Shown one piece after another: positions 1 through 64,000 of a DNA stretch of 64,000 nucleotides. The position numbers were made by a program, and so were the translations under genes. Within the stretch, counting starts at the first letter, position 1, and each line of letters opens with the position of its first letter. Location of the stretch: the IMG/VR virus record IMGVR_UViG_3300028883_000036, positions 43,656-107,655 of that record; one strand, written 5' to 3'. Source of the DNA: a virus. The notes under the pieces are model-generated. The model saw nothing but the letters and a program-made list of their open reading frames with translations. It searched no databases and was not told the origin of the DNA.

Positions 1-444
1 TATATTTTCACATATATTTTTTATTGATCCAAAAGTATCTTTAAGTAATTCTTCATAACTGATTATTTGAACATTATTATTATCTATATATTCTTCCCAC
101 ACTTGATAATATTTCAAAAGATATTCTATACCATATATGCTTTTTATAAATGTAGAAATATTTTTTGTAGTAGAATAATCAATTTTACTTTTATTACATT
201 TATCTCTAACTTGATAATAAAAACTAATCATTACATCTTTTGGTTCTCTATATAAAAAAAGTTTATTTAACTTTCTTCTATTTTTAAAAAATTCTTCTGG
301 TAATAAAATTTCATTATCAAATTTTCTTCTTATAGCAGCAGATCCAACATGTGACATTCTAACATCATCAATACCAATATCTGTAAAAATATTTTTTAAC
401 CAATTTCTGCCACATTTAGGATGCTCTATTATTAAAATATTCAT
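1..444 (-). CDS. Sulfotransferase-family protein, 3' end cut off by the window edge
   Basis: Only the first 148 codons are in the window; the gene runs off the left edge. Residues 9-16 (PKCGRNWL) match the 5'-phosphosulfate-binding loop of PAPS-dependent sulfotransferases, and residues 66-77 (REPKDVMISFYY) match the 3'-phosphate-binding motif (R-x-P-x-D-x-x-x-S). A Tyr-Glu-Glu-Leu stretch near residue 137 also fits the family. The likely role is sulfation of a sugar or other small acceptor in the cytoplasm. The start overlaps the end of the upstream gene by 29 bases. It sits at the end of a block of glycan-modifying genes, which suggests a carbohydrate substrate (inference). The C-terminal half cannot be judged. 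Confidence 0.8.
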   Translation of the reverse strand, partial: MNILIIEHPKCGRNWLKNIFTDIGIDDVRMSHVGSAAIRRKFDNEILLPEEFFKNRRKLNKLFLYREPKDVMISFYYQVRDKCNKSKIDYSTTKNISTFIKSIYGIEYLLKYYQVWEEYIDNNNVQIISYEELLKDTFGSIKNICENI

Positions 445-1096
445 AAAGTTTATTCTCTCTTATTTTCATTCCATATTTAAATTTATCTCTTATACTCTCA
501 AGATTGCTTCTTTCACTTGGATTAGGCTTTAATATATTATTATTGATTTTATCAGTTTCTATTTTCATCAAAAAACCTAAATAAATTCCATATTCACAAT
601 GTTCTAAAATTCTATTAAAAATTTTATCATCTATATCAATCAATTTAAGAAGATTTAAAATTTCTTTATAATAAGGTCTTATATCATATTCATTAAATTC
701 CAATGGTTTTTTGGATAATATATATTCTTCAGTCTTATTCATACATTCATCTTTTTCTTCTATAGATATTTCTTCAAAATAATCTGGAAAAATAGATTTA
801 TCACTATTTCTGTTTTTCTTTATTGCTCTTATTATATTTTGATTAACAAATAAAATATCATCCAATAATATATTAGATGCTATATCTAATTTTTTAATAT
901 CTTCTTTTTTAATATCATATATAAATCTACATATATAAATTCTAAGAATAAGAATTCTCAAAACTGGACAAATATGAAGTGCTGTTGTATCACTCCCATA
1001 ATTTTTCTTCTTTTTAATTAAATCTCTCTCATGAGTTTTAAGAAAATGTTCCAACCATTCATCATCAAATTTACTTTTTATTTTTTTTTCATCCAT
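416..1096 (-). CDS. Hypothetical protein in glycan-modification block
   Basis: A 226-residue protein I do not recognise. It is rich in Lys, Asp, Glu and Ile, with no signal peptide; a hydrophobic stretch near residues 42-60 contains charges and looks like a buried helix rather than a membrane segment. It overlaps the upstream glycosyltransferase gene by 8 bases and the downstream sulfotransferase gene by 29, so it is probably translated in the same operon. The context suggests a part in sugar modification, but no catalytic motif is visible. Confidence 0.6.
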   Translation of the reverse strand: MDEKKIKSKFDDEWLEHFLKTHERDLIKKKKNYGSDTTALHICPVLRILILRIYICRFIYDIKKEDIKKLDIASNILLDDILFVNQNIIRAIKKNRNSDKSIFPDYFEEISIEEKDECMNKTEEYILSKKPLEFNEYDIRPYYKEILNLLKLIDIDDKIFNRILEHCEYGIYLGFLMKIETDKINNNILKPNPSERSNLESIRDKFKYGMKIRENKLYEYFNNRAS

Positions 1097-1997
1097 ATGT
1101 CTTATTAGCCCTTTTCTTTTTTCTTCTTTTTATTTCATTTTCAATTATAAGTTTTGAATTTCTACCTTCAATTTTTGGTACATGTTCAAATGGTATCCAA
1201 GGTGCAAGATGCATAATATTAGTTTCTTGACATATCCCTTCTTTTCCTGGTTTTCCATTTTCTATTCTCCATTCTTCCATTCTTGCATTTTCTCCAATAT
1301 GTCTTACCCACCTATATTCACCATGCCCCCCATAAAAATATGCCCCCATATTTTTTCTTAAATATTCAACATCCTTTTTTTTATCAGGAGTTCTTATAGT
1401 ATTTGTCATTCTTGCAGGAGCAGTTCTTTTATTTTTATTTTTCATTGCTTTTAAACAAATAGGTATTGAAAAACTTGATCTCCAAATAGCAGGTATAAAA
1501 GACCATGTTGAATACTGACTTAAAGTTATTCCAGAATCTATTTCAGGAAATTTAAATTCAGTTAATTTTATATTTGATTTATATTTAGGAATTCTATGTT
1601 TAGCAAAAACTATAAGATTTATATCATCTACATTTTCCATTAATCTTAAAATTCTATCTATTTCAATAGGTCTTTCAAAAATCCAATCATCTTGTAAATT
1701 AAAAAAGAAAGGTGTTTTTACCAAATTTAAAGTATAACTTGTTGTTCCTATTAAACCTAGTGGTGGATTATGATAGTGTATATTTTCTGGTTTAAATATA
1801 TCTTTTTGATTTTCAGCCCATTTTATTACTTTTTCACTTTCTTTAGGAATTACAAAATCCTCATGTAATATAAATCTATAATCTCCATAAAAATGAGCAA
1901 ATTTTAAAAAATGGTCTATTGTATATTTTAATTGTTCCAATCTACTTGAAGCAATAACCAAAATATCCATTTTTCTTTTTTCTAATGTATATTCCAT
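1089..1997 (-). CDS. Glycosyltransferase, GT-A/GT2-like
   Basis: A 302-residue protein with the layout of a GT-A glycosyltransferase: an N-terminal beta-strand/Ser-Arg start (ILVIASSRLEQLK), then an acidic metal/nucleotide site QDDW at residues 102-105 that probably serves as the DxD motif. It is a clear paralogue of the next gene upstream: both share HEDFVIPKESEK and a C-terminal HIGENARME-WR block. It probably transfers a sugar to a phage- or host-derived acceptor. An internal Met at residue 10 just before the first strand is an alternative start; neither start has a strong ribosome-binding site. Confidence 0.75.
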   Translation of the reverse strand: MEYTLEKRKMDILVIASSRLEQLKYTIDHFLKFAHFYGDYRFILHEDFVIPKESEKVIKWAENQKDIFKPENIHYHNPPLGLIGTTSYTLNLVKTPFFFNLQDDWIFERPIEIDRILRLMENVDDINLIVFAKHRIPKYKSNIKLTEFKFPEIDSGITLSQYSTWSFIPAIWRSSFSIPICLKAMKNKNKRTAPARMTNTIRTPDKKKDVEYLRKNMGAYFYGGHGEYRWVRHIGENARMEEWRIENGKPGKEGICQETNIMHLAPWIPFEHVPKIEGRNSKLIIENEIKRRKKKRANKTYG

Positions 1998-2003
1998 ATT
2001 TCA

Positions 2004-2990
2004 TTATTTACCCTTTTTCTTATTTTTTCTTTCTATAATGTCTTGCATTATTTTGATAGAATTTCTTCCTTTAATTTTTGGAATATGTTCAAATGGTATC
2101 CATCTTGCCATATTACTTATAGCAGGATTTTCTTGAGGATTATTTTCAGTTCCAGGTTTACCGTTATTCATTCTCCAATTTTCCATTCTTGCATTTTCTC
2201 CAATATGTCTACAATATCTTGGTTCTCCCCATTGACCCCAAAAGAAAACACCCATATTTTGATATAAAAAATCCATATCATCTTTTTTATCAGCATTTCT
2301 TAAATTGAATGTTATTTTAGCAGGAGCAGTTTTTTTCATACAAGTTCTTTGATTATTTGCTCTCATTGCATCTATAATAACAGGTTTAATAAAATTTGTT
2401 CTCCATAATCCAGGCATTAATTCCCATGTATTATTTAATGTCAAATATTGAGGAAATTGAGGAAAATAATATTCTCTAAAAAAAACAGTTTTCCTTGCAT
2501 GTGGAATAGATAATTTATAAAATAATATATTATTTACTTTTGAAACATGTTCCATTATATACATAGCTTTATCTAATTCAATTGGTCTTTCAAATACCCA
2601 ATCATCCTGCATATATAAAACAAAAGGAGATTTTGCACGTTTCATTAAATTGACTAATGCTTGTTCCAAACCTACTGGTGGATTGTTGCAAATTATATCT
2701 TCTTTTTTAAAATACCCACTATTTTCAGCCCACTTAACTAATTTTTCACTTTCTTTAGGAATTACAAAATCCTCATGTAATATAAATCTAAAATTTCCAT
2801 GAAAACAAAGATATGTTTCTAAATAATGCATAGTCAATTTTAATAGTTCTGGTCTAGAAGATGAAGTAATAATTACATCACAATCTCTTATAGTATTCCA
2901 ATCAGTAAGTTTTAAATTATCCATTGTTTTTCTATTTGCAGGTTTTCCTGAAATATTTTTTCTTCTTTCTCTAGGCATCCAATCTTTCAT
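2004..2990 (-). CDS. Glycosyltransferase, GT-A/GT2-like, paralogue of its neighbour
   Basis: About 328 residues. It shares with the adjacent downstream gene the strings RFILHEDFVIPKESEK, QDDWVFERPIELD and RHIGENARMENWR, which points to tandem duplication. QDDW is the candidate DxD metal-binding site. I chose the ATG at 2990 because it overlaps the TGA of the upstream gene as ATGA and has GGGGGG just upstream; a longer reading from 3002 is possible. The N-terminus carries about 30 basic residues (RERRKN...) missing from the paralogue. Acceptor and donor are unknown. Confidence 0.75.
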   Translation of the reverse strand: MKDWMPRERRKNISGKPANRKTMDNLKLTDWNTIRDCDVIITSSSRPELLKLTMHYLETYLCFHGNFRFILHEDFVIPKESEKLVKWAENSGYFKKEDIICNNPPVGLEQALVNLMKRAKSPFVLYMQDDWVFERPIELDKAMYIMEHVSKVNNILFYKLSIPHARKTVFFREYYFPQFPQYLTLNNTWELMPGLWRTNFIKPVIIDAMRANNQRTCMKKTAPAKITFNLRNADKKDDMDFLYQNMGVFFWGQWGEPRYCRHIGENARMENWRMNNGKPGTENNPQENPAISNMARWIPFEHIPKIKGRNSIKIMQDIIERKNKKKGK

Positions 2991-3592
2991 TTTACCCCCC
3001 ATATTTCTCTTATTATTTGAAAAGTTTCTGCATATTCATTTCCTATTTGTTGACCTCTAAAACAATTTAATTTTAAAGAAGTTTCTATATCTTGTTTTTT
3101 TAAATAAGGAACATATCTATTCAAACATTCTACTTTTTCTTCTATATCATCAAATACAATATATCTATTAGGATTAAAATCTGTAATAAGATATGATATA
3201 TTAAATGGATGTTCAGCTATTAATATAGAAGATTCATTATTTCTTCTTAATGCAGAAATACAAGCCTTATTTGCTATATAATGATCTTGATGAAAAGATA
3301 AGGATGGTATTATTATTTCATCATATCCATTTATTTTATCATCATAATAAGAAACTATATCTTTCATTTTAAGAGTATCCATTATAGAATCATATCCCAT
3401 AAAAGCTATATCATAAGTAAATTTCATTTCCTTTGATAAATCATTTACTAAATACATTCTATCATCATTATCATTTATTGCTTGATATATTATATGAAGT
3501 GATATTTTTTGTTTTTTGGAAAGTAGAAGATATGTCCAAGATGATAATATTTCATCATCAGCATGTGGGGATACAATTAAAACTTTTTTCAT
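2987..3592 (-). CDS. PIG-L/LmbE-family N-deacetylase
   Basis: A 201-residue protein with the zinc-site signature of the PIG-L/LmbE family: PHADDE at residues 9-14 and HQDH at 101-104. The family removes acetyl groups from N-acetylglucosamine-type sugars (GlcNAc-PI, mycothiol and bacillithiol precursors, glycan precursors). A cytoplasmic sugar de-N-acetylase fits the surrounding glycosyltransferase, acetyltransferase and methyltransferase genes. It overlaps both neighbours by 4 bases (ATGA type), indicating translational coupling. The substrate is unknown. Confidence 0.88.
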   Translation of the reverse strand: MKKVLIVSPHADDEILSSWTYLLLSKKQKISLHIIYQAINDNDDRMYLVNDLSKEMKFTYDIAFMGYDSIMDTLKMKDIVSYYDDKINGYDEIIIPSLSFHQDHYIANKACISALRRNNESSILIAEHPFNISYLITDFNPNRYIVFDDIEEKVECLNRYVPYLKKQDIETSLKLNCFRGQQIGNEYAETFQIIREIWGVK

Positions 3593-4185
3593 AACAAAAT
3601 TTTATCTATAACAGATAATGGTTCAGGTTCACTATATTTTTGAAAAATTACTTTAAATGGATATTTATCTAAATCCATGTAATTTTTTCCACCAGCACCA
3701 GCAATATAGATTTCTCCTTTCAATTTTTTTACTATTTCTATAATTCTATCATCTGGATTTTCAGCATTAATATCTATTTCAGACGCTTTAACAAAAATAG
3801 AATTAAATCCTAAAATATTAGCTATAATTTTTGATAATTCACAATTTAATTCTAATAATTTTTTATGTTCCTTTTCTAGTACTTTTTTTATACGTTTCCA
3901 GTTACTATTATTTTTACATTTATAGTTCTGTTCTATAGTATTTATATGTTTTTTTACCCATTTATTACCATTAATCTCTATATCTAAAATTTTTTGTCCT
4001 AATTTATGTCTTACTGGAACAGTCAACCATTTTATTCCTTGATTTGTTCTTATCTTATTTCTATTCTGCCATCCATTTTTTTCATACTGAACATTATCAA
4101 GAAACACAAATATATCAGATTTGTCTATCTTATCGAAATATCCACCCCAAGGAAGATATTGTGGTTGATGTATTGAAATTATCAT
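3589..4185 (-). CDS. WbqC-like family protein
   Basis: A 198-residue protein with the WbqC-like signature at its start: IHQPQYLPWGGYFDKI (residues 5-20), followed by the conserved DNVQYEKNGWQNRN segment and a basic KWLTVPV strand. WbqC-type proteins occur in O-antigen and other polysaccharide clusters; their exact reaction is not established. It overlaps the genes on both sides by 4 bases. The usual family length is about 220-240 residues, so this is a slightly short but apparently complete member. Confidence 0.87.
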   Translation of the reverse strand: MIISIHQPQYLPWGGYFDKIDKSDIFVFLDNVQYEKNGWQNRNKIRTNQGIKWLTVPVRHKLGQKILDIEINGNKWVKKHINTIEQNYKCKNNSNWKRIKKVLEKEHKKLLELNCELSKIIANILGFNSIFVKASEIDINAENPDDRIIEIVKKLKGEIYIAGAGGKNYMDLDKYPFKVIFQKYSEPEPLSVIDKILL

Positions 4186-4727
4186 TTTTCTAAAATCGTA
4201 AGTCCATTGTTGTTTTTATAATGTTTTTTTATTTTCCATTCAGTAGAAGAAACAAATTCATTAACTGCTTGCATAAGTCCTGGTTCAGATTTGTCTTCTC
4301 CAATATTACCATATGTTTCCGTATCATGTAAAATAATATATTTTTTTACTTTATTATTAAATAATTCTAATTCTTTTTTTAATTGCTTATATACATGAAA
4401 AGTATCAATAAATAAAATATCAGTTTCATCTATATCAATAGTTAAAACATCAGCTTGTATAAATTTAAAATCAATATTATTTTTATCTGCCCATTCTTTA
4501 AAAATAGGTAAATAAATTTTAAGTCTAGGCAAAATTTTTATATCATAACAAGTAAATTTCTTAGGACAACTCAATAACCATGCAGTAGTTGATTCACCCC
4601 ATCTAACACCAAATTCTGTAACAGTTAATCCCTTACCATATTTTATAAGAGTAGGTAAATGTTCTCTTATATCTGAATTATTCTTTCCTAAAAATTGATT
4701 ATATAATTTTTTAATATTCATATCCAT
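4182..4727 (-). CDS. Class I SAM-dependent methyltransferase, cephalosporin-hydroxylase/Methyltransf_24-like
   Basis: About 181 residues. VTEFGVRWGEST (near residue 38) is the glycine-rich SAM-binding motif I, and LFIDTFHVYKQLKKEL is the D-T-x-H-x-Y-x-Q-L segment typical of sugar-cluster methyltransferases of the CmcI/Methyltransf_24 type. It is likely to methylate a sugar hydroxyl (inference from context). I prefer the Met at 4727, with AGAGG eight bases upstream; the Met at 4733 is too close to that Shine-Dalgarno sequence. It overlaps the next gene by 4 bases. Confidence 0.8.
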   Translation of the reverse strand: MDMNIKKLYNQFLGKNNSDIREHLPTLIKYGKGLTVTEFGVRWGESTTAWLLSCPKKFTCYDIKILPRLKIYLPIFKEWADKNNIDFKFIQADVLTIDIDETDILFIDTFHVYKQLKKELELFNNKVKKYIILHDTETYGNIGEDKSEPGLMQAVNEFVSSTEWKIKKHYKNNNGLTILEK

Positions 4728-4778
4728 ACCCATATCCTCTAAAAATTTTAGAATTTTTAATTATTCTATTTACTCTAT

Positions 4779-5327
4779 CTATACAACTGTTTTCCCATTT
4801 AATTTGATATCTTCTTTCTGGCTTACATGTTTTTTTATAAACCCCTTCATATTCTTACTACATAAAAGTTCTATATTTTTTTCAATTTTATTCTTGCTCC
4901 AATTCCACCATTTTATTTTTAACAATTTATCTATTATATCTTCATCAAATCGTTTTTTTATTAATTTTGCTGGATTCCCACCTACTATGGAATATGGTTC
5001 AATATCTTTTGTTACTACCGTTTTTGCAGCTATTACAGAACCATCACTTATCTTAACTCCACCCATTATTGTTACACCATGCCCTATCCATACATCATTT
5101 CCAATTATAACATCACCCATACTTTTAGGATGCCCTTTAGGAAAATTATTACAATTCTTCCAAGATTTTTTAAATTCAGAAAATGGGTAAGTAGTTATCC
5201 AATTATAATTATGGCCTATATTTACAACTTGTATATCAGCTATTGAACAAAATTTTCCAATTATTATTTTTCCTGCACCATCTTCATTTATTTTTACAGC
5301 ATATGAATATTCACCCATTTTAATCAT
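4779..5327 (-). CDS. CatB/XAT-like hexapeptide O-acetyltransferase
   Basis: A 182-residue left-handed beta-helix acyltransferase. Imperfect hexapeptide repeats run through the protein (IIIGKF, VIIGND, VWIGHG, VTIMGG, VKISDG, VIAAKT, VVTKDI). WIGHGVTI contains His83, which aligns with the catalytic His of xenobiotic acetyltransferases, and YSIVGGNPAKLIKKRF is the conserved C-terminal signature. It uses acetyl-CoA to acetylate a hydroxyl, here probably on a sugar. AAGGAG lies 7 bases before the start. It overlaps the upstream gene by 4 bases. Confidence 0.9.
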   Translation of the reverse strand: MIKMGEYSYAVKINEDGAGKIIIGKFCSIADIQVVNIGHNYNWITTYPFSEFKKSWKNCNNFPKGHPKSMGDVIIGNDVWIGHGVTIMGGVKISDGSVIAAKTVVTKDIEPYSIVGGNPAKLIKKRFDEDIIDKLLKIKWWNWSKNKIEKNIELLCSKNMKGFIKKHVSQKEDIKLNGKTVV

Positions 5328-6082
5328 AATATTCTCCTTTTTACTAATTCATTTAGAAATATTTCTTTAAATGTAGTCTTCATAATAGATTCTTTAATAT
5401 ACATTCCAAATTCTTTTCTTTTTTTGTTATCTCTCCATTCATCTATAACATCTAAAAAATTGTCTTGTGTATATTCTATTATATAAGGAGAATGAAATCC
5501 ATATCCAATAGTTTTTTCTTGAAACATAACCTTACCCTTACAAAAAATTAATGCCCCCCTTAAAGGTGTATATTTCCATGAATTACTATTTAGTATATTA
5601 ATATTAAATTTAGTTCTTTTAATTATTTTGTCTCTTTCTTCACCAAAAATCTTAAAATTATCAATGTTATATTTTTTTAATATATTCTTCCTTCTATTTT
5701 TAACATCAGTAACTCCACCACAAAAAAAGAAATTAATATCTTCTTCTAATTCATCACCAAAATAATCAAAATATTTAGAATATCCTATAGGTAAATATAT
5801 ATTATTATTTTCGAAAAAATCTAAAACTAAATCATATGAATCAGACCATACACTTGGTTGTTCTGTTTGAACAAGAATATTATATCCTCTTGATAATTTA
5901 TCATATGCAAATCTTCCATGAACAATAATATTAATATTATTAGATAATGGTAATCTCTTTGTTTTTAATGCTACCCAATGTGTTTCATATTCACATATTT
6001 CTGCTATACTATCTTCTATTGATTTTACTAATTCAATAAAAGTTTTTCTTCCTCCTGTGCATATTATGTTTACTTTTTTCAT
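5324..6082 (-). CDS. Putative glycosyltransferase-like protein
   Basis: A 252-residue protein that I recognise only loosely. The order of strands and a C-terminal block (NINILNSNSWKYTPLRGA, then FHSPYIIEYT and a basic helix) resembles the donor-binding half of GT-B glycosyltransferases of the CgeB/GT1 type, where a conserved region chooses the visible end state of a sugar donor. No clear E-x7-E motif is present. It lies between an acetyltransferase and a small unknown gene in the same operon. It could be an enzymatically divergent transferase. Confidence 0.5.
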   Translation of the reverse strand: MKKVNIICTGGRKTFIELVKSIEDSIAEICEYETHWVALKTKRLPLSNNINIIVHGRFAYDKLSRGYNILVQTEQPSVWSDSYDLVLDFFENNNIYLPIGYSKYFDYFGDELEEDINFFFCGGVTDVKNRRKNILKKYNIDNFKIFGEERDKIIKRTKFNINILNSNSWKYTPLRGALIFCKGKVMFQEKTIGYGFHSPYIIEYTQDNFLDVIDEWRDNKKRKEFGMYIKESIMKTTFKEIFLNELVKRRIL

Positions 6083-6083
6083 A

Positions 6084-6668
6084 TTAATGATTTTTCTTAA
6101 ATATTTCTACTGCTTCAATTATTTTATTCATTTTTTTATCTTTTTCCCATTTACCATGATCCCCTTCAAATGGATATTTTTTCTTATATTCATCTAATTT
6201 TTTACATATTCTAAACGCCATATGATAAGCATTTTTTAGTTTACTCATAAAAGGCTCTAATTCCTCACATTCAAAATATTTTGCTATTTTATATACTTCA
6301 GCATAATATTTTACTAATTCATATCTTTTATAATTATTATCTGGTTCTTTAAAAAAATTATCTTCAATTATAGGTTCATATTTATATTCAGGTAATTTCT
6401 TTACTTCTTCTAAAAATTCTTCGATATAATCTTTATCATTTTCAAAAAATTCTTTCTGATTATTGTATGTAGGATCATCAAGTTTCTTAAAATCTTCAAG
6501 TTTACTAGTAGCATATTTTCCAAGAGGATTACATAACTGTAAATTCAAATATATATTTTTTATAAGTTTTTTTTCATAGTCTGAAAATGTTCTTTTTTCT
6601 TCCCATTTTTTAAATTCTTTATATGTATAAACTAATGCAAGACATATATTATTATTTCTATTGTACAT
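6084..6668 (-). CDS. Hypothetical protein, Lys/Glu/Tyr-rich
   Basis: A 194-residue, highly charged and probably all-helical protein with many Tyr and Lys-Lys-Tyr runs. I do not recognise the family. AGAGG is positioned 8 bases before the start, which overlaps the end of the upstream glycosyltransferase by 11 bases. There is no membrane segment or signal peptide. Its position implies co-expression with the glycan genes, but the function is open. Confidence 0.6.
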   Translation of the reverse strand: MYNRNNNICLALVYTYKEFKKWEEKRTFSDYEKKLIKNIYLNLQLCNPLGKYATSKLEDFKKLDDPTYNNQKEFFENDKDYIEEFLEEVKKLPEYKYEPIIEDNFFKEPDNNYKRYELVKYYAEVYKIAKYFECEELEPFMSKLKNAYHMAFRICKKLDEYKKKYPFEGDHGKWEKDKKMNKIIEAVEIFKKNH

Positions 6669-7707
6669 TTAGAACCTCTTTGAATATTTTTCTTTCGCTT
6701 TCAGTTACCTTCTTCCAAGTCCAATTTTCTAATATGGTTTTTCTAGCATTCATACCCATTTCAAAACATTTTTGTTTATCATTTTTAAAATTCTGTATAA
6801 AATTTACAAATTTATTTATTTTAGTACCATTATCCTTATGTATAATAAATCCATTGTAATTATTTTTTATAAATTCAGGCATATTACCTATATGATTTGA
6901 TATAATTGGTTTTCCACATGCAGCAGCTTCTAGAGCAGGATTTGGTGTTCCATCAATTGTAGAAGCAACAATATAAAAATCAGCTTGATTATAAAATTCT
7001 CTCATTTTATTAGGAGAAAGAGCATTTGTATAATTTCTATCATTTATAATAAGTTTCACACCTGCTTCTCTACATGCTGGTATAATAATATCCTTTAATC
7101 CCTTTTCTTTTATAGGTTTACCAACATATGCGGCAACCAATTGTTCATTATCTCTTTTTGGTTTGCTTGACATTGGATAAAATATATTTTCATCTACTCC
7201 TCTAGTAGCACAAAAAGTTTTTCCATTATAGTGTTTTTTTAAATCTTCTAATGATAATAAATTATTTGCCCCTATTGCTTCACATCCTTTTGAAAATTTA
7301 TGAAAATTTGTTTTATTTTGAAATATAGGTTTTACAGTAGGAAATCCAGTAACAATAGTTATTATTTTCACATTACCCATCAATCTTTTTACATTCTTTT
7401 TAACTAACATAGTATGAAAAAGAAGATATATAAGATCATATTTTTTTATATTCTGTTTTTGAGAATTAACATAGTTTCTAAATTTATTAAAAAGAAAAAC
7501 TTCCTTATCATTGTTTATTTGTGTAAATTTTTTAACATCATTTACTGTAAAAACATCACTTAGTTTTCTTTCAATCATATCAAATCCTTCATTATCTACT
7601 AAATCAAAATCAAATTCATTAGATAAATATTTTTTGATATATTGTCCACGGACCCATCCCCCCCATCCTTTAACATCTGAAACCAATAAAATCTTTTTTT
7701 TATTCAT
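6658..7707 (-). CDS. Glycosyltransferase family 4-like (GT-B)
   Basis: A 349-residue GT-B enzyme. The N-terminal acceptor half begins LLVSDVKGWGGWVRGQY; the C-terminal half starts at AYVGKPIKEKGLKDI and carries the donor-nucleotide motif DGTPNPALEAAACGKPIISN (E-x7-E type) and GNMPEFI. It is a paralogue of the larger gene at 9137-10381; an 86-bp DNA segment coding for the donor site is nearly identical in the two. It is probably a retaining transferase using a nucleotide sugar. AGGGA lies 6 bases before the start. Confidence 0.88.
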   Translation of the reverse strand: MNKKKILLVSDVKGWGGWVRGQYIKKYLSNEFDFDLVDNEGFDMIERKLSDVFTVNDVKKFTQINNDKEVFLFNKFRNYVNSQKQNIKKYDLIYLLFHTMLVKKNVKRLMGNVKIITIVTGFPTVKPIFQNKTNFHKFSKGCEAIGANNLLSLEDLKKHYNGKTFCATRGVDENIFYPMSSKPKRDNEQLVAAYVGKPIKEKGLKDIIIPACREAGVKLIINDRNYTNALSPNKMREFYNQADFYIVASTIDGTPNPALEAAACGKPIISNHIGNMPEFIKNNYNGFIIHKDNGTKINKFVNFIQNFKNDKQKCFEMGMNARKTILENWTWKKVTESERKIFKEVLNVQ

Positions 7708-7969
7708 TAATATCCCTATATTTTACCCCGCCATTTACCATAGCTCTAACTAAAATAGTAGCCATTTTTCTTAAATCATGTAAACAAATTTCAGGAACAT
7801 CAATATCTTTTTCATTATCATTTTCTTGATAATTTTTTCTAAATTTATTTAAATATTCTTCTAATAAAATTATTTCTCCCGTAACTGACAATTTTTTTGA
7901 ATTAGGCCATTTTTTATCTTGATATTCTCTTTCTTCTGCTATTGCTTCTAATGCATGTTGTATATCCAT
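7700..7969 (-). CDS. Small phage protein, possible MazG/all-alpha NTP-PPase-like
   Basis: An 89-residue helical protein with an ERE-YQDKKWP start, GEIILLEEYLNKFRKNY in the middle and PEICLHDLRKMATILVRAMVNGG at the end. This pattern is common in phage genomes as a small unassigned family that resembles the all-alpha nucleotide pyrophosphohydrolase fold (E-x-x-E plus a second helix). A nucleotide-pool role is therefore possible but not shown. AAGGAG is at the usual distance. It is the only non-glycan-like gene in this part of the operon. Confidence 0.65.
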   Translation of the reverse strand: MDIQHALEAIAEEREYQDKKWPNSKKLSVTGEIILLEEYLNKFRKNYQENDNEKDIDVPEICLHDLRKMATILVRAMVNGGVKYRDINE

Positions 7970-7983
7970 TATATCTCCTTTTT

Positions 7984-8916
7984 TTACATTTGATTTAAAA
8001 TTGTTAAAACATTTTTAATTCTAATTTTACTTGAATGCATTTGTTGTATATAATTAAATGCATTTTCTCTCATTTTAGAAGTATCTTTATTCTTCCATTC
8101 ATTCCATAATTTTTTAACTTGATTTGGATTATTATAACTATTGAAAGGAACATATAAATCATCTGGAATAAAATCATCCATTCCATTGAACTTCCTCATA
8201 ATCATAAATGCTCCTGTTCCAAGATATTGAAAAGGTCTAACATCCATATAACCAGGAATTTCATAACCAACACATAAACCTAAAATACATTTAGCTGAAA
8301 CACTTAATTCTGGTGTTCTTTTTCTTAAATCTTGTCCTGATTGAGTCTTAAATATTTTTATAGGCATTATTTTTTGAAGGGATTCTATGAATTCTGCTCT
8401 ATTATCTGCCCATCCTTGTCTATGAGCACCAGGACTACCAGTAAATACAGGTATATTAAAGGCCAAATCAGAAGCAGGAGCAGACATTTTATCATAAGTA
8501 ATAGATGAGTATGGACAAAAGAAAACAGGTATTTTAAAAGCACTCTGACAGTTTTTAACCATTGGATATGATCCTACCAAAGCAAGATCAAATACCCCTC
8601 TTAAATCTCCCATATATCTATCATGGGTTCTAGCATCTGAGCATGTATGGATAATTTTTGTATCAATATTATTTTTTATATCTTTAAAAAATTGCAATAC
8701 TGTATTTACTGGATGAATATGAGAATGAAAACTCAAATGAGTAAATATAAAATCAGGATTATAATCTAATATTCTTTTTTTAATGATATTTAATGTATTT
8801 GATTTATAATCAATCTCAAGAACATCAACATTATTCAATTTTAATCCTTGTTTAAATGTTAAAACAAACCAACTATATCCTAATTTGGTATTACCTAATA
8901 TAACTGCTTTTTTCAT
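7984..8916 (-). CDS. CgeB-like glycosyltransferase
   Basis: A 310-residue protein with the layout of the CgeB-like/Glyco_trans_1_2 family: an N-terminal Rossmann start (AVILGNTKLGYSWFVLTFKQGL), a mid-protein VFTGSPGAHRQGWADNR block, and the C-terminal GYEIPGYMDVRPFQYLGTGAFMI region in which these enzymes bind the donor. TAGGAGAATAAT precedes the ATG. It is likely to be a cytoplasmic transferase acting with the neighbouring GT4 enzymes; the substrate is unknown. Confidence 0.8.
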   Translation of the reverse strand: MKKAVILGNTKLGYSWFVLTFKQGLKLNNVDVLEIDYKSNTLNIIKKRILDYNPDFIFTHLSFHSHIHPVNTVLQFFKDIKNNIDTKIIHTCSDARTHDRYMGDLRGVFDLALVGSYPMVKNCQSAFKIPVFFCPYSSITYDKMSAPASDLAFNIPVFTGSPGAHRQGWADNRAEFIESLQKIMPIKIFKTQSGQDLRKRTPELSVSAKCILGLCVGYEIPGYMDVRPFQYLGTGAFMIMRKFNGMDDFIPDDLYVPFNSYNNPNQVKKLWNEWKNKDTSKMRENAFNYIQQMHSSKIRIKNVLTILNQM

Positions 8917-8925
8917 ATTATTCTC

Positions 8926-9126
8926 CTAATCATTATACATATACAAAGAACAATCATCATTATCTCTTGGATCATATTCTTCCCAATCATTTGCATTTAT
9001 CCATTCTTTAGGAACTCTACTAATAATTGATTCTGTATGATTTTTCCAAAATTTTACTTTTGGATAAGATGTTCTTCTTACAGCAGATCTAACATGACAC
9101 CATTCAATAGCTTCATTTAATTTCAT
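8926..9126 (-). CDS. Small protein with DUF2829/Tad2-like layout
   Basis: A 66-residue protein: MKLNEAIEW at the start, R-x-A-V-R-R-x-S-Y-P near residues 13-22 and NANDWEEYDP near the end. Small phage proteins built as EA-(x)-RR-x-W/S-P ... DDWE belong to the DUF2829 family, some members of which (Tad2) sequester the signalling molecule of Thoeris anti-phage defence. The similarity here is in layout rather than clear identity, so an anti-defence role is a guess. It stands alone among glycosyltransferase genes, with AAGGAAAA upstream of the ATG. Confidence 0.6.
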   Translation of the reverse strand: MKLNEAIEWCHVRSAVRRTSYPKVKFWKNHTESIISRVPKEWINANDWEEYDPRDNDDCSLYMYND

Positions 9127-9136
9127 AAAATTTTCC

Positions 9137-10381
9137 TTATTTATTCATTCCAAATATAGATCTAAACATTTTTCTATAATTTTCAGATTGAATTTTCCAA
9201 GTCCATCCTTCTTCTATAGTTTTTCTTGCATTATTTCCCATTCTAATTAATTCATTTCTATTCTGTTGAAAATATCTTATTTTATCAACATATGCTCCAA
9301 TTTTTCTTGGAACAAGAAATCCATTATAACCATCTATAATAAATTCAGGCATATTACCTATATGATTTGATATAATCGGCCTACCACATGCAGCAGCTTC
9401 TAGAGCAGGATTTGGTGTTCCATCTTCAATTGATGCAACTACAAAACAGTCCATTTGATTATATATTTGAGGCATTTGATCATGAGGTAATCTATCTTTC
9501 CAAGTTCTTAAATTGGTAATACTTTGAACATTAGCAGTTTTAATAGCAGGTATTATAAATTCTTTTTGTCCTTTTACTGGACATTCTTTTCCAACATGAC
9601 CAACTACTAATTTACCATCTTCTTTAATAGGAGTAATGGGTTTAAAAAGTTCTTCATTTACTCCATTTGGTATATAATGAGCTTTTTCAAATCCCATATC
9701 TTGTAGCTCTTTTAATAACATTATACTATTTGCATGGTGATGCCCTGCCATTTTCATTTTTGGAAAAATTACATTTCTTCTTCTATGTGCTGTTATTCCT
9801 GTTATTTTTTTTCTTTTAGGAACTCTTGATAAAAAATTAATATAAGAAAATCCATATGTAAAATAAAGATCATATTTTTTTTGATTAATTTGACTAGTTT
9901 TTACACATCCTTCACCTAATACGCATGTTATATCAATATCAAATTCATCAGATAAATATTTTTTTAAATATTGAGATTTTATCCACCATGCCCATCCTTT
10001 AACATCTGAAATAAATAATATTTTAGGTTTTCTATTAGAGTCAACTTTTATTGATTCTATTTTATTAAGTTCAGCTTTTTGTTGTTTATTAGGTTTAGCT
10101 TTTTGTTGTTTATTACCAACTCCTTTTCCTAATATTTTCTTATCTTTTAATTTTGGATTAACTTTAAATATTTCATCTAGTTTTTTCTTTATAAGATTTT
10201 TTTGATGCATTGCTTTATTAGTTGTTGCTTTTGCCTCTTGATTTTTTATTTTATTTATTTCTCTTTTTAAAGAACTTAATTTCACCTCATTCATTTTATG
10301 GATATTTTTTATATCTTCATCACTATATTTAAAATATTTCTGAACATCTTCTATCAATTGTCTAAGTTCTATATTATTCAT
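9137..10381 (-). CDS. Glycosyltransferase family 4-like with N-terminal charged extension
   Basis: About 414 residues. The last ~295 residues are a GT-B enzyme paralogous to the 349-residue GT4 protein 2.5 kb away (ILFISDVKGWAWWIKSQYLKKYLS at the start of the domain; DGTPNPALEAAACGRPIISN at the donor site). The first ~120 residues are absent from the paralogue: a Lys/Gln/Asn-rich, probably coiled-coil or disordered extension including two copies of NKQQKA. The ATG at 10381 overlaps the upstream stop as ATGA; the GTG six bases earlier is less likely. The extension may tether the enzyme to a partner or substrate (inference). Confidence 0.85.
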   Translation of the reverse strand: MNNIELRQLIEDVQKYFKYSDEDIKNIHKMNEVKLSSLKREINKIKNQEAKATTNKAMHQKNLIKKKLDEIFKVNPKLKDKKILGKGVGNKQQKAKPNKQQKAELNKIESIKVDSNRKPKILFISDVKGWAWWIKSQYLKKYLSDEFDIDITCVLGEGCVKTSQINQKKYDLYFTYGFSYINFLSRVPKRKKITGITAHRRRNVIFPKMKMAGHHHANSIMLLKELQDMGFEKAHYIPNGVNEELFKPITPIKEDGKLVVGHVGKECPVKGQKEFIIPAIKTANVQSITNLRTWKDRLPHDQMPQIYNQMDCFVVASIEDGTPNPALEAAACGRPIISNHIGNMPEFIIDGYNGFLVPRKIGAYVDKIRYFQQNRNELIRMGNNARKTIEEGWTWKIQSENYRKMFRSIFGMNK

Positions 10382-11247
10382 AAGCACTCTCTTATAATAT
10401 TAATTGCATAATCTATTGTAAATTCAGGCCATTCTTTTTCTATTTTATCAAATATTTCTTCTATAACAACATTTTTAACTTTTGACATAGTTGATACAAA
10501 ATAATCTAATTCTTTTATATCTTTAATTAATAATCCATTAAACATAGAATGAAAATATTTATGTTCTATAGGAAGTAAAGGTAAACATCCCATATTCATA
10601 GCATATAAATATTCTGGATTCAAGTAACCAATTTTATATGCTTTGTCTGTATCAAAAGCAACAGTAGTATTACCTTTATCATATATAGGATATCTATTAT
10701 TTAAAAAAATAAGATTATCTTTTCTATATTCTTCTTTCTTAAAATCAGATATAAACATTGTATCATATGCCACTTTTTTATCATGAAATACTCTTGAATA
10801 ATTTTGTATCCATTTTTCAAATCCTTTGATTTGATATTCTAATTTATAATAGGAGTATACTAAATCAAATTTTCTATGTTCATGATCAACTATAATTTTA
10901 GTATCATCTATCCATTCAGGAAGATATTTAAATCCAAATCTTTCTGAATTAATAGCAGGTTCAAATAAAAAAGTATTAAATTTACTACACCAATTTACTT
11001 CTTTTTCTGTCAATGAAAATGATCTATCAAATATAACAATAGGTATATCTGATTTTATATAAGTCTGTAATAAGGATGCTTGCTTTAACCAAGCACCCTC
11101 ATGTTCAGATATTTTAGAAACCCAATCAATAAATAAACCATCAATATCTATTGGATTTTTTGGATCAAAATCATCAATTAAAATAAAAGGTAAACCTAAC
11201 TTTTGTTTAAATTTTGTAGTTAATTTATTTGATAAAATTCCTATCAT
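10378..11247 (-). CDS. Putative GT-B-like protein of unknown function
   Basis: A 289-residue protein not confidently assigned. Its C-terminal third (TVAFDTDKAYKIGYLNPEYLYAM, then GCLPLLPIEHKYF) resembles the donor-half tail of GT-B glycosyltransferases that select among processive states, but there is no clean E-x7-E motif. AGAGGA precedes the start; the TGA overlaps the next glycosyltransferase by 4 bases. It could be a fucosyltransferase-like or glycan-sensing protein; the evidence is only context and layout. Confidence 0.5.
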   Translation of the reverse strand: MIGILSNKLTTKFKQKLGLPFILIDDFDPKNPIDIDGLFIDWVSKISEHEGAWLKQASLLQTYIKSDIPIVIFDRSFSLTEKEVNWCSKFNTFLFEPAINSERFGFKYLPEWIDDTKIIVDHEHRKFDLVYSYYKLEYQIKGFEKWIQNYSRVFHDKKVAYDTMFISDFKKEEYRKDNLIFLNNRYPIYDKGNTTVAFDTDKAYKIGYLNPEYLYAMNMGCLPLLPIEHKYFHSMFNGLLIKDIKELDYFVSTMSKVKNVVIEEIFDKIEKEWPEFTIDYAINIIRECL

Positions 11248-11249
11248 AA

Positions 11250-11639
11250 CTAATCCTCTTTTGGTGGAATTATACTTTTCTTTGCTCCTGTTTTTTTAGA
11301 TTTTACTTTTTTCAGCATTTCTTCATGATCATCTTTGCTAATTACAGTTCCTTCTAACATTGCTGTTTTAAGAATTACTGCTTTAACTGGATCACTTAAT
11401 GCATGACACCCACCATCAAATGATACCTCATCAATTTTAAGTCCTTTAAATCCTTTAACTTTATTTTTTGCAAATTTAACCAAAGTATTTATAGCTTCTT
11501 CACTAGTATAAGCAATAATACCAGCAGTATATGCTTGATCTTTACTGCTTCCTTTTACATCCATTTCATATCTGATCTTATAAAGACCAATTCCCTTTTC
11601 TGTTTTAAAATTATCATTTCTTTCTACATTTTCAATCAT
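11250..11639 (-). CDS. Hypothetical protein
   Basis: A 129-residue soluble protein with an alpha/beta start (IGLYKIRYEMDVKGSSKDQAYTAG) and a Lys-rich C-terminal tail (KVKSKKTGAKKS). I do not recognise it. GGAG lies 8-9 bases before the ATG. It marks the change from glycan genes to nucleotide and recombination genes and could belong functionally to either. Confidence 0.6.
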   Translation of the reverse strand: MIENVERNDNFKTEKGIGLYKIRYEMDVKGSSKDQAYTAGIIAYTSEEAINTLVKFAKNKVKGFKGLKIDEVSFDGGCHALSDPVKAVILKTAMLEGTVISKDDHEEMLKKVKSKKTGAKKSIIPPKED

Positions 11640-11641
11640 TT

Positions 11642-11866
11642 TTATTCTCCTTTATCTTCTTCCATATAATCATATATGGGAATATATTCAACACTTCCAT
11701 AAGATTTACTAATTATCTCATAGTAAGTTATTGGTTGTCCTATTTCTTTATTTTGCTTCTGACCAATTAGATTTTTTCCATAAAGAAAATAATCACCTAT
11801 TTCTAAATTATTCATATCAATTTCTTTATCAATTTCTTTTAATCTAATAAATATTGTTTTTCTCAT
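11642..11866 (-). CDS. Hypothetical small protein
   Basis: A 74-residue protein starting MRKTIFIRLKEIDK. The open frame extends to 11917, but the ATG at 11866 follows AGGAG by 6-7 bases and lies one base after the TGA of the dUTPase fusion gene, so I take it as the real start. The protein has a beta-rich look (IGDYFLYGKNLIG, ITYYEIISKSYGS) and an acidic end. The family is not recognised. Confidence 0.65.
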   Translation of the reverse strand: MRKTIFIRLKEIDKEIDMNNLEIGDYFLYGKNLIGQKQNKEIGQPITYYEIISKSYGSVEYIPIYDYMEEDKGE

Positions 11867-11867
11867 A

Positions 11868-12920
11868 TCAAACTCCTGTGCTACCAAATCCACATTCAGA
11901 TCTATTTGTATTTTCATTAAAACTATCTACTTCTATTATTTTTACATGAACTACTTGTCTAGGAATAGCTTGTAACATTCTAACTGGTAATTCTGGTTCT
12001 GGTTTTGATTTATCTATTTTTATCATTGGAGCTAATATTTCACCAGAATATCCTCTATCTATAATACCAATACTATTAGATAACATATATCCATATTTTG
12101 ATATAGAACTTCTAGGAACAATATCAACATACCATCCATATGCAGGTTTTATTTTTATTCCTGTTCCGAACCAATGAATATCACCATCTTCTTTTATTTT
12201 TCTATTAAAAGTTAAATCATATCCACAATCGGATGCTCTTTTTTTGAATGGAATAACAGCATTTTTATGAGTTTTTACTACTCTAAATTCTATAAATTTT
12301 TTATTATTTCCTATACCTTTTAATCCAGGCAAATAAGATGCCCAATCCAAATATCTATAAAATTTTCTATCCAAATAAATAGAAGCATTATCATATAATA
12401 ATGACAAGAAATCTAAAGCATTAATACCATAAAATAGTAACTTATCATTTATTTTATGTGATTCAATATTTATTTTACTTTGAATACCATATAATAATTT
12501 ATCAGATTTATTTGTAATTCCACATTCGGGACTATCTCTACCATCTGTGGTTCTAATATAACCATCTCCATCCATAACCCCTCTAATAAAATGTATTATA
12601 AAATCATCTTCAATTTCTGGAAAATCAACTATTTCTGATTTTTTACCACAATTTATTTTTAAATGTCTACATACATCCTTAATCATTTCTTTTGATGAAA
12701 GAGATATTCCTACTAAATTATTATCTTTTTTATTAATTGGTAATGAATCACAAATAATATTTCTTATTTTCTCAATTAATGATATATCTTTTTTATTAAT
12801 ATAAATTTGGATAATAGATTCACATATACTTCCATCTGCTGCTATAAATCCTAATATATATGCTTTTTCTTCTGAATCTATATTTTTGAAAAAATTTCTA
12901 TTAGTTATCATTTTTTTCAA
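11868..12920 (-). CDS. LAGLIDADG homing endonuclease fused to dUTPase
   Basis: 350 residues in two parts. Residues 1-208 are a LAGLIDADG endonuclease: motif 1 YILGFIAADGS (21-31), motif 2 FIRGVMDGDGYI (111-122), and the typical LLYDNASIYLDRKF segment (174-187). Residues 209-350 are a complete trimeric-type dUTPase: motif 1 ASDCGYDL (229-236), motif 2 PRSSI (269-273), motif 3 GIIDRGYSGEI (285-295) and motif 5 NRSECGFGSTG (339-349). The dUTPase hydrolyses dUTP to dUMP and keeps uracil out of DNA. No intein splice-junction residues flank the endonuclease, and there is no ATG at the domain border, so the dUTPase appears to be made only as a fusion. The start is TTG at 12920 (4-base overlap with uvsX) or ATG at 12911. 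Confidence 0.9.
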   Translation of the reverse strand: MKKMITNRNFFKNIDSEEKAYILGFIAADGSICESIIQIYINKKDISLIEKIRNIICDSLPINKKDNNLVGISLSSKEMIKDVCRHLKINCGKKSEIVDFPEIEDDFIIHFIRGVMDGDGYIRTTDGRDSPECGITNKSDKLLYGIQSKINIESHKINDKLLFYGINALDFLSLLYDNASIYLDRKFYRYLDWASYLPGLKGIGNNKKFIEFRVVKTHKNAVIPFKKRASDCGYDLTFNRKIKEDGDIHWFGTGIKIKPAYGWYVDIVPRSSISKYGYMLSNSIGIIDRGYSGEILAPMIKIDKSKPEPELPVRMLQAIPRQVVHVKIIEVDSFNENTNRSECGFGSTGV

Positions 12921-14023
12921 TTCTTTCCCTTTATTTTCTTTGGTTCTTCAACTTCAACTTCAGATTCAATCATTTGTTCTGCTCTTTCAACTTCTTCATT
13001 ATGTGAAGAATATCCTGTATCTTCTAACCATTTATCAAGCATATCCAAAAAATCATCACCAAGTTCTTCAATAGCTTTTATTGCATTAATTCTACCTTGA
13101 CCTAACCTTTCATCTCCCATTTTATACCATGCTCCATTCTGTTGAACAATATTAGCTTCAATAGCCAAATCAAGTAATCCTGCATATGATTGAACACCAT
13201 CATTAAAATCAATTTGAACAGTAGCATTTTGAAAAGGTGGATACCCCCTATTTTTTACTGTACTCGCTATAATTTCATTCCCAACTATAGCACCCCTTTC
13301 TTTTCCTTTTTTATTAGGAAATTCATATAATGCTCTTTTAACCAAAGTAACAAGAATACTTGGTAGAAGTTTCATTGCCTTACCACCACCAATTTTATCT
13401 GGATTATATTGATCATTTGGATTTCCATAATAGTGACCAGTACAAATACCAACACAATTTTGATTAATACATATATTCAAATATAATTTCAACATTGCTT
13501 TAATATCTTTTTGAAGCAATCCTTGATCTTGTTTTACATTACCATCTAATGCATCATTATATGCTTTTAATCTATTAAGACCACCAACAGAATCAAGACC
13601 AATTATCAATCCTTCTTCTCCTGTTTCCTTTATTTGAGCTAGTATTGGCATTACTTCATCAATCCAAGGAGTATAGATATAAAATATATTATTTACATCA
13701 AGACCCCATCTTGCACAAAAATCAGCATCACAACCACCTTCAGTATCTATAATAATAGGTTTATATCCTTGCTTCTGAGCATTAACCATACATAATACCA
13801 TAAATGATGATTTAAAAGTATGTTCTGGTCCAATAATTCCCATTAAATTTCTAGATTTAATTCCACCCCTTAAATTACCACTTAAAATACGATTCAAATC
13901 ATAACAAGGAGTCATTACTGAAAATCTATCTGCTGCTATGGTTGACTCTGACATTATAGAAGCATGAACACCCTTTACTTTTTTATCAATACTTTTTTTC
14001 AAATTATTAAAGAAATCATCCAT
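12917..14023 (-). CDS. uvsX: UvsX/RecA-like recombinase
   Basis: A 368-residue RecA-fold strand-exchange ATPase. Walker A is GPEHTFKSS, with the Phe-Lys-Ser form of T4 UvsX rather than the GKT of bacterial RecA; Walker B is LIIGLDSVGG; a CTGHYYGNP segment and a GGGKAMKLLPS loop correspond to DNA-contact regions. The acidic C-terminal tail (SEVEVEEPKK) is typical. It drives recombination-dependent replication together with UvsY and UvsW, encoded elsewhere in the window. I chose the ATG at 14023, after AAGGAG; the TTG before it is less likely. The stop overlaps the dUTPase fusion gene. Confidence 0.92.
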   Translation of the reverse strand: MDDFFNNLKKSIDKKVKGVHASIMSESTIAADRFSVMTPCYDLNRILSGNLRGGIKSRNLMGIIGPEHTFKSSFMVLCMVNAQKQGYKPIIIDTEGGCDADFCARWGLDVNNIFYIYTPWIDEVMPILAQIKETGEEGLIIGLDSVGGLNRLKAYNDALDGNVKQDQGLLQKDIKAMLKLYLNICINQNCVGICTGHYYGNPNDQYNPDKIGGGKAMKLLPSILVTLVKRALYEFPNKKGKERGAIVGNEIIASTVKNRGYPPFQNATVQIDFNDGVQSYAGLLDLAIEANIVQQNGAWYKMGDERLGQGRINAIKAIEELGDDFLDMLDKWLEDTGYSSHNEEVERAEQMIESEVEVEEPKKIKGKN

Positions 14024-14177
14024 CAATTATCTCCTTTATTAATTCCCATTTTGCTTCGCATCCATCAAGTATACATTTTATGGGCTTAATATCATTCCCA
14101 ACTTTTATTTCACATTGTATATTATTATTACAATTTTTTTCTTTACAAATAAATATTTTATAATCTTGATTATTCAT
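14016..14177 (-). CDS. Small cysteine-rich protein
   Basis: A 53-residue reading frame found by hand: MNNQDYKIFICKEKNC... ending ...KEIIDG. It has five Cys (C11, C16, C22, C35, C40), arranged like a small zinc-binding knuckle. AAGGAAATAA precedes the ATG, the start overlaps the end of the upstream gene, and the TGA overlaps the uvsX start, so it fills the gap exactly as a coupled gene would. The function is unknown; a nucleic-acid-binding accessory is possible. Confidence 0.65.
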   Translation of the reverse strand: MNNQDYKIFICKEKNCNNNIQCEIKVGNDIKPIKCILDGCEAKWELIKEIIDG

Positions 14178-14388
14178 TTATTTCCTTCACTGAAATAAAA
14201 TTTGAAAATGCTACCTTTACAAAAATATAATCTTTATAATCATAAAATATAAGGATATTGCCATCTATTTTACAATAACGAGATTCAATTACTTCTTCAA
14301 TTACTTCTTCCCATTGTTTTTCTTTTTCTTTATCATATTTAACTTCATAATATTTAACTTTAAATTTTTTCATAATCATCTTTGTCAT
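14170..14388 (-). CDS. Hypothetical small protein
   Basis: A 72-residue protein starting MTKMIMKKFKVKYYEVKY. The frame is open to 14427, but the ATG at 14388 has a strong AAGGAG seven bases upstream. It is basic at the N-terminus with a Glu-rich middle (KEKEKQWEEVIEEVIES) and a beta-like C-terminus. The family is not recognised. It overlaps the small Cys-rich gene downstream by 8 bases. Confidence 0.65.
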   Translation of the reverse strand: MTKMIMKKFKVKYYEVKYDKEKEKQWEEVIEEVIESRYCKIDGNILIFYDYKDYIFVKVAFSNFISVKEINE

Positions 14389-14408
14389 GATACATCTCCT
14401 TAATATAT

Positions 14409-14759
14409 TTATAATATTTTTACCCACTTATTATCTTTCTTACCTTCTATTTTAAGATTATTAGATTTTATTTGTTCTTCTACCATTTCATCAATAGATT
14501 TTCCATTCATTACCTGATAGACCATCATAGAATGCCATAATTTAAATTTAGGATGTTTAATCAAACCATCAAATGCTTCCTTGATATTTGCTTTTCTTTC
14601 ACGATTTGATTGACCAGTAGCCATAGCACCCGATTCTTTATGATGTATTCTTACACAATTTTGATGTTTATTTCTATATTGCCCACCTGCTCCTTTACCA
14701 GAAAAATATTCAATATTTAAATTTTTTTTAGTTACTGAAAATAATAATTCTTTTTTCAT
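14409..14759 (-). CDS. Release-factor-like GGQ (RF-1 domain) protein
   Basis: A 116-residue protein with the class I release-factor catalytic loop: SGKGAGGQYRNKHQNCVRI, where GGQ is the peptidyl-tRNA hydrolysis motif, then ESGAMATGQSNRERKANIKEA, matching the RF-1 domain. It has only this domain, like ArfB/PrfH-type proteins, and lacks codon-recognition domains 2 and 4. Known members rescue stalled ribosomes or hydrolyse peptidyl-tRNA; similar short proteins occur in T4-like phages. It may recycle ribosomes stalled on damaged mRNA during infection (inference). GGAG is about 11 bases before the start. Confidence 0.88.
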   Translation of the reverse strand: MKKELLFSVTKKNLNIEYFSGKGAGGQYRNKHQNCVRIHHKESGAMATGQSNRERKANIKEAFDGLIKHPKFKLWHSMMVYQVMNGKSIDEMVEEQIKSNNLKIEGKKDNKWVKIL

Positions 14760-14793
14760 TTTTTATTTTTCTCCATATGATAAATTCCAATTA

Positions 14794-17700
14794 TCATATA
14801 ATTACCCTTGAATATCCATCTTCTTTTATTACTTTATATTGATTATCAATTAATTCAGCATCAATTTCTTGTCTATGAGATATAATAAAAACTTTTTTAT
14901 TAGATTCATTTTGTTTCGTTTTTATAATCTTCATAATTTGATCCATACCAATACCATCAATAGAGCTATCTAATAATTCATCTAAAATTAAAATATCTGG
15001 AAAAAGACCACTTTGAACTTGTGCAATATCTAATAATGAAAGTTGTAAAGCAATATCAATACCCCTTCTTTCTCCCCCACTTAATGAATCATATGTTGCA
15101 TTTCTTATTCCTGGTCCTTTAATCTCAACATCTAACCATTTATCTATATTAACATAAAATCCATAATTTACTTCTGATAAATAATAATTTGTTTGTTTAT
15201 TTAAAAAAGGCATTATTTGTTTTATAGTAAATTGTTTTATATTTTCATCTTTGAGGATATACTTGATAGAATTCAAATAGTCAACAATATTATTAAGTTT
15301 AATTTTATTATCTTTTAATTCTTTTACATTTTCTTTTATTTTAAATATTTTTTCATTTTGTTCTTTAATCATTTCTTTCAATGATTTCACATGTCTTTTA
15401 ACTTCTTCTACTTGTGATTTCTTTATATCAAGTTCTTTTTCTTTAGCTTTTATTATAGAATGTTCTCTATTTAAATCAGTTAATCTATTATCCAATGCTT
15501 TTATTTTATTATTATGTTCTATTTGATTTTTTTTAAATATTTCTACAGCATCCATTCGATTTTGAGCTATTAAACTTTTTGATTCAATTAGCTCATCTTT
15601 ATTTTTTTCAGAATCAACATCTTTGATTTTACTTCTTAAATCATTCAATGTATCTTTAGTTTTATGAAGCACTTTAATTTTATTTTCATAAGTTTCTGTT
15701 TCTTTTTGATATTTTGTTGAATTTTTATCATAATCATCATATTCTTTTTGAACAACAATAATTCTTTTTTTAATAGATGTTATATCTTTCTTATGATGTT
15801 TTATTGGATCTTTAACATCCTGCCCACATGTAGGACATTTACCTTCAGCTAACAAAGCAAGTCCTTCTTCATTTTTTTTCAAATCAGCTTTAAGATTTGC
15901 TAATTCCTTATATAATTTTAATTTTGATAAATTAACATCATTCAATGATTTCTTATAACTTTCCAATTTTTTTCCAGCAATATCAATATCATTAATAATA
16001 TTATCAATATCTCCTGTTTTTTCTATAATATTATCAATACTTTTTTGAATTTTTTTATTTATTTTTCTTTGTTCTTCTAAATCATCTATGGCTTTTATTT
16101 CTTTTTCTATTTGTTTACATCGTGTATCTTCACTTGCTAAATATTTTTCATGTTTAATTTGAACAATAGAAAAATCCTTTTCCCTTTGTCTGATTTCATT
16201 ATTAGTGTTTACAATCTTTATATCCAAATCAGGATTATCTTCTTTGAGTTTATCTATTTTTTCTTGAATCTCATCTACCCCTTCTATGGATTCTTTTTTA
16301 CTTTTTATTTCAGTATGAAATTTATTTTTTAATACTTTAGATGATTCTATATTATCATTTCCTGAATTTATATCAGTATCAATTTTATATTTCTTATTTT
16401 CTATTTCCCTAAGTTTTTCATTACATAATTTATTCATATCAGAATAAATAATAAGTCCAAACATTCTTTCAAGAAATGCTCTCTTTTCAGGTTTTTTCAT
16501 ATTCATTATATTAGCTGAACTATTAACATTAGAATGAATTAAACTCATAAACATTTTTACATCCATTCCAAATATATTTTCAAACATAGACTGATAATCT
16601 GTTTTATGAGCATCTTGATCTAATAAATCACCATTTTTATATATTTCAAGTGAATTGGGTTTAAGTTTTCTATTGATTTCATATATATCATCATTTATTT
16701 TAAATCTAAATACTACCTGACAATTCTTTTTATTTTTCCAATTTACTATTTGATTTTGTTTTATATCTCTTGCAGTTTTACCAAATAAAGCAAATGGTAT
16801 AGTCTCAAGAAAAGAACTTTTACCTGCTCCATTGGATTTTCCTTTATCTTTATCAATTCCAGTTACAAAATTAACACCATTATGTAATGGTATTTCTTGC
16901 CATTTACTACCAAATGATAAAAAGTTTTGAAACCCAATATCAATACATTCAATTTTAGTTCCTTCAGCAATTTTTATATTAGATTTAGAATCTCCTGCTT
17001 CTTTCATTAATTTTTTAAATATATTTTTTAATAATTTAATATCAGTATTAGTTGAAAATGTTTGAGTTTCAATATATTGATCTACAATCTTTTCTTTACT
17101 ATCCATTTCAACACATTCATCTTCAGTAACTTCTTCTTCTGATTTTAAATTAGTAAAATTGACTGAATATAAAAATGGTTTACATTTTAAAATATTATCA
17201 ACAATTTCTTGATTAGCATTAGTTCCGAAATCTTTAGTAAATATTATTTTAACAATATTATCTTTTATTTCATTTTCATTTAATGGTTCAGAATTTGTAT
17301 ATATTTTTACAAATTTAGGAGCATCTTTATATTCTATAAATGTAAGTTTACCATCTTCAAATATATGATATCCTCTTACTCCACCAGCATCATGAAAAGT
17401 TTGCCCATAAGGAGCACCCAAATAAGTTATATTATATTTACTTGATGGAGTATGAAAATGCCCACTTAAAACTTTATCAAAATCCTTAAATGTTACTTTA
17501 TCTAACCCATCTTTGCATTTATATGAATCATTCATATGAAATCCATTAATAGCAAAATGACCAAAACAATATTTACTATTTTGAGTACTTGAAGGTATTT
17601 CCCCCCAAGGAACTAATAATATATCATCCAATTTAGTTATTTCATCAATAATTGATATATTATTATATTCTTTAAATAATTCTAATGTATTAGGTTGAAT

Positions 17701-17979
17701 TTGATTTTTATAGTAGCAATCATGATTTCCTACTATAATATAACTGTGAAGATTTTTTGCATGTTGCAGAATTTTTGCAATTCTATGTGCAGTATGTTGT
17801 GTTTTTGTATTAAGACTTTTTCTATTATTAAAAAAATCCCCTAAATGAATAAGTTGTGTAATATTGTTTTTAATACAATATTTTACAATATGTTTATAAA
17901 AATTAAGGACTATATTCAACCAAGCATCTGCATCAGAATATAATCCTAAATGAGTATCGCTTACAATTAATCTTTTCAC
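14794..17979 (-). CDS. Fused SbcD-SbcC (Mre11-Rad50; T4 gp47-gp46) nuclease-ATPase
   Basis: 1061 residues combining both subunits of the end-processing complex. Residues 1-~230 are a Mre11/SbcD phosphoesterase: SDTHLG (7-12), HLGDFF (45-50), VGNHDC (83-88) and SGHFHT (172-177). From ~343 begins a Rad50/SbcC ATPase: Walker A GKSNGAGKSS (380-389), long coiled coil, zinc hook CPTCG (~716), second coiled coil, signature LSGGERRG (~968), Walker B ILILDELLD and H-loop ISHRQE. In T4 these are two proteins, gp47 and gp46, that resect DNA ends for UvsX loading and degrade host DNA. Here a ~110-residue linker joins them. There is no frameshift: it is one continuous frame. Confidence 0.93.
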   Translation of the reverse strand: MKRLIVSDTHLGLYSDADAWLNIVLNFYKHIVKYCIKNNITQLIHLGDFFNNRKSLNTKTQHTAHRIAKILQHAKNLHSYIIVGNHDCYYKNQIQPNTLELFKEYNNISIIDEITKLDDILLVPWGEIPSSTQNSKYCFGHFAINGFHMNDSYKCKDGLDKVTFKDFDKVLSGHFHTPSSKYNITYLGAPYGQTFHDAGGVRGYHIFEDGKLTFIEYKDAPKFVKIYTNSEPLNENEIKDNIVKIIFTKDFGTNANQEIVDNILKCKPFLYSVNFTNLKSEEEVTEDECVEMDSKEKIVDQYIETQTFSTNTDIKLLKNIFKKLMKEAGDSKSNIKIAEGTKIECIDIGFQNFLSFGSKWQEIPLHNGVNFVTGIDKDKGKSNGAGKSSFLETIPFALFGKTARDIKQNQIVNWKNKKNCQVVFRFKINDDIYEINRKLKPNSLEIYKNGDLLDQDAHKTDYQSMFENIFGMDVKMFMSLIHSNVNSSANIMNMKKPEKRAFLERMFGLIIYSDMNKLCNEKLREIENKKYKIDTDINSGNDNIESSKVLKNKFHTEIKSKKESIEGVDEIQEKIDKLKEDNPDLDIKIVNTNNEIRQREKDFSIVQIKHEKYLASEDTRCKQIEKEIKAIDDLEEQRKINKKIQKSIDNIIEKTGDIDNIINDIDIAGKKLESYKKSLNDVNLSKLKLYKELANLKADLKKNEEGLALLAEGKCPTCGQDVKDPIKHHKKDITSIKKRIIVVQKEYDDYDKNSTKYQKETETYENKIKVLHKTKDTLNDLRSKIKDVDSEKNKDELIESKSLIAQNRMDAVEIFKKNQIEHNNKIKALDNRLTDLNREHSIIKAKEKELDIKKSQVEEVKRHVKSLKEMIKEQNEKIFKIKENVKELKDNKIKLNNIVDYLNSIKYILKDENIKQFTIKQIMPFLNKQTNYYLSEVNYGFYVNIDKWLDVEIKGPGIRNATYDSLSGGERRGIDIALQLSLLDIAQVQSGLFPDILILDELLDSSIDGIGMDQIMKIIKTKQNESNKKVFIISHRQEIDAELIDNQYKVIKEDGYSRVII

Positions 17980-17994
17980 AAATTACCCCTTTTT

Positions 17995-18438
17995 TTATTT
18001 TTTTACTTTTTTCTTCTTTTTCTTATTCCCCCTGATTTGTTGATAATCAATTCCACATATTTCAAAAAAAGACCAATCATCTGTAGAGTTTTCATCAGGA
18101 GTTATAAAATCTATATTTTTATAACAAATATCTTTTATCTTAGAATGTTTCTTTTGTTTAGATATATAATTCAAGAACGAATTATGTATAATTCTACTAA
18201 AATATGCAAATGGATTTGGATTATCAATTGTTATATCAAAATTATGCATATACTTTAAACATGTGAGTACAGCTTCACATATCATATCTTCTTTCCATGA
18301 ATATCCAGCAAAACTTCCTCTATCAGAATACTTTTTAGCTAAAAGCAATAACATTCTACCAAGTTCTTCAGTTTGAATCTCATCTTCTACATATATTTTT
18401 ATTTCTCTTAATAATTTTTCATTGTTAATATAATTCAT
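17995..18438 (-). CDS. Late-transcription sigma factor, T4 gp55-like
   Basis: A 147-residue protein. The block YSWKEDMICEAVLTCLKYMHNFD followed by NPNPFAYFSRIIHNSFLNYI matches the sigma region-2-like core of T4 gp55 (the NPFAYF-I-x-x-x-F-L string is conserved). gp55 directs host RNA polymerase to late promoters with a TATAAATA -10 element. The last ten residues are almost all Lys. It has its own sigma70-type promoter just upstream, consistent with being made before late genes. The start at 18438 has only a weak GAG upstream. Confidence 0.88.
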   Translation of the reverse strand: MNYINNEKLLREIKIYVEDEIQTEELGRMLLLLAKKYSDRGSFAGYSWKEDMICEAVLTCLKYMHNFDITIDNPNPFAYFSRIIHNSFLNYISKQKKHSKIKDICYKNIDFITPDENSTDDWSFFEICGIDYQQIRGNKKKKKKVKK

Positions 18439-18460
18439 AAATTCTCACTTTTTTAATTTC

Positions 18461-18490
18461 ATTATAACACACTTTCAATTCAATTGTTAA
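18461..18490 (-). promoter_or_regulatory. Sigma70-type promoter for the gp55-like gene
   Basis: On the minus strand, TTAACA (18490-18485), an 18-base spacer, and a perfect TATAAT (18466-18461), 23 bases before the sigma gene. It lies in the 59-base gap after the preceding tail gene, so the regulator can be transcribed independently of the fibre genes upstream. Confidence 0.7.
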
Positions 18491-18497
18491 CTAATTT

Positions 18498-18800
18498 TTA
18501 AGAATATCTTACTGCTCCATGAATATTTGTTGCCCATACATCACTAAATCTATAATTCACTGAACCTAAACTTCTTGTATCATCTACATCAGGACCATCA
18601 TCTACATTTCCACATAAAGGTCTTAACCACTTTGAATTATTATGAAAGAACATTTTATATCCCCCATATTGATCTGTAGCACCATTAATACTTGTAGACG
18701 TATTGTAAATTATTCTTCTTTCACTTGAAGCAGCAGCAGCAGGAGCAGATGCTTGTTCCATGAAATATTTTCCCTTCATTGTAATACCATGATTTTCCAT
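18498..18800 (-). CDS. Tail-fibre-like small structural protein
   Basis: A 100-residue protein. The C-terminal part (DTRSLGSVNYRFSDVWATNI) resembles the 'S-L-G-S-x-x-Y-R-F-x-D-x-W-A-T-N' segment seen in phage tail-fibre tips before an intramolecular chaperone or end domain. A short Ala-rich stretch (APAAAASS) precedes it. The start is coupled to the upstream gene as TAATG with GGGGGA before it. It probably is a fibre or tail-tip component; no enzymatic motif. Confidence 0.6.
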   Translation of the reverse strand: MENHGITMKGKYFMEQASAPAAAASSERRIIYNTSTSINGATDQYGGYKMFFHNNSKWLRPLCGNVDDGPDVDDTRSLGSVNYRFSDVWATNIHGAVRYS

Positions 18801-19138
18801 TATTTTTCCCCCTTATCAGATAATTTTCTTTCCAATTCTCTTTTCATATCTGATAAAAATGAATTGGATTCAAATAATTTAATTTTTATAGCTTCAAATT
18901 TCTTTTTATTTAATTTTTTTATTTTTTCCTCTATATCATTATTTTCAAATGTAAACCCAACTTTAGTTTTTCTACCTAATAATATATTTATATCATCCAT
19001 AATATTAATAACTTCATTTTTAATACCATATTTTTCTTCAATTTTATGAACTAGTTCTTCTTTGGAATTTTCAACAATTCCAACATTAAGTTTTCTAAAA
19101 TCTTCTATATCAGAATCTATGAATGATTTAAATTTCAT
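18800..19138 (-). CDS. Hypothetical protein, charged helical
   Basis: A 112-residue protein starting MKFKSFIDSDIEDFRKLN, rich in Lys, Glu and Ile, probably helical, with no membrane segment. It could be a tail assembly chaperone or a small structural factor, given its place between fibre genes, but no family is recognised. The stop overlaps the next start as TAATG. Confidence 0.55.
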   Translation of the reverse strand: MKFKSFIDSDIEDFRKLNVGIVENSKEELVHKIEEKYGIKNEVINIMDDINILLGRKTKVGFTFENNDIEEKIKKLNKKKFEAIKIKLFESNSFLSDMKRELERKLSDKGEK

Positions 19139-19164
19139 TATATGCCTAATAATACTTATATTTT

Positions 19165-21300
19165 TTATTCAATTACATCAAAATCTTCTATTGTAGCATT
19201 TAAATTATTATTAGCAGAATTATTATTTAAACCCCACACTTGAATATATCGTTGATTAGTAGCTGTCATATCTGCCGCATATTTAATATCTACATCTTTA
19301 ACTGTAACTCCTTCAAATGATCCTGTTTTTACAGTACCAGTTAATCTACCATAAGCAGGTGAACCACCATCATGATCAAAAAATAAACTAACATAATATT
19401 TTGTTCCTACAGAATATGCATATGAAGTTGATACCCCACCACCAGAAGAAGGATAATTTAATCTAATATTAAGATTACTACTTAAAATAGAAACTTCAAC
19501 ACCTGCAAAACCACCACTACCATGATAATTATTATATCCCCCTATATTAGTCGTTACACCAGCTAAAACACAAGCTAAAGTACCATCAACAGAAGATATT
19601 GTAAAAGAAAATTTTAATGTAAAATCACCAGTAAAATAACCTGCCCCTTTATCTAAATAAGCATATCCTTCACCTAAAGCATCAGCATCAGGACCAATAG
19701 TTGCTGTAGTAGATGTTAAAGATAATAAATTATTACTATCAACTTCTGTAAATGTAGTAAAATCAAGTCCAGCAGCAGCACTTGCACTTTCAGAGCTTGA
19801 ACTTGTAGAGCTTGAAGAACTTTCAGAGCTTGAAGATTTAGAGCTTGAAGATTTAGAGCTTGAACTTGAACTTCCAGAGCTTGAACTTGAAGATTCAGAG
19901 CTTGAACTTGAAGATTTAGAGCTTGAAGAACTTGAGCTTGAAGAACTATTTATACCATAAAGTTCAATTTCACCTATTTTAATTCCACTTGTTCCAGGTG
20001 TTAAAGTAGCAACATGTTCTATATCATCATATCTTACTTTAAACCATGTTCCACTTACAGCAACCCCACAAGTTTGATTAACTGGTATTGATCCTGTTGT
20101 TGCAAGAGATACATGAAATCCCCATTGTCCTTCTGCATATTGATGTAATGTTGGATTAACAACTGTTTTAACAAGAGTCCAATTAGAATTATTATCTGAA
20201 GTATAAAATTCAAATGTTCCTGCACTTGGAACCCATGCAGAAGGAATTAATGAATCATTTGTATTACCATAAACTTTAACTTTTGTTAGAGCTTGTTGTG
20301 AACCTAATTCTATACCATATGAATATTCATCTCTCCAATAAGTTCCAAAATCAATATATCTATTTTTATCTACTAATTTGCTTTCTTCAGTAGAAAAACT
20401 AGCTGAAGTTGGTGTACTATCAGGTTCTAATTTATATCCTTTCCATTCAGTAATTGGTTCACCTTTCAAACTACAAGAACTTGAACTACTACTTTTAGAG
20501 CTTGAACTTGAACTCAATGAACTTGAAGAAGAACTTGAACTCAATGAGCTTGAAGAAGAACTTGAACTCAATGAGCTTGAAGAAGAACTGGATGAACTTG
20601 ATATACTGATTGAATTACTGCTTGAGCTTGAGCTTGAACTCAATGAGCTTGAACTCAATGAGCTTGAACTGCTTGATTTTGAAGAAGAACTTTCAGATAA
20701 ACTTATAGAACTTGAGCTTGAAGAAGAACTACTAGCACATAAATAATCACCACTATTTAAAATAAAATTATCAAAATATGCAGTAATATTAGGTTTAACT
20801 GTCCAATTTTGTAAATAAATTCTAAATTCTACAGCATCCCTACCAATATCATTAGATTCTCCTACTTGGGACCAATTAAGACTTAAATTTTTATAATATC
20901 CTTGCCATGTTTTACCAATTCTTGTAATTCTAAATGCACCAGATGGAGCATTATTAGAAACAGCAGTTTGAGTTAAACTACCATCAATATATGATTGTTC
21001 AATATATGTAGTATTAGCACCACTTTGATAAATTCTTAATCTATTATCATCATCCCCGATGTATCTTGCTTCAAGAAATACTCCCCATCCACCAATTCCA
21101 TTATTTGCAGAAGGAGAAATATCCCAATCAACTTGAACATCAAAATCTCCACCTGAAATAATAGTTGCTCTATGTTGTAATAAAGAAGTATTTTTAGTAA
21201 AATTAACTTTGACAGTCAAATTATCACTACCACTAATAGCAGGAGTCCCTGCCGCCCCTTCTAATTTTACCCATCTATGTACATTAGGTTGTTGTGCCAT
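19165..21300 (-). CDS. Serine-rich multi-domain tail fibre/adhesin A
   Basis: A 711-residue surface protein of three globular domains joined by two poly-serine linkers. Domain 1 (~1-185) is a beta-sandwich of a concanavalin/LamG-like kind, sharing DNRLRIY, TTYIE, GKTWQGYYKN and AYFDNF with a domain in the next gene. Linker 1 (~190-275) is SSSSS with occasional Leu, Lys or Ile. Domain 2 (~280-455) looks like a galactose-binding/F5-8 type C fold (YGIELGSQQALTKVKVYG... IGEIELYG). Linker 2 (~456-510) leads to a third beta-sandwich domain. It is probably a carbohydrate-binding tail appendage. Confidence 0.8.
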   Translation of the reverse strand: MAQQPNVHRWVKLEGAAGTPAISGSDNLTVKVNFTKNTSLLQHRATIISGGDFDVQVDWDISPSANNGIGGWGVFLEARYIGDDDNRLRIYQSGANTTYIEQSYIDGSLTQTAVSNNAPSGAFRITRIGKTWQGYYKNLSLNWSQVGESNDIGRDAVEFRIYLQNWTVKPNITAYFDNFILNSGDYLCASSSSSSSSSISLSESSSSKSSSSSSLSSSSLSSSSSSSSNSISISSSSSSSSSSLSSSSSSSSLSSSSSSSSLSSSSSSKSSSSSSCSLKGEPITEWKGYKLEPDSTPTSASFSTEESKLVDKNRYIDFGTYWRDEYSYGIELGSQQALTKVKVYGNTNDSLIPSAWVPSAGTFEFYTSDNNSNWTLVKTVVNPTLHQYAEGQWGFHVSLATTGSIPVNQTCGVAVSGTWFKVRYDDIEHVATLTPGTSGIKIGEIELYGINSSSSSSSSSSKSSSSSSESSSSSSGSSSSSSKSSSSKSSSSESSSSSTSSSSESASAAAGLDFTTFTEVDSNNLLSLTSTTATIGPDADALGEGYAYLDKGAGYFTGDFTLKFSFTISSVDGTLACVLAGVTTNIGGYNNYHGSGGFAGVEVSILSSNLNIRLNYPSSGGGVSTSYAYSVGTKYYVSLFFDHDGGSPAYGRLTGTVKTGSFEGVTVKDVDIKYAADMTATNQRYIQVWGLNNNSANNNLNATIEDFDVIE

Positions 21301-21310
21301 TTTTTATTCC

Positions 21311-23482
21311 TTATCCACTCTCACTACTTGAACTAACTGAACTACTACTTGAACTTATAAAATAATCATTTATTCCAACATAACATGAAAATGATTCGCT
21401 TGAACTTTCAGAGCTTGAACTTTCAGAGCTTGAACTTTCAGAGCTTGAACTTTCAGAGCTTGAACTTTCAGAGCTTGAACTTTCAGAGCTTGAACTTTCA
21501 GAGCTTAAACTACTCAAACTGCTTGAACTTATAGAGCTACTACTTGAACTTATAGAGCTACTACTTGAACTTATAGAGCTACTACTTGAACTTATAGAAC
21601 TTGAGCTACTACTGCTTGAGCTACTTGAACTTGCTACACATGCCCAATTTCCAGAAACAAGAGTAAAATTATCAAATTCTCCATATGCATATGGTTTGTT
21701 AGTATAATTTTTAACATAAAGACCAAATTCTGTATCAATATTAGAACCAATATTAGTTCCACTTGCTATTTGTGACCATGTTCCACCAGTATTTCTATAA
21801 TATCCTTGCCATTGATTTCCTGTTCTTGCTATTCTAAATCCCCCACTTGTTTGAGTAGTACCAACAGCAGTATTTGTTACAACAACACCATTTTTATAAG
21901 TTGTTTCTACATAAGTTGTATTATGACCTTGAATATAAATTCTTAATCTATTATCATCATTATCTATTTCTCTAGCAACAAGTTCTAATATCCATCCAGC
22001 AGCAGACGGAGCAGGATTTTCAAGATATGGATTACTTGCTGATGGTAGATACCAATCTACTTGAGCATCAAAATCACTTCCTGATACAACATACCATCTA
22101 GAAATAACACCACTTATATTATTATCAAAATCTACTGATGCTTTTAATCTATTTCCACTTATAGTAGGTGAACTCATAACAATACCACTTCCACTTGGAT
22201 TACTTATAGTATAATCCCATTTATGTACATCTGGATCACTACCATCTATACCATCAAAATTATCATTTGGTGATACAAAACATGAACTACTTGAACTCTT
22301 TGAACTTGAACTTACAGAGCTACTAGATATAGAATCTGAACTACTGCTTATAGAACTTGAGCTTGAACTTACAGAACTTGAACTCAATGAACTTGAAGAA
22401 GAACTTACAGAGCTTGAAGAAGAAGAACTTTCAGAACTGCTTGAGCTTGAGCTTGATTCACTTGAGCTTGAAATTGAACTACTTGATTCTGAAGAAGAAC
22501 TCAAAGAACTTGAACTTTCAGAACTACTTGAAACTGAAGTTGAAGAACTTGATTCTGAAGAAGAAGAACTTGATTCTGAAGAAGAACTCAATGAACTTGA
22601 AGAAGAACTTGAAGAAGAACTTGAACTCAATGAGCTTGAAGAAGAACTTGAACTTGAACTCAATGAGCTTGAACTGCTTGAACTGAAAGAAACAGAACTA
22701 CTTGATTTTGAAGAAGAACTCACAGAAACAGAACTACTTGATTCAGAAATTGAACTTGAAGAACTTGTAGAACTTGAGCTTGAACTTATACTCAATGAAA
22801 ATGATTCACTTGAACTAGAAGAACTTTCAGAACTGCTTGAACTTTCAGAACTGCTTGAGCTTGAGCTTGATTCACTTGAACTTGAAATTGAACTGCTAGA
22901 TAGAGAACTTGAACTACTGCTTGAACTTGAACTAGAAGAACTTGAGCTTGAGCTTGAGCTTGAAGATGAAGAAATAAATCTTTCTTCAAGTAAATCTTGT
23001 AATTCAATTAAACAACTATTTTTATATTTTCTTTTTGCTCTTGCATCAGGACCAGGATCAGTTTGCACAACAATAGTACAATTAATAGGTTCATTTAAAA
23101 ATACAACAGCATTTCTACTACTACCAAAATAAATTCTTTTAAATTTAAATTCTTCTCTTGTTTCTGTTTTATATCCTGTTATCTGAACATATATTTGGTC
23201 TAAATAATGTGGTACTTCAATCCAATAAGTATCTCCTGATGGTGTCCAATCAGTTATAGTAAAACTAAAATGTTTATAAAAAACACCATCACCTGAAAAT
23301 ACAGGAAAAGCAGCATCTTTTAATGAATCAAATAAAGTAAATAATTGATTATTAGATATTACTTTATTAAATCTATTATTTGAATCATTTAATACAGCAA
23401 TATCCATTCCATGAGCACAACCGAATATATCACTTGAGCTTGAACTAGATGTTGATGATGATGAAGAACTTGAACTTGCCAT
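21311..23482 (-). CDS. Serine-rich multi-domain tail fibre/adhesin B
   Basis: 723 residues: a Ser-rich start, an N-terminal domain (~18-170) with KVISNNQLF as found in the neighbouring tail genes, a ~230-residue poly-Ser linker broken by Glu, Leu, Val, Ile and Lys, a beta-sandwich domain (~410-620) homologous to domain 1 of adhesin A (DNRLRIYI, TTYVETTY, QWQGYYRN, GEFDNF), and a second poly-Ser tract before a 20-residue end. The linker is repetitive at DNA level. It is probably attached to the baseplate through the N-terminal domain. Confidence 0.8.
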   Translation of the reverse strand: MASSSSSSSSTSSSSSSDIFGCAHGMDIAVLNDSNNRFNKVISNNQLFTLFDSLKDAAFPVFSGDGVFYKHFSFTITDWTPSGDTYWIEVPHYLDQIYVQITGYKTETREEFKFKRIYFGSSRNAVVFLNEPINCTIVVQTDPGPDARAKRKYKNSCLIELQDLLEERFISSSSSSSSSSSSSSSSSSSSSSSLSSSSISSSSESSSSSSSSESSSSSESSSSSSESFSLSISSSSSSTSSSSSISESSSSVSVSSSSKSSSSVSFSSSSSSSLSSSSSSSSSSLSSSSSSSSSSSSLSSSSESSSSSSESSSSTSVSSSSESSSSLSSSSESSSSISSSSESSSSSSSSESSSSSSSVSSSSSSLSSSSVSSSSSSISSSSDSISSSSVSSSSKSSSSSCFVSPNDNFDGIDGSDPDVHKWDYTISNPSGSGIVMSSPTISGNRLKASVDFDNNISGVISRWYVVSGSDFDAQVDWYLPSASNPYLENPAPSAAGWILELVAREIDNDDNRLRIYIQGHNTTYVETTYKNGVVVTNTAVGTTQTSGGFRIARTGNQWQGYYRNTGGTWSQIASGTNIGSNIDTEFGLYVKNYTNKPYAYGEFDNFTLVSGNWACVASSSSSSSSSSSSISSSSSSISSSSSSISSSSSSISSSSLSSLSSESSSSESSSSESSSSESSSSESSSSESSSSESSSESFSCYVGINDYFISSSSSSVSSSSESG
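21406..21510 (-). repeat. 15-bp tandem repeat coding SSSES in adhesin B
   Basis: Seven head-to-tail copies of a 15-base unit (plus strand tttcagagcttgaac), the last copy with one change. Each encodes five residues of the Ser/Glu linker. Next to it (about 21530-21600) are four copies of a 21-base unit coding Ser-Ile-Ser5. The regularity suggests length change by slippage or recombination. Confidence 0.9.
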
Positions 23483-23499
23483 TTAAATATTCCTTATCT

Positions 23500-24030
23500 T
23501 TATGGTGCAACACTTTCACTACTTGAACTTTCACTTGAAGATGAAGATGAAGATGAAAGTGAAGAAGAACTTATAGAACTTGAACTACTACTACTTGACC
23601 CACATCTAATAGTTGACCCAAAATCAAAATCAACGTGAGTATTTACTTTCCATCCCATAAAATTACTCATTGCCCTATTTAATCTTACAAGATTTCCAGA
23701 AACATTTACTGATTCATATTCACCAAATAAATGATCCCCCCTAATAATTCCACTTTTATCATTTTTAGACCAACTAATTATATATTGAGTATCCCATGTA
23801 TATCCTTGAGTAGAAGATCTAATATTATCTTTTACAAAAAAACTTAAAATTCCTTCTGAATTTGTTGTTAATGGTTGTGTTAATAAATTTCCATTTTTAT
23901 TAAATACATATATTTGAGTTAATGGATTATTATATTCATATAACCAAACAGAAGCAGAAGGAACAGGTATACCATCATCGTCTAATATCTTATACCAAAT
24001 ATGATTTAAAAATCCTCTAACCATATACAC
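23500..24030 (-). CDS. Small tail protein with Ser-rich C-terminus
   Basis: A 176-residue protein. Residues 1-~140 form a beta-rich domain (WYKILDDDGIPVPSASVWLYEY... NSEGILSFFV) related to the N-terminal domains of the two genes upstream: the same 'x-W-x-Y-x-x-D-x-x-G-x-P-x-x-x-A' opening, resembling carboxypeptidase-regulatory/Ig-like domains. The remaining ~35 residues are poly-Ser with Glu. It overlaps the upstream gene by 14 bases. It is probably a baseplate-proximal adaptor with a flexible tail. Confidence 0.7.
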   Translation of the reverse strand: MYMVRGFLNHIWYKILDDDGIPVPSASVWLYEYNNPLTQIYVFNKNGNLLTQPLTTNSEGILSFFVKDNIRSSTQGYTWDTQYIISWSKNDKSGIIRGDHLFGEYESVNVSGNLVRLNRAMSNFMGWKVNTHVDFDFGSTIRCGSSSSSSSSISSSSLSSSSSSSSESSSSESVAP

Positions 24031-24823
24031 CTACTCTTACTTTAATATTATCAACTAACCAAATTCTTATAGTATTAGAAGTAATAGATTTTACAGTATC
24101 AGGTATTACAACATAATCATTATTTGCAAGAATACTTACTTTTGCAACTACAACAATTGGATATGCATTATTCAAACCATGTGTTATATCTGCATAGTAT
24201 CTACCACCACTTACACTCCAACTTGATACTTCTTCAGAATAAAATCTTGCAGCAGAAATATCTATAGATGTAGTAGATGCTGTTTGTGCTATTTGATACA
24301 TCTGATACCCTAATTTATTACTAATTACTTTATTTACAGTTTCATTCAAATTAAATAAATCAACAGGATGTAAATCATGAGGGCTTGCTGAAGGAACTAC
24401 TGAATCAACATGCATATCCCATTTATATCCTTGTTTATTTGAAATAACTTTATCTTTATCTTTATTACTTGGAATGCCTTTTATACTATCTGTTGTATCA
24501 ATAGGTCGTACAGGAGTAAAAACATAAAAATTATCAATTTCTTCTTCTATACCATCAATATTATTTTGCCAAACTATTTTAAACTGTTGGTCTACATTAT
24601 ACCCACCTTCTATTTCCCATGTATCACCTACCCAAAACTGAACAAATCCATATTTATTTGTTTTTAAATTTTCTGTAGATGATTTAGTTACAGAACCAAA
24701 TGTAGCATTTAAATAAATATCAGCTTCATTTAATGTACCTGCAAGATAAACTCTTACCTCTGCATCCTGTAGAGGATTTCCTTGTCTATCTATCATATAT
24801 TGCCAATAATCTATTCTTGCCAT
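24017..24823 (-). CDS. Tail/baseplate adaptor protein, paralogue
   Basis: 268 residues. The N-terminal domain opens YWQYMIDRQGNPLQDAEVRVYLAG and continues with TNKYGFVQFWVGD; the central part has KVISNKQGYKWDMHVDSVVPSASPHDLHPVD, closely matched in the next gene upstream. It is the only member of this local family with no poly-Ser tract. It is likely to be an attachment domain for fibres at the baseplate. Confidence 0.7.
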   Translation of the reverse strand: MARIDYWQYMIDRQGNPLQDAEVRVYLAGTLNEADIYLNATFGSVTKSSTENLKTNKYGFVQFWVGDTWEIEGGYNVDQQFKIVWQNNIDGIEEEIDNFYVFTPVRPIDTTDSIKGIPSNKDKDKVISNKQGYKWDMHVDSVVPSASPHDLHPVDLFNLNETVNKVISNKLGYQMYQIAQTASTTSIDISAARFYSEEVSSWSVSGGRYYADITHGLNNAYPIVVVAKVSILANNDYVVIPDTVKSITSNTIRIWLVDNIKVRVGVYG

Positions 24824-24842
24824 ATTTTACCTAATCCTTCAT

Positions 24843-25721
24843 TTAAGTAGTACTTGAACTTGAACTTGAAGTTGAACTACTAGAACTTGAACTACCTTGA
24901 ACATTTACATTAACATTTACTTCATAATCCATAAATATTCTTGTTGCTGTAGAATTTAAATGTCTTATTCTTTTTGGTACTATTTCTTTTTTATCATTTA
25001 TTTTTGCAAGTCTAACTATTGTAGTTTTACCAATAATATTAGAATGAGATACATCTTTATAAAATATATCACCTGAAGGAGTCCATGTTGTTACTTCTTC
25101 TTGATGCTCATTAACCCCACCATATTCTAAAGATTCAGATCCTTCAGCAGTACACCATGTAATAATATCATAAAGCATTTTATTACTTACAACTTTATTA
25201 TATTTATTATCATCACATCCACTACTATAATCTACTGGATAAATATCATGTGGACTTGCTGATGGAACTACTGCATTAACATGTGACCACCATTTATTTC
25301 CATAAAAATCAGATATGAATTTATTTTTATCAGATACATCTGCACCTATATTTGTATTTTCCCATGAAAAAGCATTAGGCCAAGGATTTATATTTTGAAT
25401 AACTCCTGGTGCTATACCTGCTTTATACCATTCTAATCTAAATTCTTGAGTATATGGATACCCACCATCTTCCCATTCATTAGCTAACCAAAATTCGAAA
25501 AACCCATTACTATCTGTTTGAATTTCAGCTACACTACTTGTAGTATATGAAGAACCAGTTTCAGTTAAATATATCCTTGCTTCTGTAGTAGGATCATCAT
25601 TTAAATATAAATTAATATAAACATCAGAAATTGGAACTCCTTCTTCATTTAAAACATAATGCCAAAAATGAATTCTAGATAAACTAAAATACGATGATGA
25701 AGAAGAACTTGAACTTGCCAT
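24843..25721 (-). CDS. Tail/baseplate adaptor protein with Ser-rich ends
   Basis: 292 residues. A short Ser run follows the start, then the same domain as in the downstream paralogue (IHFWHYVLNEEGVPISDVYINLYL; NGFFEFWLANEWEDGG; VNAVVPSASPHDIYPVD). A Ser-rich tail of ~20 residues ends the protein. Both Ser tracts differ from the paralogue while the folded core is conserved, so linkers seem to be gained and lost independently. Confidence 0.7.
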   Translation of the reverse strand: MASSSSSSSSYFSLSRIHFWHYVLNEEGVPISDVYINLYLNDDPTTEARIYLTETGSSYTTSSVAEIQTDSNGFFEFWLANEWEDGGYPYTQEFRLEWYKAGIAPGVIQNINPWPNAFSWENTNIGADVSDKNKFISDFYGNKWWSHVNAVVPSASPHDIYPVDYSSGCDDNKYNKVVSNKMLYDIITWCTAEGSESLEYGGVNEHQEEVTTWTPSGDIFYKDVSHSNIIGKTTIVRLAKINDKKEIVPKRIRHLNSTATRIFMDYEVNVNVNVQGSSSSSSSTSSSSSSTT

Positions 25722-25755
25722 TTAAATATACCTATTTTAATAATTTATTTTAATT

Positions 25756-26949
25756 CTATCTATTATTTATATTATTTATACATTCTTCAATTGGTTCATC
25801 CCAATTTAAAGAATCTTTTTGCCTAAAAATTTCAATTGAATCATACCAATCACTTTTATTTCCATCACCAGACCATATGAAATATGGAACTATAGGAACA
25901 ATTACATATGTTTTCTTACCTATAGCACCAGCTAAATGAGCAATACATGTACAACTTGTTATTACAATATCCATCAATGATATTACAGCTAATGTATCTT
26001 CTAAGGTTTCAAGTTCAAGATCTTGAACATTGGATGGAGTTTTTGTTTTTACAGTTTCTTTTTGTAGAGAAAATAATTTTCCTTTTAATCTACTTGATAG
26101 CTTTTTAACAGGCAGAGTCCTTCTTTGATCGTGTTCAAATAGTTGTCCACCTTCCCACCTTAATCCTATGTTAAAGTCTCCAAGATCAAGCTTAGATTTC
26201 CATTTTTCCACATATTTAGCACTAGGCTTTATAAATGATTCTCCTGTAACTTTATTAAGTTTTAATTTTACAGGTAAACTCATGCTTGCAACCCAATAAT
26301 CATGTATCGGGTACATATCTTTTGTTGTAACAAACGAAACTTCATCCATTCTGTTAAATATTAATTTTGTTGTTTCCGTACATTTAACAAAAATTTCTGC
26401 TCCCATTTGTTTTAATTGTCTAAAAAATCTTGCAAATATAATTTCATCACCAATTCCACCTTCAGTAATAATAAAGAGTTTTTTGCCCTCTATTGATTCA
26501 CCATTCCATTCAGGAGTTGGAAATTGAATATTTTTTGTACCCCAACATCCAATATTTCTTCCATGTTCTAAACACTCCATTCCTTTTAAAAAATTTCCAT
26601 CTGATAAATTATACCATCCAAGATTAAAAATTGTTCTATTATCTTTAGGAAGTGTTTGTAAAATTTCAAATGCTTCCTTTTTTTTATTTACCCAAGGAAG
26701 ATATAAAGCTAATTCTCTTTTTGCATCTTCCCATTCTGTATCAAGCATTAAACATATATTCATATATTCTATAGCTTTTTCATATAAACTTGTATAATAA
26801 GCACATTTAGCAGTATTAAACCTTATTTTTTTATTTAATGGGTCCATTGCTAATGTGATTTCTGATTGTTTATATGCAAGATCATATACCTTATTTTGAA
26901 AAAATTGATAAGCCAATTGATCTGACATTTGTATAAATTGGTCTTTCAT
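25756..26949 (-). CDS. TPR-containing glycosyltransferase (GT9/OGT-like)
   Basis: 397 residues. Residues ~1-130 are TPR-like helical repeats (KAYDLAYKQSEITLAMDP, YEKAIEYMNICLMLD). The C-terminal part begins EWNGESIEGKKLFIITEGGIGDEIIFARFFRQL, the signature of the TPR-linked GT9/heptosyltransferase-like family, and ends with a GT-B donor region (DIVITSCTCIAHLAGAIGKKTYV). Enzymes with TPR plus GT-B domains often glycosylate proteins, as O-GlcNAc transferase does on Ser/Thr. It lies directly among poly-Ser fibre genes, so those fibres are plausible acceptors (inference). Confidence 0.83.
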   Translation of the reverse strand: MKDQFIQMSDQLAYQFFQNKVYDLAYKQSEITLAMDPLNKKIRFNTAKCAYYTSLYEKAIEYMNICLMLDTEWEDAKRELALYLPWVNKKKEAFEILQTLPKDNRTIFNLGWYNLSDGNFLKGMECLEHGRNIGCWGTKNIQFPTPEWNGESIEGKKLFIITEGGIGDEIIFARFFRQLKQMGAEIFVKCTETTKLIFNRMDEVSFVTTKDMYPIHDYWVASMSLPVKLKLNKVTGESFIKPSAKYVEKWKSKLDLGDFNIGLRWEGGQLFEHDQRRTLPVKKLSSRLKGKLFSLQKETVKTKTPSNVQDLELETLEDTLAVISLMDIVITSCTCIAHLAGAIGKKTYVIVPIVPYFIWSGDGNKSDWYDSIEIFRQKDSLNWDEPIEECINNINNR

Positions 26950-26971
26950 AACATTCTCTCTCCTTCACATA

Positions 26972-27613
26972 TTAATTCCAAAATGTTTTATACCATAACT
27001 TTGCCCTATCTAATATTTTCTGTTTATTTTGATCATAATTTCCAAGATGAAAAATTAAATTATATTCTGTTTCAACAGAAAATGGTTCTATATATTTCAA
27101 ACTATATTTAGCTAAATTTCTACTCATTATATACTCATCTACAATTTTTCTTTCTTGTTTTATTTTACAAAGAATATCTTCCATAGATAATTCTATTGGA
27201 AATTTCCATAGATCATGAGTATATTTTGTAGTAAATACAGCACATCCAGAAATACCAACATTTCTACCATCTCTTTTGAAATATATGTCATTTACATCTA
27301 ATTGATTGCTTGCATAATAATTATCTTTAAAAGAACAATAAGTTTCTGGTATATTTTTAAGAAATGGATTATAACAATCAGGATGTATCAATACATCTAA
27401 ATCTAATAACATATTAAAATCATAATTTTTTCCATCTTCATATACCTGAAGCTTTTCTGTTAACAAAGGCCATTCATTAAACTTTCTTTCTTTTATAATA
27501 TTTAAATCTGATCCAATCTTCTTACAATATCTTTCTATTGTAGGTAATGTTAAACTTTTTAATTCAGGAAAATAATTTCCTATATCTATAACATGCACAC
27601 ATATTGATTTCAT
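26972..27613 (-). CDS. Glycosyltransferase, GT-A type
   Basis: 213 residues. MLLDLDVLIHPDC (near residue 68) supplies a D-L-D metal/nucleotide site as in GT8-like enzymes; GISGCAVFTTK and a C-terminal FHLGNYDQNK, with His, match the rest of the GT-A donor pocket. It is probably a cytoplasmic sugar transferase acting with the TPR glycosyltransferase immediately downstream. The family assignment below GT-A level is uncertain. Confidence 0.7.
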   Translation of the reverse strand: MKSICVHVIDIGNYFPELKSLTLPTIERYCKKIGSDLNIIKERKFNEWPLLTEKLQVYEDGKNYDFNMLLDLDVLIHPDCYNPFLKNIPETYCSFKDNYYASNQLDVNDIYFKRDGRNVGISGCAVFTTKYTHDLWKFPIELSMEDILCKIKQERKIVDEYIMSRNLAKYSLKYIEPFSVETEYNLIFHLGNYDQNKQKILDRAKLWYKTFWN

Positions 27614-27630
27614 ATTTTACCTTTTATTTT

Positions 27631-30600
27631 CTATATTCTAATTCCAGCACAACCAACACCTGCTTGATTTTGGTCTGTAGACCCTATTTTTAACCAATCT
27701 GTTTCCGAACCAACTTGTTCTGGAAGGGAATGTGAAATTATAGTACCATCAGCTAATTGACCATAAGAATTATTGCCCCATGACCATAAAGTTCCATCAG
27801 TTTTAATAGCAAAAGTACTATTGATACCACTATAAACAGAAGACCATGTATCAGTACCAACTTGAGTAGGAGAATTTACAGCACCCCCTGTAAGACCAAG
27901 CTGTAAATCAGTATTATTACCCCATGACCATAAAGTTCCATCGGTTTTAACAGCATGAGATGTTAACTCACTACCAGCTATTTCATCAGACCAATCTGTT
28001 AATGCCCCTATTTGAACAGGAGATGATTTAGATACTATAGTACCATCACCTAATTGACCTTCTAAATTTCTACCCCATGACCATAAAGTTCCATCGGTTT
28101 TAACAGCAATAGTATGATATGTTCCATCTTTAACATTACTCCAATTCGTATCACTACCAACTTGAGTAGGAGAACTTCTATGTGTAGTTGCTCCCTGATC
28201 ACCTAGTCCTAATTGACCATATAAATTACTACCCCATGACCATAAAGTTCCATCAGTTTTAATAGCATGACATGTGTATTGACATTGTGATATAACTGCC
28301 CAATCTGTTAATGCCCCTATTTGAATAGGAGATGATTTAGATACTATAGTACCATCACCTAATTGACCATTATTATTATATCCCCATGACCATAAAGTTC
28401 CATCGGTTTTAATAGCTAAACATGAACTAATACCATCTGTAGAACAATATTCCCAATCTGTTAATGCCCCTACTTGTGTTAATACTGATTTTGATGAAGT
28501 TGAACCATTACCAAGACCACCATTAGAACCATACCCACAAGTCCAAAGTGTTCCATCAAGTTTTATAACAATATTAAGAGCACCCATATCAACTTCTTTC
28601 CATGTAGTATCTGAACCAACTTGAGTAGGAGATGATCTTCTATCTGTATCATTTAAACCAAGTTGACCAAAAGGATTAAATCCCCATGCAAATAATTCAC
28701 CAACAATAGCTGTACTTGAACTACTTGAACTTGATGTTGATTCACTTGAGCTTGAACTTGATATGCTTGAACTTGATACTGAACTACTACTTGATGAACT
28801 TGTAGAACTTGAAGATGAAGAATTAAGTGCTTCTATTCTATAATGAAAAAAACATTGAACCCCTTCAGGTTTATGTAATGTACTACATCTTGAATACATT
28901 ATTAAATCATCAAGATAATTAAAAAGACCAACTTCAGTTATATCAACATCTGAATAATCTTTAGGAACAATAAAATCAACTAAAACTTGTTGACTTCCAT
29001 ATTGCTCTATTGCTTCATATGCTCCACTCGTTACAGGAGATTCTAAATCATTTTCAACAAATGGATTCCATAATGTACTTGTTCCTGTTCCTACTTTCCA
29101 ATATCCCAAAACATCAGGACATATTCCTATTCCAAGTATATCACAATTATATGGAGAATAAACAACTCTATCTCTTAATACTTGAATTATATGAGCATAT
29201 CCTCTTTTATTTTCAGCCCAATAAATTTCTAAATTATCTTGATCAATAATAACTATTCTATCAGGAGATATTGTTTCATATGTAGTAATGTCATAACATT
29301 GAACGATAACCCATGAATTTAACTTATGTTCTATAGACCATTTAGTAGATGGATCATATTGATTATGAATATAATCAGATCTTCTTACCAATGATCCACC
29401 TGAAACAGCAGTATTCCAAGTTGTTTGTATAATATCTTGAGTAGGAATATCATTTATATAAGGAATAACTCTATAACCATTTGTATCCCAATGCATAGCT
29501 ATTGGTCCTGGTGCCGCTGATGTACCAATATAACCTGATGGAGTATTAGTAGATAAATTATGAGTTATATTCCATATATCTGCTCCTGCACTTACATAAT
29601 TTTCATTATAAAAACTAATTCCATTAGCCGCTGATCCTGCAATAGCAGCAACCCCTCTTACTGACTCATTAAAAGTTAATTCTACTGCATTATCACTAAG
29701 CATATGTACTGTATCAGGTTGTACTAATTTTGCTCCTACACTTGTTGGTCCTACAAAAACCCAAGGCTGAACCAAAATATATTTACTGTTTAAATTATGT
29801 GTAATTGTCCATTTTTTAGATGCAAATTGTTGAAAATGTGAATCAGTATTAAAACCACCACTACTTCTTCCCCCCGCTGATATAAATCGTGACCCTGTAA
29901 AAAAAGTATTCATAAATCCATTTGAATTTTTCGGATATAATGCTACTGAATCACCAATTCTATCAACTTTTGCCAATGGAGCAATTAATTCTTCATAATG
30001 AGCATATTTATTAACTGGTTTGACATAATCAAAATTAGTTATTAATTCATCTATAATATCTTCACTAATAATTGTATCATTATCAAATATATCACCTAAT
30101 GGTTCAGTAGATAAATCTACTTGAACCTTATAATGTGGTGTAATAACAGGATACCCTGAGTTAGTAATTGTTTGAGTATATGTATTATTAAGAGAAAGAC
30201 CATATATAGTTCCAGACCATTTTTGATGCCCTGTAATTCTTTTACCATTCAAAACAGTTAAAATTGAATATGAATTAACTGAACTTAAAGAAAGAGAAAA
30301 TGTTTCAAGTAAATCCCCAACTAATCTATTTTCTGTACTATAAACTCTTACTCTTAATACTGCATCTGTTCTATCTATAGTAAGATAATATGGAGTATTA
30401 TATGTATAAACATATGTAGATTTAGTACTATTTTCAATTCCACTTTTAGATTCACCTAACCTAAAGAAAATATTACTACCTGATGCTTCAAAACTACAAT
30501 AAATATAATCACCTACATGATCTGATATTTGAGCTACTTCATTACTTAAAGACCAAAAAACCAAATTAGAAGGTTGATTTAAATAAACATTTTCATCCAT

Positions 30601-31782
30601 TTTAATACCAATTGAATGAATAAAATTACCGCTATATATAGGAGTAGCTGCACTTAAATATATTGTTTGAGTAGTTAATCTTGTAGGATCATATTCAGTA
30701 ATAGAAATTTGATTTTCTTTAATATCACCAACTGAGCAATTTAAATCATCATAATTAAATAGTATATAATTTTCTTCTGTTCCTGTATCCCAAGCAAAAG
30801 TTAAACAATTTCCTGATGGTGCTACTCTTGTATGAACAGGATAATTATCAGGATTATATCTTGAATAATAATAATCACCAGCACCACCACTAGGTTGAAT
30901 ACCATAAAATTCTAAAAAATGATAATCTTCAAACTCATCAGTTAATTTTCCAAATGTATCATCTATATTCTGAACACACCATTCCCCCCATCTTTCATAT
31001 ATATTTAAATGATTACTAGTATTTTTCGAAAATAACTTCCATACTATATAAAGAGCATTATATGTTCCTATTCTTTTTAAAAAATATGGTAAATTTTCTA
31101 CCCATTCTCTCAATGAAAGTTCATCAAGAACTTCTTCTGATATTTCCACTCCATATGTACTTGCAATATAAGCTAACCATCTTATATCAATTTCTTTTGC
31201 ATCAAACATAGACCAAAATGTTTTTGTCATATTATACATCTCATGATGTACTTGATCCCAATAAACCTTTAACCATTCTTCCATATTAACAGTTTGATTA
31301 TGTTGTGGAATTCCCTTTAAAGTAAAATCTTTAAGTCCTTCAAATTCAATTGAATATGTATTTATTTCATTACTTACAGGCCAAATTTTACCAAAGAATA
31401 AAAATGTTTTTTCTTGATTACAATAATTATGATATAAATCATCTTGTTCTGGTCTTGCTAACCAATAATGAAAAAAAGAATCTTTTCTAAAATACATTTC
31501 ATTACCGATATCAAAAGCACTAGAAGCAACAGAAAAAGTAGATTCAAGACCTTCATATGTCATTTTAAATCTATTACCAACTATTTCTTTAATCTTAAAT
31601 CTATGCCCAACATACCCTCTATCAGAATTATCTTCATAAAGAATAGTATATACCCCACCTTGACTTACTACAGTACGATTAGGACCAATCAATACACTTT
31701 TTTGAGTACCTACTCTTTCTGCAACTAAAATATCAAAATATGACTTCAATAATTTATAATTAGGATCTGAAAATTTCCCCAT
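27631..31782 (-). CDS. Baseplate/tail protein with C-terminal seven-repeat RCC1 propeller
   Basis: 1383 residues. The N-terminal ~330 residues contain DIRWLAYIASTYGVEISEEVLDELSL... LPYFLKRIGTYNALYIVWKLF, the layout of P2 gpI-like baseplate proteins. A long middle holds several beta domains. Residues ~984-1022 are a poly-Ser linker. The C-terminal ~350 residues contain seven RCC1-type repeats (one LFAWG, one LWTCG, five LWSWG, each followed by a G-x-x-G-Q-L-G-like turn), enough for a complete seven-bladed beta-propeller. It follows gp6- and gp25-like genes, so it is probably a baseplate protein carrying a receptor-binding propeller. Confidence 0.85.
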   Translation of the reverse strand: MGKFSDPNYKLLKSYFDILVAERVGTQKSVLIGPNRTVVSQGGVYTILYEDNSDRGYVGHRFKIKEIVGNRFKMTYEGLESTFSVASSAFDIGNEMYFRKDSFFHYWLARPEQDDLYHNYCNQEKTFLFFGKIWPVSNEINTYSIEFEGLKDFTLKGIPQHNQTVNMEEWLKVYWDQVHHEMYNMTKTFWSMFDAKEIDIRWLAYIASTYGVEISEEVLDELSLREWVENLPYFLKRIGTYNALYIVWKLFSKNTSNHLNIYERWGEWCVQNIDDTFGKLTDEFEDYHFLEFYGIQPSGGAGDYYYSRYNPDNYPVHTRVAPSGNCLTFAWDTGTEENYILFNYDDLNCSVGDIKENQISITEYDPTRLTTQTIYLSAATPIYSGNFIHSIGIKMDENVYLNQPSNLVFWSLSNEVAQISDHVGDYIYCSFEASGSNIFFRLGESKSGIENSTKSTYVYTYNTPYYLTIDRTDAVLRVRVYSTENRLVGDLLETFSLSLSSVNSYSILTVLNGKRITGHQKWSGTIYGLSLNNTYTQTITNSGYPVITPHYKVQVDLSTEPLGDIFDNDTIISEDIIDELITNFDYVKPVNKYAHYEELIAPLAKVDRIGDSVALYPKNSNGFMNTFFTGSRFISAGGRSSGGFNTDSHFQQFASKKWTITHNLNSKYILVQPWVFVGPTSVGAKLVQPDTVHMLSDNAVELTFNESVRGVAAIAGSAANGISFYNENYVSAGADIWNITHNLSTNTPSGYIGTSAAPGPIAMHWDTNGYRVIPYINDIPTQDIIQTTWNTAVSGGSLVRRSDYIHNQYDPSTKWSIEHKLNSWVIVQCYDITTYETISPDRIVIIDQDNLEIYWAENKRGYAHIIQVLRDRVVYSPYNCDILGIGICPDVLGYWKVGTGTSTLWNPFVENDLESPVTSGAYEAIEQYGSQQVLVDFIVPKDYSDVDITEVGLFNYLDDLIMYSRCSTLHKPEGVQCFFHYRIEALNSSSSSSTSSSSSSSVSSSSISSSSSSESTSSSSSSSTAIVGELFAWGFNPFGQLGLNDTDRRSSPTQVGSDTTWKEVDMGALNIVIKLDGTLWTCGYGSNGGLGNGSTSSKSVLTQVGALTDWEYCSTDGISSCLAIKTDGTLWSWGYNNNGQLGDGTIVSKSSPIQIGALTDWAVISQCQYTCHAIKTDGTLWSWGSNLYGQLGLGDQGATTHRSSPTQVGSDTNWSNVKDGTYHTIAVKTDGTLWSWGRNLEGQLGDGTIVSKSSPVQIGALTDWSDEIAGSELTSHAVKTDGTLWSWGNNTDLQLGLTGGAVNSPTQVGTDTWSSVYSGINSTFAIKTDGTLWSWGNNSYGQLADGTIISHSLPEQVGSETDWLKIGSTDQNQAGVGCAGIRI

Positions 31783-32196
31783 TTAGCTTACCTTTATTTT
31801 TTTAATAGCATCATCAAGTTTTTTCTTAATATCATTTCTTCTTTCTAATAAATCTTTATAATCTTGTTGTAATATAACGTCTTCAGGATATCTTCTCATT
31901 TGTCTTTTTAATTCAAATAAATCATTAGTTAATTTATCATACATAAATTGAAAATATCTAACATCAGATTTATATTGTTGATTTTCTAAAGCACCAGCAA
32001 CTTTAATTTCCAAATTTTGTACTTCTTTTTCGGCATATACTTCAACTTTATCAACTCTTGTATTAGTAGCATAATGAACTTCAAATCCCCATATACCACC
32101 AACAATTGCAAATACTGTTGCAACAGCAGATAAAACAACAATTACTTTTTTAGTGAAATAACTTGTCCATGTTTTTTTATCTATTTCATCTACCAT
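31783..32196 (-). CDS. Small membrane protein with coiled coil
   Basis: 137 residues with one predicted membrane segment (~20-42, VIVVLSAVATVFAIVGGIWGF), a cytosolic N-terminus and a long charged coiled coil after it. It is encoded between the gp6-like and propeller genes. It might be an envelope-associated or tape-like factor, or a lysis accessory; there is no family match I can name. Confidence 0.6.
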   Translation of the reverse strand: MVDEIDKKTWTSYFTKKVIVVLSAVATVFAIVGGIWGFEVHYATNTRVDKVEVYAEKEVQNLEIKVAGALENQQYKSDVRYFQFMYDKLTNDLFELKRQMRRYPEDVILQQDYKDLLERRNDIKKKLDDAIKKIKVS

Positions 32197-32208
32197 TATT
32201 ATCTCCCA

Positions 32209-33921
32209 TTATGTTTCTTCAAATATTTTTACTGTGTTACTTGATAAATAAGGAAACTGATTCAATCCTAATTGAATAGGTCTTAACATATTATCTCTAT
32301 TTGTCCAAGGAGCATTAGACCATTTTGGAAATAATGTTGGATCATCAGAATTAACATTATATTCATATATAGTTTTATTAATGTTAATATCTCTTATATT
32401 TAAATTTCTTATTCCTTTGATATATTCAAAATTATCATCAGGAGATACATTACTTGTATCTATTAAATATTCTGTTATATCATTAAAATCTATTTCACTA
32501 TTAAACAATTGATTTTCAGCCCTAAAATAATAAATAAGTTTATTCAAAACATCTGTTTGAATATCAGCAAAATCATATATTCTTTTCTTTCTTACACCAA
32601 TTTCAAAACTAAAATATATTAAATCAGGAATTTCCATTATTTCATATGCTGATATCATTTTTCTTGGTCTTAAATAAAGAAGTAATTCATTTTCCCATGC
32701 AGAAGAATATCCTATTGGAATTAATATAGATTCTGTTTCATTCCAATCCGTAGTAATAGTACCCGCTGAAGTTTGAATTGTACTATTATTAAAATCTTCA
32801 GGAATAACACTAATATGAACTAAATTATATTCTTGTGGATCTCCTGAACCAGAAGGAACTAAATCTTGTTCACCATAAGCATTAGCTTTAATAACATCTG
32901 ATCTTGCTGATAAAAATGAATTATATGCTGTAGCATTTACATCTCTAAATTGTGATCTCAAAGCTGATTGAGAATTAAATCTAATTTCATCAATAGTTTC
33001 AGGAGCAGAAGCACCTATACTTGCTGCACTTAATGACATAGTAATTACATTATTATTAACATAAGAAGTAGTTATCCCTCTAGTAAGTTCTATAAATTCA
33101 TCTGAATTAATTACCCATGTTTCATCTGCATCTTCACCAATACTTCCATCTGTTCCTAAACTATCTAATGCTATTATAGATATATCATCATCTATTGTGG
33201 GAACATTTCTTGATGAATTAAATACTATTTTATTTCTTCTATATCTATCATATATTGACATATATACATTATCTGAAGATTCAATAACATCTAAATAAAA
33301 ATCTGAAACTCTTGTCCATTCTGTATCATTTACTGTAACTCTAATACTTGGTAATTCATCTGTTAAATCATCATCATATCCATATTCAGAAGGAAGAATT
33401 AACTCATTATCAATTAAATCATCACCTGTATATCCAGTTAAATTAACTAATTCTCCTTGTCTTACTGGAACATTTATAACGGTATCTGTACTTGAAGCTG
33501 TAACTTGTACTGAAGCTGTAGTAGCAAATAAAATTTGATTTCCATCAGTATCTTGTCTTCCTGAATCTAATTGTTTCCAAGGCAACACCCTAAGAACATC
33601 TCCTACTTGTGTTCCTGATACAGCTACTTGTAAAGTACATCTAGCAGATCTTGTTCCTTTTGGTTCATATCCTATTTGTCTTGCCAATCTATTTGCTGCT
33701 TCATAAACATCAGCAGTTTCAAGAAAATTATTTTTTGCTATTTTATTTATAAAAAATGTATTTAATTCACTTACATAAGCATTTAACTCCATTAAAATAG
33801 AAATATTAGATCCTTCAAAATCATAATCTTTAAATACTTCACTATTTTGAAGTTCTGTTTTGAATTTTTCTATTAGAGTTAAAAAATCTGTAGAAAGATA
33901 TTCAGGGGTAAATTCAGCCAT
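32209..33921 (-). CDS. Baseplate wedge protein, T4 gp6-like
   Basis: 570 residues. The N-terminal FEGSNISILMELNAYVSELNTFFINKIAKNNFLETADVYEAANRLARQIGYEPKGTRSARC block is diagnostic in layout of T4/cyanophage gp6 (DFEGS-x-x-x-I-L-x-x-L-x-A-Y ... NE-x-F-L-x-T-A ... A-x-x-x-G-Y-x-P). In T4, gp6 dimers form the inner baseplate ring with gp53 and gp25, both encoded nearby. It is slightly shorter than T4 gp6 (660). Confidence 0.88.
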   Translation of the reverse strand: MAEFTPEYLSTDFLTLIEKFKTELQNSEVFKDYDFEGSNISILMELNAYVSELNTFFINKIAKNNFLETADVYEAANRLARQIGYEPKGTRSARCTLQVAVSGTQVGDVLRVLPWKQLDSGRQDTDGNQILFATTASVQVTASSTDTVINVPVRQGELVNLTGYTGDDLIDNELILPSEYGYDDDLTDELPSIRVTVNDTEWTRVSDFYLDVIESSDNVYMSIYDRYRRNKIVFNSSRNVPTIDDDISIIALDSLGTDGSIGEDADETWVINSDEFIELTRGITTSYVNNNVITMSLSAASIGASAPETIDEIRFNSQSALRSQFRDVNATAYNSFLSARSDVIKANAYGEQDLVPSGSGDPQEYNLVHISVIPEDFNNSTIQTSAGTITTDWNETESILIPIGYSSAWENELLLYLRPRKMISAYEIMEIPDLIYFSFEIGVRKKRIYDFADIQTDVLNKLIYYFRAENQLFNSEIDFNDITEYLIDTSNVSPDDNFEYIKGIRNLNIRDININKTIYEYNVNSDDPTLFPKWSNAPWTNRDNMLRPIQLGLNQFPYLSSNTVKIFEET

Positions 33922-33934
33922 TATTCAATTCTCC

Positions 33935-34312
33935 TTATCGTGTTAATATAAAACTCACAGTTTCAACTTCATCACTACCTATTATTGTAAAGTTGAGTCT
34001 ACATCTGTATGCATTTTGATCATACAATGGTTCAATATCAAATCTTGTAATATCAATTCTATTTTCCCAAATTTTAATAGCATCAATTAAATTTTCCGCT
34101 ATTTGTCTTGCAGAAATTTCATCAATAGGTTCAAACAAAAGATGTTTTACATTAGAAGCAAAAGTAGGTAGCATTCTTCTTTCCCCTTGAACAGTCAAAA
34201 TAATATTAGTTATACTATTAAATATTGCATCCACATCAGTATCTTTTTCAACATCTCCATCAGACTGTTTTGTAAAACTTCCATCATAATCACTATAAAA
34301 TACTGTTGCCAT
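33935..34312 (-). CDS. Baseplate wedge protein, gp25/GPW-like
   Basis: 125 residues, the usual length of the gp25-like family. The core ITNIILTVQGERRMLPTFASNVKHLLFEPID and the following helix plus strands (RIDITRFDIEPL) match this baseplate and contractile-injection-system protein, which joins the wedge ring to the sheath. The start overlaps the upstream gene's end by 20 bases. Confidence 0.9.
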   Translation of the reverse strand: MATVFYSDYDGSFTKQSDGDVEKDTDVDAIFNSITNIILTVQGERRMLPTFASNVKHLLFEPIDEISARQIAENLIDAIKIWENRIDITRFDIEPLYDQNAYRCRLNFTIIGSDEVETVSFILTR

Positions 34313-34691
34313 TTTTTATCCTCTTTGGGTTTATTTTAATAGAATCTATCTTTCTATCTTTATTTATCTTTAATTGTTTGCATTTTTTAGAATTTTCAGT
34401 AATTAATATGCATTCTGTTTCTTCTTTTGCTTTTTTATTATATAAAATGATATGTTTTTTCTTTTTATAATATTCTTTATTATATTTCTTTATTGCATTT
34501 TTATTATTCTTCTTCCATTTTTCATTACATTTCTGTTGTATTAATTTTCCTTTTTGAGAAGATTTATATTTTTTGGTAATTTTTCTCATACAATCCCTAC
34601 AATATATATTTTTACCATCAGGATTAGATGTTTTTTTACCAAACTTCCCAATTTTTCTATTTCTACCACAACATTTACATATCTTCTTCAT
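34293..34691 (-). CDS. Small zinc-finger protein
   Basis: 132 residues, very Lys-rich. The N-terminus has C5, C7, C8 and C31-x2-C34 (CKCCGRNR... IYCRDCMRKITKKYK), a four-Cys zinc site of the sort that precedes phage HNH/endonuclease VII domains, but no nuclease His/Asn motif follows. It may be a nucleic-acid-binding protein, or a remnant of such a nuclease. It overlaps the gp25-like gene by 20 bases. Confidence 0.6.
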   Translation of the reverse strand: MKKICKCCGRNRKIGKFGKKTSNPDGKNIYCRDCMRKITKKYKSSQKGKLIQQKCNEKWKKNNKNAIKKYNKEYYKKKKHIILYNKKAKEETECILITENSKKCKQLKINKDRKIDSIKINPKRIKNGNSIL

Positions 34692-34842
34692 TTTTTTTAT
34701 GTTTCTTTTTTCTACTATATTTTGATTTATCTTTAAAAAATTGACTACCTTTAGCAGTAGGAATTCTTAATGCTTTCTTTTGATCTAAAGTATCTCTTTT
34801 TTTCTTTTTAGCTTCAGGTAAATATTTATCTATCAAATTCAT
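34675..34842 (-). CDS. Small basic protein with capsid-targeting-like tag
   Basis: A 55-residue gene found by hand. MNLIDKYLPE is followed by AKKKKRDTL and a strongly basic body (KKALRIPTAKG, SRKKKHKKN). The first ten residues match the shared tag ending in L-x-E, so residue 11 would be the mature N-terminus after prohead protease cleavage. AGGAG is 6 bases before the ATG. It overlaps the zinc-finger gene by 17 bases. It could be a DNA-condensing internal head protein. Confidence 0.7.
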   Translation of the reverse strand: MNLIDKYLPEAKKKKRDTLDQKKALRIPTAKGSQFFKDKSKYSRKKKHKKNEEDM

Positions 34843-34843
34843 T

Positions 34844-36274
34844 CTAAACTCCTGTTATCTTTTTGATATATTTTTCAATTTCTTCTTTGTCTTCTATATC
34901 ATGGTCCATTATCCATTCTGTAGTTTGAGTTATTATCTTTCCAATTTTAGGTCCAGGTTTTAATCCTGTCCATTTTATTACATCTTTACCATCCACCAAT
35001 TTAATCTGTTTATTGAGTTGTTTAGCACCAAACTTTTCTTTAACCTTAACGGCTTTATCAACAATTTTTTCAAATTCTCCTGCATGACTAAACATATGTC
35101 CTCTTGCATATTCATCAGCTTTTCCAACACTAACCAATACATCCCAATTATTATCAGAAACAAGTTTAGCTATTTTAGAAGGTTTCATATCAAGAATCTT
35201 ATGAAACTTCATATGATTTCCAACTGCAAATATAAGAGCATCTTTTTCTTTATTACTCATTCTTAATCTATCAGCTATAGCATTCACTAAATCAATTGAT
35301 TTCCTAGCATGACCAAGATATTTGGGTAATCCTTTATCATGAGACAAAGTTATACCTTTACCTACATCGTGTAAAAGTATAGCCAAATTTTTAATCGGAT
35401 CAGCAGAATCACTCTTTTTAAGTGCTGCCATGACATGACTATATACTGTACCACCTTGCCCCCTTGTTTCTGGATGATGTTGTAAATTTTCTCTATACCA
35501 TTTCAAATTAACTATTTCAGGTAATATATGTTTAAGAAGTTTTAACTTATCCAACATATCAATATATTTTGCAAATTTATCTCCACTCTGAGAAGCAGAT
35601 TTCATCAATTCATCTTTAATTCTTTCAGGTGCAAGTCCTGTTATATTATGAGCTAATTTTTGTGCTGCTTTACTTGTATTTTTATCAACCTCAAAATCAA
35701 GTTTAGCTGCAAATCTTGCAAGTCTCATCATCCTCAAATAATCCTCACCAAACCGCTTGTAAGGATCACCAACAGTTTTTAAAACTTTATCTTTGATATC
35801 CCTCTTACCATCAAAATAATCTACAATTTCACCCTTAGAATTGATTCCCATTGCATTTATAGTAAAATCTCTCCTTTCAACATCCTCTTTAAACTTTCCT
35901 GTTATTGTAACCGATTCTGGTCTTCTACCATCAAAATAAGTTCCATCATTTCTAAACTGAGCTATTTCAAAATCATATCCACCTTGTTTCACAACTACAA
36001 TTCCAAAACTTTTTGATTTACCTATATCATATGTTTTAAACATAGTAGATAATTCATCCATAGGCATATTAGTTGCTATATCAACATCATGAGGTTTTAA
36101 ATTACCTAATACAATATCTCTTACACTTCCACCTACTATATAAGCCTTATATTTCTTCTTATTTATCTTATTTAGTATATCAACAGCTACTTTTAATTCT
36201 TTATTTCTTCTTATATAAGATTGCCAATCTTGTAATTTTTCTTTTGCTTCATTCAAATATCTTGTTAGTCTCAT
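34844..36274 (-). CDS. Poly(A) polymerase/CCA tRNA nucleotidyltransferase with HD domain and capsid-tag-like N-terminus
   Basis: 476 residues. The class II nucleotidyltransferase head is clear: YIVGGSVRD (45-53), the catalytic pair in HDVDIAT (62-68), FKEDVERRDFTINAMG and the RFGEDYLRMMRLARFAAKL region. An HD phosphohydrolase domain follows (LLHDVGKG near residue 300). This architecture adds CCA or A residues to RNA 3' ends, with phosphatase/phosphodiesterase activity in the HD part. It begins MRLTRYLNEAKEK, matching the tag ending in L-N-E. In the baseplate operon it is out of place for an RNA enzyme; packaging in the head would explain late expression (inference). Confidence 0.88.
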   Translation of the reverse strand: MRLTRYLNEAKEKLQDWQSYIRRNKELKVAVDILNKINKKKYKAYIVGGSVRDIVLGNLKPHDVDIATNMPMDELSTMFKTYDIGKSKSFGIVVVKQGGYDFEIAQFRNDGTYFDGRRPESVTITGKFKEDVERRDFTINAMGINSKGEIVDYFDGKRDIKDKVLKTVGDPYKRFGEDYLRMMRLARFAAKLDFEVDKNTSKAAQKLAHNITGLAPERIKDELMKSASQSGDKFAKYIDMLDKLKLLKHILPEIVNLKWYRENLQHHPETRGQGGTVYSHVMAALKKSDSADPIKNLAILLHDVGKGITLSHDKGLPKYLGHARKSIDLVNAIADRLRMSNKEKDALIFAVGNHMKFHKILDMKPSKIAKLVSDNNWDVLVSVGKADEYARGHMFSHAGEFEKIVDKAVKVKEKFGAKQLNKQIKLVDGKDVIKWTGLKPGPKIGKIITQTTEWIMDHDIEDKEEIEKYIKKITGV

Positions 36275-36693
36275 TATATATACCCATATTTTTTTGCATT
36301 TTTTATTGATTTATTAGACATAGCAACAGGAATTTTTTTCATACCTAAATCTCTTAATACAGCATATCTATGTCTTCCATTTCCAAAAGATATTCTACCA
36401 ATATCATCAATATCAACAGAAGAAACTATAATATTTCCTTCAGGAGATTCACCTAACCATCTTTTTCTTTCATCTTCTGGTTTTTCTATAATTTCTTTAA
36501 ACATTTTATATCTACCACCAATAGCATTCCCACTTCCACCTTTACCAATATAAAAATTTTTATCCCTTGACCATTCTTTATCAAATTTATTAACAATTAC
36601 TTTTACAATTTTTCTATCAGTTTCAAATTTAGCCTTTTCAAATTTTAAAGACTTCAAATCAATTCCTTCATTCAAATATCTTTTAAATTTCAT
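36274..36693 (-). CDS. ParB/Srx-like domain protein with capsid-tag-like N-terminus
   Basis: 139 residues. VDIDDIGRISFGNGRHRYAVLRDLG contains the G-x-H-R motif of ParB/sulfiredoxin-fold domains, which bind CTP or cleave nucleotides and DNA. It starts MKFKRYLNEG, the same tag as the polymerase gene next to it, with cleavage expected after Glu9. It overlaps that gene by one base. Activity (NTPase, nuclease or ADP-ribosyl-like) cannot be inferred. Confidence 0.75.
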   Translation of the reverse strand: MKFKRYLNEGIDLKSLKFEKAKFETDRKIVKVIVNKFDKEWSRDKNFYIGKGGSGNAIGGRYKMFKEIIEKPEDERKRWLGESPEGNIIVSSVDIDDIGRISFGNGRHRYAVLRDLGMKKIPVAMSNKSIKNAKKYGYI

Positions 36694-37406
36694 TAAAAAT
36701 ACCTCTTTGGATTTTTAGTAGAACTACCTGTAGCAGCATTAATAGTTTCATTTATTTCTTTCTGAACTATTTCTGATTTAGCTTTAAAAGATTTTATATT
36801 ATCTTTTAATGCAGTATCAAATCCTGTCATTAATATATCTTCATCAAAACTTCCATCTTCCGCAAGATATAAATCATCTGTAACTGTAGTAACTCTATCT
36901 TGTAATAATTGTATTTGATCTGCATATTCTGATGCCTGTTGTGATAAAGAAACACATTGTAATTTTTTATTTATTGCAGCAATTAAATCACTAATTTCAC
37001 TAGTAAGCCCCCAAATTTTTTGTAAAGCTTTCATCAAATCACTTTCAGGTAATGCCAATATTTCACTAATAGCATCTAATCCATCTTCAATATTATTCAA
37101 TACATTATTCGCATATTTTTTTATATTAGCCAAAGCAATACTTAAACAATCTCCTACAAGATCATTTATAGGTTCAATATCTGATACTGATGCACATAAA
37201 ACTTCAGAAGTCAAAGCATTTAAAGCAGTATTAATAGTACTAGATGGAGATATGCTATTAGGATCAAAACCTGTTCCTTGAGATCTAAAATCATCTACAT
37301 ATGGAGTTATCCCTCTTGCTTGTGCTTCAAGTGTATCTATCTCCCCTGTACTTGTATCTATAATATTTTGTAAAGGATCTATACTATTATTTTGATTACA
37401 AGTCAT
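36693..37406 (-). CDS. Structural protein in the baseplate hub cluster, unknown
   Basis: 237 residues, helical, Ile/Leu/Asp/Ser-rich with 5 Cys. No motif is recognised. It sits between the spike gene (gp5-like) and the tagged cargo genes, so it could be a hub or tail component. The ATG is 9 bases from the gp5-like stop. Confidence 0.55.
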   Translation of the reverse strand: MTCNQNNSIDPLQNIIDTSTGEIDTLEAQARGITPYVDDFRSQGTGFDPNSISPSSTINTALNALTSEVLCASVSDIEPINDLVGDCLSIALANIKKYANNVLNNIEDGLDAISEILALPESDLMKALQKIWGLTSEISDLIAAINKKLQCVSLSQQASEYADQIQLLQDRVTTVTDDLYLAEDGSFDEDILMTGFDTALKDNIKSFKAKSEIVQKEINETINAATGSSTKNPKRYF

Positions 37407-37414
37407 ATCTTCTC

Positions 37415-38683
37415 CTAGCTTGCTTGAGTATTTGTTGTTAATTCACTAGAACTCATTTGTTGATTAGGTGGATCAGTAGTTCCCCCACCATCACCATTTT
37501 CTTTATGAGTATGAGAATTATACACTGAAGCAGCAGTAGCATTCATTATTTTCTTTAATGATCCTTGATTAGCAAGATTTACTGTTCCTGTTAAATTTAT
37601 TGTAGGAGCAGTAACAGTAGTAGTACCATCTGATGTAATATTAGCTGCTCCTGTTACAGTAATATTTAATGCACCACCAATATCTTCTGTTTTATTACCA
37701 CCAATATCTTCTGTTTTATTACCATCAATATCTTCTGTTTTATTACCATCAATATCTTCTGTTTTATTACCACCAATATCTTCTGTTTTATTACCACCAA
37801 TAGTTTGACTCATGTTATTTGTAATTTGTTCTTCTTTGCTACCATTTATTTCTATAGTTTCATCTTCAGCTATTCTCTTTTTTGATCCTGCATCTATAGT
37901 AAGATTTCTTTGTTGTTTAATATGAATGTTTTTACCTTCAGCAATTATTTCATATTTTTCTCCATCATTTTTAACAACCATATTTCCATTATTATCAATT
38001 TCAATAAAACTATTAGATGGATGATAAAGATGTAATCTAGTAGAACCAGGAGTTGAATCTAATTCAATTGTTATTCCACCATGAGTAGCAATAACATGAT
38101 TATGAGGATATTGTGAATTATAAGGTGAAATGGGTTCCGACCAACTACCACCCAAAGCTGTTGGAACACCTAAATCTCTTTCATTATTTTTTGTTGTTAC
38201 TAAAGTTTCTTTTGATATTCCTCTTGATAATCTATGAAAATCAGGTTCACCTAATCTACCATTAACAGGATATTGCCCATCAGGATCTTTAAAGCCATCA
38301 CTTTTATTTGTTTCTCTATTATTATTTGAATATTGTTCCTTTGATTCAGGTATTCCTGGCAAAGAAGCAAAATATCTTGGTTCAGAAGGATTAGAATTTT
38401 CAAAAAATACCATTACTTGTGACCCTTGTAATGGAACAGCCCATGAACCAAATCCACTTATAGATCCTTCATGAATAGGCATACAAGGTTCAGCCCAAGG
38501 TAATTCATCTGTTGGTATACCTTCTATATCATTCTTTGTAATCTTTGGTGTATGTAATCCATGTATTCTTATTCTAACTCTACCTGCTTTTAATGGATCT
38601 TTATTATCTTCAACAACACCACGATAAAAACCAGTTAAATTTTCAATATTAATTCTTAAATCTTTTGGTGGATTTTTAAGCAT
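37415..38683 (-). CDS. Baseplate spike protein, gp5/VgrG-like without lysozyme domain
   Basis: 422 residues. An N-terminal OB domain (GFYRGVVEDNKDPLKAGRVRIRIHGLH; GSQVMVFFENSNPSEPRYFAS) is followed by the VgrG/gp5 C-terminal region (THGGITIELDSTPGSTRLHLYHPSNSFIEIDNNGNMVVKN) and a beta-helix of octapeptide repeats (GGNKTEDI ...). The T4 gp5 lysozyme domain between OB and beta-helix is absent. It forms the trimeric needle at the tail tip that pierces the outer membrane. Confidence 0.88.
   Translation of the reverse strand: MLKNPPKDLRINIENLTGFYRGVVEDNKDPLKAGRVRIRIHGLHTPKITKNDIEGIPTDELPWAEPCMPIHEGSISGFGSWAVPLQGSQVMVFFENSNPSEPRYFASLPGIPESKEQYSNNNRETNKSDGFKDPDGQYPVNGRLGEPDFHRLSRGISKETLVTTKNNERDLGVPTALGGSWSEPISPYNSQYPHNHVIATHGGITIELDSTPGSTRLHLYHPSNSFIEIDNNGNMVVKNDGEKYEIIAEGKNIHIKQQRNLTIDAGSKKRIAEDETIEINGSKEEQITNNMSQTIGGNKTEDIGGNKTEDIDGNKTEDIDGNKTEDIGGNKTEDIGGALNITVTGAANITSDGTTTVTAPTINLTGTVNLANQGSLKKIMNATAASVYNSHTHKENGDGGGTTDPPNQQMSSSELTTNTQAS
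37673..37792 (-). repeat. 24-bp tandem repeats in the spike gene
   Basis: Five near-perfect copies of a 24-base unit (plus strand accaccaatatcttctg... with accatca in two of them), each coding one octapeptide NKTED-I-G/D-G of the spike beta-helix, plus a partial copy. In-frame gain or loss would lengthen or shorten the needle. Confidence 0.92.
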
Positions 38684-38691
38684 TATTACTC

Positions 38692-40011
38692 CTATTTACT
38701 TAATATTCTTATTTGTTGAATATCTCCTTCTTGACGTATATTTGTTATTTTTGATTTATATAAAATTTTACTATCAATATTTGTATATGCATTTTTAATT
38801 AAAACTAATCTTTGCCTATATGGATATGTACTACCTGGATCAAATGAATGAGTGACACTTTTTATTAAATATTTACCTTCAAGCAAATCGTTATAAGCTA
38901 CATAATCTCCTTTATTTCTAAATGCACTAGGCCAAGCTATCTGTATTTGCTGTCCTGCAAATCTTTTTTCATGTCCTTCAACAATTAAATTTACAATAAA
39001 TTGCATATTATATCTTTTTGACCAATCATTATAAGCTATATTATCAAGAAGAAAATCATCATTCCCACCAACAATAACATTTGATGATAAAACATCATCC
39101 ATTTGATTATATAAAGTTTTACTGCCTAGCATAACAGTATTATCAGCCCCATCTGAATATACATATTCATGATTTAATAATTTCTTTGTATTAAAATCAT
39201 ATCCTTTCCATACTCCACCTCTTAAAACTGAATTTGAATTTCTATCAAGCCCACTCATCCACCATTCAAGGATCTTATTTTCAGCAGATACTTCTGCTTT
39301 ATCAAATGAATATTTTATAGGATCATATGTTTTTCCTAAATCATATAACAAGTAATTCATTGTAACAAGATTATGACTAATTCCTTTATCTGTATTATTA
39401 AAACATAAATACCCACTTGTTCCTGAATCTTTCCCCTTTGCCCTTCTCATTAACCATCTCATAGCTGTTTGAGGATTCCAATAGGGAATAATAAAATCTG
39501 TTTTATTACTACTTTCTTCTACATTAAAAACTCTACCAGCTTGTTTAAAAAATACCATATTATTCAATATATCTTTCATTATATCAGAATAATATTTATC
39601 ACTCCAACTTCTACTATATTTTCTTAAAGAAAAACCAGTATAAAATGGATCAACAAAATTCATAGTAATAAGATTATCACTTTCTTCTCTCATACCTGAA
39701 CCTGTTTGTTGAATCTTACCAACTTTCCATATGTCAAAAATTAATTCTCTATTCTTTTGTTTTCCATCTTTCCCAACAGAATATATAATAGCTAACTTTT
39801 CATTTCCTGTAAATGGGCCATATTGCATTATATTATATCTATCATTTATAGTAATAGTTCCAGTAAGACAGAACTTAAATATATCTTCTATAAAATATAA
39901 TTTATTAATATCTGCATTGTTTAAAACAATAGGTTGTTTTTCTGTAATTAACAATACACTAAAAATATTTTTTTTAAGTTCTACCTTTCCTTTATCATAA
40001 TCTGTTTGCAT
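38692..40011 (-). CDS. Baseplate hub protein, gp27-like
   Basis: 439 residues. An N-terminal beta-rich hub domain (FKFCLTGTITINDRYNIMQYGPFTGNEKLAI), a central helical domain and a C-terminal DLLEGKYLIKSVTHSFDPGSTYPYRQRLVLIKNAY strand region are typical of gp27/gpD-like hub proteins that cap the tail tube and hold the spike encoded just downstream. Assignment rests on layout and position rather than a short diagnostic motif. Confidence 0.75.
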   Translation of the reverse strand: MQTDYDKGKVELKKNIFSVLLITEKQPIVLNNADINKLYFIEDIFKFCLTGTITINDRYNIMQYGPFTGNEKLAIIYSVGKDGKQKNRELIFDIWKVGKIQQTGSGMREESDNLITMNFVDPFYTGFSLRKYSRSWSDKYYSDIMKDILNNMVFFKQAGRVFNVEESSNKTDFIIPYWNPQTAMRWLMRRAKGKDSGTSGYLCFNNTDKGISHNLVTMNYLLYDLGKTYDPIKYSFDKAEVSAENKILEWWMSGLDRNSNSVLRGGVWKGYDFNTKKLLNHEYVYSDGADNTVMLGSKTLYNQMDDVLSSNVIVGGNDDFLLDNIAYNDWSKRYNMQFIVNLIVEGHEKRFAGQQIQIAWPSAFRNKGDYVAYNDLLEGKYLIKSVTHSFDPGSTYPYRQRLVLIKNAYTNIDSKILYKSKITNIRQEGDIQQIRILSK

Positions 40012-40012
40012 A

Positions 40013-40399
40013 TTATTCTTCCGCTATTTTTTCAAGATCTGTTATTAATTGATATACATAATCATCTCTCAAAACATTTAATAAATCACCATCTTCAAGT
40101 TCTTCAAATGGATTTGAAATATTATTTAATAGTGCTATAACCCACCATAAATAAGGAGTATTATAAAGATTATAAGAAACATTATCCCAATATTCACCAT
40201 TTGATACTTCATATGTTTCAAAAAATGAAATATCACTAAGAATATCTTCATTAACTATATAACTTCTAAAAATATTCATAAATTTAGTTTCTCTATCTTC
40301 ATCTAATAAAATATTAAATAATCTTAAAAAACTAAATGAATTTCTTTCAACACCCGTTAATTCAAAAAAACTTTTAGTAGTGTATTCAGTTACAGACAT
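40013..40399 (-). CDS. Baseplate wedge protein, gp53-like
   Basis: 128 residues. GEYWDNVSYNLYNTPYLWWVIALLNNISNPFEEL is the LysM-like signature of T4 gp53 (Y-W-D-x-x-S-x-x-x-Y-x-x-x-x-x-W-W-x-I-x-x-x-N-x-x-x-N-P-F). gp53 binds gp6/gp25 in the wedge. It is much shorter than T4 gp53 (196), as is common in distant relatives. Confidence 0.85.
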   Translation of the reverse strand: MSVTEYTTKSFFELTGVERNSFSFLRLFNILLDEDRETKFMNIFRSYIVNEDILSDISFFETYEVSNGEYWDNVSYNLYNTPYLWWVIALLNNISNPFEELEDGDLLNVLRDDYVYQLITDLEKIAEE

Positions 40400-40408
40400 A
40401 TTATCTCC

Positions 40409-40726
40409 TTACCTTAAATCTATAGTTTTACCACAATGAGGACAAACAATTCCTTTATTATGCCCTTGTCTTCCTCTACCACCATGAGGATGAGCAGTAG
40501 TATAAGCCATCACACCATCTTCAGATTCCATGATACCTTCATCAAATTCAAATATAATATTACCTTCAGAATCTCTTATAAGCATCTTATCCATTTTCTT
40601 CTTATATATTACTTGATTTTTTTTAGCTGTATCAATTGATTTAAAAAATACATTATCAATAGTATCTACAGGTTTATAAGTAGCTTTCCTATTTAAATAT
40701 TTTTCCATTTTTTCTTGTGTATTCAT
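40409..40726 (-). CDS. Small zinc-binding protein at the head of the baseplate operon
   Basis: 105 residues. A C-terminal CPHCGK knuckle and a His/Gly-rich HPHGGRGRQGHNKG segment suggest metal binding. The N-terminus MNTQEKMEKYLNRK resembles the capsid tag but lacks the final Glu, so I do not count it. GGGGGG precedes the ATG, and a TATAAATA element lies 50 bases upstream; it is the first gene of the leftward baseplate run. Confidence 0.6.
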   Translation of the reverse strand: MNTQEKMEKYLNRKATYKPVDTIDNVFFKSIDTAKKNQVIYKKKMDKMLIRDSEGNIIFEFDEGIMESEDGVMAYTTAHPHGGRGRQGHNKGIVCPHCGKTIDLR

Positions 40727-40775
40727 AATACCCCCCTTTGAACATAGATATCCTACATTAATTATATCTAATTAT

Positions 40776-40783
40776 TATTTATA
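40776..40783 (-). promoter_or_regulatory. Candidate T4-type late promoter for the baseplate operon
   Basis: TATAAATA on the minus strand, identical to the T4 late -10 element read by gp55, placed ~50 bases before the first baseplate gene and just after a terminator. The element alone is common by chance in this A+T-rich DNA, but its position and the presence of a gp55-like gene support it. Confidence 0.45.
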
Positions 40784-40829
40784 TATTTTAGGGAGATTTT
40801 AAAAGAAAAAGAAAAAGAAAAAGAAAAAA

Positions 40830-40852
40830 GGGGAGATGCTTGGCATCCCCCC
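40830..40852 (-). terminator. Rho-independent terminator
   Basis: On the minus strand: a 10-bp stem (GGGGGGATGC / GCATCTCCCC, one G-T pair) with a 3-base loop CAA, followed by TTTTTTCTTTTTC. It is the strongest terminator in the window. It lies after the acidic 51-residue gene and before the baseplate operon, separating the two units. Confidence 0.92.
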
Positions 40853-40920
40853 CTTAACTAAAAGGAGTCAAAATAAAACTATAATTATAATCTTATCTTA
40901 ACAAAGGAAAACATAAAAAA

Positions 40921-41076
40921 TTAATTACATTTTGTAGAAAAAATATCTTGATTTTCACCTGAAGCAAAAATATCAGATTGACTACCTGTATTCCAAGCTT
41001 CTTCTGAAGATTGTTCTATATCTTCAGGATCAATCAAAAAATCATCATCTCCAAAAAAATCGTCAAATGGCATCAT
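40921..41076 (-). CDS. Very acidic 51-residue protein
   Basis: A 51-residue gene found by hand: MMPFDDFFGDDDFLIDPED at the start, ending DIFSTKCN. It has fourteen Asp/Glu and one Lys. AAGGAG is 4 bases before the first ATG (7 before the second). A near-consensus sigma70 promoter is directly upstream and a strong terminator directly downstream, so it is its own transcription unit. Small acidic phage proteins of this sort can mimic DNA or bind RNA polymerase or histone-like proteins; no family is recognised here. Confidence 0.75.
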   Translation of the reverse strand: MMPFDDFFGDDDFLIDPEDIEQSSEEAWNTGSQSDIFASGENQDIFSTKCN

Positions 41077-41136
41077 TTTCTCCTTTTTGTTATAGATTAT
41101 TAATCCAATATAAATAAACCATTAACTTATATTCAA

Positions 41137-41165
41137 ATCATATATCATAAAAACGCTAATGTCAA
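41137..41165 (-). promoter_or_regulatory. Strong sigma70-type promoter for the acidic gene
   Basis: On the minus strand: consensus TTGACA (41165-41160), 17-base spacer, TATGAT (41142-41137). The -35 box overlaps the last codons of the upstream glycosyltransferase gene. It is the best -35 in the window and predicts strong, early transcription by host polymerase. Confidence 0.8.
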
Positions 41166-41821
41166 GTATTTTTTATCAATGGTTTAATAAAATCTTTAAA
41201 AACTCTCATATATTTTAAATGATAATCATCATTTGATCCTGCCGATATATCATTTTTTGTACTATGAGCTATAAAATATGCATTTGGTTCAGGAACACCA
41301 ATATAACCATTCGCAAAACATTTCAATAAAAATGCATAATCTAATAATCTCTTATATTTATTATCAGTTACAAGCTTAACTTTTTCAATCACAGTCGATC
41401 TAAATAACGAATTCGAACTTATATAATTACCTTGAATTAACCTATTAATATCATAAGGCATTGCTGGAAAACTAGCATTTATATGCCCCTTAAACTGAAA
41501 TGATGCATAACAATACCCAATATTTGAATTCATATTATTCAATTTATCATATAATTTGTCAAGTAAATTCCTACCAGCTTCAATATCACGATCAATCATC
41601 ATATAGTAAGGTGGTAGCTTACCAAACTTATTTTTAAACCATTTAATGCCCTCTATGGCATTTGTGGGTATGTTTTTATTACCTGCACTTGATATCCAAT
41701 AAAAAGGAGTTTTATTCCTTTTTAATGTTTTTTTGGTATGCTTGCTTATATTATGATCTGGTAATAATGGAGTAACAACCAAAATTTGAGGATTTTTACA
41801 TTCTTTAATAATATTAATCAT
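41162..41821 (-). CDS. Glycosyltransferase, GT-A/GT2-like
   Basis: 219 residues. YYMMIDRDIEAGRNLLDKLY contains a D-x-D site at the expected place, followed by an acceptor-side segment NYISSNSLFRSTVIEKV and a C-terminal His (AHSTKND). It is encoded directly downstream of a poly-Ser LamG fibre gene, so that fibre is a possible acceptor (inference). A TATAAATA lies ~20 bases upstream. The N-terminus (ILVVTPLLPDHN) is the first beta strand. Confidence 0.75.
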   Translation of the reverse strand: MINIIKECKNPQILVVTPLLPDHNISKHTKKTLKRNKTPFYWISSAGNKNIPTNAIEGIKWFKNKFGKLPPYYMMIDRDIEAGRNLLDKLYDKLNNMNSNIGYCYASFQFKGHINASFPAMPYDINRLIQGNYISSNSLFRSTVIEKVKLVTDNKYKRLLDYAFLLKCFANGYIGVPEPNAYFIAHSTKNDISAGSNDDYHLKYMRVFKDFIKPLIKNT

Positions 41822-41839
41822 AAAAGTACCATATCATAT

Positions 41840-41847
41840 TATTTATA
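41840..41847 (-). promoter_or_regulatory. Candidate late promoter element before the GT gene
   Basis: TATAAATA on the minus strand in the 42-base gap after the LamG fibre gene; the predicted start point falls about 13 bases before the ATG. Chance occurrence is possible in DNA this rich in A+T. Confidence 0.35.
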
Positions 41848-41863
41848 AATTGTAAAGATTTTT

Positions 41864-42844
41864 TTATGGATTAGCATATGGAGAAGATGGTGGTGTAAAA
41901 TCTACTCCTTGATATGCTGCATAATTTAATATTCTAAGTTCATCAATATACATATCTATATTATTACTTCCATCACCATCAAATCCAATTCTTAATGGAT
42001 CTCCATTATCATATATCGTTCCAGAAAATGCTACAGGTGAATTATCTTTTGTTCCATTCCAATAGAAATATAAATTATTTCCATATCTCTCAAAAGCAAA
42101 ATGTCTCCATGATGCTGCTCCAATATAATATGAACCACCAACATGAGTCCATGCACCAGCACCAGCAGTAGCTACAGCAAATGTTGGTCTTCCTGCTCCT
42201 TGTGTTTGAAGTTTTCCCCAACGATAAGAATTAGCAGTAATACTTTTACTTATAAAATGAGAATCACCAGGATAATCTACAAGACGCATCCAGCAATCAA
42301 TAGTAAAATCTTTATCACCAAAAGCAAGTACTGAATGATGAGCAACATCAAGCCAAGTATTTGCTGCTACATGACATGAATAACTTCCAAATTTAGACGT
42401 TCCAGACCTTACAGCACCATTTAAAGTTACACTATGACTATAATTTGATGAATCAGTCAATCCTACATCATCCATATGCATTAAAAGAATTATTTGTTCT
42501 GTTGCACTCTCACTACTTGAAGAACTTTTACTACTTGAGCTTGAAGATTCAGAGCTTGAACTTATAGAACTGCTACTTTCAGAGCTTGAACTTATAGAAC
42601 TGCTACTTTCAGAGCTTGAACTTGAAGATTCAGAGCTTGAACTTATAGAACTGCTACTTTCAGAGCTTGAACTTATAGAACTGCTACTTTCAGAGCTTGA
42701 ACTTATAGAACTACTACTTTCAGAGCTTGAACTTATAGAACTGCTACTTTCAGAGCTTGAACTTATAGAACTACTACTTGAACTACTTGAAGATGATCTT
42801 ATAGTAATATAAAAAGCTAAATTTTGTTGTGATTTAAAACTCAT
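41864..42844 (-). CDS. Serine-rich fibre with C-terminal LamG/concanavalin domain
   Basis: 326 residues. A 16-residue N-terminal strand (SFKSQQNLAFYITIR) leads to ~100 residues of SSSSSES/SSSSSIS repeats, then a LamG-like jellyroll (DKDFTIDCWMRL; GDSHFISKS; YIDELRILNYAAY). LamG domains bind carbohydrates or proteins. The DNA of the linker is a tandem array of 30-base units. Confidence 0.85.
   Translation of the reverse strand: MSFKSQQNLAFYITIRSSSSSSSSSSISSSSESSSSISSSSESSSSISSSSESSSSISSSSESSSSISSSSESSSSSSESSSSISSSSESSSSISSSSESSSSSSKSSSSSESATEQIILLMHMDDVGLTDSSNYSHSVTLNGAVRSGTSKFGSYSCHVAANTWLDVAHHSVLAFGDKDFTIDCWMRLVDYPGDSHFISKSITANSYRWGKLQTQGAGRPTFAVATAGAGAWTHVGGSYYIGAASWRHFAFERYGNNLYFYWNGTKDNSPVAFSGTIYDNGDPLRIGFDGDGSNNIDMYIDELRILNYAAYQGVDFTPPSSPYANP
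42551..42781 (-). repeat. 30-bp tandem repeat array coding the Ser linker of the LamG fibre
   Basis: About eight copies of a 30-base unit (plus strand begins agagcttgaacttatag), with one shortened unit around 42611-42631. Each codes ten residues of Ser with one Ile and one Glu. Copy-to-copy identity is high, suggesting recent expansion. Confidence 0.9.
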
Positions 42845-42846
42845 AT

Positions 42847-42966
42847 TTATCCTGTACTTGTAGAAGAACTAGAAACAGAACTAGAACTAGAACTTAAAGA
42901 ACTTGAACTGCTTGAGCTACTTGAACTTGATGATCTAAATACTATTTCATAATATAAATCTGCCAT
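42847..42966 (-). CDS. 39-residue Ser-rich mini-fibre
   Basis: Found by hand: MADLYYEIVFR followed by ~25 Ser and a TSTG end. The start resembles that of the adjacent LamG fibre (x-x-F-x-I-x-x-R-S-S-S), so it looks like a fibre gene that lost its distal domain, or a linker-only peptide. AGAGGA precedes the ATG and TAA is 2 bases before the next start. It may be non-functional. Confidence 0.55.
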   Translation of the reverse strand: MADLYYEIVFRSSSSSSSSSSSSLSSSSSSVSSSSTSTG

Positions 42967-42973
42967 ATATCCT

Positions 42974-43282
42974 CTAACAAATATCTGTAACTAAAATTTT
43001 TGTGCAATGATTTGTGATATCACCATCATTTCTATGTATTTCCCAATAAAGATCATATTCAGCAGCACTAGCTGTTATCGTTTGAGTTACTGTTGTCCAT
43101 ATTTGATTTTTATAAACTCTTGCAGCAGAACGTGAAACTAAAACATTATCTTTTATAGACCCTTTAATTTGATAATAAGCACCAGAAGGATAAAAAGCTT
43201 CTCCTGTACTTCTATTCCATACATTTAATTGTACAGTAGACTTATTATTTCTGCTTAATTCTATATATGTTTTGTCTGCCAT
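42974..43282 (-). CDS. Beta-rich structural protein, BppU-N-like
   Basis: 102 residues. RNNKSTVQLNVWNRSTGEAFYPSGAYYQIKGSIKDNVLVSRSAARVYKNQIWTTV has the look of the beta-sandwich N-terminal domain of baseplate upper proteins that attach fibres. It is followed by the serine fibre genes, so it may be their anchor. No stronger assignment. Confidence 0.6.
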   Translation of the reverse strand: MADKTYIELSRNNKSTVQLNVWNRSTGEAFYPSGAYYQIKGSIKDNVLVSRSAARVYKNQIWTTVTQTITASAAEYDLYWEIHRNDGDITNHCTKILVTDIC

Positions 43283-43785
43283 TATTTTTTCCTTTTAGTT
43301 TTTTTCTTTTTTCTAAATGTTATAGCTTTCTTAAATTTACTTAGTAAAGCTGTTGTTATTTTCTTACTAAAATCTTTCGAAAATGTTGATACAACTACTT
43401 TTTCTATATTATCAAATGGTATTTCTTCTAAATTTCTTATATAATAATTAGGTTTAAAAAAATATCTTCTTATAGCTGGTTTTAAATATGGATATTTTGA
43501 TATAACCTTTCTCCATGTAAATTTTATATTTCCTGATCTATCTAATTCTTTCATCCATATCTTTAAAAATCTTTTTCTTTGTGCTCTTGGAATATAAGTA
43601 AAATTGATACATTGAAATATTCTCCATTGATGCCCTGAATTTTGATGAATACCTTCTATAGATGCCATAAAAATTACAGTAGGTTTTGGATCATGTTCCC
43701 AAGCTTGATATTTAAATCTATAAAAATGACCTGAACGTAGAGCAACACCTTTAAACTTCTTTCTATAAATATGTCTTAAAGCCAT
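43282..43785 (-). CDS. Basic structural protein, unknown
   Basis: 167 residues, very basic, with a Lys-Arg tail (RKKKKTKRKK). The core (GHQWRIFQCINFTYIPRAQRKRFLKIW; YLKPAIRRYFFKPNYYIRNLEEIPF) looks like a conserved phage protein that I cannot name. A DNA-contacting head or neck role would fit the charge and location. It has one-base overlap with each neighbour. Confidence 0.6.
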   Translation of the reverse strand: MALRHIYRKKFKGVALRSGHFYRFKYQAWEHDPKPTVIFMASIEGIHQNSGHQWRIFQCINFTYIPRAQRKRFLKIWMKELDRSGNIKFTWRKVISKYPYLKPAIRRYFFKPNYYIRNLEEIPFDNIEKVVVSTFSKDFSKKITTALLSKFKKAITFRKKKKTKRKK

Positions 43786-44055
43786 TTATTTCATCCAATC
43801 TATTATTTGATTAACTGTACCTTGCCCACCAATTATATACTTTCCATATGTATTAATTAATTTTTTAACTTTCTTTTTATCACCTTTTTTCATTGCCCAT
43901 GAAACATTAGCAGTTATTTCCCCTTCTTTACCTTTCATTACTTTAGCAATTTGTTCTAATGCATCAGCAAGACTACTTTTATCATATTTAGAAGAATCAA
44001 ATTTCATATTAGGAATATATTTGGCTTCACCTATATATTTTTCTATTAAATCCAT
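43786..44055 (-). CDS. Tagged small head-type protein (MDLIEKYIGE)
   Basis: 89 residues. The first ten residues match the common tag ending I-G-E, with Ala at the predicted new N-terminus (E|AKYIP). The remainder is a compact helical domain (SSLADALEQIAKVMKGKEGE; KKVKKLINTYGKYIIGG). No known family. It is likely to be an internal head protein. Confidence 0.7.
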   Translation of the reverse strand: MDLIEKYIGEAKYIPNMKFDSSKYDKSSLADALEQIAKVMKGKEGEITANVSWAMKKGDKKKVKKLINTYGKYIIGGQGTVNQIIDWMK

Positions 44056-44056
44056 A

Positions 44057-44344
44057 TTATTTTCCTAACCCTTTTATGATTTCTTTAGGTGAAGCATTAA
44101 GATATTTTGCTGATTTTAATGATTTATTTATCGCCTTTTTAATATCATTAAAAAGAATTCCATAAACTTTATTATAATCTTTTATATCACCAAATGTAGA
44201 ATATTCCAAAGGAAGTAATTTTTCTAATTGAGAAATAGCAATTCTCTTTTCACCCATTATCGCTCTTGTCATAGCATCAGCAACACCATTTACATTAGAT
44301 GATGATTCATTTAATTTCAAATCAATCTTTTCCATTATATTCAT
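44057..44344 (-). CDS. Tagged small head-type protein (MNIMEKIDLKLNE)
   Basis: 95 residues from the ATG at 44344, which has AAGGAG seven bases upstream; the open frame extends to 44368. The tag MNIMEKIDLKLNE is nearly identical to that of the next gene upstream, and the 5' leader with AAGGAGAATTGATATG is also shared, showing duplication. The rest is helical (VADAMTRAIMGEKRIAISQLEKLL; INKSLKSAKYLN). The bodies have diverged more than the tags. Confidence 0.7.
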   Translation of the reverse strand: MNIMEKIDLKLNESSSNVNGVADAMTRAIMGEKRIAISQLEKLLPLEYSTFGDIKDYNKVYGILFNDIKKAINKSLKSAKYLNASPKEIIKGLGK

Positions 44345-44383
44345 ATCAATTCTCCTTACTAAATTCATTTATTTAATCTAATC

Positions 44384-44659
44384 TTATTGCATTCTTTTAT
44401 ATTCAATTAACATAGTACGAACAGCATCAATATATCTAATAATTGCTTGACTCATATTTGATTTATCTCTATTATAATCCAAATCGCTTATCATAGATGT
44501 TCCACCAACAATATCTTCCATTTTTTCTATTTCTTTACTAATGTTACTAGTTATTTTATTAAATTCTTTTGATTTTTTTATAAGATCATTAAAATTACGT
44601 TCCAATCCACTTACATTAGCTTCATTTAATTTTAAATCAATCTTTTCCATTAAATCCAT
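44384..44659 (-). CDS. Tagged small head-type protein (MDLMEKIDLKLNE)
   Basis: 91 residues from the ATG at 44659 (AAGGAG upstream; the frame is open to 44689). The tag ends L-N-E|A. The body is helical (FNDLIKKSKEFNKITSNISKEIEKM). It is a tag-level paralogue of the gene downstream. It overlaps nothing once the later start is used. Confidence 0.7.
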   Translation of the reverse strand: MDLMEKIDLKLNEANVSGLERNFNDLIKKSKEFNKITSNISKEIEKMEDIVGGTSMISDLDYNRDKSNMSQAIIRYIDAVRTMLIEYKRMQ

Positions 44660-44673
44660 ATCAATTCTCCTTA

Positions 44674-44955
44674 TTAAACAAAATTCCAAACTTGTCCTTG
44701 ACCAGCTTTAAATTCATCTATTTCATCAGAATCTTCAAGTTCCATTTCTTTCTTAACTCCTGCAAAATGACCTTCAGCATTAGTACCAGCAAGACTAATA
44801 TAATCATCACCAAATAATGCTTCTACTCTATCTCCTGGTCTAAAATCCCCCCACCAATTTAAAAATTGAATTGGTCTTGTTCCATCAACCATATCCCCTT
44901 TTACATATGTTTCAGACACAAACATATCTAATTTTTTTAATAATTCATCTCCCAT
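44674..44955 (-). CDS. Tagged small head-type protein (LLKKLDMFVSE)
   Basis: 93 residues: MGDELLKKLDMFVSETYVKGD. The predicted cleavage site V-S-E deviates from [L/I]-x-E in its first position, but the N-terminus resembles that of the gene at 61049 (LLKKLDIMISDMTVAGD). The body has an SH3/KOW-like beta segment (FRPGDRVEALFGDDYISLAG). Good ribosome-binding site (AAGGAG). Confidence 0.68.
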   Translation of the reverse strand: MGDELLKKLDMFVSETYVKGDMVDGTRPIQFLNWWGDFRPGDRVEALFGDDYISLAGTNAEGHFAGVKKEMELEDSDEIDEFKAGQGQVWNFV

Positions 44956-44965
44956 TTTTATCTCC

Positions 44966-45394
44966 TTATTTATTTAGCCATTCTTTATGATTATCAGGAT
45001 CAATATAACCTTTAATTTTCATTACGACTGATGTTAAATAATCCCATTTATCCATTTCTGTATTAAAATTAAATTTTCCCCATCCTGCTATACTAATTTT
45101 ATCTTTTGTTAAATTAATAATATGTTTATCAGAAAATATATTAGGTATTCTCTTATTCAATTCTTTTTTTATATCTTTTCTATATTCACTCCATCCTTTA
45201 TCAGTACTCAAATTATATTTACTTAATTTTATACTCTTTAAAGCATCACTAACTTTTTTATAATAATCAGTTTCAGATTTTACAGTTTCTTTATATTCTT
45301 TCTTTTTATTTCCTTCTAATTTATCATAAATTTGTTTTCTTTTTCTATTTCTACCAAATATATCTTCACATAAATATTTATCTATTAAATTCAT
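44966..45394 (-). CDS. Tagged head-type protein (MNLIDKYLCE)
   Basis: 142 residues; MNLIDKYLCE|DIFGRNRKRK, tag ending L-C-E. The mature part is basic at first, then mixed charge, with a beta segment (DKISIAGWGKFNF) at the end. I do not recognise it. A 45-base gap precedes it with only a weak ribosome-binding site. Confidence 0.7.
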   Translation of the reverse strand: MNLIDKYLCEDIFGRNRKRKQIYDKLEGNKKKEYKETVKSETDYYKKVSDALKSIKLSKYNLSTDKGWSEYRKDIKKELNKRIPNIFSDKHIINLTKDKISIAGWGKFNFNTEMDKWDYLTSVVMKIKGYIDPDNHKEWLNK

Positions 45395-45439
45395 AATCTA
45401 TTTTCCATTTATTTAATATTACCAAATAACTTTTAAATC

Positions 45440-45889
45440 TCATTTATTATTCCTAAATAAATCCTTTTCTGTTAATATTATAAATTCATAACCAAGTTTT
45501 TTACAATACATTTTTGCTGCTTTAAATTTTGCTTGATTAGTAAGAAATGTAGTTTCTCTCATCATCATTGTTTTTTTACTTTTCCCACCTTTTTTTCTTG
45601 GCATTCTTAAATCTTTTTCTGGTTTTACTTCTATAATAAACTTCTTTCTATTTTTAAACATTACATAAAAATCAGGATAATATATTCTATTTTTACCTTT
45701 AAGACCATCAAAATAAGGTATTCTATGTCCCTCACTTGACCATTCTAAAACTTGTTTGTTATAATCAAGCCACTGACATACTTTATATTCCCATGAAGAT
45801 CTACATACTATTGGATATGTTCCACAATATTTTTCAGTATATTCTGGTATATATTCACGTTCATTTTTATTTCTTTTGTATTTCTTCAT
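45440..45889 (-). CDS. Head completion protein, T4 gp4-like, nuclease fold
   Basis: 149 residues. CRSSWEYKVCQWLDYNKQVLEWSSEG, then YYPDFYVMFKNRKKFIIEVKP, then FKAAKMYCKKLGYEFIILTEKDL. The P-D-x(n)-E-x-K arrangement is that of PD-(D/E)xK nucleases, and this combination is found in proteins annotated as gp4 head completion in T4-like phages of similar length. In T4, gp4 acts with gp50 at the end of packaging. It lies in the middle of the tagged head genes. Confidence 0.8.
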   Translation of the reverse strand: MKKYKRNKNEREYIPEYTEKYCGTYPIVCRSSWEYKVCQWLDYNKQVLEWSSEGHRIPYFDGLKGKNRIYYPDFYVMFKNRKKFIIEVKPEKDLRMPRKKGGKSKKTMMMRETTFLTNQAKFKAAKMYCKKLGYEFIILTEKDLFRNNK

Positions 45890-46315
45890 CTACATAAATT
45901 TTCTAATTCTCTTTCCTCTTGCAGTTTTACCTTGAGATACTTTTCTTTTCTTCATTCTATTCCATTGTTTATATTTAGTGGTTCTTCTGAATTTTTTAGC
46001 TTTCAATTTTAAAGCTGCTCTATTCCTTCTATATTCCATTCTTCTTTTTCTTTTATCAGAAGGTTTGATTTTAACTTTTCTTGCTGTTACAGCTTCTTCA
46101 ACATCATCATCAAAAATATTATCAATGTTATCATCTGCAATTTGATCAATTATTTCTGTCAATTCTTCAACTTGATCTTCAGAAAGATTATCAGTATTAA
46201 GATTAATAATAAATTCCATCATTTTATTCATCATTGAAACATCTTCTTCAGGATAGTATTCATCAGAATCTTTATCATTTAGGTAATCTTCAAGTTTTTT
46301 CTGAATATCACTCAT
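45890..46315 (-). CDS. Acidic/basic bipartite head core protein A
   Basis: 141 residues. The N-terminal ~75 residues are strongly acidic (EEDVSMMNKMMEFIINLN; SEDQVEELTEIIDQIADD), and the C-terminal ~60 are almost purely basic (DKRKRRMEYRRNRAALKLKAKKFRRT; KRKVSQGKTARGKRIRKFM). It starts MSDIQKKLEDYLND, like the tag but with Asp in place of Glu. It is a paralogue of the gene at 46648. The layout suits a prohead core component that binds DNA after proteolysis. Confidence 0.7.
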   Translation of the reverse strand: MSDIQKKLEDYLNDKDSDEYYPEEDVSMMNKMMEFIINLNTDNLSEDQVEELTEIIDQIADDNIDNIFDDDVEEAVTARKVKIKPSDKRKRRMEYRRNRAALKLKAKKFRRTTKYKQWNRMKKRKVSQGKTARGKRIRKFM

Positions 46316-46339
46316 TAGTTTATCTCCTTTTTTTAAATA

Positions 46340-46603
46340 TTAATCATCATATCCATATACCTTCCCACCTTTTTTCTTCTTTGTTTCTCCTGATGCATTC
46401 CATTTTTTATCTACCTCATTAAAAAAATCATCTTGTTTATTTTTGGGAAGATCTTTATAGCTTTTTACTTTCCATTTCTTTAACATTTTTTTAAAGAACT
46501 CATCATATTCTTTACCACCAACTTTTCTTTTAGCTTCTAATACTCTATCTAACCTATTTTCTATTTTATCAATTTGTGATTCAATTTTATCTATAATTCT
46601 CAT
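46340..46603 (-). CDS. Small head-type protein (MRIIDKIES...RVLE)
   Basis: 87 residues. The start is a long amphipathic helix with K-I-E repeats ending RVLE|AKRK (V-L-E, near consensus). The rest is basic with KKKGGKVYGYDD at the C-terminus. AGGAG precedes the ATG. Probably another internal head protein. Confidence 0.65.
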   Translation of the reverse strand: MRIIDKIESQIDKIENRLDRVLEAKRKVGGKEYDEFFKKMLKKWKVKSYKDLPKNKQDDFFNEVDKKWNASGETKKKKGGKVYGYDD

Positions 46604-46647
46604 TATCTATTCTCCTATTATTTTAAAATAGTTACAGAAATTTTCTT

Positions 46648-47106
46648 TTAGTTATTTCTATCACTTCTCTTTCTTACATGATATTTAACTTTTCTTCTTC
46701 CTGTAGATGTTCTTCCTTGACTTTCTAATCTTTCTTTAGTTCTTAATCTTTTCCTACCTTCAGAACTTCTTTTTAATCTTTCTTTCCTTTTTTTAATTTG
46801 TGTTTTATTTGTACTATACCATTTTTTTGATGCTTGATTTTTAGTTGAAGTTGACATTCTAGCAAGTTTAGGATTTCCTTCTTCCTGTATATCTTCAACT
46901 TCAACTTCAAGTTTTTCTATCATATCTATTACTTCTTCAATTTGAGAATCAGTTAATTTATCTGGTTCAAGATTAATTATAAAATTTGCCATTTTTGAAA
47001 ATATTTTTTCATCAAATGAAAAACTAGTATCCACCTTAGTCTTTCCTTTAGGTAATATATTATTCTCTTGTTCAAGAATATCATCTATCTTATCAAATAA
47101 ATTCAT
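46648..47106 (-). CDS. Acidic/basic bipartite head core protein B, tagged
   Basis: About 152 residues from the ATG at 47106 (frame open to 47118). Tag MNLFDKIDDILE|QEN (I-L-E). It has an acidic middle (FIINLEPDKLTDSQIEEVIDMIEKLEVEVEDIQEE) matching core protein A at FIINL-x-x-D-x-L, then a basic Ser/Arg/Lys tail (KKRKERLKRSSEGRKRLRTKERL). The overall plan is the same as protein A: a cleavable N-terminus, acidic dimer-like helix and histone-like tail. Confidence 0.7.
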   Translation of the reverse strand: MNLFDKIDDILEQENNILPKGKTKVDTSFSFDEKIFSKMANFIINLEPDKLTDSQIEEVIDMIEKLEVEVEDIQEEGNPKLARMSTSTKNQASKKWYSTNKTQIKKRKERLKRSSEGRKRLRTKERLESQGRTSTGRRKVKYHVRKRSDRNN

Positions 47107-47108
47107 AT

Positions 47109-47822
47109 CTAACCCCAAAAATAATCAAAAAAATCTTCTTCATCGACTTTAGCAAGTCTCATAAATGTATCAGCTACATTCATATCAATAACCTTTTTCT
47201 TAACTGAAGATTCACATTTATTCATTTTCTGTTTCATATTTTTTAACCAAAATGACATTTCTCTAAATGCAGTATCTTCATTTGATTCACTTACCATTTC
47301 TAATGCTTCTTTTACAGGACTTTTTTTCTTTTTATCTTTCTTTTTCTTATCACCTTTTTTAGCAACCTTTAATTCATATTCATCACCATCATCTTCATCT
47401 TCTTCAGGTGGTAATTCTTCTTCAGGTGGTGCTTCTTCATCAGTAGGTGGTGGTCCATTTCCTTGCCCATCTAATACATCTCTTACTCTTGATTCTTGTT
47501 TCTCAAATGCAGGTAAAACTTGACCCTTTCTATCAACAGCATTAACAATAGCTCTTAATGCCATTATAAATTCAGAATATTCTTTAGACATATCAGCTAA
47601 AAGTTGATGAGCTTTTTTAACAAACATTGGATTATCTTCAACAGCTATAATTTGATCTTCTAAGCTATCAATAAATTCTTCAATTCTATCATCCAATTCA
47701 TGAAGCTTATTAAGCATTTTTTTATTTTTACCATTTTTTTTAGTATCGTCATTCTTTTTTTTAGTATCATTATTTTTTTTCTTAACTGCTTCATTTAAAA
47801 TTTTTCTAAGATGTTCTCCCAT
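47109..47822 (-). CDS. Tagged scaffold-like head core protein (MGEHLRKILNE)
   Basis: 237 residues. Tag ending I-L-N-E|A, then a Lys/Asn/Asp-rich stretch, a long helical middle (LHELDDRIEEFIDSLEDQIIAVEDN) and a Pro/Glu-rich acidic segment (PPPTDEEAPPEEELPPEEDEDDGD) followed by a Lys run. Alternating acidic and basic low-complexity zones with a cleavable end are typical of prohead core/scaffold proteins. AGGAG is upstream of the ATG. Confidence 0.68.
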   Translation of the reverse strand: MGEHLRKILNEAVKKKNNDTKKKNDDTKKNGKNKKMLNKLHELDDRIEEFIDSLEDQIIAVEDNPMFVKKAHQLLADMSKEYSEFIMALRAIVNAVDRKGQVLPAFEKQESRVRDVLDGQGNGPPPTDEEAPPEEELPPEEDEDDGDEYELKVAKKGDKKKKDKKKKSPVKEALEMVSESNEDTAFREMSFWLKNMKQKMNKCESSVKKKVIDMNVADTFMRLAKVDEEDFFDYFWG

Positions 47823-47824
47823 TA

Positions 47825-48121
47825 TTATCTCCTTTCCATTTCTTCAGCATCCTTATTAATAGATTCTAAATGCTTTGAAATAGAATCATCCATTTTTTCA
47901 TATGCTATTGATATTGAATCTCTCATCTTTTTATATTTAGGATTTACAACTTTTTTTCCTTGCATCATCAATCCCATAGCTTTCATATAATACTGACTAA
48001 ATTCATTAAATGCATTTCTCAATGAATATACTCCTTCTCTATACATTTGAATTTTCTTATCATCACTTGATTCATAAATTTTATCATCAATTAAATATTT
48101 TTCAATTTTCCTCATATTCAT
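47825..48121 (-). CDS. Tagged small head-type protein (MRKIEKYL...KIYE)
   Basis: 98 residues from the ATG at 48121, whose A overlaps the upstream TGA (TGATG); the alternative GTG at 48124 is less likely. The N-terminus MMNMRKIEKYLIDDKIYE contains I-Y-E|S as the candidate cleavage site. The body is helical and Met-rich (FSQYYMKAMGLMMQG). Confidence 0.66.
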   Translation of the reverse strand: MNMRKIEKYLIDDKIYESSDDKKIQMYREGVYSLRNAFNEFSQYYMKAMGLMMQGKKVVNPKYKKMRDSISIAYEKMDDSISKHLESINKDAEEMERR

Positions 48122-48327
48122 CACATAATCCCCCCATCAATTAATTTCATTACTTGTTCTCTTATATCTTTATCCAATATAGAAAGAATTTTATCTTTAT
48201 CATTAGATTTTTTAATAATTTCAATTATATCTTCTAAATCTCTACCCATATTTAAAGATAAAGAAATAGCATCTTTTTTTTCTTGTATTGATAAATATCC
48301 ATCAATTTTTTCTAAAAGTAATTTCAT
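48121..48327 (-). CDS. Tagged small head-type protein (MKLLLEKIDGYLSIQE)
   Basis: 68 residues: MKLLLEKIDGYLSIQE|KKDAIS (I-Q-E) then a helical body (NMGRDLEDIIEIIKKSNDKDKILSILDKDIREQV). It is the first gene of the leftward head cluster. No Shine-Dalgarno is visible and a TATAAATA box ends 9 bases before the ATG, so the transcript would have almost no leader. Confidence 0.65.
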   Translation of the reverse strand: MKLLLEKIDGYLSIQEKKDAISLSLNMGRDLEDIIEIIKKSNDKDKILSILDKDIREQVMKLIDGGIM

Positions 48328-48335
48328 ATCACTAA

Positions 48336-48343
48336 TATTTATA
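48336..48343 (-). promoter_or_regulatory. Candidate late promoter for the leftward head cluster
   Basis: TATAAATA on the minus strand, in the 163-base divergent gap. The predicted transcription start falls about 3 bases before the first ATG of the head cluster. Element identical to the T4 late -10; chance occurrence cannot be excluded. Confidence 0.4.
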
Positions 48344-48391
48344 TTTTTTTATCTAATTGAAATCATATTTTGTATTTTTTTCTATTTTTTT

Positions 48392-48399
48392 ATAAATAT
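48392..48399 (+). promoter_or_regulatory. Candidate late promoter for the rightward lysis cassette
   Basis: TATAAATA on the plus strand about 90 bases before the first lysis-cassette gene, back-to-back with the leftward candidate. Together they would give divergent late transcription of head and lysis genes. The rest of the gap (48344-48490) is A+T-rich with no reading frame. Confidence 0.4.
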
Positions 48400-48490
48400 A
48401 TCTTAGAATAAAAAATCATATTTTAATAAAAAATAGAAAAAAAATTCTATACATATGATATGATTGTAATAAATAAAATAAGGAGAAAAA

Positions 48491-48886
48491 ATGAGCAACG
48501 ATCATGATTTATTAATTGAAGTAAAAACAGCATTTGATACTAAAATGAGTTCTTTATGTTCAACTATAACTGAATTGAAAGCAGATATAAAAGAATTAAA
48601 AAATAAACCATATCCATGTATAGAACAATCAGATAGATGTAACGATAAATTTGAAGAAATAAATAAAAAAATGGATAATAGACCTAAATGGAACCAAATA
48701 GTAACTATACTTCTTATTTTAGTTGGAATAACATCAGGAGTAATAGGATTTAATTTTAATCAAGATATAAATAGAGATGAAAAAATTAATATAGTAACAG
48801 AAAAAGTTATTAAAAATGAACATGCAATAAAGTATTTAAATACCTTTAATGGAATAACTGATACTACTAAAAAAATAAAACAATAA
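48491..48886 (+). CDS. Small single-TM coiled-coil protein of lysis cassette
   Basis: 131 residues: a hydrophilic N-terminal coiled-coil region (EVKTAFDTKMSSLCSTITELKADIKEL), a membrane segment (~78-98, IVTILLILVGITSGVIGF), and a charged C-terminus. The plan resembles XhlA-type haemolysin/holin accessory proteins. It is followed within 10 bases by the DUF5675 gene and then a holin-like gene. AAGGAG is upstream. Confidence 0.65.
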   Translation: MSNDHDLLIEVKTAFDTKMSSLCSTITELKADIKELKNKPYPCIEQSDRCNDKFEEINKKMDNRPKWNQIVTILLILVGITSGVIGFNFNQDINRDEKINIVTEKVIKNEHAIKYLNTFNGITDTTKKIKQ

Positions 48887-48895
48887 TGGCGAATT

Positions 48896-49324
48896 ATGTT
48901 AAAAAAAGTTTATTTGTTTAGAACTACAACCAGTAACCAAGGAACAAAAGGTATATTAGCAACAGATGGATTTGATTGTAAAACATTAGAACTTCCTTGG
49001 AGAAATAATAAAAGAAACATATCATGTATACCTACTGGTGAATATATAGTTAAAATAAGACAATCTCCGAAATTTGGTAGAATATATTGGATTACTGATG
49101 TAAATGGAAGAAGTTGGATACTTATGCATAGTGGAAATGTTGCTGGTGATATATCAAAAGGATTCAGAACTCATGTAAATGGATGTATATTAGTAGGAAA
49201 ACAATTTGGTGAATTATATGGACAACAAGCCATACTAAATTCAAGAATTACTTTAAGAAAATTTATGAATTATATGAAATATGAACCATTCAAATTAAAA
49301 ATAATTGGTGAACATATAATATAA
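48896..49324 (+). CDS. DUF5675 family protein (putative lysis enzyme)
   Basis: 142 residues. TLELPWRNNKRNISCIPTGEYIVKI, RSWILMHSGNVAGDISKGFRTHVNGCILVG with a conserved H-x-G-N and G-C-I-L motif are characteristic of DUF5675. The family, found in phages beside holins, resembles L,D-transpeptidase-like folds with a conserved Cys/His, and a cell-wall role is suspected but not proven. It is between two membrane proteins, as an endolysin would be. Confidence 0.82.
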   Translation: MLKKVYLFRTTTSNQGTKGILATDGFDCKTLELPWRNNKRNISCIPTGEYIVKIRQSPKFGRIYWITDVNGRSWILMHSGNVAGDISKGFRTHVNGCILVGKQFGELYGQQAILNSRITLRKFMNYMKYEPFKLKIIGEHII

Positions 49325-49334
49325 GGAGAATATC

Positions 49335-49988
49335 ATGTTAATAGAAACTATACTTGGCGGTGTGACAGGAATTATAGGTAATGTTGTTGGTGCATTTTTC
49401 AAACATAAACAAGCAAAAATAGAACTTGAAACAAAAAAATTAGAATTCAGTCATGAAGCTAAAATGGTAGAACTTGAAACCAAAGCAATGATTTTAGAAG
49501 CAAAAGCTAATATAAAAATTACTCAAGCACAAGCAGAAGGAGCAATTGAATTAGAAGATGCCAAAGCTTATATAGAATCTCAAAAAGAAGGAAACAAATC
49601 ATTATTTAATAATAAATGGATTGATTCTTTATTAACTGTAGAAAATAAATGGGCAAAAATAATTACTATTCCAGTAGCAAGTATAATAGCTATCCTATTT
49701 GGGTTTGTTGATTTTTTAAGAGGATTGATTAGACCAGCATTAACAATTTATCTATGTGGTATAACTACATGGATTACATGGATGGCATGGAAAATAATGA
49801 ATTTAGAAGGACTAACCATTACTGCATTACAAGCAACAAATATATTTAATGATGTAACAAGCATAGTAACTTATCTTACTATTTCTTGTGTTACTTGGTG
49901 GTTCGGTGATAGAAGAATGTCAAAATCTATAATGGAAATAAAAGGATTTGATGCAAAAAAACTAGATAATGAAATAAATATAAAATAG
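49335..49988 (+). CDS. Holin-like membrane protein, 3TM holin family type
   Basis: 217 residues. An N-terminal Gly-rich amphipathic/membrane stretch (IETILGGVTGIIGNVVGAFF), a long Ala/Glu/Lys coiled coil, then C-terminal membrane segments (IITIPVASIIAILFGFVDFLRGLIRPALTIYLCG; VTSIVTYLTISCVTWWFG) with the GLIRP motif typical of three-TM phage holins. It should form membrane lesions at lysis. AAGGAG precedes the ATG. Confidence 0.75.
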   Translation: MLIETILGGVTGIIGNVVGAFFKHKQAKIELETKKLEFSHEAKMVELETKAMILEAKANIKITQAQAEGAIELEDAKAYIESQKEGNKSLFNNKWIDSLLTVENKWAKIITIPVASIIAILFGFVDFLRGLIRPALTIYLCGITTWITWMAWKIMNLEGLTITALQATNIFNDVTSIVTYLTISCVTWWFGDRRMSKSIMEIKGFDAKKLDNEINIK

Positions 49989-49999
49989 AGGAATAAAAT

Positions 50000-50371
50000 A
50001 TGAATTTAATAGATAAATACTTAGGAGAAGGATATTCACAAAATACACCATCAGAAATAATAACAGCTATACAAAGAAAAGGGAAAAAAATAGCAAATGA
50101 TCCCTTTGATATTAATAAAGCATATTTTAATTTAGATGGAACTGTATATAAAGCAGGAGTTGGTAAAGGTGTTGTCAATATGGGAGACATAAAAAGTTTT
50201 ATTAAAAAGGTAAAAACTGGAAAATTAAAAGCTAAATTAGTTGAAGGTAAAACATCATCAACACAAATGCAATGCATGGAATGTGGTCATAAATTCAAAA
50301 AGAAATTAGGAAGAAATACATTTGAAGTGAAATGTCCGAAGTGTAAAGGATATGATACTGAACCAGTATAA
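50000..50371 (+). CDS. Tagged zinc-ribbon protein (MNLIDKYLGE)
   Basis: 123 residues. Perfect tag MNLIDKYLGE|G. The C-terminus is a zinc ribbon: CMECGHKF ... VKCPKCKG (two C-x2-C pairs). The middle contains FNLDGTVYKAGVGKG, beta-rich. It is likely to be a packaged nucleic-acid-binding protein. It follows the holin gene by 11 bases, with AGAGG before the start. Confidence 0.72.
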   Translation: MNLIDKYLGEGYSQNTPSEIITAIQRKGKKIANDPFDINKAYFNLDGTVYKAGVGKGVVNMGDIKSFIKKVKTGKLKAKLVEGKTSSTQMQCMECGHKFKKKLGRNTFEVKCPKCKGYDTEPV

Positions 50372-50384
50372 TAGGAGATTAAAT

Positions 50385-50579
50385 ATGAATAAAATAGAAA
50401 AATACTTAAATGAAGGTAAAAATGATTATATTGTTACTTCTTATGGAACTATAATCAATATAAAAAATGGATATAAATTTGCTGATGAAAATGAATTAAC
50501 TGAAATACAAAAAAAATTCGGTAAAATTGCTAAAGAATGTAAAATAAAAATAGGAAGAATAGATATCACACCAAAATAG
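50385..50579 (+). CDS. Tagged small head-type protein (MNKIEKYLNE)
   Basis: 64 residues from the ATG at 50385 (AGGAG upstream; frame open from 50352). Tag MNKIEKYLNE|G. The body is a compact alpha/beta segment (YIVTSYGTIINIKNGYKFADENELTEIQKKFG). No known family. Confidence 0.68.
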   Translation: MNKIEKYLNEGKNDYIVTSYGTIINIKNGYKFADENELTEIQKKFGKIAKECKIKIGRIDITPK

Positions 50580-50587
50580 GAGAAACA

Positions 50588-50953
50588 ATGAGATATTTCA
50601 GATATTTAACAGAAGAAAATGTTATATCAAAAGCATTAAATCTTCCAGAACCTAAAGTTGGTGGTGATTATCCCCCTGAAAAGGTTAAAAGATATATAAA
50701 AATAATTGAAGATGCTTTAGCAGCAATGGCAAATAAAGAAGAAAGTGAATCTAATGATGCTATTGTATCTGATTTAAGAGATAAAAAAAGTAAATGGAAA
50801 AATGTAAATAAAGAAACAAAACCAACTAAAACTAAATTGGAAGTTCCCCCTGATCAAGAAGAAGAACCACCACCTGAACAGGAAGAACCACCACAAAAAA
50901 AAGAAGAACCAAAAGAAAGTAAAATTGAGAAAATGTTTAGAAAAATGCTCTAA
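50588..50953 (+). CDS. Tagged protein with proline-rich tail (MRYFRYLTE)
   Basis: 121 residues. MRYFRYLTE|ENVIS (L-T-E). A helical domain is followed by a Pro/Glu/Lys tail (VPPDQEEEPPPEQEEPPQKKEEP) similar in character to the scaffold-like protein at 47109. Its 3' end overlaps the 3' end of the DNA polymerase gene by 17 bases, tail to tail, with no terminator between them. Confidence 0.68.
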   Translation: MRYFRYLTEENVISKALNLPEPKVGGDYPPEKVKRYIKIIEDALAAMANKEESESNDAIVSDLRDKKSKWKNVNKETKPTKTKLEVPPDQEEEPPPEQEEPPQKKEEPKESKIEKMFRKML

Positions 50954-53627
50954 CACCACTCATATCACTATCTATAATTGCTTCTTTTCCTATTGGATTA
51001 AGAAGCAATCTTACTTTCTTAACAAAAAATTTATCAATCATTGTTTCTGAATCAAACTGAACAACATCATCAAATTCTTTGGGCCATTCATGAAAAGTAA
51101 TTGTTTCTATATTATATGGATTCTTTTTAATATAGATAACTTTTGCCTTTAGACCTTCATGTATATCCTCATATTTATTTTCTATACCAAGTTCCTTCAA
51201 TAAAAGTCTATAGCTATAAACCCCCTTAACATGCCAAGGAGTACCTTTTTTTGGAATACCGCCACCTAAATATTTCCTTATATTATTGATACCTATATTA
51301 GCTGCTAAATCTTCAGGAGTAAGTTGATTTAACTCTTTCTTATACTTCCTCATAGCTTTCCCAATATCTTCATCATTTTTCTGCTTCATTATCATTTCCA
51401 TAATAGATTTTAATCTTGGTCTAATAGCTTCAGCAGATTCAGACCTTACAATTTCAAGACCAGTTACTTTAATATCGTTCTTAGGAACACCTTCTTTATT
51501 CAATAACCAATAAGCATATTTCTTTTTCTTCACAAATAAAGCTGTTTTAGCAATAATCTCTTGTTTAAAAGCAATCTTAAAATCTTTTACTTGAGAATTA
51601 TAATCTCTTAATTGAGTTTCATTAAATATTCTACTATCAATATATTGCTCCATAAGAGCAGATATTTCTTTAATAAGTTCAATCTTTTCATCATCATCTA
51701 TTTCTTCCCATAATGAACTATTAATATCTTTTATCCATTCACCTAATCCAACAAACAATGAATCGGTATCTATATATTTCACAAAATCTTTTCTTTCAGA
51801 ATTCCCTTCCCAAGTTGCTTGCAAAGAATCAAGTAAATCATTAAAATTCCATTGAAATCCTTGATCATGTTCAAGAAGAAAATTACCATTCAATAAATCA
51901 TTACAAAATGTTTGTCCTGATTTAATAGTATGTCTACCACAAGCTGTAATAGCTTCTGCTATATGAACATTAAAATATCTTGAATAAGGAACAGATAATA
52001 TACCAAAAAAAGCATTCATCATAATTTTCAAAGCAAGTTGTAATGAATCAAGTTCTCTTTCTCTTTCTTTATATTTCTTTTGTTCAAGTCCTTCACATTT
52101 ATTAGCTTTTAAACCATATTCCTTTCTCTTACCTTTTACTTCTTTACGTTTAAAAAATACATTCTTTTCAACCTTGGCAACAACACCTTCTTTATTCGTA
52201 ATAAATATAGAACCACATGGAGATATTGCAAATAATCCTTTTTTTAATGCAATATTAAATTTTCTAAGTGAATTTCCCTCAATAGAAATAAGTTTCCATT
52301 CTCCTTTTACTTCTTTAACAATTTTAAATTCAGGAAATTCCCTATTTCTTGTATAAGATAATATTTCTTCTTCTTGTAATCTTATTATTCTTCCAAAAAA
52401 TGTTTCATTAGACATATTTAAAGCAATAATATGAGATGGATAAGATGAAGTAATATCAATATCTACTACCCATTCATGCATACCCTTTTGAGGTTCTTTA
52501 ACATGAGCAGCAGGAAAAGGTTTTTGTTCCCCACCAGCAAAATGTGGAGCACATAATCTATTTCTTCTATAATAAGAAAGCATTAATCCTTCTATCAATT
52601 GAGTTTGAGCATTATAGTTTCTCATAGGTGATTTACAAAGCAAACTTAATGCTTGAATCATTCGAATATAACCAAGTTTATTTTCTAAATCATTTACTCT
52701 TTCACAATCTATAATATTATAATCAACAAATTCATTCCAATCTTCCTCAACTTGTTCTCTCATTGAATCATATGAATTTTCTAACTTACCAACACCTAAT
52801 TCAGTTTGACATACATATTCAAGAGTATATCTTTCAAGATTTTTACCATACCATTTATATACATTATAATAATCAAGTATAGTAAGTCCTGCTATATCAA
52901 TATTCATTTCATCTGAACTTTTTTGTTTCCATACATTAACAACATTAATAGGAGACATTTTACTATACATTTTCTTTCCTTCTTCTTCTCCCCATAAAAC
53001 ATTTGCTCTATTAATCATATAAGGAAGATCAAATGACCAAATATTATATCCACTTAAAACATCACATGGAAATTTATTTAGATAAGCAAAATATCTTCTT
53101 ATCAAATCTTCTTCACTATCACATGAAATATATTTTGAACTCTTATAATTTCCTGTATATAGTCTTAACCTAAAAGGATCATAACCAAATGTAACATTAT
53201 TACAATTTAATCCATTTCTAATTGTTGCAAGAATTACAGGATCTTTGGGGTTTTTCCAATCAGGAAACCCACGTTCAGGAAGTACTTCAATATCAGTATA
53301 ATATACTTTTAAAGCAGGTACATCCATTTTATCATCTGGAATACCATAATATCTTTCAGCAAGAAATTGAATTTCATTCTTTACATTATTCTCAAAAACA
53401 TTATGATTATTATGTTCTTGTAAAAAATTATAATAATCATAATATGAATTAAAATTTCTTTTACTTACATTTTTTCCAAAAATAGTTTTAGCATCTGCTT
53501 CTTTTTCTGTGGAAGGTAAAAATAGATAAGGTGTCCAAGGTATTACATCATATAAATTTTCTCCATTAATTTGTTCCCATAAATGTATTTCAGATTTTTT
53601 TGTATTATAATAACAATTTTTAAACAT
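50937..53627 (-). CDS. Family B DNA polymerase, T4 gp43-like
   Basis: 896 residues, almost exactly the T4 gp43 length (898). 3'-5' exonuclease: YTDIEV (D112, E114), GYNIWSFDLPYM (Exo II), YNIIDCERV (Exo III). Polymerase: DIDITSSYPSHI (motif A, ~388), KIMMNAFFG (motif B, ~534; the usual Tyr is Phe), YIDTDSLFVG (motif C, ~618), then KKKKYAYWL. It replicates the phage DNA. The gene follows the tRNA genes in the same direction and may share their transcript. Confidence 0.95.
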   Translation of the reverse strand: MFKNCYYNTKKSEIHLWEQINGENLYDVIPWTPYLFLPSTEKEADAKTIFGKNVSKRNFNSYYDYYNFLQEHNNHNVFENNVKNEIQFLAERYYGIPDDKMDVPALKVYYTDIEVLPERGFPDWKNPKDPVILATIRNGLNCNNVTFGYDPFRLRLYTGNYKSSKYISCDSEEDLIRRYFAYLNKFPCDVLSGYNIWSFDLPYMINRANVLWGEEEGKKMYSKMSPINVVNVWKQKSSDEMNIDIAGLTILDYYNVYKWYGKNLERYTLEYVCQTELGVGKLENSYDSMREQVEEDWNEFVDYNIIDCERVNDLENKLGYIRMIQALSLLCKSPMRNYNAQTQLIEGLMLSYYRRNRLCAPHFAGGEQKPFPAAHVKEPQKGMHEWVVDIDITSSYPSHIIALNMSNETFFGRIIRLQEEEILSYTRNREFPEFKIVKEVKGEWKLISIEGNSLRKFNIALKKGLFAISPCGSIFITNKEGVVAKVEKNVFFKRKEVKGKRKEYGLKANKCEGLEQKKYKERERELDSLQLALKIMMNAFFGILSVPYSRYFNVHIAEAITACGRHTIKSGQTFCNDLLNGNFLLEHDQGFQWNFNDLLDSLQATWEGNSERKDFVKYIDTDSLFVGLGEWIKDINSSLWEEIDDDEKIELIKEISALMEQYIDSRIFNETQLRDYNSQVKDFKIAFKQEIIAKTALFVKKKKYAYWLLNKEGVPKNDIKVTGLEIVRSESAEAIRPRLKSIMEMIMKQKNDEDIGKAMRKYKKELNQLTPEDLAANIGINNIRKYLGGGIPKKGTPWHVKGVYSYRLLLKELGIENKYEDIHEGLKAKVIYIKKNPYNIETITFHEWPKEFDDVVQFDSETMIDKFFVKKVRLLLNPIGKEAIIDSDMSGVRAFF

Positions 53628-53670
53628 ATTTTATGTCCATCCTATTTAATATATTTTACTCCTTTCTTTT

Positions 53671-53746
53671 TGGTAGGGGGGGTGGGATTCGAACCCACAC
53701 TGGAAGGATTTTAAGTCCTTTGACTCTGCCGTTGGCCTACCCCCCC
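53671..53746 (-). tRNA. tRNA with Leu anticodon UAA, class I (short variable arm)
   Basis: A 76-base cloverleaf with encoded CCA. Acceptor GGGGGGG/CCCCCCT (G1-U72 pair), D-arm GGCC...AGTC with AACGG loop, anticodon stem AAGGA/TCCTT with loop CTTAAAA (anticodon TAA, codon UUA), 5-base variable region, T-stem GTGGG/CCCAC with TTCGAAT. Discriminator A. Bacterial tRNA-Leu normally has a long variable arm; this does not. Confidence 0.88.
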
Positions 53747-53778
53747 ATTATACTTTTCTGATATATAACATTTTTAAT

Positions 53779-53857
53779 TGGTAGGGATAGAAGGATTCGA
53801 ACCTTCAGATTCTTGATTTTGAATCAAGTGCCTATACCAAAATTCGGCTATATCCCC
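53779..53857 (-). tRNA. tRNA with Leu anticodon CAA, class I (short variable arm)
   Basis: A 79-base cloverleaf with encoded CCA. Acceptor GGGGATA/TATCCCT, D-arm GCC...GGC with an unusually long 13-base loop, anticodon stem CTTGA/TCAAG with loop TTCAAAA (anticodon CAA, codon UUG), 5-base variable region, T-stem GAAGG/CCTTC. Discriminator A. Short variable arm as in its two neighbours. Confidence 0.85.
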
Positions 53858-53860
53858 TTG

Positions 53861-53936
53861 TGGTAGGGATGGGTGGATTCGAACCACCACTGAATAGCTT
53901 CTAAGACTATTGACTCTGCCGTTGGTCTACATCCCC
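53861..53936 (-). tRNA. tRNA with Leu anticodon UAG, class I (short variable arm)
   Basis: A 76-base cloverleaf with encoded CCA, three bases from the next tRNA. Acceptor GGGGATG/CATCCCT, D-loop and variable region very like the first tRNA (CCAACGGCAGAGTCA; CAGT), anticodon stem ATAGT/GCTAT with loop CTTAGAA (anticodon TAG, codon CUA), T-stem GGTGG/CCACC. Discriminator A. It looks like a duplicate of the UAA tRNA with a changed anticodon. Confidence 0.86.
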
Positions 53937-53939
53937 ATA

Positions 53940-54239
53940 TTACCATTTATCTTCCGTTGAACCATATAAATCATCATTAGAAAATTTATCTTCATTTTCA
54001 TTATCATTATCGTTTTCTATTTCTTCTTTTGTATTTTTAAATTCTTCTTTTACTTTTGAAACTAATTTATCCACTACTGATTTTTTTGATTTATCAACTT
54101 CTTCAATTTCAGGTTTACTATTTTCTATAATATCAATCTTCTTATCATCTACATCATCACCACCGAAAAAAAGATTATACATAACAATACCAAAAAATAT
54201 TATACCAAATGGAAACGGAAACCCATCTTCTTTAGCCAT
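53940..54239 (-). CDS. Small membrane-anchored acidic protein
   Basis: 99 residues: a short N-terminal membrane segment (FPFGIIFFGIVMYNLFFGG) and a charged, Lys/Glu/Asp/Asn-rich cytosolic tail that is probably disordered. No family recognised. Its stop is 4 bases before the tRNA block. Confidence 0.6.
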   Translation of the reverse strand: MAKEDGFPFPFGIIFFGIVMYNLFFGGDDVDDKKIDIIENSKPEIEEVDKSKKSVVDKLVSKVKEEFKNTKEEIENDNDNENEDKFSNDDLYGSTEDKW

Positions 54240-54253
54240 TATTATTCTCCCTT

Positions 54254-54886
54254 CTATATTCTAAAATCATCTTCAGAAAATAACCAATCACTTTTTCTTT
54301 CAAATTTAGTATCTCTAAATAAAACAATATCATTTCTTAAAATTGGTATTCCTTCTCCTGAATTATAAATACAATAAGCAGGATGAATAGTAAATAAAAC
54401 AGGATATTCTATATTACTTCCTTTTAATTTGAAAGAATTAAATTCTCCCCTTTGACCTAAAATACCATAAAAGTTTCCTGTAAATATATATTTAGCATAA
54501 TTTCCCAAACAAAGTATTTTTTCAGGATTTACAACTTTAATATATTTTCTTAAATAATCCTGACAAGTAATTATTTGATCTTCATTCGGTTTTCCATTTC
54601 TTGTTCCTGATACTGGTCTGCATTGAACAGTATTTATAATCAAAAAATCTTTTGATTCAAGTCCTGCATTAGATAATTCTTTCGTTAATATTTCACCAGC
54701 AGCACCAACAAAAGGGGTTTGTCTCCTAACTTCATTCCATCCAGGTGCTTCAGCAATTATAACATATTTAGCATTTGAAGTCCAAAATGGAATTGCAGTA
54801 CCATTCATAGATAAACTACATTTTTTACATGTTTCAACTTGTTTATCTAATAAATGAAGCATTTTTATTTGTTTAGAAGATAACAT
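54254..54886 (-). CDS. Uracil-DNA glycosylase, family 4/5-like with Fe-S cluster
   Basis: 210 residues. VIIAEAPGWNEVRRQTPFVGAAGEIL is motif A of family 4 UDG (G/A-E-A-P-G-x-x-E ... PFVG-x-AG), HPAYC is motif B, and C20-x2-C23 plus later Cys (CRP, IITC) can bind a 4Fe-4S cluster. It removes uracil from DNA; with the dUTPase fusion it keeps uracil out of phage DNA. It overlaps the helicase gene by one base. Confidence 0.88.
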   Translation of the reverse strand: MLSSKQIKMLHLLDKQVETCKKCSLSMNGTAIPFWTSNAKYVIIAEAPGWNEVRRQTPFVGAAGEILTKELSNAGLESKDFLIINTVQCRPVSGTRNGKPNEDQIITCQDYLRKYIKVVNPEKILCLGNYAKYIFTGNFYGILGQRGEFNSFKLKGSNIEYPVLFTIHPAYCIYNSGEGIPILRNDIVLFRDTKFERKSDWLFSEDDFRI

Positions 54887-56274
54887 TATTCCCTTCTTCT
54901 CCTTCTTCTTGTATTGTTTTCTTCTAAATTTTCATGATCTACTCTCCCCCTTTCATCACCTGAAACAGTAGCTTCATCAATCCATTCATCCAATTCACAA
55001 CTATCATACATTTTTAAGCTTTTTTTGTCAAGATAAAATCTCTCTATATGACCTACCCTTCCCCCAATCCTTGATTTAGTAATTTTATAAAGAATTTCAG
55101 ATTCATATACCATTTGTTCCTCATCTGTTCCCATTATAGCCATAAAATCAGCAGTTGCAGGTATGCCCATTGATTCGGCAATATGATTGAAATCAGTCTC
55201 ATTAAAATTTATAAAAAAACCCTCTCTATTTAACTGACTAACTGATACAAAAGGACATTTAAACTCAAATGATAATGCTCTTATTTCTTCTGACACTCTC
55301 TTTATCGCAGAATACATATTATTATCAACTTTATATGCAGCTTTCATCAAATTAATATAATCCACATATACTATATCAATATTTATGCCTCTCAACATTA
55401 ACTCTCTTAAATATATTCTAAAATCCAGTATTGAAGCATTACCTGTTGGATATTGTTTTATAAATAATTCCCCTCTATTTTCAGTATCTTTAACAGCAGA
55501 TAATCTATTCATAAGATTTCTTTTATAATTTCTTGATAGATACATTCTATTAACATCAAGACCAGAATAAATACCATCAAATCTTTGAGCAAAAGCATCT
55601 TGAGACATTTCTAATGTAAGAATTACTACATTATGACCATTTTTAACTTGTCTTGCAGCAAAATTAGCCATTGTGTTTGATTTACCACCATGAATTTTTG
55701 CTGTTAAAACATTAAATGTAAGGGGTGGGAATCCACCATTGATAAGTTCATCAAATACTGGAAAATATGTTGGTATTCTATTTTCAGTTGTTGTAAATAT
55801 CCTTCTAAGTCTTACTCCTAAATCTTCAAAATATTTTAATCCAAGATCAACTTTAATATCTTTAATTAATGCTTCTTCAATTCTTTTTTGTATTATATTT
55901 CTTCTTTCAGGATCTTCAACATCATCAACAGATTCTATAATAGCAAGTTTAAGAGCTTTTTCTTTTAAATAATCATTAGACTGATTAAGTAAAAACTCAT
56001 AACTATCTGTTACGTTAAAATCTGTTTGTTCTGATTGATCTATTATTCTTCTTATATCATCAGGATTTTCAGAAGAATTTATAATAGCATCTCTAGATGG
56101 TATCGTTTTATATTCTTCTGCATAATCTCTACAAAATCTAAAAGCATGACTTATATTAGGATCATCAAAATATTCTGGTTTAAACACACTTGAAGTTAAA
56201 ATAAGAAAATCTTTATCAGATAATATACCCTTCAGAATAATTTTTTCAATAAAATCTGAATTTAATCTTTCCAT
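54886..56274 (-). CDS. Replicative DNA helicase, DnaB/T4 gp41-like
   Basis: 462 residues. An N-terminal helical domain, then a RecA-type motor: FPVFDELINGGFPP, Walker A TAKIHGGKSN (191-200), LTLEMSQ, Walker B DIVYVDYINLM, VSVSQLNR and a C-terminal GGRVGHIE. It is a hexameric 5'-3' unwinder of the fork. The C-terminal end has an Arg-rich tail (NTRRRRRRE). It is the first gene of the leftward replication unit, behind a sigma70-type promoter. Confidence 0.92.
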   Translation of the reverse strand: MERLNSDFIEKIILKGILSDKDFLILTSSVFKPEYFDDPNISHAFRFCRDYAEEYKTIPSRDAIINSSENPDDIRRIIDQSEQTDFNVTDSYEFLLNQSNDYLKEKALKLAIIESVDDVEDPERRNIIQKRIEEALIKDIKVDLGLKYFEDLGVRLRRIFTTTENRIPTYFPVFDELINGGFPPLTFNVLTAKIHGGKSNTMANFAARQVKNGHNVVILTLEMSQDAFAQRFDGIYSGLDVNRMYLSRNYKRNLMNRLSAVKDTENRGELFIKQYPTGNASILDFRIYLRELMLRGINIDIVYVDYINLMKAAYKVDNNMYSAIKRVSEEIRALSFEFKCPFVSVSQLNREGFFINFNETDFNHIAESMGIPATADFMAIMGTDEEQMVYESEILYKITKSRIGGRVGHIERFYLDKKSLKMYDSCELDEWIDEATVSGDERGRVDHENLEENNTRRRRRRE

Positions 56275-56282
56275 AGAAAATC

Positions 56283-56311
56283 ACTATACACCATTTTAAT
56301 AAAAATGTTAA
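56283..56311 (-). promoter_or_regulatory. Leftward sigma70-type promoter for the replication unit
   Basis: Minus strand TTAACA (56311-56306), 17-base spacer, TATAGT (56288-56283), about 9 bases before the helicase ATG. The -35 is inside the 22-base palindrome shared with the rightward promoter. Confidence 0.75.
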
Positions 56312-56320
56312 CATTTTTAT
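56299..56320. promoter_or_regulatory. 22-bp perfect palindrome between divergent promoters
   Basis: ATAAAAATGTT/AACATTTTTAT, an 11+11 perfect inverted repeat that contains the -35 box of both divergent promoters (GTTAAC at the centre). It could be an operator for a dimeric repressor, or simply reflect overlapping promoters. It could fold in RNA but no gene ends here. Confidence 0.7.
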
Positions 56321-56336
56321 TTTTTTATGTTATTAT
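56308..56336 (+). promoter_or_regulatory. Rightward sigma70-type promoter for uvsY-uvsW
   Basis: Plus strand TTAACA (56308-56313), 17-base spacer, TATTAT (56331-56336), about 48 bases before the uvsY-like ATG. Its -35 overlaps the leftward -35 by four bases. A TATAAATA at 56358-56365 also lies just before AAGGAG and could add late transcription. Confidence 0.7.
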
Positions 56337-56383
56337 TTTTTTATGTTATATCATATTTATAAATATAATAAGGAGAAATATAT

Positions 56384-56806
56384 ATGAATGAACATGAAGA
56401 ATTAAAACAAATATTTGATCAACTTAAAGAAGAACATAAAATAGAAGAATTAGCTACATTTTCTGATCTTGATATAGGGGAAAAACTACAAAAGAACGAA
56501 ATGATGGTTATAAAATACAAAGAAATGTACTATAATGAACTCAATAAATATGAAATTCTTGAAAGAAAAATGGATGCTTTAAAAGGAATAAGATACAAAT
56601 ATTATAAATTTGATGATGAAAATGAGTTTAATAAAAAAGAAATAGAAGATTATTGTCTTCCTTCTGATCCTCAAATTATTCAAATAAAAAAGATAATGTT
56701 AAAACAACAAATTAAAGTAAGATTCTTTGATATGTGTTGGAAAGCATTTAATTCAATGGGATGGTCAATGAAAACATTTTCAGATAGGGAAAAACATGGA
56801 TTATAA
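56384..56806 (+). CDS. uvsY: UvsY-like recombination mediator
   Basis: 140 residues, the size of T4 UvsY (137). A helical protein with the UvsY-type layout: N-terminal helices, KYKEMYYNELNKYEILERKMDALKGIRYKYY, then DPQIIQIKKIMLKQQIKVRFFDMCWKAFNSMGWSMKTF near the end. UvsY loads UvsX on SSB-coated DNA. The assignment rests on length, the Tyr-Tyr and C-terminal W-K-A-x-x-x-x-G-x-x-x-K pattern and the uvsW gene that follows, as in T4. AAGGAG is upstream. Confidence 0.72.
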   Translation: MNEHEELKQIFDQLKEEHKIEELATFSDLDIGEKLQKNEMMVIKYKEMYYNELNKYEILERKMDALKGIRYKYYKFDDENEFNKKEIEDYCLPSDPQIIQIKKIMLKQQIKVRFFDMCWKAFNSMGWSMKTFSDREKHGL

Positions 56807-58202
56807 AGTAGAATTAACATTATGTAATAATTATAAAATAAGAATAAAAAGCAATCATTATACTTATGTAGAAAAAATGTCAGAAGAATTTGCTATCCAT
56901 GTAAAAGGATATTATTGGATGGGAAAATATAAATCTGGTATGTGGGATGGAAAAACTCATTTTATAACTGAGGCAGGATTAATGCCTTATGGACTACTTC
57001 TTGATTTCATTAAAAAAAGCAAAGAATTATTTCCAGAAGTTAAAATATGTCCTGATGATGGGGTAAAAAATTTATTTAAAGCAGATAAAATAGAAATAAA
57101 TTATGATCTATCTTTATATCCAAGACCATATCAAAAAGAAGCAATAGAATTTTGTTTAAAATATTCAAAAGGAATAATAAGAAGTTCTACTGCTAGTGGA
57201 AAAAGCTTAGTAATATCTTATATATTATATAATTTAATAAAAAATAGAGCAATAACTAATGTTAGAAAATGTTTAATTATTGTTCCATCTACACAACTTG
57301 TAGAACAATTTAGAACAGATATGATTAAATATGGTCTACCTGAAGCAATGATAGGTAGAGTATATACAGGCCATAAAGATTGGGATAAACATATTGTTAT
57401 ATCTACATGGCAATCACTCAAGAACAATCACAAAAAATTACCACTGTTCCATGCAGTTATTGGAGATGAATGCCATCAGGTAAAAGCACATGAACTAAAG
57501 AATATATTCTCAAAACTAAAATGCAACTATAGATTTGGTTTTACTGGTACAATGCCTAATCATATATCAGAACAATACAATATCAAATCATTCTTAGGAC
57601 CAATTCTAAAAGAATTCGGTTCAGGTTTCCTTGCAGAAGAAGGATATATATCCAAATGTAATGTTAAAGTATTAAAAATACCATACCCTGATGGAACAAT
57701 AGCAAAAGATTATAAAAGTATTAAAGATGAATGTTTTAATGACTCAAACCGATTAAACCTTATAGCTAAAATTATAAATGAAATTAATGATAATATACTT
57801 CTACTTGTATCATATATAGATGAAGGGGATAAACTAGAAAAACTTATCAACAGAAGAACAGATAAAAAAGTTGTATTTTTATCAGGAAAAGATAAAGTAA
57901 ATATAAGAGAAGAATGGAGACAAAAAATTATAAATGAAAACAACATTGCTTTAATTGCAACATACGGTATAATGGCAGTTGGTATAAATATCCCCAACCT
58001 AAAATATTTAATTCTTGCATCACCAACCAAATCAAAAATAAGAACACTTCAAAGTATAGGTAGAACCCTACGATTACATAAAAATAAAATAGATGGAGCA
58101 ACAATATTTGATCTTATTGATGATGTTAAATTTCTAAAAAAACATGGAGAAAAAAGAATTAGCTATTACGAAAATGAAGGATTTAATATTGAATATTTAT
58201 GA
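56796..58202 (+). CDS. uvsW: UvsW-like superfamily 2 helicase
   Basis: 468 residues. An N-terminal DNA-binding beta domain (GKYKSGMWDGKTHFI), YPRPYQKEAIEF (Q-like), Walker A SSTASGKSL (130-138), GDECHQ (motif II, DECH in place of DExH), FGFTGTMP (III), and QSIGRTLRLHK (VI). T4 UvsW remodels forks and recombination intermediates. It overlaps the uvsY-like gene by 11 bases and, tail to tail, the next leftward gene by 6. Confidence 0.9.
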   Translation: MDYKVELTLCNNYKIRIKSNHYTYVEKMSEEFAIHVKGYYWMGKYKSGMWDGKTHFITEAGLMPYGLLLDFIKKSKELFPEVKICPDDGVKNLFKADKIEINYDLSLYPRPYQKEAIEFCLKYSKGIIRSSTASGKSLVISYILYNLIKNRAITNVRKCLIIVPSTQLVEQFRTDMIKYGLPEAMIGRVYTGHKDWDKHIVISTWQSLKNNHKKLPLFHAVIGDECHQVKAHELKNIFSKLKCNYRFGFTGTMPNHISEQYNIKSFLGPILKEFGSGFLAEEGYISKCNVKVLKIPYPDGTIAKDYKSIKDECFNDSNRLNLIAKIINEINDNILLLVSYIDEGDKLEKLINRRTDKKVVFLSGKDKVNIREEWRQKIINENNIALIATYGIMAVGINIPNLKYLILASPTKSKIRTLQSIGRTLRLHKNKIDGATIFDLIDDVKFLKKHGEKRISYYENEGFNIEYL

Positions 58203-58622
58203 TACATCTTTTGCAAAATTAATAGCTGTTTCCCTTGCTTGATCATCTGTTTTAATGGTATATTCTCCTTTTGTATTACCACATGTATCAGACTTTACAG
58301 TATCACCAACTTTAAAACCAGCAATAGCTCTATGACTAAAACCATACCATTTACCATCTGCTTCAGCTTTACCAACAGAACACCCTGCTTTACTATCCAT
58401 TTTTAACCCAATCCAATCTTTAAAATGAACCTTGGGTTTTTTATCAGTATATCTTGGTAAATTCCTCAAGGTTCTTTTCTCCATTGGAATATCAGTTTTA
58501 ATATAATCTGTTCTTTTATATGTCTTCATCCTAAGTGTATTAGGATTCAAGTCCTTTACTTTATGAGGTTTCAATTTTTTTACTATAAATGTTTTATTAT
58601 CATACTCTCTAAACCCAGGCAT
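58197..58622 (-). CDS. Hypothetical protein, basic with Cys motifs
   Basis: 141 residues from the ATG at 58622 (GGAGAG upstream; frame open to 58688). It starts MPGFREYDNKTFIVKKLKPHK and has WYGFSHRAIAGFKVGDTVKSDTCGN, a conserved-looking beta segment with two Cys. I do not recognise it; DNA or substrate binding cannot be judged. It overlaps the end of uvsW. Confidence 0.62.
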   Translation of the reverse strand: MPGFREYDNKTFIVKKLKPHKVKDLNPNTLRMKTYKRTDYIKTDIPMEKRTLRNLPRYTDKKPKVHFKDWIGLKMDSKAGCSVGKAEADGKWYGFSHRAIAGFKVGDTVKSDTCGNTKGEYTIKTDDQARETAINFAKDVS

Positions 58623-58624
58623 TT

Positions 58625-59938
58625 TTATTTCTCTCCATGATCTACATAAGAAGTAAATTGACCAACAACCCCATTTTCTGCATCCCATATATAACTTTCA
58701 GCAGCATGATAATTTTTTATATATCCTTTTTTATAATGCCATTGATCTGTACCAGCAATTGAAGGTATCATTCTAACAACCGTTCCAGGCATTGTATCAA
58801 CATTAATCCAATGCATTTGCATTTTCTTATGTTTATGCCCAATATGAATTTCTCTATATTTTGAATTGCCCCAAAGTACAGGTTCTTCAGTAGCCATTAT
58901 TGAAGGTAAATCTCTCAATGGTTCTTCAATACCATGAGTATATCCAATCAAACATTTACCAAATGGATAATATTTTCTCCATTTAGGTGATTTATCTACT
59001 ACTACATCTGGATCATTTGAAAAAACTTCAGATAGAACATCACACATATAATAAGATACATTTGGATCATGATTACCAGGAACCCAACATACATGAACAG
59101 GAGCAACTTCTCTACAATAATTAATTGCTTTTATTACAGATTTCTTTGCTTGTTGATAAATTTTAATCAATCTTGAATCAGCATCTAATAAGTTTCTATG
59201 CATAGGAGTTTGATTACTTGGATCATCAATATGTAAAAAATCATTTCCAAATGGAAATAAAATTTTAGATGGTTTATAACCTGAAGATTTTGCCAATAAA
59301 TCTTGAACAGCAAATAAAAATACATCTTCAGCTATATCAATATCATAATCATGTCCTGTTTCTTTATCCCACGCAAGCATACCAAAATGAACATCCATCA
59401 AAGCTATTTCCAATAAATAATTTCCATCTAAATTATATTTTTTTACAGGAGTTTTAATTTTTGGTATTTCTTTAATAAGTTCTCTAATAGCTTCAACCCA
59501 TTCCATATTATGAAGTTTTTTCAACCAAACTTGAATTTTATACATTGTAACTGTCTTTGGTTTATCAATCATAATAGGATTACCTTTGGGATCTTTCCTT
59601 CCTGTATCAGTCTTAACCTTCAATGTCACTTGCCAAGACCCAATGGTATACCTATCCACCTTCCATTGTGTCATATCCACTTCAGCAACTTTTAAAGCTT
59701 GTTCTAGAGTTGTAATTGTAAGAGATTCCAAGTTTAACTTGGCATTATTTTTTGAGGTTTTATTGAATTCTATCTTTTCTTCTAAAGGTTTATGTCCTTG
59801 TTCTATGGTATTCTTTTTTAATGGTCTTATTACTTTTCTTATATAAGACTCACTTACTTCTAATTTACTTGCTAATTTACCCCTATTAAACATAGGGTCT
59901 TTATAATATTTCTCTCTTATAATATCAGCTTTATTCAT
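58625..59938 (-). CDS. Calcineurin-like phosphoesterase with N-terminal HTH
   Basis: 437 residues. Residues ~15-45 look like a small helix-turn-helix (NRGKLASKLEVSESYIRKVIR). The enzyme domain has MDVHFG (D182, H184), FGNDFLH, VPGNHDPN and IGHKHKKM, the four metal-binding blocks of metallophosphoesterases. Such phage proteins may act on DNA ends, nucleotides or second messengers; the HTH suggests DNA. A 30-base gap precedes it. Confidence 0.85.
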   Translation of the reverse strand: MNKADIIREKYYKDPMFNRGKLASKLEVSESYIRKVIRPLKKNTIEQGHKPLEEKIEFNKTSKNNAKLNLESLTITTLEQALKVAEVDMTQWKVDRYTIGSWQVTLKVKTDTGRKDPKGNPIMIDKPKTVTMYKIQVWLKKLHNMEWVEAIRELIKEIPKIKTPVKKYNLDGNYLLEIALMDVHFGMLAWDKETGHDYDIDIAEDVFLFAVQDLLAKSSGYKPSKILFPFGNDFLHIDDPSNQTPMHRNLLDADSRLIKIYQQAKKSVIKAINYCREVAPVHVCWVPGNHDPNVSYYMCDVLSEVFSNDPDVVVDKSPKWRKYYPFGKCLIGYTHGIEEPLRDLPSIMATEEPVLWGNSKYREIHIGHKHKKMQMHWINVDTMPGTVVRMIPSIAGTDQWHYKKGYIKNYHAAESYIWDAENGVVGQFTSYVDHGEK

Positions 59939-59968
59939 ACATATTCCCCCTTTATTAATTACACATAT

Positions 59969-60505
59969 TTATATTATTATATCATCAATTCTATTTAACA
60001 AAGATTCATTTTTTACTTCAGCATCTTTAAATTCTGCACCATCTTTTTTAGCATCTATTTCAACATGAGCTTCTTTATCAACACCAACTTGATCTTCCCC
60101 CCCTTTTCTCCAAGGTTGACCAGCTTGTTTAAATCTCAATGTAGTTAAATCATCAGGAACTTGTTTCATTTTTGCCCAAATTCTTTTCCATGTTTCTTTA
60201 GGAAATAAATCTTTCATAGACATTAAAGTATTAGAATAATTTTCAAAATCTTCCATTCCCATTGAATTTTCAAACTCATCCCATTTCCAATCACTATCAT
60301 CAAGTTCCCATGAATCTTGGAAATCAGTTAGTTTATTAAAATATGGTGTTCTTTTGTATTTCTCACCATAAACAATGTTTCCTGGACTTCTATCATCATC
60401 TGTCGAAATTCCAGTGCCATTATCAGGATATCCTCTACTATATGTAGTTTCATTTAAAAATTCTAATGCTTCAAATAACGTATATCTTCCTTTTCTTTTT
60501 TTCAT
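59969..60505 (-). CDS. Tagged head-type protein (TLFEALEFLNE)
   Basis: 178 residues from the ATG at 60505 (GGGG upstream; frame open to 60535). MKKRKGRYTLFEALEFLNE|T gives an extended basic lead and then the tag with L-N-E. The body is Trp/Asp-rich (DSWELDDSDWKWDEFENS) with a C-terminal acidic/basic mix. Unknown family. Confidence 0.66.
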   Translation of the reverse strand: MKKRKGRYTLFEALEFLNETTYSRGYPDNGTGISTDDDRSPGNIVYGEKYKRTPYFNKLTDFQDSWELDDSDWKWDEFENSMGMEDFENYSNTLMSMKDLFPKETWKRIWAKMKQVPDDLTTLRFKQAGQPWRKGGEDQVGVDKEAHVEIDAKKDGAEFKDAEVKNESLLNRIDDIII

Positions 60506-60549
60506 ATTACCCCAATAAAAAGTTATTAATATCACAAAAACATAAATCT

Positions 60550-61056
60550 TTATTTTTTATTACCTTTTCTCCAAGAAGTCGAACCTTTAGCAGTATCTAT
60601 AAGCCTTGCACAAAACCCTTTAGCTTTATCCTCATCCCATCCTGATTTGCCTTTCATTCTTATCACACATTTATCAAAAAATCCATGTTCTTTAGGATCT
60701 GCACCAATTGTTTTACCAAATTTTTCTACTGATTTTTTCCCCCATCCAGCAGCTTCAATTGCTTTTTCATTCAACTCATCATCATTAAGAAATTCATTAG
60801 TTTCACGAATAAGATTTTCAACTTCCAATTTATCTAAAATATCTAATTCTTCTGATTCAGGAACCATTCTAATAAATCTTGGATTTCTACCCGCTTTTAC
60901 TGCTTTTTTTATTCTTTTTTCAGCTTCTTGTTTTGTATATCTTTTTCCTTTATCATCAAATTTAGCATCATCTAAACTCATCCAATCATGAGTAATACCT
61001 TTTATTTCTACTCTATATTTTTTTTGTTCATTTAAATATTTATCTTCTTTATTCAT
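60550..61056 (-). CDS. Tagged head-type protein (MNKEDKYLNE)
   Basis: 168 residues from the ATG at 61056 (GGGGGA upstream; frame open to 61086). Tag MNKEDKYLNE|Q. The body includes FFDKCVIRMKGKSGWDEDKAKGFCARLIDTAKGSTSWRKG, a Cys-containing phage segment (K-C-x-x-x-x-K ... A-F-C-A-x-L) seen in other head-gene neighbourhoods. A structural or cargo role is likely. Confidence 0.7.
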   Translation of the reverse strand: MNKEDKYLNEQKKYRVEIKGITHDWMSLDDAKFDDKGKRYTKQEAEKRIKKAVKAGRNPRFIRMVPESEELDILDKLEVENLIRETNEFLNDDELNEKAIEAAGWGKKSVEKFGKTIGADPKEHGFFDKCVIRMKGKSGWDEDKAKGFCARLIDTAKGSTSWRKGNKK

Positions 61057-61447
61057 CTTTCCCCCATAGTTCAGGTATATAAGCACCTGATTTTTTATCG
61101 AATTTTAATCCTTTTCTTCCTAATATATTAGTTTCTGTTGGATTATCGAATTCATCTTCTATGGGTTCTTTTCTTGCTAAATCAATAATATCCCTTTTAG
61201 TAGTAAAACCTGTTCTTGTTTGACCAGAACCAATAATATTAGTAGTAGTGTTAGAAACATAAGAACCACCAACTACAGAAGATTCATTTTTTATAGGAAC
61301 ACATACTTTCTTTACTTTATCATATATAGTACCTTTAGGACATTTACCACCAATTACATCTATACTTCCTTTAGCAGTATTAGTAGCTACATCTCCTGCT
61401 ACAGTCATATCAGATATCATAATGTCTAATTTTTTTAATAAGTCCAT
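61049..61447 (-). CDS. Head-type protein with tag-like start (MDLLKKLDIMISD)
   Basis: 132 residues. It starts MDLLKKLDIMISDMTVAGD, related to the gene at 44674, but with I-S-D at the expected site. It contains GGKCPKGTIYDKVKKVCVPI, a short motif also present at the C-terminus of the gene at 62194-62778. The rest is low in complexity (TNIIGSGQTRTGF). Possibly a structural decoration or internal protein. Confidence 0.62.
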   Translation of the reverse strand: MDLLKKLDIMISDMTVAGDVATNTAKGSIDVIGGKCPKGTIYDKVKKVCVPIKNESSVVGGSYVSNTTTNIIGSGQTRTGFTTKRDIIDLARKEPIEDEFDNPTETNILGRKGLKFDKKSGAYIPELWGKDE

Positions 61448-61449
61448 AA

Positions 61450-61929
61450 TTATCCCATTTTAGAATCAACTTTCACATTAGAAAGTTTTCCTTTCGGTAA
61501 ATGACCATTTTTAACATGAGAAGCAATCATATCTTCAAATTTTTTCTTTGCTGCTTTTTCATCATTACCAACTACAGGTAATGTGACTTTTTTCTTACCA
61601 GCACTACCAGCATCAAAAATACCTGAAAAATTAAAAATTGATTCATTTATATCTTCTTTCATTCCTTTAGCTGTATTCCAAATTTTTTTCATATCAGAAT
61701 CAATATATTTCAGAAAATCTTTCGATTTCATTCCTTTTGTAGGCACCATAGCATGACCAATATATTCTCTACTATTTAAATCTCTAAATTGAATTTTAAC
61801 TTCTTTATTTCCTGGTTTCCATAATACCTCTACTTGAGTTTTTTTATCCATCATTCTATTAGATATACCCATATCATTATACCATTTAGTTTCATTTATA
61901 ACACCATCAATTTTTTCTGTTATATCCAT
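61450..61929 (-). CDS. Tagged head-type protein (MDITEKIDGVINE)
   Basis: 159 residues. MDITEKIDGVINE|T (I-N-E). The body has a beta-rich KTQVEVLWKPGNKEVKIQFRDLNSREYIGHAM segment and a Lys-rich end. The tag is very similar to the next gene upstream (MDITDKIDFILQE). Unknown family. Confidence 0.7.
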   Translation of the reverse strand: MDITEKIDGVINETKWYNDMGISNRMMDKKTQVEVLWKPGNKEVKIQFRDLNSREYIGHAMVPTKGMKSKDFLKYIDSDMKKIWNTAKGMKEDINESIFNFSGIFDAGSAGKKKVTLPVVGNDEKAAKKKFEDMIASHVKNGHLPKGKLSNVKVDSKMG

Positions 61930-61939
61930 TACTTCCCCC

Positions 61940-62194
61940 CTATGCCTTTACCTTTCTAAATCCCCAATCAAACATTCCAATTTGCATCATCATTTTTTGA
62001 GCATCATTTTTTTTATCAAATTTAACTGTTAATGAATTTTTGGCTTTATCAATAATTTTAAATCCTTTACGAATAGTTTTATTAAGCCAATCTTCTAAAT
62101 GTTTTTGATCATTTTTAGGAACATCCACTTGTAAAGCCATTTCATTCATATCATCTTCTTGTAATATAAAATCAATTTTATCTGTTATGTCCAT
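61940..62194 (-). CDS. Tagged small head-type protein (MDITDKIDFILQE)
   Basis: 84 residues: MDITDKIDFILQE|DDMNEMALQVDVPKND. The body looks like a small alpha/beta domain (HLEDWLNKTIRKGFKIIDKAKNSLTVKFDKKNDAQKMMMQIG). Its ATG overlaps the TAA of the upstream (readthrough) frame as TAATG. Confidence 0.72.
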   Translation of the reverse strand: MDITDKIDFILQEDDMNEMALQVDVPKNDQKHLEDWLNKTIRKGFKIIDKAKNSLTVKFDKKNDAQKMMMQIGMFDWGFRKVKA

Positions 62195-62778
62195 TATTCA
62201 TCCCCCTTTCCTTTTCTCATTCTCTTTTTTTCTCCTGCTCCAACTGGAACACATTTCTTTTGAATAGGTCAGTATTTCTCACCTTCAGGACATTTTTTTT
62301 CATCTTGTTCTAATATATTATGAAATTTAGATTTCTTTTTTATTTCTTCAATCTTTTTTTCAATCTTTTTTTCATTTATTTCTTCTTTTATTTCTTCTTC
62401 TTCCTCATATACACTAGATACAGATATATCTACTTTTGGTATTAAATTAGAAAGTTCTTCTACTATATCTTCTATTTTAGCTTCTACTTTTATTGGATTT
62501 TTAATTTTAATTTTATCTTGCCAAGGAATTAAATATGTATCTATAGCAATCAATTCTAATTTAGCATCTAAAAGACTACCATCTTTTAATTTATTATTTA
62601 TTTTAGATATAGGACTTACTTCAACCACAATATCACCATTATCAATTTTTATAGGAAATCCATATTCCATTCCTTCAACAACAATTCTCATTGATCCTTT
62701 AAGATCTTGTGGTTGTACTCCACTCAAACTTATCTTAAATCTAAGTTTCTTAGATTCATTTATATTTATACTAATCAT
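62194..62778 (-). CDS. Head-associated protein interrupted by an in-frame TGA
   Basis: The main frame runs 62778-62269 (169 residues): MISININESKKLRFKISLSGV, a beta-rich capsid-related domain (EYGFPIKIDNGDIVVEVSPIS; IDTYLIPWQDKIKIKNP), then an acidic/basic coiled coil. It stops at TGA (62269-62271), but the same frame continues 24 codons (PIQKKCVPVGAGEKKRMRKGKG...) to a TAA that overlaps the next ATG. CPEGEKY-stop-PIQKKCVPV reconstitutes the motif CPKGTIYDKVKKVCVPI of the gene at 61049, so the extension was or is coding. TGA acts as a normal stop elsewhere here. Readthrough, mutation or sequencing error are the options. Confidence 0.75.
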
Positions 62779-62980
62779 AATATACTCCTATAATTTTGAC
62801 ATATATATCTTCTTTTTCTTCTTCTAATATACTATTTATAATAATTTGTGGTTTTTGTTTTTCCCATCCATAAGAAGACCCCCCACCACCTGAATCAATA
62901 AGACGTTCTATTACCTCACTTTCTCCACCCCCACAAGGAAACTGTGTAAACATACCCATTGTTGCTATTGCTACTGACAT
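62771..62980 (-). CDS. Hypothetical small structural protein
   Basis: 69 residues with a Gly-rich middle (CGGGESEVIERLIDSGGGGSS) and a beta-like end (DIYVKIIGVYYD). No family recognised. It overlaps the following head gene by 8 bases and follows the LamG fibre gene by 13. Confidence 0.5.
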   Translation of the reverse strand: MSVAIATMGMFTQFPCGGGESEVIERLIDSGGGGSSYGWEKQKPQIIINSILEEEKEDIYVKIIGVYYD

Positions 62981-62993
62981 ATATTTATCCTAT

Positions 62994-64000
62994 TTAACTA
63001 GAAAATGTTTCTGTTCTTGTTTCAGCAAGTTCATCATCAGAAAGTACTCTATTAAAAACAACAAATTCATCAATTTTTCCATCAAGATGATAATCACCAA
63101 CTAATGTATATCTTCCAACAGTAAAATAAATACCAGGAGTCAATATTGACATTTGATTTGAAAATTGTCCTGATGTATTTATAATATATGAACCAGCAGT
63201 ATCATCCCAAACTTTATATTTATAATCATAAGTATCTCCATCATATGTCACTTCCCAATGATACCATCTACCTGTGGTAACTTGGACTGAAGAATCAAAG
63301 GTTTCAGCACTTCCACCATTATTGTATCCAACAAATAAGAAAGGATAATATGAAGTTGTAACTGCTTTCACACCAATTGCATAAGAACGTTGATTTGTAG
63401 CTGTATTATAAAGGCAAATTAATCCAAGTGTAGCTGTTAACGATTCAAATTTTACCCATCCACAAAAAGTAAAAGTTCTATTTGTAGTTCCTTGTTTACC
63501 AGGAAAATTATCAGACAAATTAACATTTTGTATGGTAAAATATTCTGAATTCTGCTTTTCTAAATCAGCACATGCAGAACCTTCTTTATAATCAACTGTT
63601 TCTGTTCCAACAGTATTTATGTCTTCAAGAGTATTTGTTCCTTTTGAATCAGTAGTTAAAGCACCTGATTCAAAACGCCAAAGTGCAACTGCATCTGTAA
63701 AGATATTTCCGCTTACACTTTCAGAGCTTGAACTTCCAGAGCTTGAACTTGAACTTTTAGAGCTTGAAGAAGAAGAACTTGATTTTGAACTGCTACTGGA
63801 ACTTTTAGAGCTTGAAGAAGAACTTGAACTTTTAGAGCTTGAAGAAGAACTTGAACTTTTAGAGCTTGAAGAAGAACTTGAACTTTTAGAGCTTGAAGAA
63901 GAAGAACTTGATTTTGAACTGCTACTGGAACTTTTAGAGCTTGAAGAAGAACTTGAACTTTTAGAGCTTGAAGAAGAACTTGAACTTTTAGAGCTTGAAG
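62994..64000 (-). CDS. Serine-rich LamG fibre protein, 5' end beyond window
   Basis: The open frame enters from the right edge, so the start is not visible. The first ~95 visible codons are poly-Ser with Lys, Gly and Glu, followed by a LamG-like jellyroll: AVALWRFESGALTTDSKG, FTFCGWVKFESL, GRWYHWEVTYDG and GKIDEFVVFNRVLSDDEL. The TTG-initiated short frame inside it (from 63518) is not a separate gene. It is another probable carbohydrate-binding fibre tip. Confidence 0.85.
   Translation of the reverse strand, partial: SSSKSSSSSSSSKSSSSSSSSKSSSSSSKSSSSSSSSKSSSSSSSSKSSSSSSSSKSSSSSSSSKSSSSSSKSSSSSSSSKSSSSSSGSSSSESVSGNIFTDAVALWRFESGALTTDSKGTNTLEDINTVGTETVDYKEGSACADLEKQNSEYFTIQNVNLSDNFPGKQGTTNRTFTFCGWVKFESLTATLGLICLYNTATNQRSYAIGVKAVTTSYYPFLFVGYNNGGSAETFDSSVQVTTGRWYHWEVTYDGDTYDYKYKVWDDTAGSYIINTSGQFSNQMSILTPGIYFTVGRYTLVGDYHLDGKIDEFVVFNRVLSDDELAETRTETFSS
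63750..64000 (-). repeat. 27-bp tandem repeats coding Ser/Lys linker
   Basis: A run of near-identical 27-base units (plus strand tgaacttttagagcttgaag...), interrupted by a longer variant around 63775-63800 and again at ~63905-63930. Each unit codes Ser8-Lys. The array continues past the window. Confidence 0.88.

What the first reader, a model, noticed from the sequence alone, without database searches (positions are those of the whole stretch)
34844..36274. RNA nucleotidyltransferase-HD enzyme apparently tagged for packaging and encoded in the baseplate operon
A full-length poly(A)-polymerase/CCA-transferase plus HD domain starts MRLTRYLNE|A and is encoded among gp5-, gp25- and gp6-like genes expressed late. 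An RNA 3'-end enzyme is of little use late in infection unless carried to the next cell. Delivered with the DNA it could repair or tail tRNAs, counter tRNA-cleaving defences or mark host RNA. I know of no described phage doing this.
Basis: partly seen in the sequence, partly recalled or inferred. Interest (0 to 1): 0.75.

Follow-up and report, generated by a model that had tools for sequence, protein, structure and literature searches.

The report
Phage tRNA-repair enzyme tagged for packaging
A T4-like phage carries a tRNA-tail-building enzyme whose first nine amino acids match the tag such phages use to pack proteins inside the virus head, so it is probably injected with the DNA and could repair tRNAs from the first minutes of infection.

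Summary
The ORF at 34844-36274 (-) encodes a 476-aa class II tRNA nucleotidyltransferase with intact catalytic motifs, in a tight run of baseplate genes.

The tag is real. MRLTRYLNE|A aligns, one residue shorter, with T4's capsid-targeting sequence MKTYQEFIAE|A at the positions mapped as targeting and processing determinants. It occurs on many unrelated ORFs of this lineage: a pattern set on 8 contigs gave 39 ORFs against 1.7 by shuffling; on two fresh contigs it gave 32 of 475 against 0.9. Relatives of the enzyme keep it, mostly down to about 47% identity; 11 CCA enzymes from phage records outside the lineage lack it.

Two close relatives (CCA enzyme 70% identical) encode the T4-type prohead protease and major capsid protein; in one, tagged ORFs lie between protease and scaffold.

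One correction: the baseplate location is incidental. In other relatives the gene sits elsewhere, always among tagged genes.

Packaging is likely but unproven; there is no virion proteome for this lineage. The role is inferred: the phage's own tRNA genes already encode CCA, so early repair of tRNA ends, possibly against tRNA-cutting defences, fits best. I found no published injected CCA-adding enzyme in the library searched.

The parts
34844..36274 (-). Class II tRNA nucleotidyltransferase (CCA-adding type) with HD-type C-terminal region, 476 aa
   Evidence: Pfam/PHROG/NCBIfam/PDB matches; GG.VRD, D63xD65, RRD134-136, ED177xxR181, H302D303 invariant in 14 relatives
36248..36274 (-). N-terminal capsid-targeting-like tag MRLTRYLNE (residues 1-9), predicted cut after E9
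   Evidence: aligned to T4 ipII/ipIII MKTYQEFIAE|A; conserved in relatives; enriched on unrelated ORFs
36274..36693 (-). Neighbour with same tag, MKFKRYLNEG, 139 aa, no family match
34675..34842 (-). Neighbour with second tag type, MNLIDKYLPEA, 55 aa
34293..34691 (-). EndoVII-like small protein between the tagged genes and gp25
   Evidence: weak PHROG match 2.5e-5
37415..38683 (-). gp5-like baseplate hub
   Evidence: Pfam Gp5_OB and Gp5_trimer_C
33935..34312 (-). gp25-like baseplate wedge
   Evidence: Pfam GPW_gp25
32209..33921 (-). gp6-like baseplate wedge
   Evidence: Pfam Gp6-like_1st, PHROG
43282..43785 (-). gp2-like DNA end protector, beside a run of tagged ORFs
   Evidence: PHROG
43786..44055 (-). 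tagged ORF MDLIEKYIGEA
44966..45394 (-). tagged ORF MNLIDKYLCED
45440..45889 (-). gp4-like head closure protein
   Evidence: PHROG 2e-44
46648..47106 (-). tagged ORF MNLFDKIDDILEQE
47109..47822 (-). tagged acidic ORF MGEHLRKILNEA
50000..50371 (+). tagged ORF MNLIDKYLGEG
50588..50953 (+). tagged ORF MRYFRYLTEE; relatives in G001 and G022 also tagged
61450..61929 (-). tagged ORF MDITEKIDGVINET
53671..53936 (-). three tRNA-Leu genes, each with CCA encoded in the gene

Best explanation
This is a CCA-adding tRNA nucleotidyltransferase that a T4-like phage makes late and carries in its capsid as cargo. Residues 1-9 act as a capsid-targeting sequence: they dock the enzyme on the scaffold core, the gp21-type protease cuts after E9, and the mature enzyme (from A10) stays among the packaged DNA and is ejected with it. 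In the new host it rebuilds or protects 3'-CCA ends of host and phage tRNAs from the first minutes, before any phage gene is expressed. The HD-type region may trim 2',3'-cyclic or 2'-phosphates left by nucleases. Shown by computation: enzyme family and intact motifs, tag sharing and conservation, protease, scaffold and capsid genes in the same lineage, tagged cargo islands. Inferred: late expression, packaging, cleavage, ejection and the tRNA-repair role.
For: Tag matches T4 ipII/ipIII at targeting positions 4 and 7 and processing positions 8 and 10 mapped in T4 (PMC9026906): F/L3, Y6, L7, E9 here, with other positions variable. Tag on 39 unrelated ORFs vs 1.7 expected and 32 vs 0.9 in held-out contigs. 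Kept in 19/19 closest relatives and in most down to 47% identity, including MKTFKQYLVEA in L194. The enzyme is always inside a run of tagged genes although the genomic site differs. G022 and G019 carry gp21 Peptidase_S77 and Gp23, and G022 the T4_CASP scaffold, with tagged ORFs between gp21 and gp22 and LxE sites in gp21 and gp23. Tagged clade is a supported group (SH-aLRT 99) with one apparent loss. 11 CCA enzymes from phage records outside the lineage lack the tag. Phage tRNAs already encode CCA. T4 precedent: internal proteins are tagged, packaged, ejected and can be anti-defence.
Against: No virion proteome for this lineage. The window's own 107-kb contig lacks gp21 and gp23, consistent with an incomplete contig. 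The NCBIfam CCA equivalog cut-off is not reached (254 vs 290 bits), so exact nucleotide specificity is unproven. Pfam did not call the HD domain; it is read from the motifs. The structure model was too poor to use (mean pLDDT 51). The host has its own CCA enzyme or equivalent, so the benefit of injecting one is inferred.
Confidence: 0.6

Rival explanations
1. It is packaged, but its main job is not CCA repair: it tails RNAs (A or C addition) to inactivate or mark host RNAs, or its HD-type region hydrolyses a phosphate-bearing signal or RNA end.
For: The PolyA_pol head domain is shared with poly(A) polymerases, and PcnB profiles also match (158 bits). HD motifs are invariant in 14 relatives.
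Against: Best matches are Bacillus-type CCA-adding enzymes by both profile and solved structure (254 vs 158 bits; 157 vs 107 bits).
Confidence: 0.15
2. Ordinary late enzyme that matures or repairs phage tRNAs in the producing cell; the tag is a by-product of sitting among structural genes.
For: Phage CCA enzymes are common (473 phage records match), usually read as tRNA repair or maintenance (PMC7824862). This phage and its relatives carry tRNA genes.
Against: tRNA genes already encode CCA (3/3 in the window; nearly all in G001 and G012). Untagged phage CCA enzymes exist, so the enzyme does not need the tag. The tag follows the gene to other genomic sites.
Confidence: 0.12
3. The N-terminal motif is a docking sequence for some other phage structure (neck, baseplate, membrane) and is neither a capsid tag nor cut by gp21.
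For: Tagged ORFs also lie near neck and baseplate genes.
Against: Spacing and residues match the T4 capsid-targeting sequence. The motif ends in [LI]xE, the kind of site also seen in gp21 and gp23 of the same contigs. Tagged genes sit between gp21 and gp22 in G022.
Confidence: 0.08

Closest known systems
T4 internal proteins IPII, IPIII (and IPI, Alt) with capsid-targeting sequence
   Same: About 10-residue N-terminal tag on otherwise unrelated proteins, ending in [LI]xE before a small residue; prohead protease gp21 and scaffold gp22 in the lineage; diverse cargo.
   Different: Cargo here is a tRNA nucleotidyltransferase and several other enzymes; tag one residue shorter (MKFxRYLxE) with a second type (MDLxxKIDxxLxE); tens of tagged ORFs rather than a handful. 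Processing not shown.
Tandem tagged paralogues of jumbo phages Atu_ph07 and SCTP-2
   Same: Run of genes with a lineage-specific tag (MRWEQLTE, MKINDILKE); relatives of an unclassified tagged protein family of G012. Atu_ph07 gp53-gp63 lie in CDS 31-76, of which 29 products were found in virions (PMC6102473).
   Different: Those arrays hold no CCA enzyme; Atu_ph07's own CCA enzyme gp18 is untagged. The main text does not list which of CDS 31-76 were detected.
Class II CCA-adding enzymes of Bacillus and Planococcus type (PDB 1miv, 6ibp)
   Same: Head, neck and RNA-binding domains and catalytic motifs.
   Different: About 25-residue N-terminal extension with the tag; HD-type region; phage-borne.
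Untagged phage CCA enzymes (PHROG 2244)
   Same: Same enzyme family.
   Different: No tag in the 11 examples checked; the role proposed for them is RNA repair after phage gene expression (PMC7824862).

Membership tests
T4-type capsid-targeting-sequence internal proteins | N-terminal tag of about 10 residues with determinants at T4 positions 4, 7, 8 and 10 | tested here: met
   MRLTRYLNE vs MKTYQEFIAE; determinants from PMC9026906
T4-type capsid-targeting-sequence internal proteins | Tag shared by otherwise unrelated proteins of the same phage | tested here: met
T4-type capsid-targeting-sequence internal proteins | Prohead protease gp21 and scaffold gp22 in the same phage | tested here: inconclusive
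   gp21 absent from the incomplete 107-kb contig; present in relatives G022 and G019 whose CCA enzyme is 70% identical, with a T4-type scaffold in G022
T4-type capsid-targeting-sequence internal proteins | Tag removed by gp21; protein inside virion; ejected into host | not testable with these tools
   needs virion mass spectrometry and an ejection assay
Class II CCA-adding tRNA nucleotidyltransferase | Head-domain motifs GGxVRD, DxD, RRD, EDxxR | tested here: met
   invariant in 14 sequences
Class II CCA-adding tRNA nucleotidyltransferase | Curated profile cut-offs | tested here: inconclusive
   Pfam PolyA_pol and PolyA_pol_RNAbd over cut-off; NCBIfam PRK13299 254 bits under its 290 cut-off
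Class II CCA-adding tRNA nucleotidyltransferase | Adds CCA to tRNA | not testable with these tools
   needs enzyme assay
HD phosphohydrolase domain | H...HD...H/D metal motif | tested here: inconclusive
   H267, H280, H302-D303, H322, H354 invariant; no Pfam HD hit at E 0.001
Bacterial poly(A) polymerase (PcnB) | Best match to PcnB over CCA families | tested here: not met
   158 bits (cut-off 306) vs 254 for CCA

The most novel reading that the evidence does not exclude
A phage lineage injects a ready-made CCA-adding enzyme as a first-strike counter-defence that undoes attacks on tRNA 3' ends, for example by CCA-tail-cutting nucleases such as Cas12a3, for which the discoverers say viral means of resistance are unknown (PMC12851939). 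It would be one item of a large packaged toolkit (RimK-type ATP-grasp protein, zeta-like kinase, NT5C-like nucleotidase, C39-type peptidase).
Probability: 0.2. Interest if true: 0.88.

Novelty: new variant of a known kind. Interest (0 to 1): 0.73.

Why it matters
It would be the first injected tRNA-repair enzyme that I could find, and would move tRNA rescue from a response after phage gene expression to one present at entry. It also gives a simple way to read a phage's likely injected arsenal from sequence: the lineage's own N-terminal tag marks the cargo, including many proteins with no known family. Each tagged protein becomes a testable candidate for early takeover or counter-defence.

Tried and rejected
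Late-promoter word TATAAATA as evidence of late expression: not enriched. Prohead protease and Gp23 in the first 16 contigs: no hits; T4, SCTP-2 and Atu_ph07 later served as positive controls. Looking for contigs that extend the left end of the window's record: nothing. AlphaFold model of the enzyme: pLDDT 51, discarded, so no fold search was run. ADP-ribosyltransferase reading of the tagged paralogue family: I saw an R / S-x-T / E pattern by eye, but neither a PDB profile search nor hhalign against T4 Alt supported it; left as unproven. A first, loose tag pattern was weakly enriched in some contigs and was replaced by a stricter one that was then tested on held-out contigs. phrog_2 was a wrong family guess. 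A phage CCA enzyme in a published virion proteome: none found.

Full report
OBSERVATION. The ORF 34844-36274 on the minus strand is as described: ATG start, 476 aa, MRLTRYLNEAKEKLQDWQ.... It matches Pfam PolyA_pol and PolyA_pol_RNAbd over their cut-offs and the PHROG tRNA nucleotidyltransferase family at 4e-74. The nearest solved relatives are the CCA-adding enzymes 6ibp and 1miv (Planococcus and Bacillus stearothermophilus; organisms from my own knowledge), ahead of poly(A) polymerase. NCBIfam ranks a CCA enzyme first (254 bits, under the 290 cut-off) and PcnB much lower (158). Catalytic residues of the head domain and the histidines and aspartate of the HD-type part are invariant in 14 relatives. 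The gene lies in a run from 40726 down to 31783 whose gaps are at most 13 bp and which contains gp5-, gp25- and gp6-like and other baseplate genes. Late expression is therefore likely but inferred; the late-promoter word is not enriched.

THE TAG IS SHARED. The window is part of a linear 107,655-bp virus record that lacks most head genes, so it is probably a fragment. Listing its genes shows the same kind of N-terminus on many late-region ORFs, in two forms: M[KR]xxRYLxE and M[DN]LxxK(Y or ID)xxLxE. Both immediate neighbours of the enzyme carry one. With the strict pattern M[KR].{2,4}[YFWHI][LIMV].E, 39 non-redundant ORFs of 8 contigs match, against 1.7 after shuffling residues 2-20 (largest of 1000: 6) and 1.4 predicted from internal methionines. 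In the window's contig, 8 of 63 late ORFs and 0 of 108 early ORFs carry the second form. These patterns were chosen after seeing the data, so I applied the first one unchanged to two contigs fetched later: 32 of 475 ORFs against 0.9 expected, largest of 500 shuffles 5.

IT LOOKS LIKE THE T4 CAPSID-TARGETING SEQUENCE. T4 ipII and ipIII, read here from the T4 record, start MKTYQEFIAE|A. Mutagenesis reviewed in PMC9026906 places targeting mainly at residues 4 and 7 and processing at 8 and 10. Shifting by one, these are F/L3, Y/F6, L/I7 and E9 in the present tags, the columns that are constrained while columns 4, 5 and 8 vary (columns 2, 6, 7 and 9 are partly fixed by the pattern itself, column 3 is not). 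One relative (L194) has MKTFKQYLVEA, and its neighbours have MKRFKQYLNES and MKSFKQHLKEY. Tag 'dialects' appear to go with the phage; this is a reading of lists, not a formal test.

CONSERVATION. All 19 closest relatives with a readable start keep the tag. In the wider set it is kept in most members down to about 47% identity, modified in some (L179, L183), and missing from L188, L185 and L195. The tagged enzymes form a supported clade (SH-aLRT 99) with one apparent loss. Ten CCA enzymes from annotated phage records plus Atu_ph07 gp18 have no tag. So the tag is not a general feature of phage CCA enzymes.

PROTEASE AND SCAFFOLD. Neither the window's contig nor the first relatives contain gp21 or gp23, as expected of fragments. 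Two relatives with other assembly breaks do: G022 and G019, CCA enzyme 70% identical, have Peptidase_S77 and Gp23, and the G022 proteins score over cut-off for the prohead core serine protease and the T4-like capsid assembly scaffold. Between gp21 and gp22 of G022 lies a tagged small ORF (MNFEKYLTEA). gp21 starts MKLITE|T, and the gp23 N-terminal part contains VLNE|G and WLQE|A or YLME|Q. These LxE sites are predicted cuts, not observed ones.

CARGO ISLANDS. The genomic place of the enzyme changes but its company does not. In the window, G001, G004, G009 and several others it lies in the baseplate run among tagged genes. In G012 (156 kb) it lies in a tagged run near the gp32-like gene; this contig has 20 strictly tagged ORFs, mostly in runs. 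In G022 it lies in an island where most ORFs of 140173-148186 are tagged, with a second tagged island at 48-57 kb. In G019 and G010 it lies in an island beside helicase genes. Tagged partners include RimK-like ATP-grasp proteins, zeta-like kinases, NT5C-like nucleotidases, a C39-type peptidase and GP88. A conserved partner of about 605 aa has no family match.

INDEPENDENT SUPPORT FROM JUMBO PHAGES. A tagged protein of G012 has relatives in Atu_ph07, SCTP-2 and XacN1. In Atu_ph07, gp53 to gp63 are eleven adjacent genes starting M[RK]WxQLxE or similar; in SCTP-2 the run starts MK[IV]ND[IL]LKE. Both phages have gp21 and gp23. The Atu_ph07 proteome paper reports that CDS 31-76 hold 29 virion-associated proteins (PMC6102473), and the numbering fits (gp70 is the helicase at 54522). 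The tagged array lies inside that block. The main text does not say which 29, so this is supporting, not decisive.

FUNCTION. The three tRNA-Leu genes of the window, and nearly all tRNA genes of G001 and G012, already encode CCA, so maturing phage tRNAs is not the obvious need. An enzyme present at entry could rebuild 3' ends damaged by host nucleases. T4 precedents: IPI blocks the GmrSD restriction enzyme; IPIII is needed on one E. coli strain and works in the cytoplasm without its tag. A tRNA-tail-cutting immune nuclease, Cas12a3, was described in 2026, with viral means of resistance called unknown (PMC12851939). A packaged CCA enzyme is an obvious candidate, but nothing here links this lineage to a host with that system.

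NOVELTY. Capsid-targeted, ejected proteins of T4-like phages are known, and PMC9026906 suggests the tag lets T4-like phages incorporate varied cargo. Phage CCA enzymes are known. I found no paper in the held library describing a CCA enzyme in a virion or with such a tag. The finding is a new variant of a known kind: known delivery route, new cargo class, and an unusually large set of tagged genes.

LIMITS. Gene calls are simple longest-ORF calls, so small ORFs may be wrong. All contigs are metagenomic and most are partial. The structure model failed. No expression, virion or activity data exist for this lineage.

Noticed in passing
window 43786-48327 and 61049-62194: Second tag type (MDLIDKIDxxLxE / MNLIDKYLxE) on many small ORFs around the gp2- and gp4-like head genes; possibly a different docking class from the MKFxRYLxE tag.
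   Followed up: partly
L059 9370-20478 (Agrobacterium phage Atu_ph07): Run of tagged paralogues gp53-gp63 (M[RK]WxQLTE) inside a gene block reported as rich in virion proteins; by eye an R / S-x-T / E pattern like ADP-ribosyltransferases, not supported by profile searches.
   Followed up: partly
L058 7126-12744 (Salicola phage SCTP-2): Run of tagged paralogues starting MK[IV]ND[IL]LKE close to the large terminase gene.
   Followed up: partly
L024 8902-11166: The CCA gene is split by an ORF that looks like a GIY-YIG homing endonuclease (MMIIYKVTNKINKKSYVGKS...); no Rfam intron match. L026, L181, L182 and L197 may be interrupted too.
   Followed up: partly
L012 11431-13242, L014 9254-11071, L024 11163-12980, L031 9634-11547: Conserved partner of the CCA gene, about 605-637 aa, with a tag-like start and no family match; Cys-rich motifs resemble GP88 by eye.
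   Followed up: partly
L042 3176-4555, L055 18414-19835, L225 5489-6913: RimK-like ATP-grasp proteins among the tagged cargo (starts MRLKYYITEA, MSKFNDFIFES, MKYEKYLTPKEE); two also match the Pfam 'putative ATP-dependent zinc protease' family at the C-terminus.
   Followed up: partly
window 53671-53936: Only three tRNA genes in the window and all are tRNA-Leu; relatives have 20 (G001) and 36 (G012).
   Followed up: no
window 21311-23482, 24843-25721, 41864-42844: Proteins with long poly-serine stretches near tail genes.
   Followed up: no
window 416-12911: Large run of sugar-metabolism-like genes (by eye, not searched) between the early and late regions.
   Followed up: no

What the first reader, a model, noticed from the sequence alone, without database searches (positions are those of the whole stretch)
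62194..62275. In-frame TGA inside a conserved motif, with coding sequence continuing to a TAATG junction
The frame reads CPEGEKY-TGA-PIQKKCVPV..., and continues 24 codons to a TAA overlapping the next ATG. The gene at 61049 has CPKGTIYDKVKKVCVPI, so the stop interrupts a real motif. The stop is followed by C (TGA-C), a leaky context. This could be programmed readthrough making a minority C-terminally extended head protein, as some phages do for capsid proteins.
Basis: partly seen in the sequence, partly recalled or inferred. Interest (0 to 1): 0.62.

Follow-up and report, generated by a model that had tools for sequence, protein, structure and literature searches.

The report
Phage genes that encode selenocysteine
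A 'stop' codon in this phage gene is kept in the same place in at least 22 different phage sequences, where related proteins carry cysteine, and is nearly always followed by the kind of RNA hairpin that bacteria use to insert the rare amino acid selenocysteine, so these phages probably make selenium-containing proteins with their host's machinery.

Summary
In detail: gene 62269-62778 (-) reads ...KCPEGEKY-TGA-PIQKKCVPVGAGEKKRMRKGKGDE-TAA, overlapping the next ATG by one base. It is not a lone mutation. IMG/VR scans found the same in-frame TGA in the same motif in 22 distinct sequences, in unrelated protein contexts, some with 85-207 codons after it (dN/dS 0.13-0.29 in three pairs; a cupin domain, E=5e-15). 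The same scan with TAA gave no genuine member. Where any TGN codon was allowed, homologues had Cys (118) or TGA, never Trp. A hairpin of the bacterial SECIS type follows the UGA in 20 of 22 members against 12 of 95 Cys homologues (p=2e-12), with compensatory changes. UGA is an ordinary stop elsewhere in these genomes. Best explanation: UGA encodes selenocysteine, inserted by host SelB and tRNA-Sec (no SelB and no tRNA-Sec above cut-off in 21 phage records). Host and protein evidence are missing, and some hairpins are weak. I found no report of phage selenoproteins in the papers held.

The parts
62272..62778 (-). Gene body before the UGA (169 aa): predicted N-terminal beta-sandwich, low-confidence linker, then CPEGEKY
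   Evidence: homologues L005, L006, L091, L164, L009
62269..62271 (-). In-frame TGA, proposed selenocysteine codon
   Evidence: same codon in 22 distinct phage sequences
62242..62292 (-). Motif CPEGEKY-U-PIQKKCVPV spanning the UGA
62197..62268 (-). 24 codons of coding sequence after the UGA
   Evidence: Conserved with L005 (pS 0.58, pN 0.07)
62236..62251 (-). SECIS-type hairpin UGUUCC-AGUU-GGAGCA, loop 23 nt after the UGA
62194..62196 (-). TAA, the proposed true end of the gene, overlapping the ATG of gene 61940-62194
61049..61447 (-). Neighbouring gene with a related motif that has Asp at the UGA position (CPKGTIYDKVKKVCVPI)
   Evidence: a relative in L034 has Cys there

Best explanation
The UGA at 62269-62271 is a selenocysteine codon. 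The hairpin about 20 nt downstream acts as a bacterial SECIS element: the host's SelB, carrying Sec-tRNA(Sec), binds it and inserts Sec at the UGA, so the ribosome goes on to the TAA. The product ends in a small Cys/Sec module C-P-x-G-x2-[YFW]-U-x5-C-[VI]. The module appears in several unrelated phage proteins, and as a Cys version in other phages, including cyanophages whose hosts are reported to lack Sec decoding. Shown here: conservation of the UGA, coding past it, Cys at the equivalent site, and a hairpin at the SECIS position. Inferred: Sec as the residue, use of host machinery, and a redox or metal-binding role for the module. Where Sec supply is short, termination at the UGA would give a truncated form.
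For: Same UGA in 22 distinct sequences. Coding past it: dN/dS 0.13, 0.23, 0.29 over 142, 158 and 85 codons in three pairs, and 0.06 over 22 codons for window/L005; Cupin_2 domain past the UGA in L147, E=5e-15. UGA-specific: TAA control 0 genuine of 12. Cys pairing: TGT 72, TGC 46, TGG 0. Hairpin meeting the loop and spacing rules of the bSECIS model (PMC13188914) in 20 of 22 UGA members against 12 of 95 Cys homologues of similar GC, and 0-4 of 22 in windows shifted 24 nt or more downstream; synonymous shuffles never reached the observed mean (0 of 500); compensatory pair changes between members. UGA used as a stop in most of these loci. Cys forms occur in cyanophages; Cyanobacteria are reported to lack Sec decoding.
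Against: No protein or selenium evidence and no identified host. Hairpins are short; the model's MFE rule (<= -7.5 kcal/mol) is met by 12 of 16 regions folded and missed by the rest; L148 and L172 fell short of -3 kcal/mol, and the hairpin chosen in L141 is ambiguous. An alignment-based covariation count was negative because the loop gaps were misplaced, so the pair changes rest on hairpins placed one by one. The site holds Asp in the 61049 family, so Cys is not universal.
Confidence: 0.85

Rival explanations
1. Programmed stop-codon readthrough with an ordinary amino acid (Trp, Arg or Cys by a near-cognate tRNA), helped by the C after the UGA and by the hairpin, giving short and long products.
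For: TGA-C context in nearly all members; a hairpin downstream can stimulate readthrough; the extension is clearly coding.
Against: Cys and never Trp at the site in homologues where TGN was allowed; no genuine UAA member; hairpin features match the bSECIS model; L148, L156 and L172 have other bases after the UGA.
Confidence: 0.11
2. The phages use a changed genetic code in which UGA is a sense codon throughout.
For: UGA is read through at this site.
Against: UGA ends 14 of 82 ORFs in the window and ends genes in most member loci, including the L140 gene itself; no UCA-anticodon tRNA was found in the own record or among the best tRNA-Sec candidates.
Confidence: 0.01
3. Lone nonsense mutation, sequencing or assembly error, with no extended product.
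For: The records are metagenome assemblies; relative L006 lacks the tail altogether.
Against: The same codon in 22 distinct sequences from many metagenomes, with purifying selection after it.
Confidence: 0.01

Closest known systems
Bacterial selenoprotein genes with a bSECIS element (for example E. coli formate dehydrogenases)
   Same: In-frame UGA, Cys homologues, hairpin just downstream in the coding region with G in the first two loop positions and 16-37 nt spacing (model from PMC13188914).
   Different: Carried by phages; no match to a known selenoprotein enzyme; short stems; in L148, L156 and L172 the hairpin overlaps or follows the gene's own stop codon.
Poxvirus glutathione peroxidases (molluscum contagiosum virus, fowlpox virus)
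   Same: Virus-encoded selenoproteins (PMC8310308).
   Different: Eukaryotic viruses, captured cellular enzymes and a eukaryotic SECIS.
Huge wastewater phages with annotated tRNA-Sec genes (PMC10747093)
   Same: Suggests selenocysteine use by phages.
   Different: Only tRNA genes were reported there, no selenoprotein; here the candidate proteins are found and no tRNA-Sec above cut-off.
Cys-motif proteins of cyanophages (CPAGQYYCYTDKKCKPIPKG type; PHROG 30733)
   Same: Same motif, with Cys at the UGA position.
   Different: Cys instead of UGA, and usually no hairpin (12 of 95).
Phage Q-beta coat protein readthrough
   Same: A UGA read through in a phage structural gene (known from general knowledge; cited in PMC8310308).
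   Different: There it is generic readthrough of an RNA phage gene; here the UGA pairs with Cys and has a SECIS-type hairpin.

Membership tests
Bacterial-type selenoprotein gene | In-frame UGA with conserved coding sequence after it | tested here: met
Bacterial-type selenoprotein gene | Cys at the equivalent position in homologues | tested here: met
   TGT 72, TGC 46, TGG 0 with TGN allowed; Asp in one paralogous family
Bacterial-type selenoprotein gene | bSECIS loop, stem and spacing rules | tested here: met
   20 of 22 members; window loop 23 nt after the UGA; rules
Bacterial-type selenoprotein gene | bSECIS MFE <= -7.5 kcal/mol | tested here: inconclusive
   12 of 16 regions of 63 nt (window -8.3); four are weaker
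Bacterial-type selenoprotein gene | SelA, SelB, tRNA-Sec and SelD available in the cell | not testable with these tools
   Host unknown; phage records have no SelB and no tRNA-Sec above cut-off; SelA and SelD were not searched
Bacterial-type selenoprotein gene | Sec present in the protein | not testable with these tools
   Needs mass spectrometry or selenium labelling
Readthrough-extended phage head protein | Similarity to a head or capsid family | tested here: not met
   No PHROG match; fold resembles baseplate and connector beta-sandwiches at modest TM-scores
UGA-reassigned genetic code | UGA not used as a stop | tested here: not met

The most novel reading that the evidence does not exclude
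Tailed phages, including ones with genomes over 200 kb, carry a widespread, mobile selenocysteine module with its own SECIS, joined to many different phage proteins and replaced by Cys where hosts lack Sec. This would be a so far undescribed class of phage selenoproteins, possibly virion proteins, that ties infection to the host's selenium status.
Probability: 0.72. Interest if true: 0.88.

Novelty: new variant of a known kind. Interest (0 to 1): 0.82.

Why it matters
Selenoproteins are known in cells and in two poxviruses, but I found no report of any in phages. If right, standard gene callers truncate or split these phage genes, phage fitness could depend on host selenium and SelB, and the Cys/Sec swap would be a sequence-based clue to which phages infect Sec-using hosts. 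It also offers compact natural SECIS elements for study, including some placed at or beyond the gene's own stop codon.

Tried and rejected
Lone mutation or assembly error: rejected by the relatives. Genetic code change: rejected by UGA stops. Generic readthrough: disfavoured, not excluded. Phage-encoded tRNA-Sec: all RF01852 matches were below the cut-off, and ARAGORN reads the best ones as Leu, Ser, Trp and Tyr tRNAs; SelB not found. Rfam on the locus: nothing above threshold. Direct searches with the window protein or its neighbour found no relative; the route in was the exonuclease 2.3 kb away. MAFFT alignment of hairpins across loop lengths misplaced the 3' arm and showed no covariation, so hairpins were compared one by one with controls. 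A screen for other UGA genes in this genome gave mostly shadow frames of real genes; 62269 was the only clear case seen. Pattern scan of 84,980 genomes gave one chance hit (that pattern covered Tyr and Phe but not Trp before the UGA). No isolated phage with the UGA version was found.

Full report
What is there. The window is 64 kb of a 107,655-bp virus record in IMG/VR with T4-like features: a gp43-like DNA polymerase, baseplate wedge, hub and tail genes and an exonuclease. On the minus strand gene 62269-62778 ends CPEGEKY-TGA and the frame continues PIQKKCVPVGAGEKKRMRKGKGDE to a TAA that overlaps the next ATG by one base. TGA is an ordinary stop here: it ends 14 of 82 ORFs.

It is conserved. 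Searches with the protein itself found nothing, but the nearby exonuclease led to relatives L005 and L006. L005 has CPEGQKY-TGA-PIKKQCVPVGDGEKKRMRKGDE-TAA(TG) in the same place. Before the TGA the two proteins are 40% identical; after it 86%, with 8 of 11 base changes at third positions, pS 0.58 and pN 0.07. The last few codons may also hold the ribosome-binding site of the next gene, so I put no weight on those. L006 has lost the tail.

It is widespread and modular. IMG/VR pattern scans gave 22 distinct sequences with C-P-x-G-x2-[YFW]-TGA-x5-C-[VI] and a plausible open frame; I separated these by eye from chance matches in shadow frames. The contexts differ. The motif is C-terminal on the beta-sandwich protein (window, L005, L091, L164); in the middle of a protein with up to 96 codons after the UGA (L009, L146, L211, L219); near the N-terminus of a cupin protein with up to 207 codons after it (L140, L147; Cupin_2 E=5e-15); near the N-terminus of another protein with about 165 codons after it (L132, L161); and nine codons before the end in L148, L156, L172 and L204. 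dN/dS after the UGA is 0.13 (L147/L140, 142 codons), 0.23 (L161/L132, 158) and 0.29 (L009/L146, 85).

Cys takes its place elsewhere. The typical Cys form is CPAGQYYCYTDKKCKPIPKG. A query of this type matched Synechococcus and Prochlorococcus phages among the isolates, one of the genes being annotated as a virion protein. Cyanobacteria are reported to lack Sec decoding (PMC1794560; PMC9312934). Without the TGN restriction, the only other residue seen in the loci in hand was Asp, eight times in the related 61049 type; L034 has Cys there.

A SECIS-type hairpin follows. The published bacterial model asks for a 3-9 nt loop, a 4-16 bp upper stem, G in the first two loop positions usually followed by G or U, 16-37 nt between UGA and loop, and MFE at or below -7.5 (PMC13188914). 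An automatic search with one mismatch allowed found a hairpin with G in the loop, at least 5 bp and -3 kcal/mol or better in 20 of 22 UGA members and 12 of 95 Cys homologues of similar GC content (Fisher p=2e-12); in windows shifted 24 nt or more downstream it was 0-4 of 22. Members are related to one another, so the p-value overstates the independence. Synonymous-codon shuffles of 12 coding members never reached the observed mean (0 of 500). In the window the hairpin is UGUUCC-AGUU-GGAGCA, loop 23 nt after the UGA. L009 has UGUACC-AGUU-GGUACA: two synonymous changes (GTT to GTA, GGA to GGT) turn a U-A pair into A-U. L169 against L135 and L161 against L132 show U-A to C-G. Stems are short and the MFE rule is met only in part. 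A MAFFT-based count across loop lengths did not show covariation because the loop gaps were not placed, so the pair changes rest on hairpins placed one by one.

Mechanism. The most likely reading is selenocysteine insertion by the host's SelB and tRNA-Sec. None of 21 phage records has SelB, or a tRNA-Sec above the family cut-off. Coding past the UGA is close to certain; Sec as the residue is inferred from Cys pairing, UGA specificity and the hairpin. What the module does is open. AlphaFold2 suggests a beta-hairpin around the Sec site at moderate confidence (pLDDT about 68) after a low-confidence linker, and a beta-sandwich at the N-terminus resembling phage baseplate and connector proteins. 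A redox switch or a metal site is a guess.

Literature. Searches of 5.39 million open papers found no phage selenoprotein; many subscription papers and preprints are not held, so this is not proof of novelty. Two reviews of prokaryotic selenoproteins mention no phage. Poxvirus glutathione peroxidases are the known viral cases (PMC8310308), and one paper reports tRNA-Sec genes in huge phages (PMC10747093).

Noticed in passing
L003 3421-3496 (+), own record 23421-23496: A tRNA with anticodon CTA (called tRNA-Pyl by ARAGORN, with encoded CCA end) looks like an amber suppressor, although TAG ends 19 of 82 ORFs in the window.
   Followed up: partly
window 36274-50579, many small genes: Many small proteins begin with a short similar peptide (MNLIDKYLxE, MDLIEKYIGEA, MRLTRYLNEA, MDITEKID), reminiscent of T4-type capsid-targeting peptides; the sequence just before several CPxG motifs (KFSIMLEE, FDLFLTEE) is similar. 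From memory, not tested.
   Followed up: no
L141, L147, L206: A small domain (like KIIKFFKANPNPSDKQVHAFADELGMDPHEFEGHIY) accompanies the Sec motif in three otherwise different proteins.
   Followed up: no
window 63713-64000 and 19165-25721, 41864-42844: Several genes carry long serine-rich stretches (SSSSKSSSSSS), at the start of probable virion or fibre proteins.
   Followed up: no
window 53671-53936 (-): Three different tRNA-Leu genes (TAA, CAA, TAG) in a row; related phages L189, L193 and L194 carry two or three as well.
   Followed up: no
L148, L156, L172, L204: The SECIS-type hairpin overlaps or follows the gene's own TAG stop, so part of it lies outside the coding sequence.
   Followed up: partly
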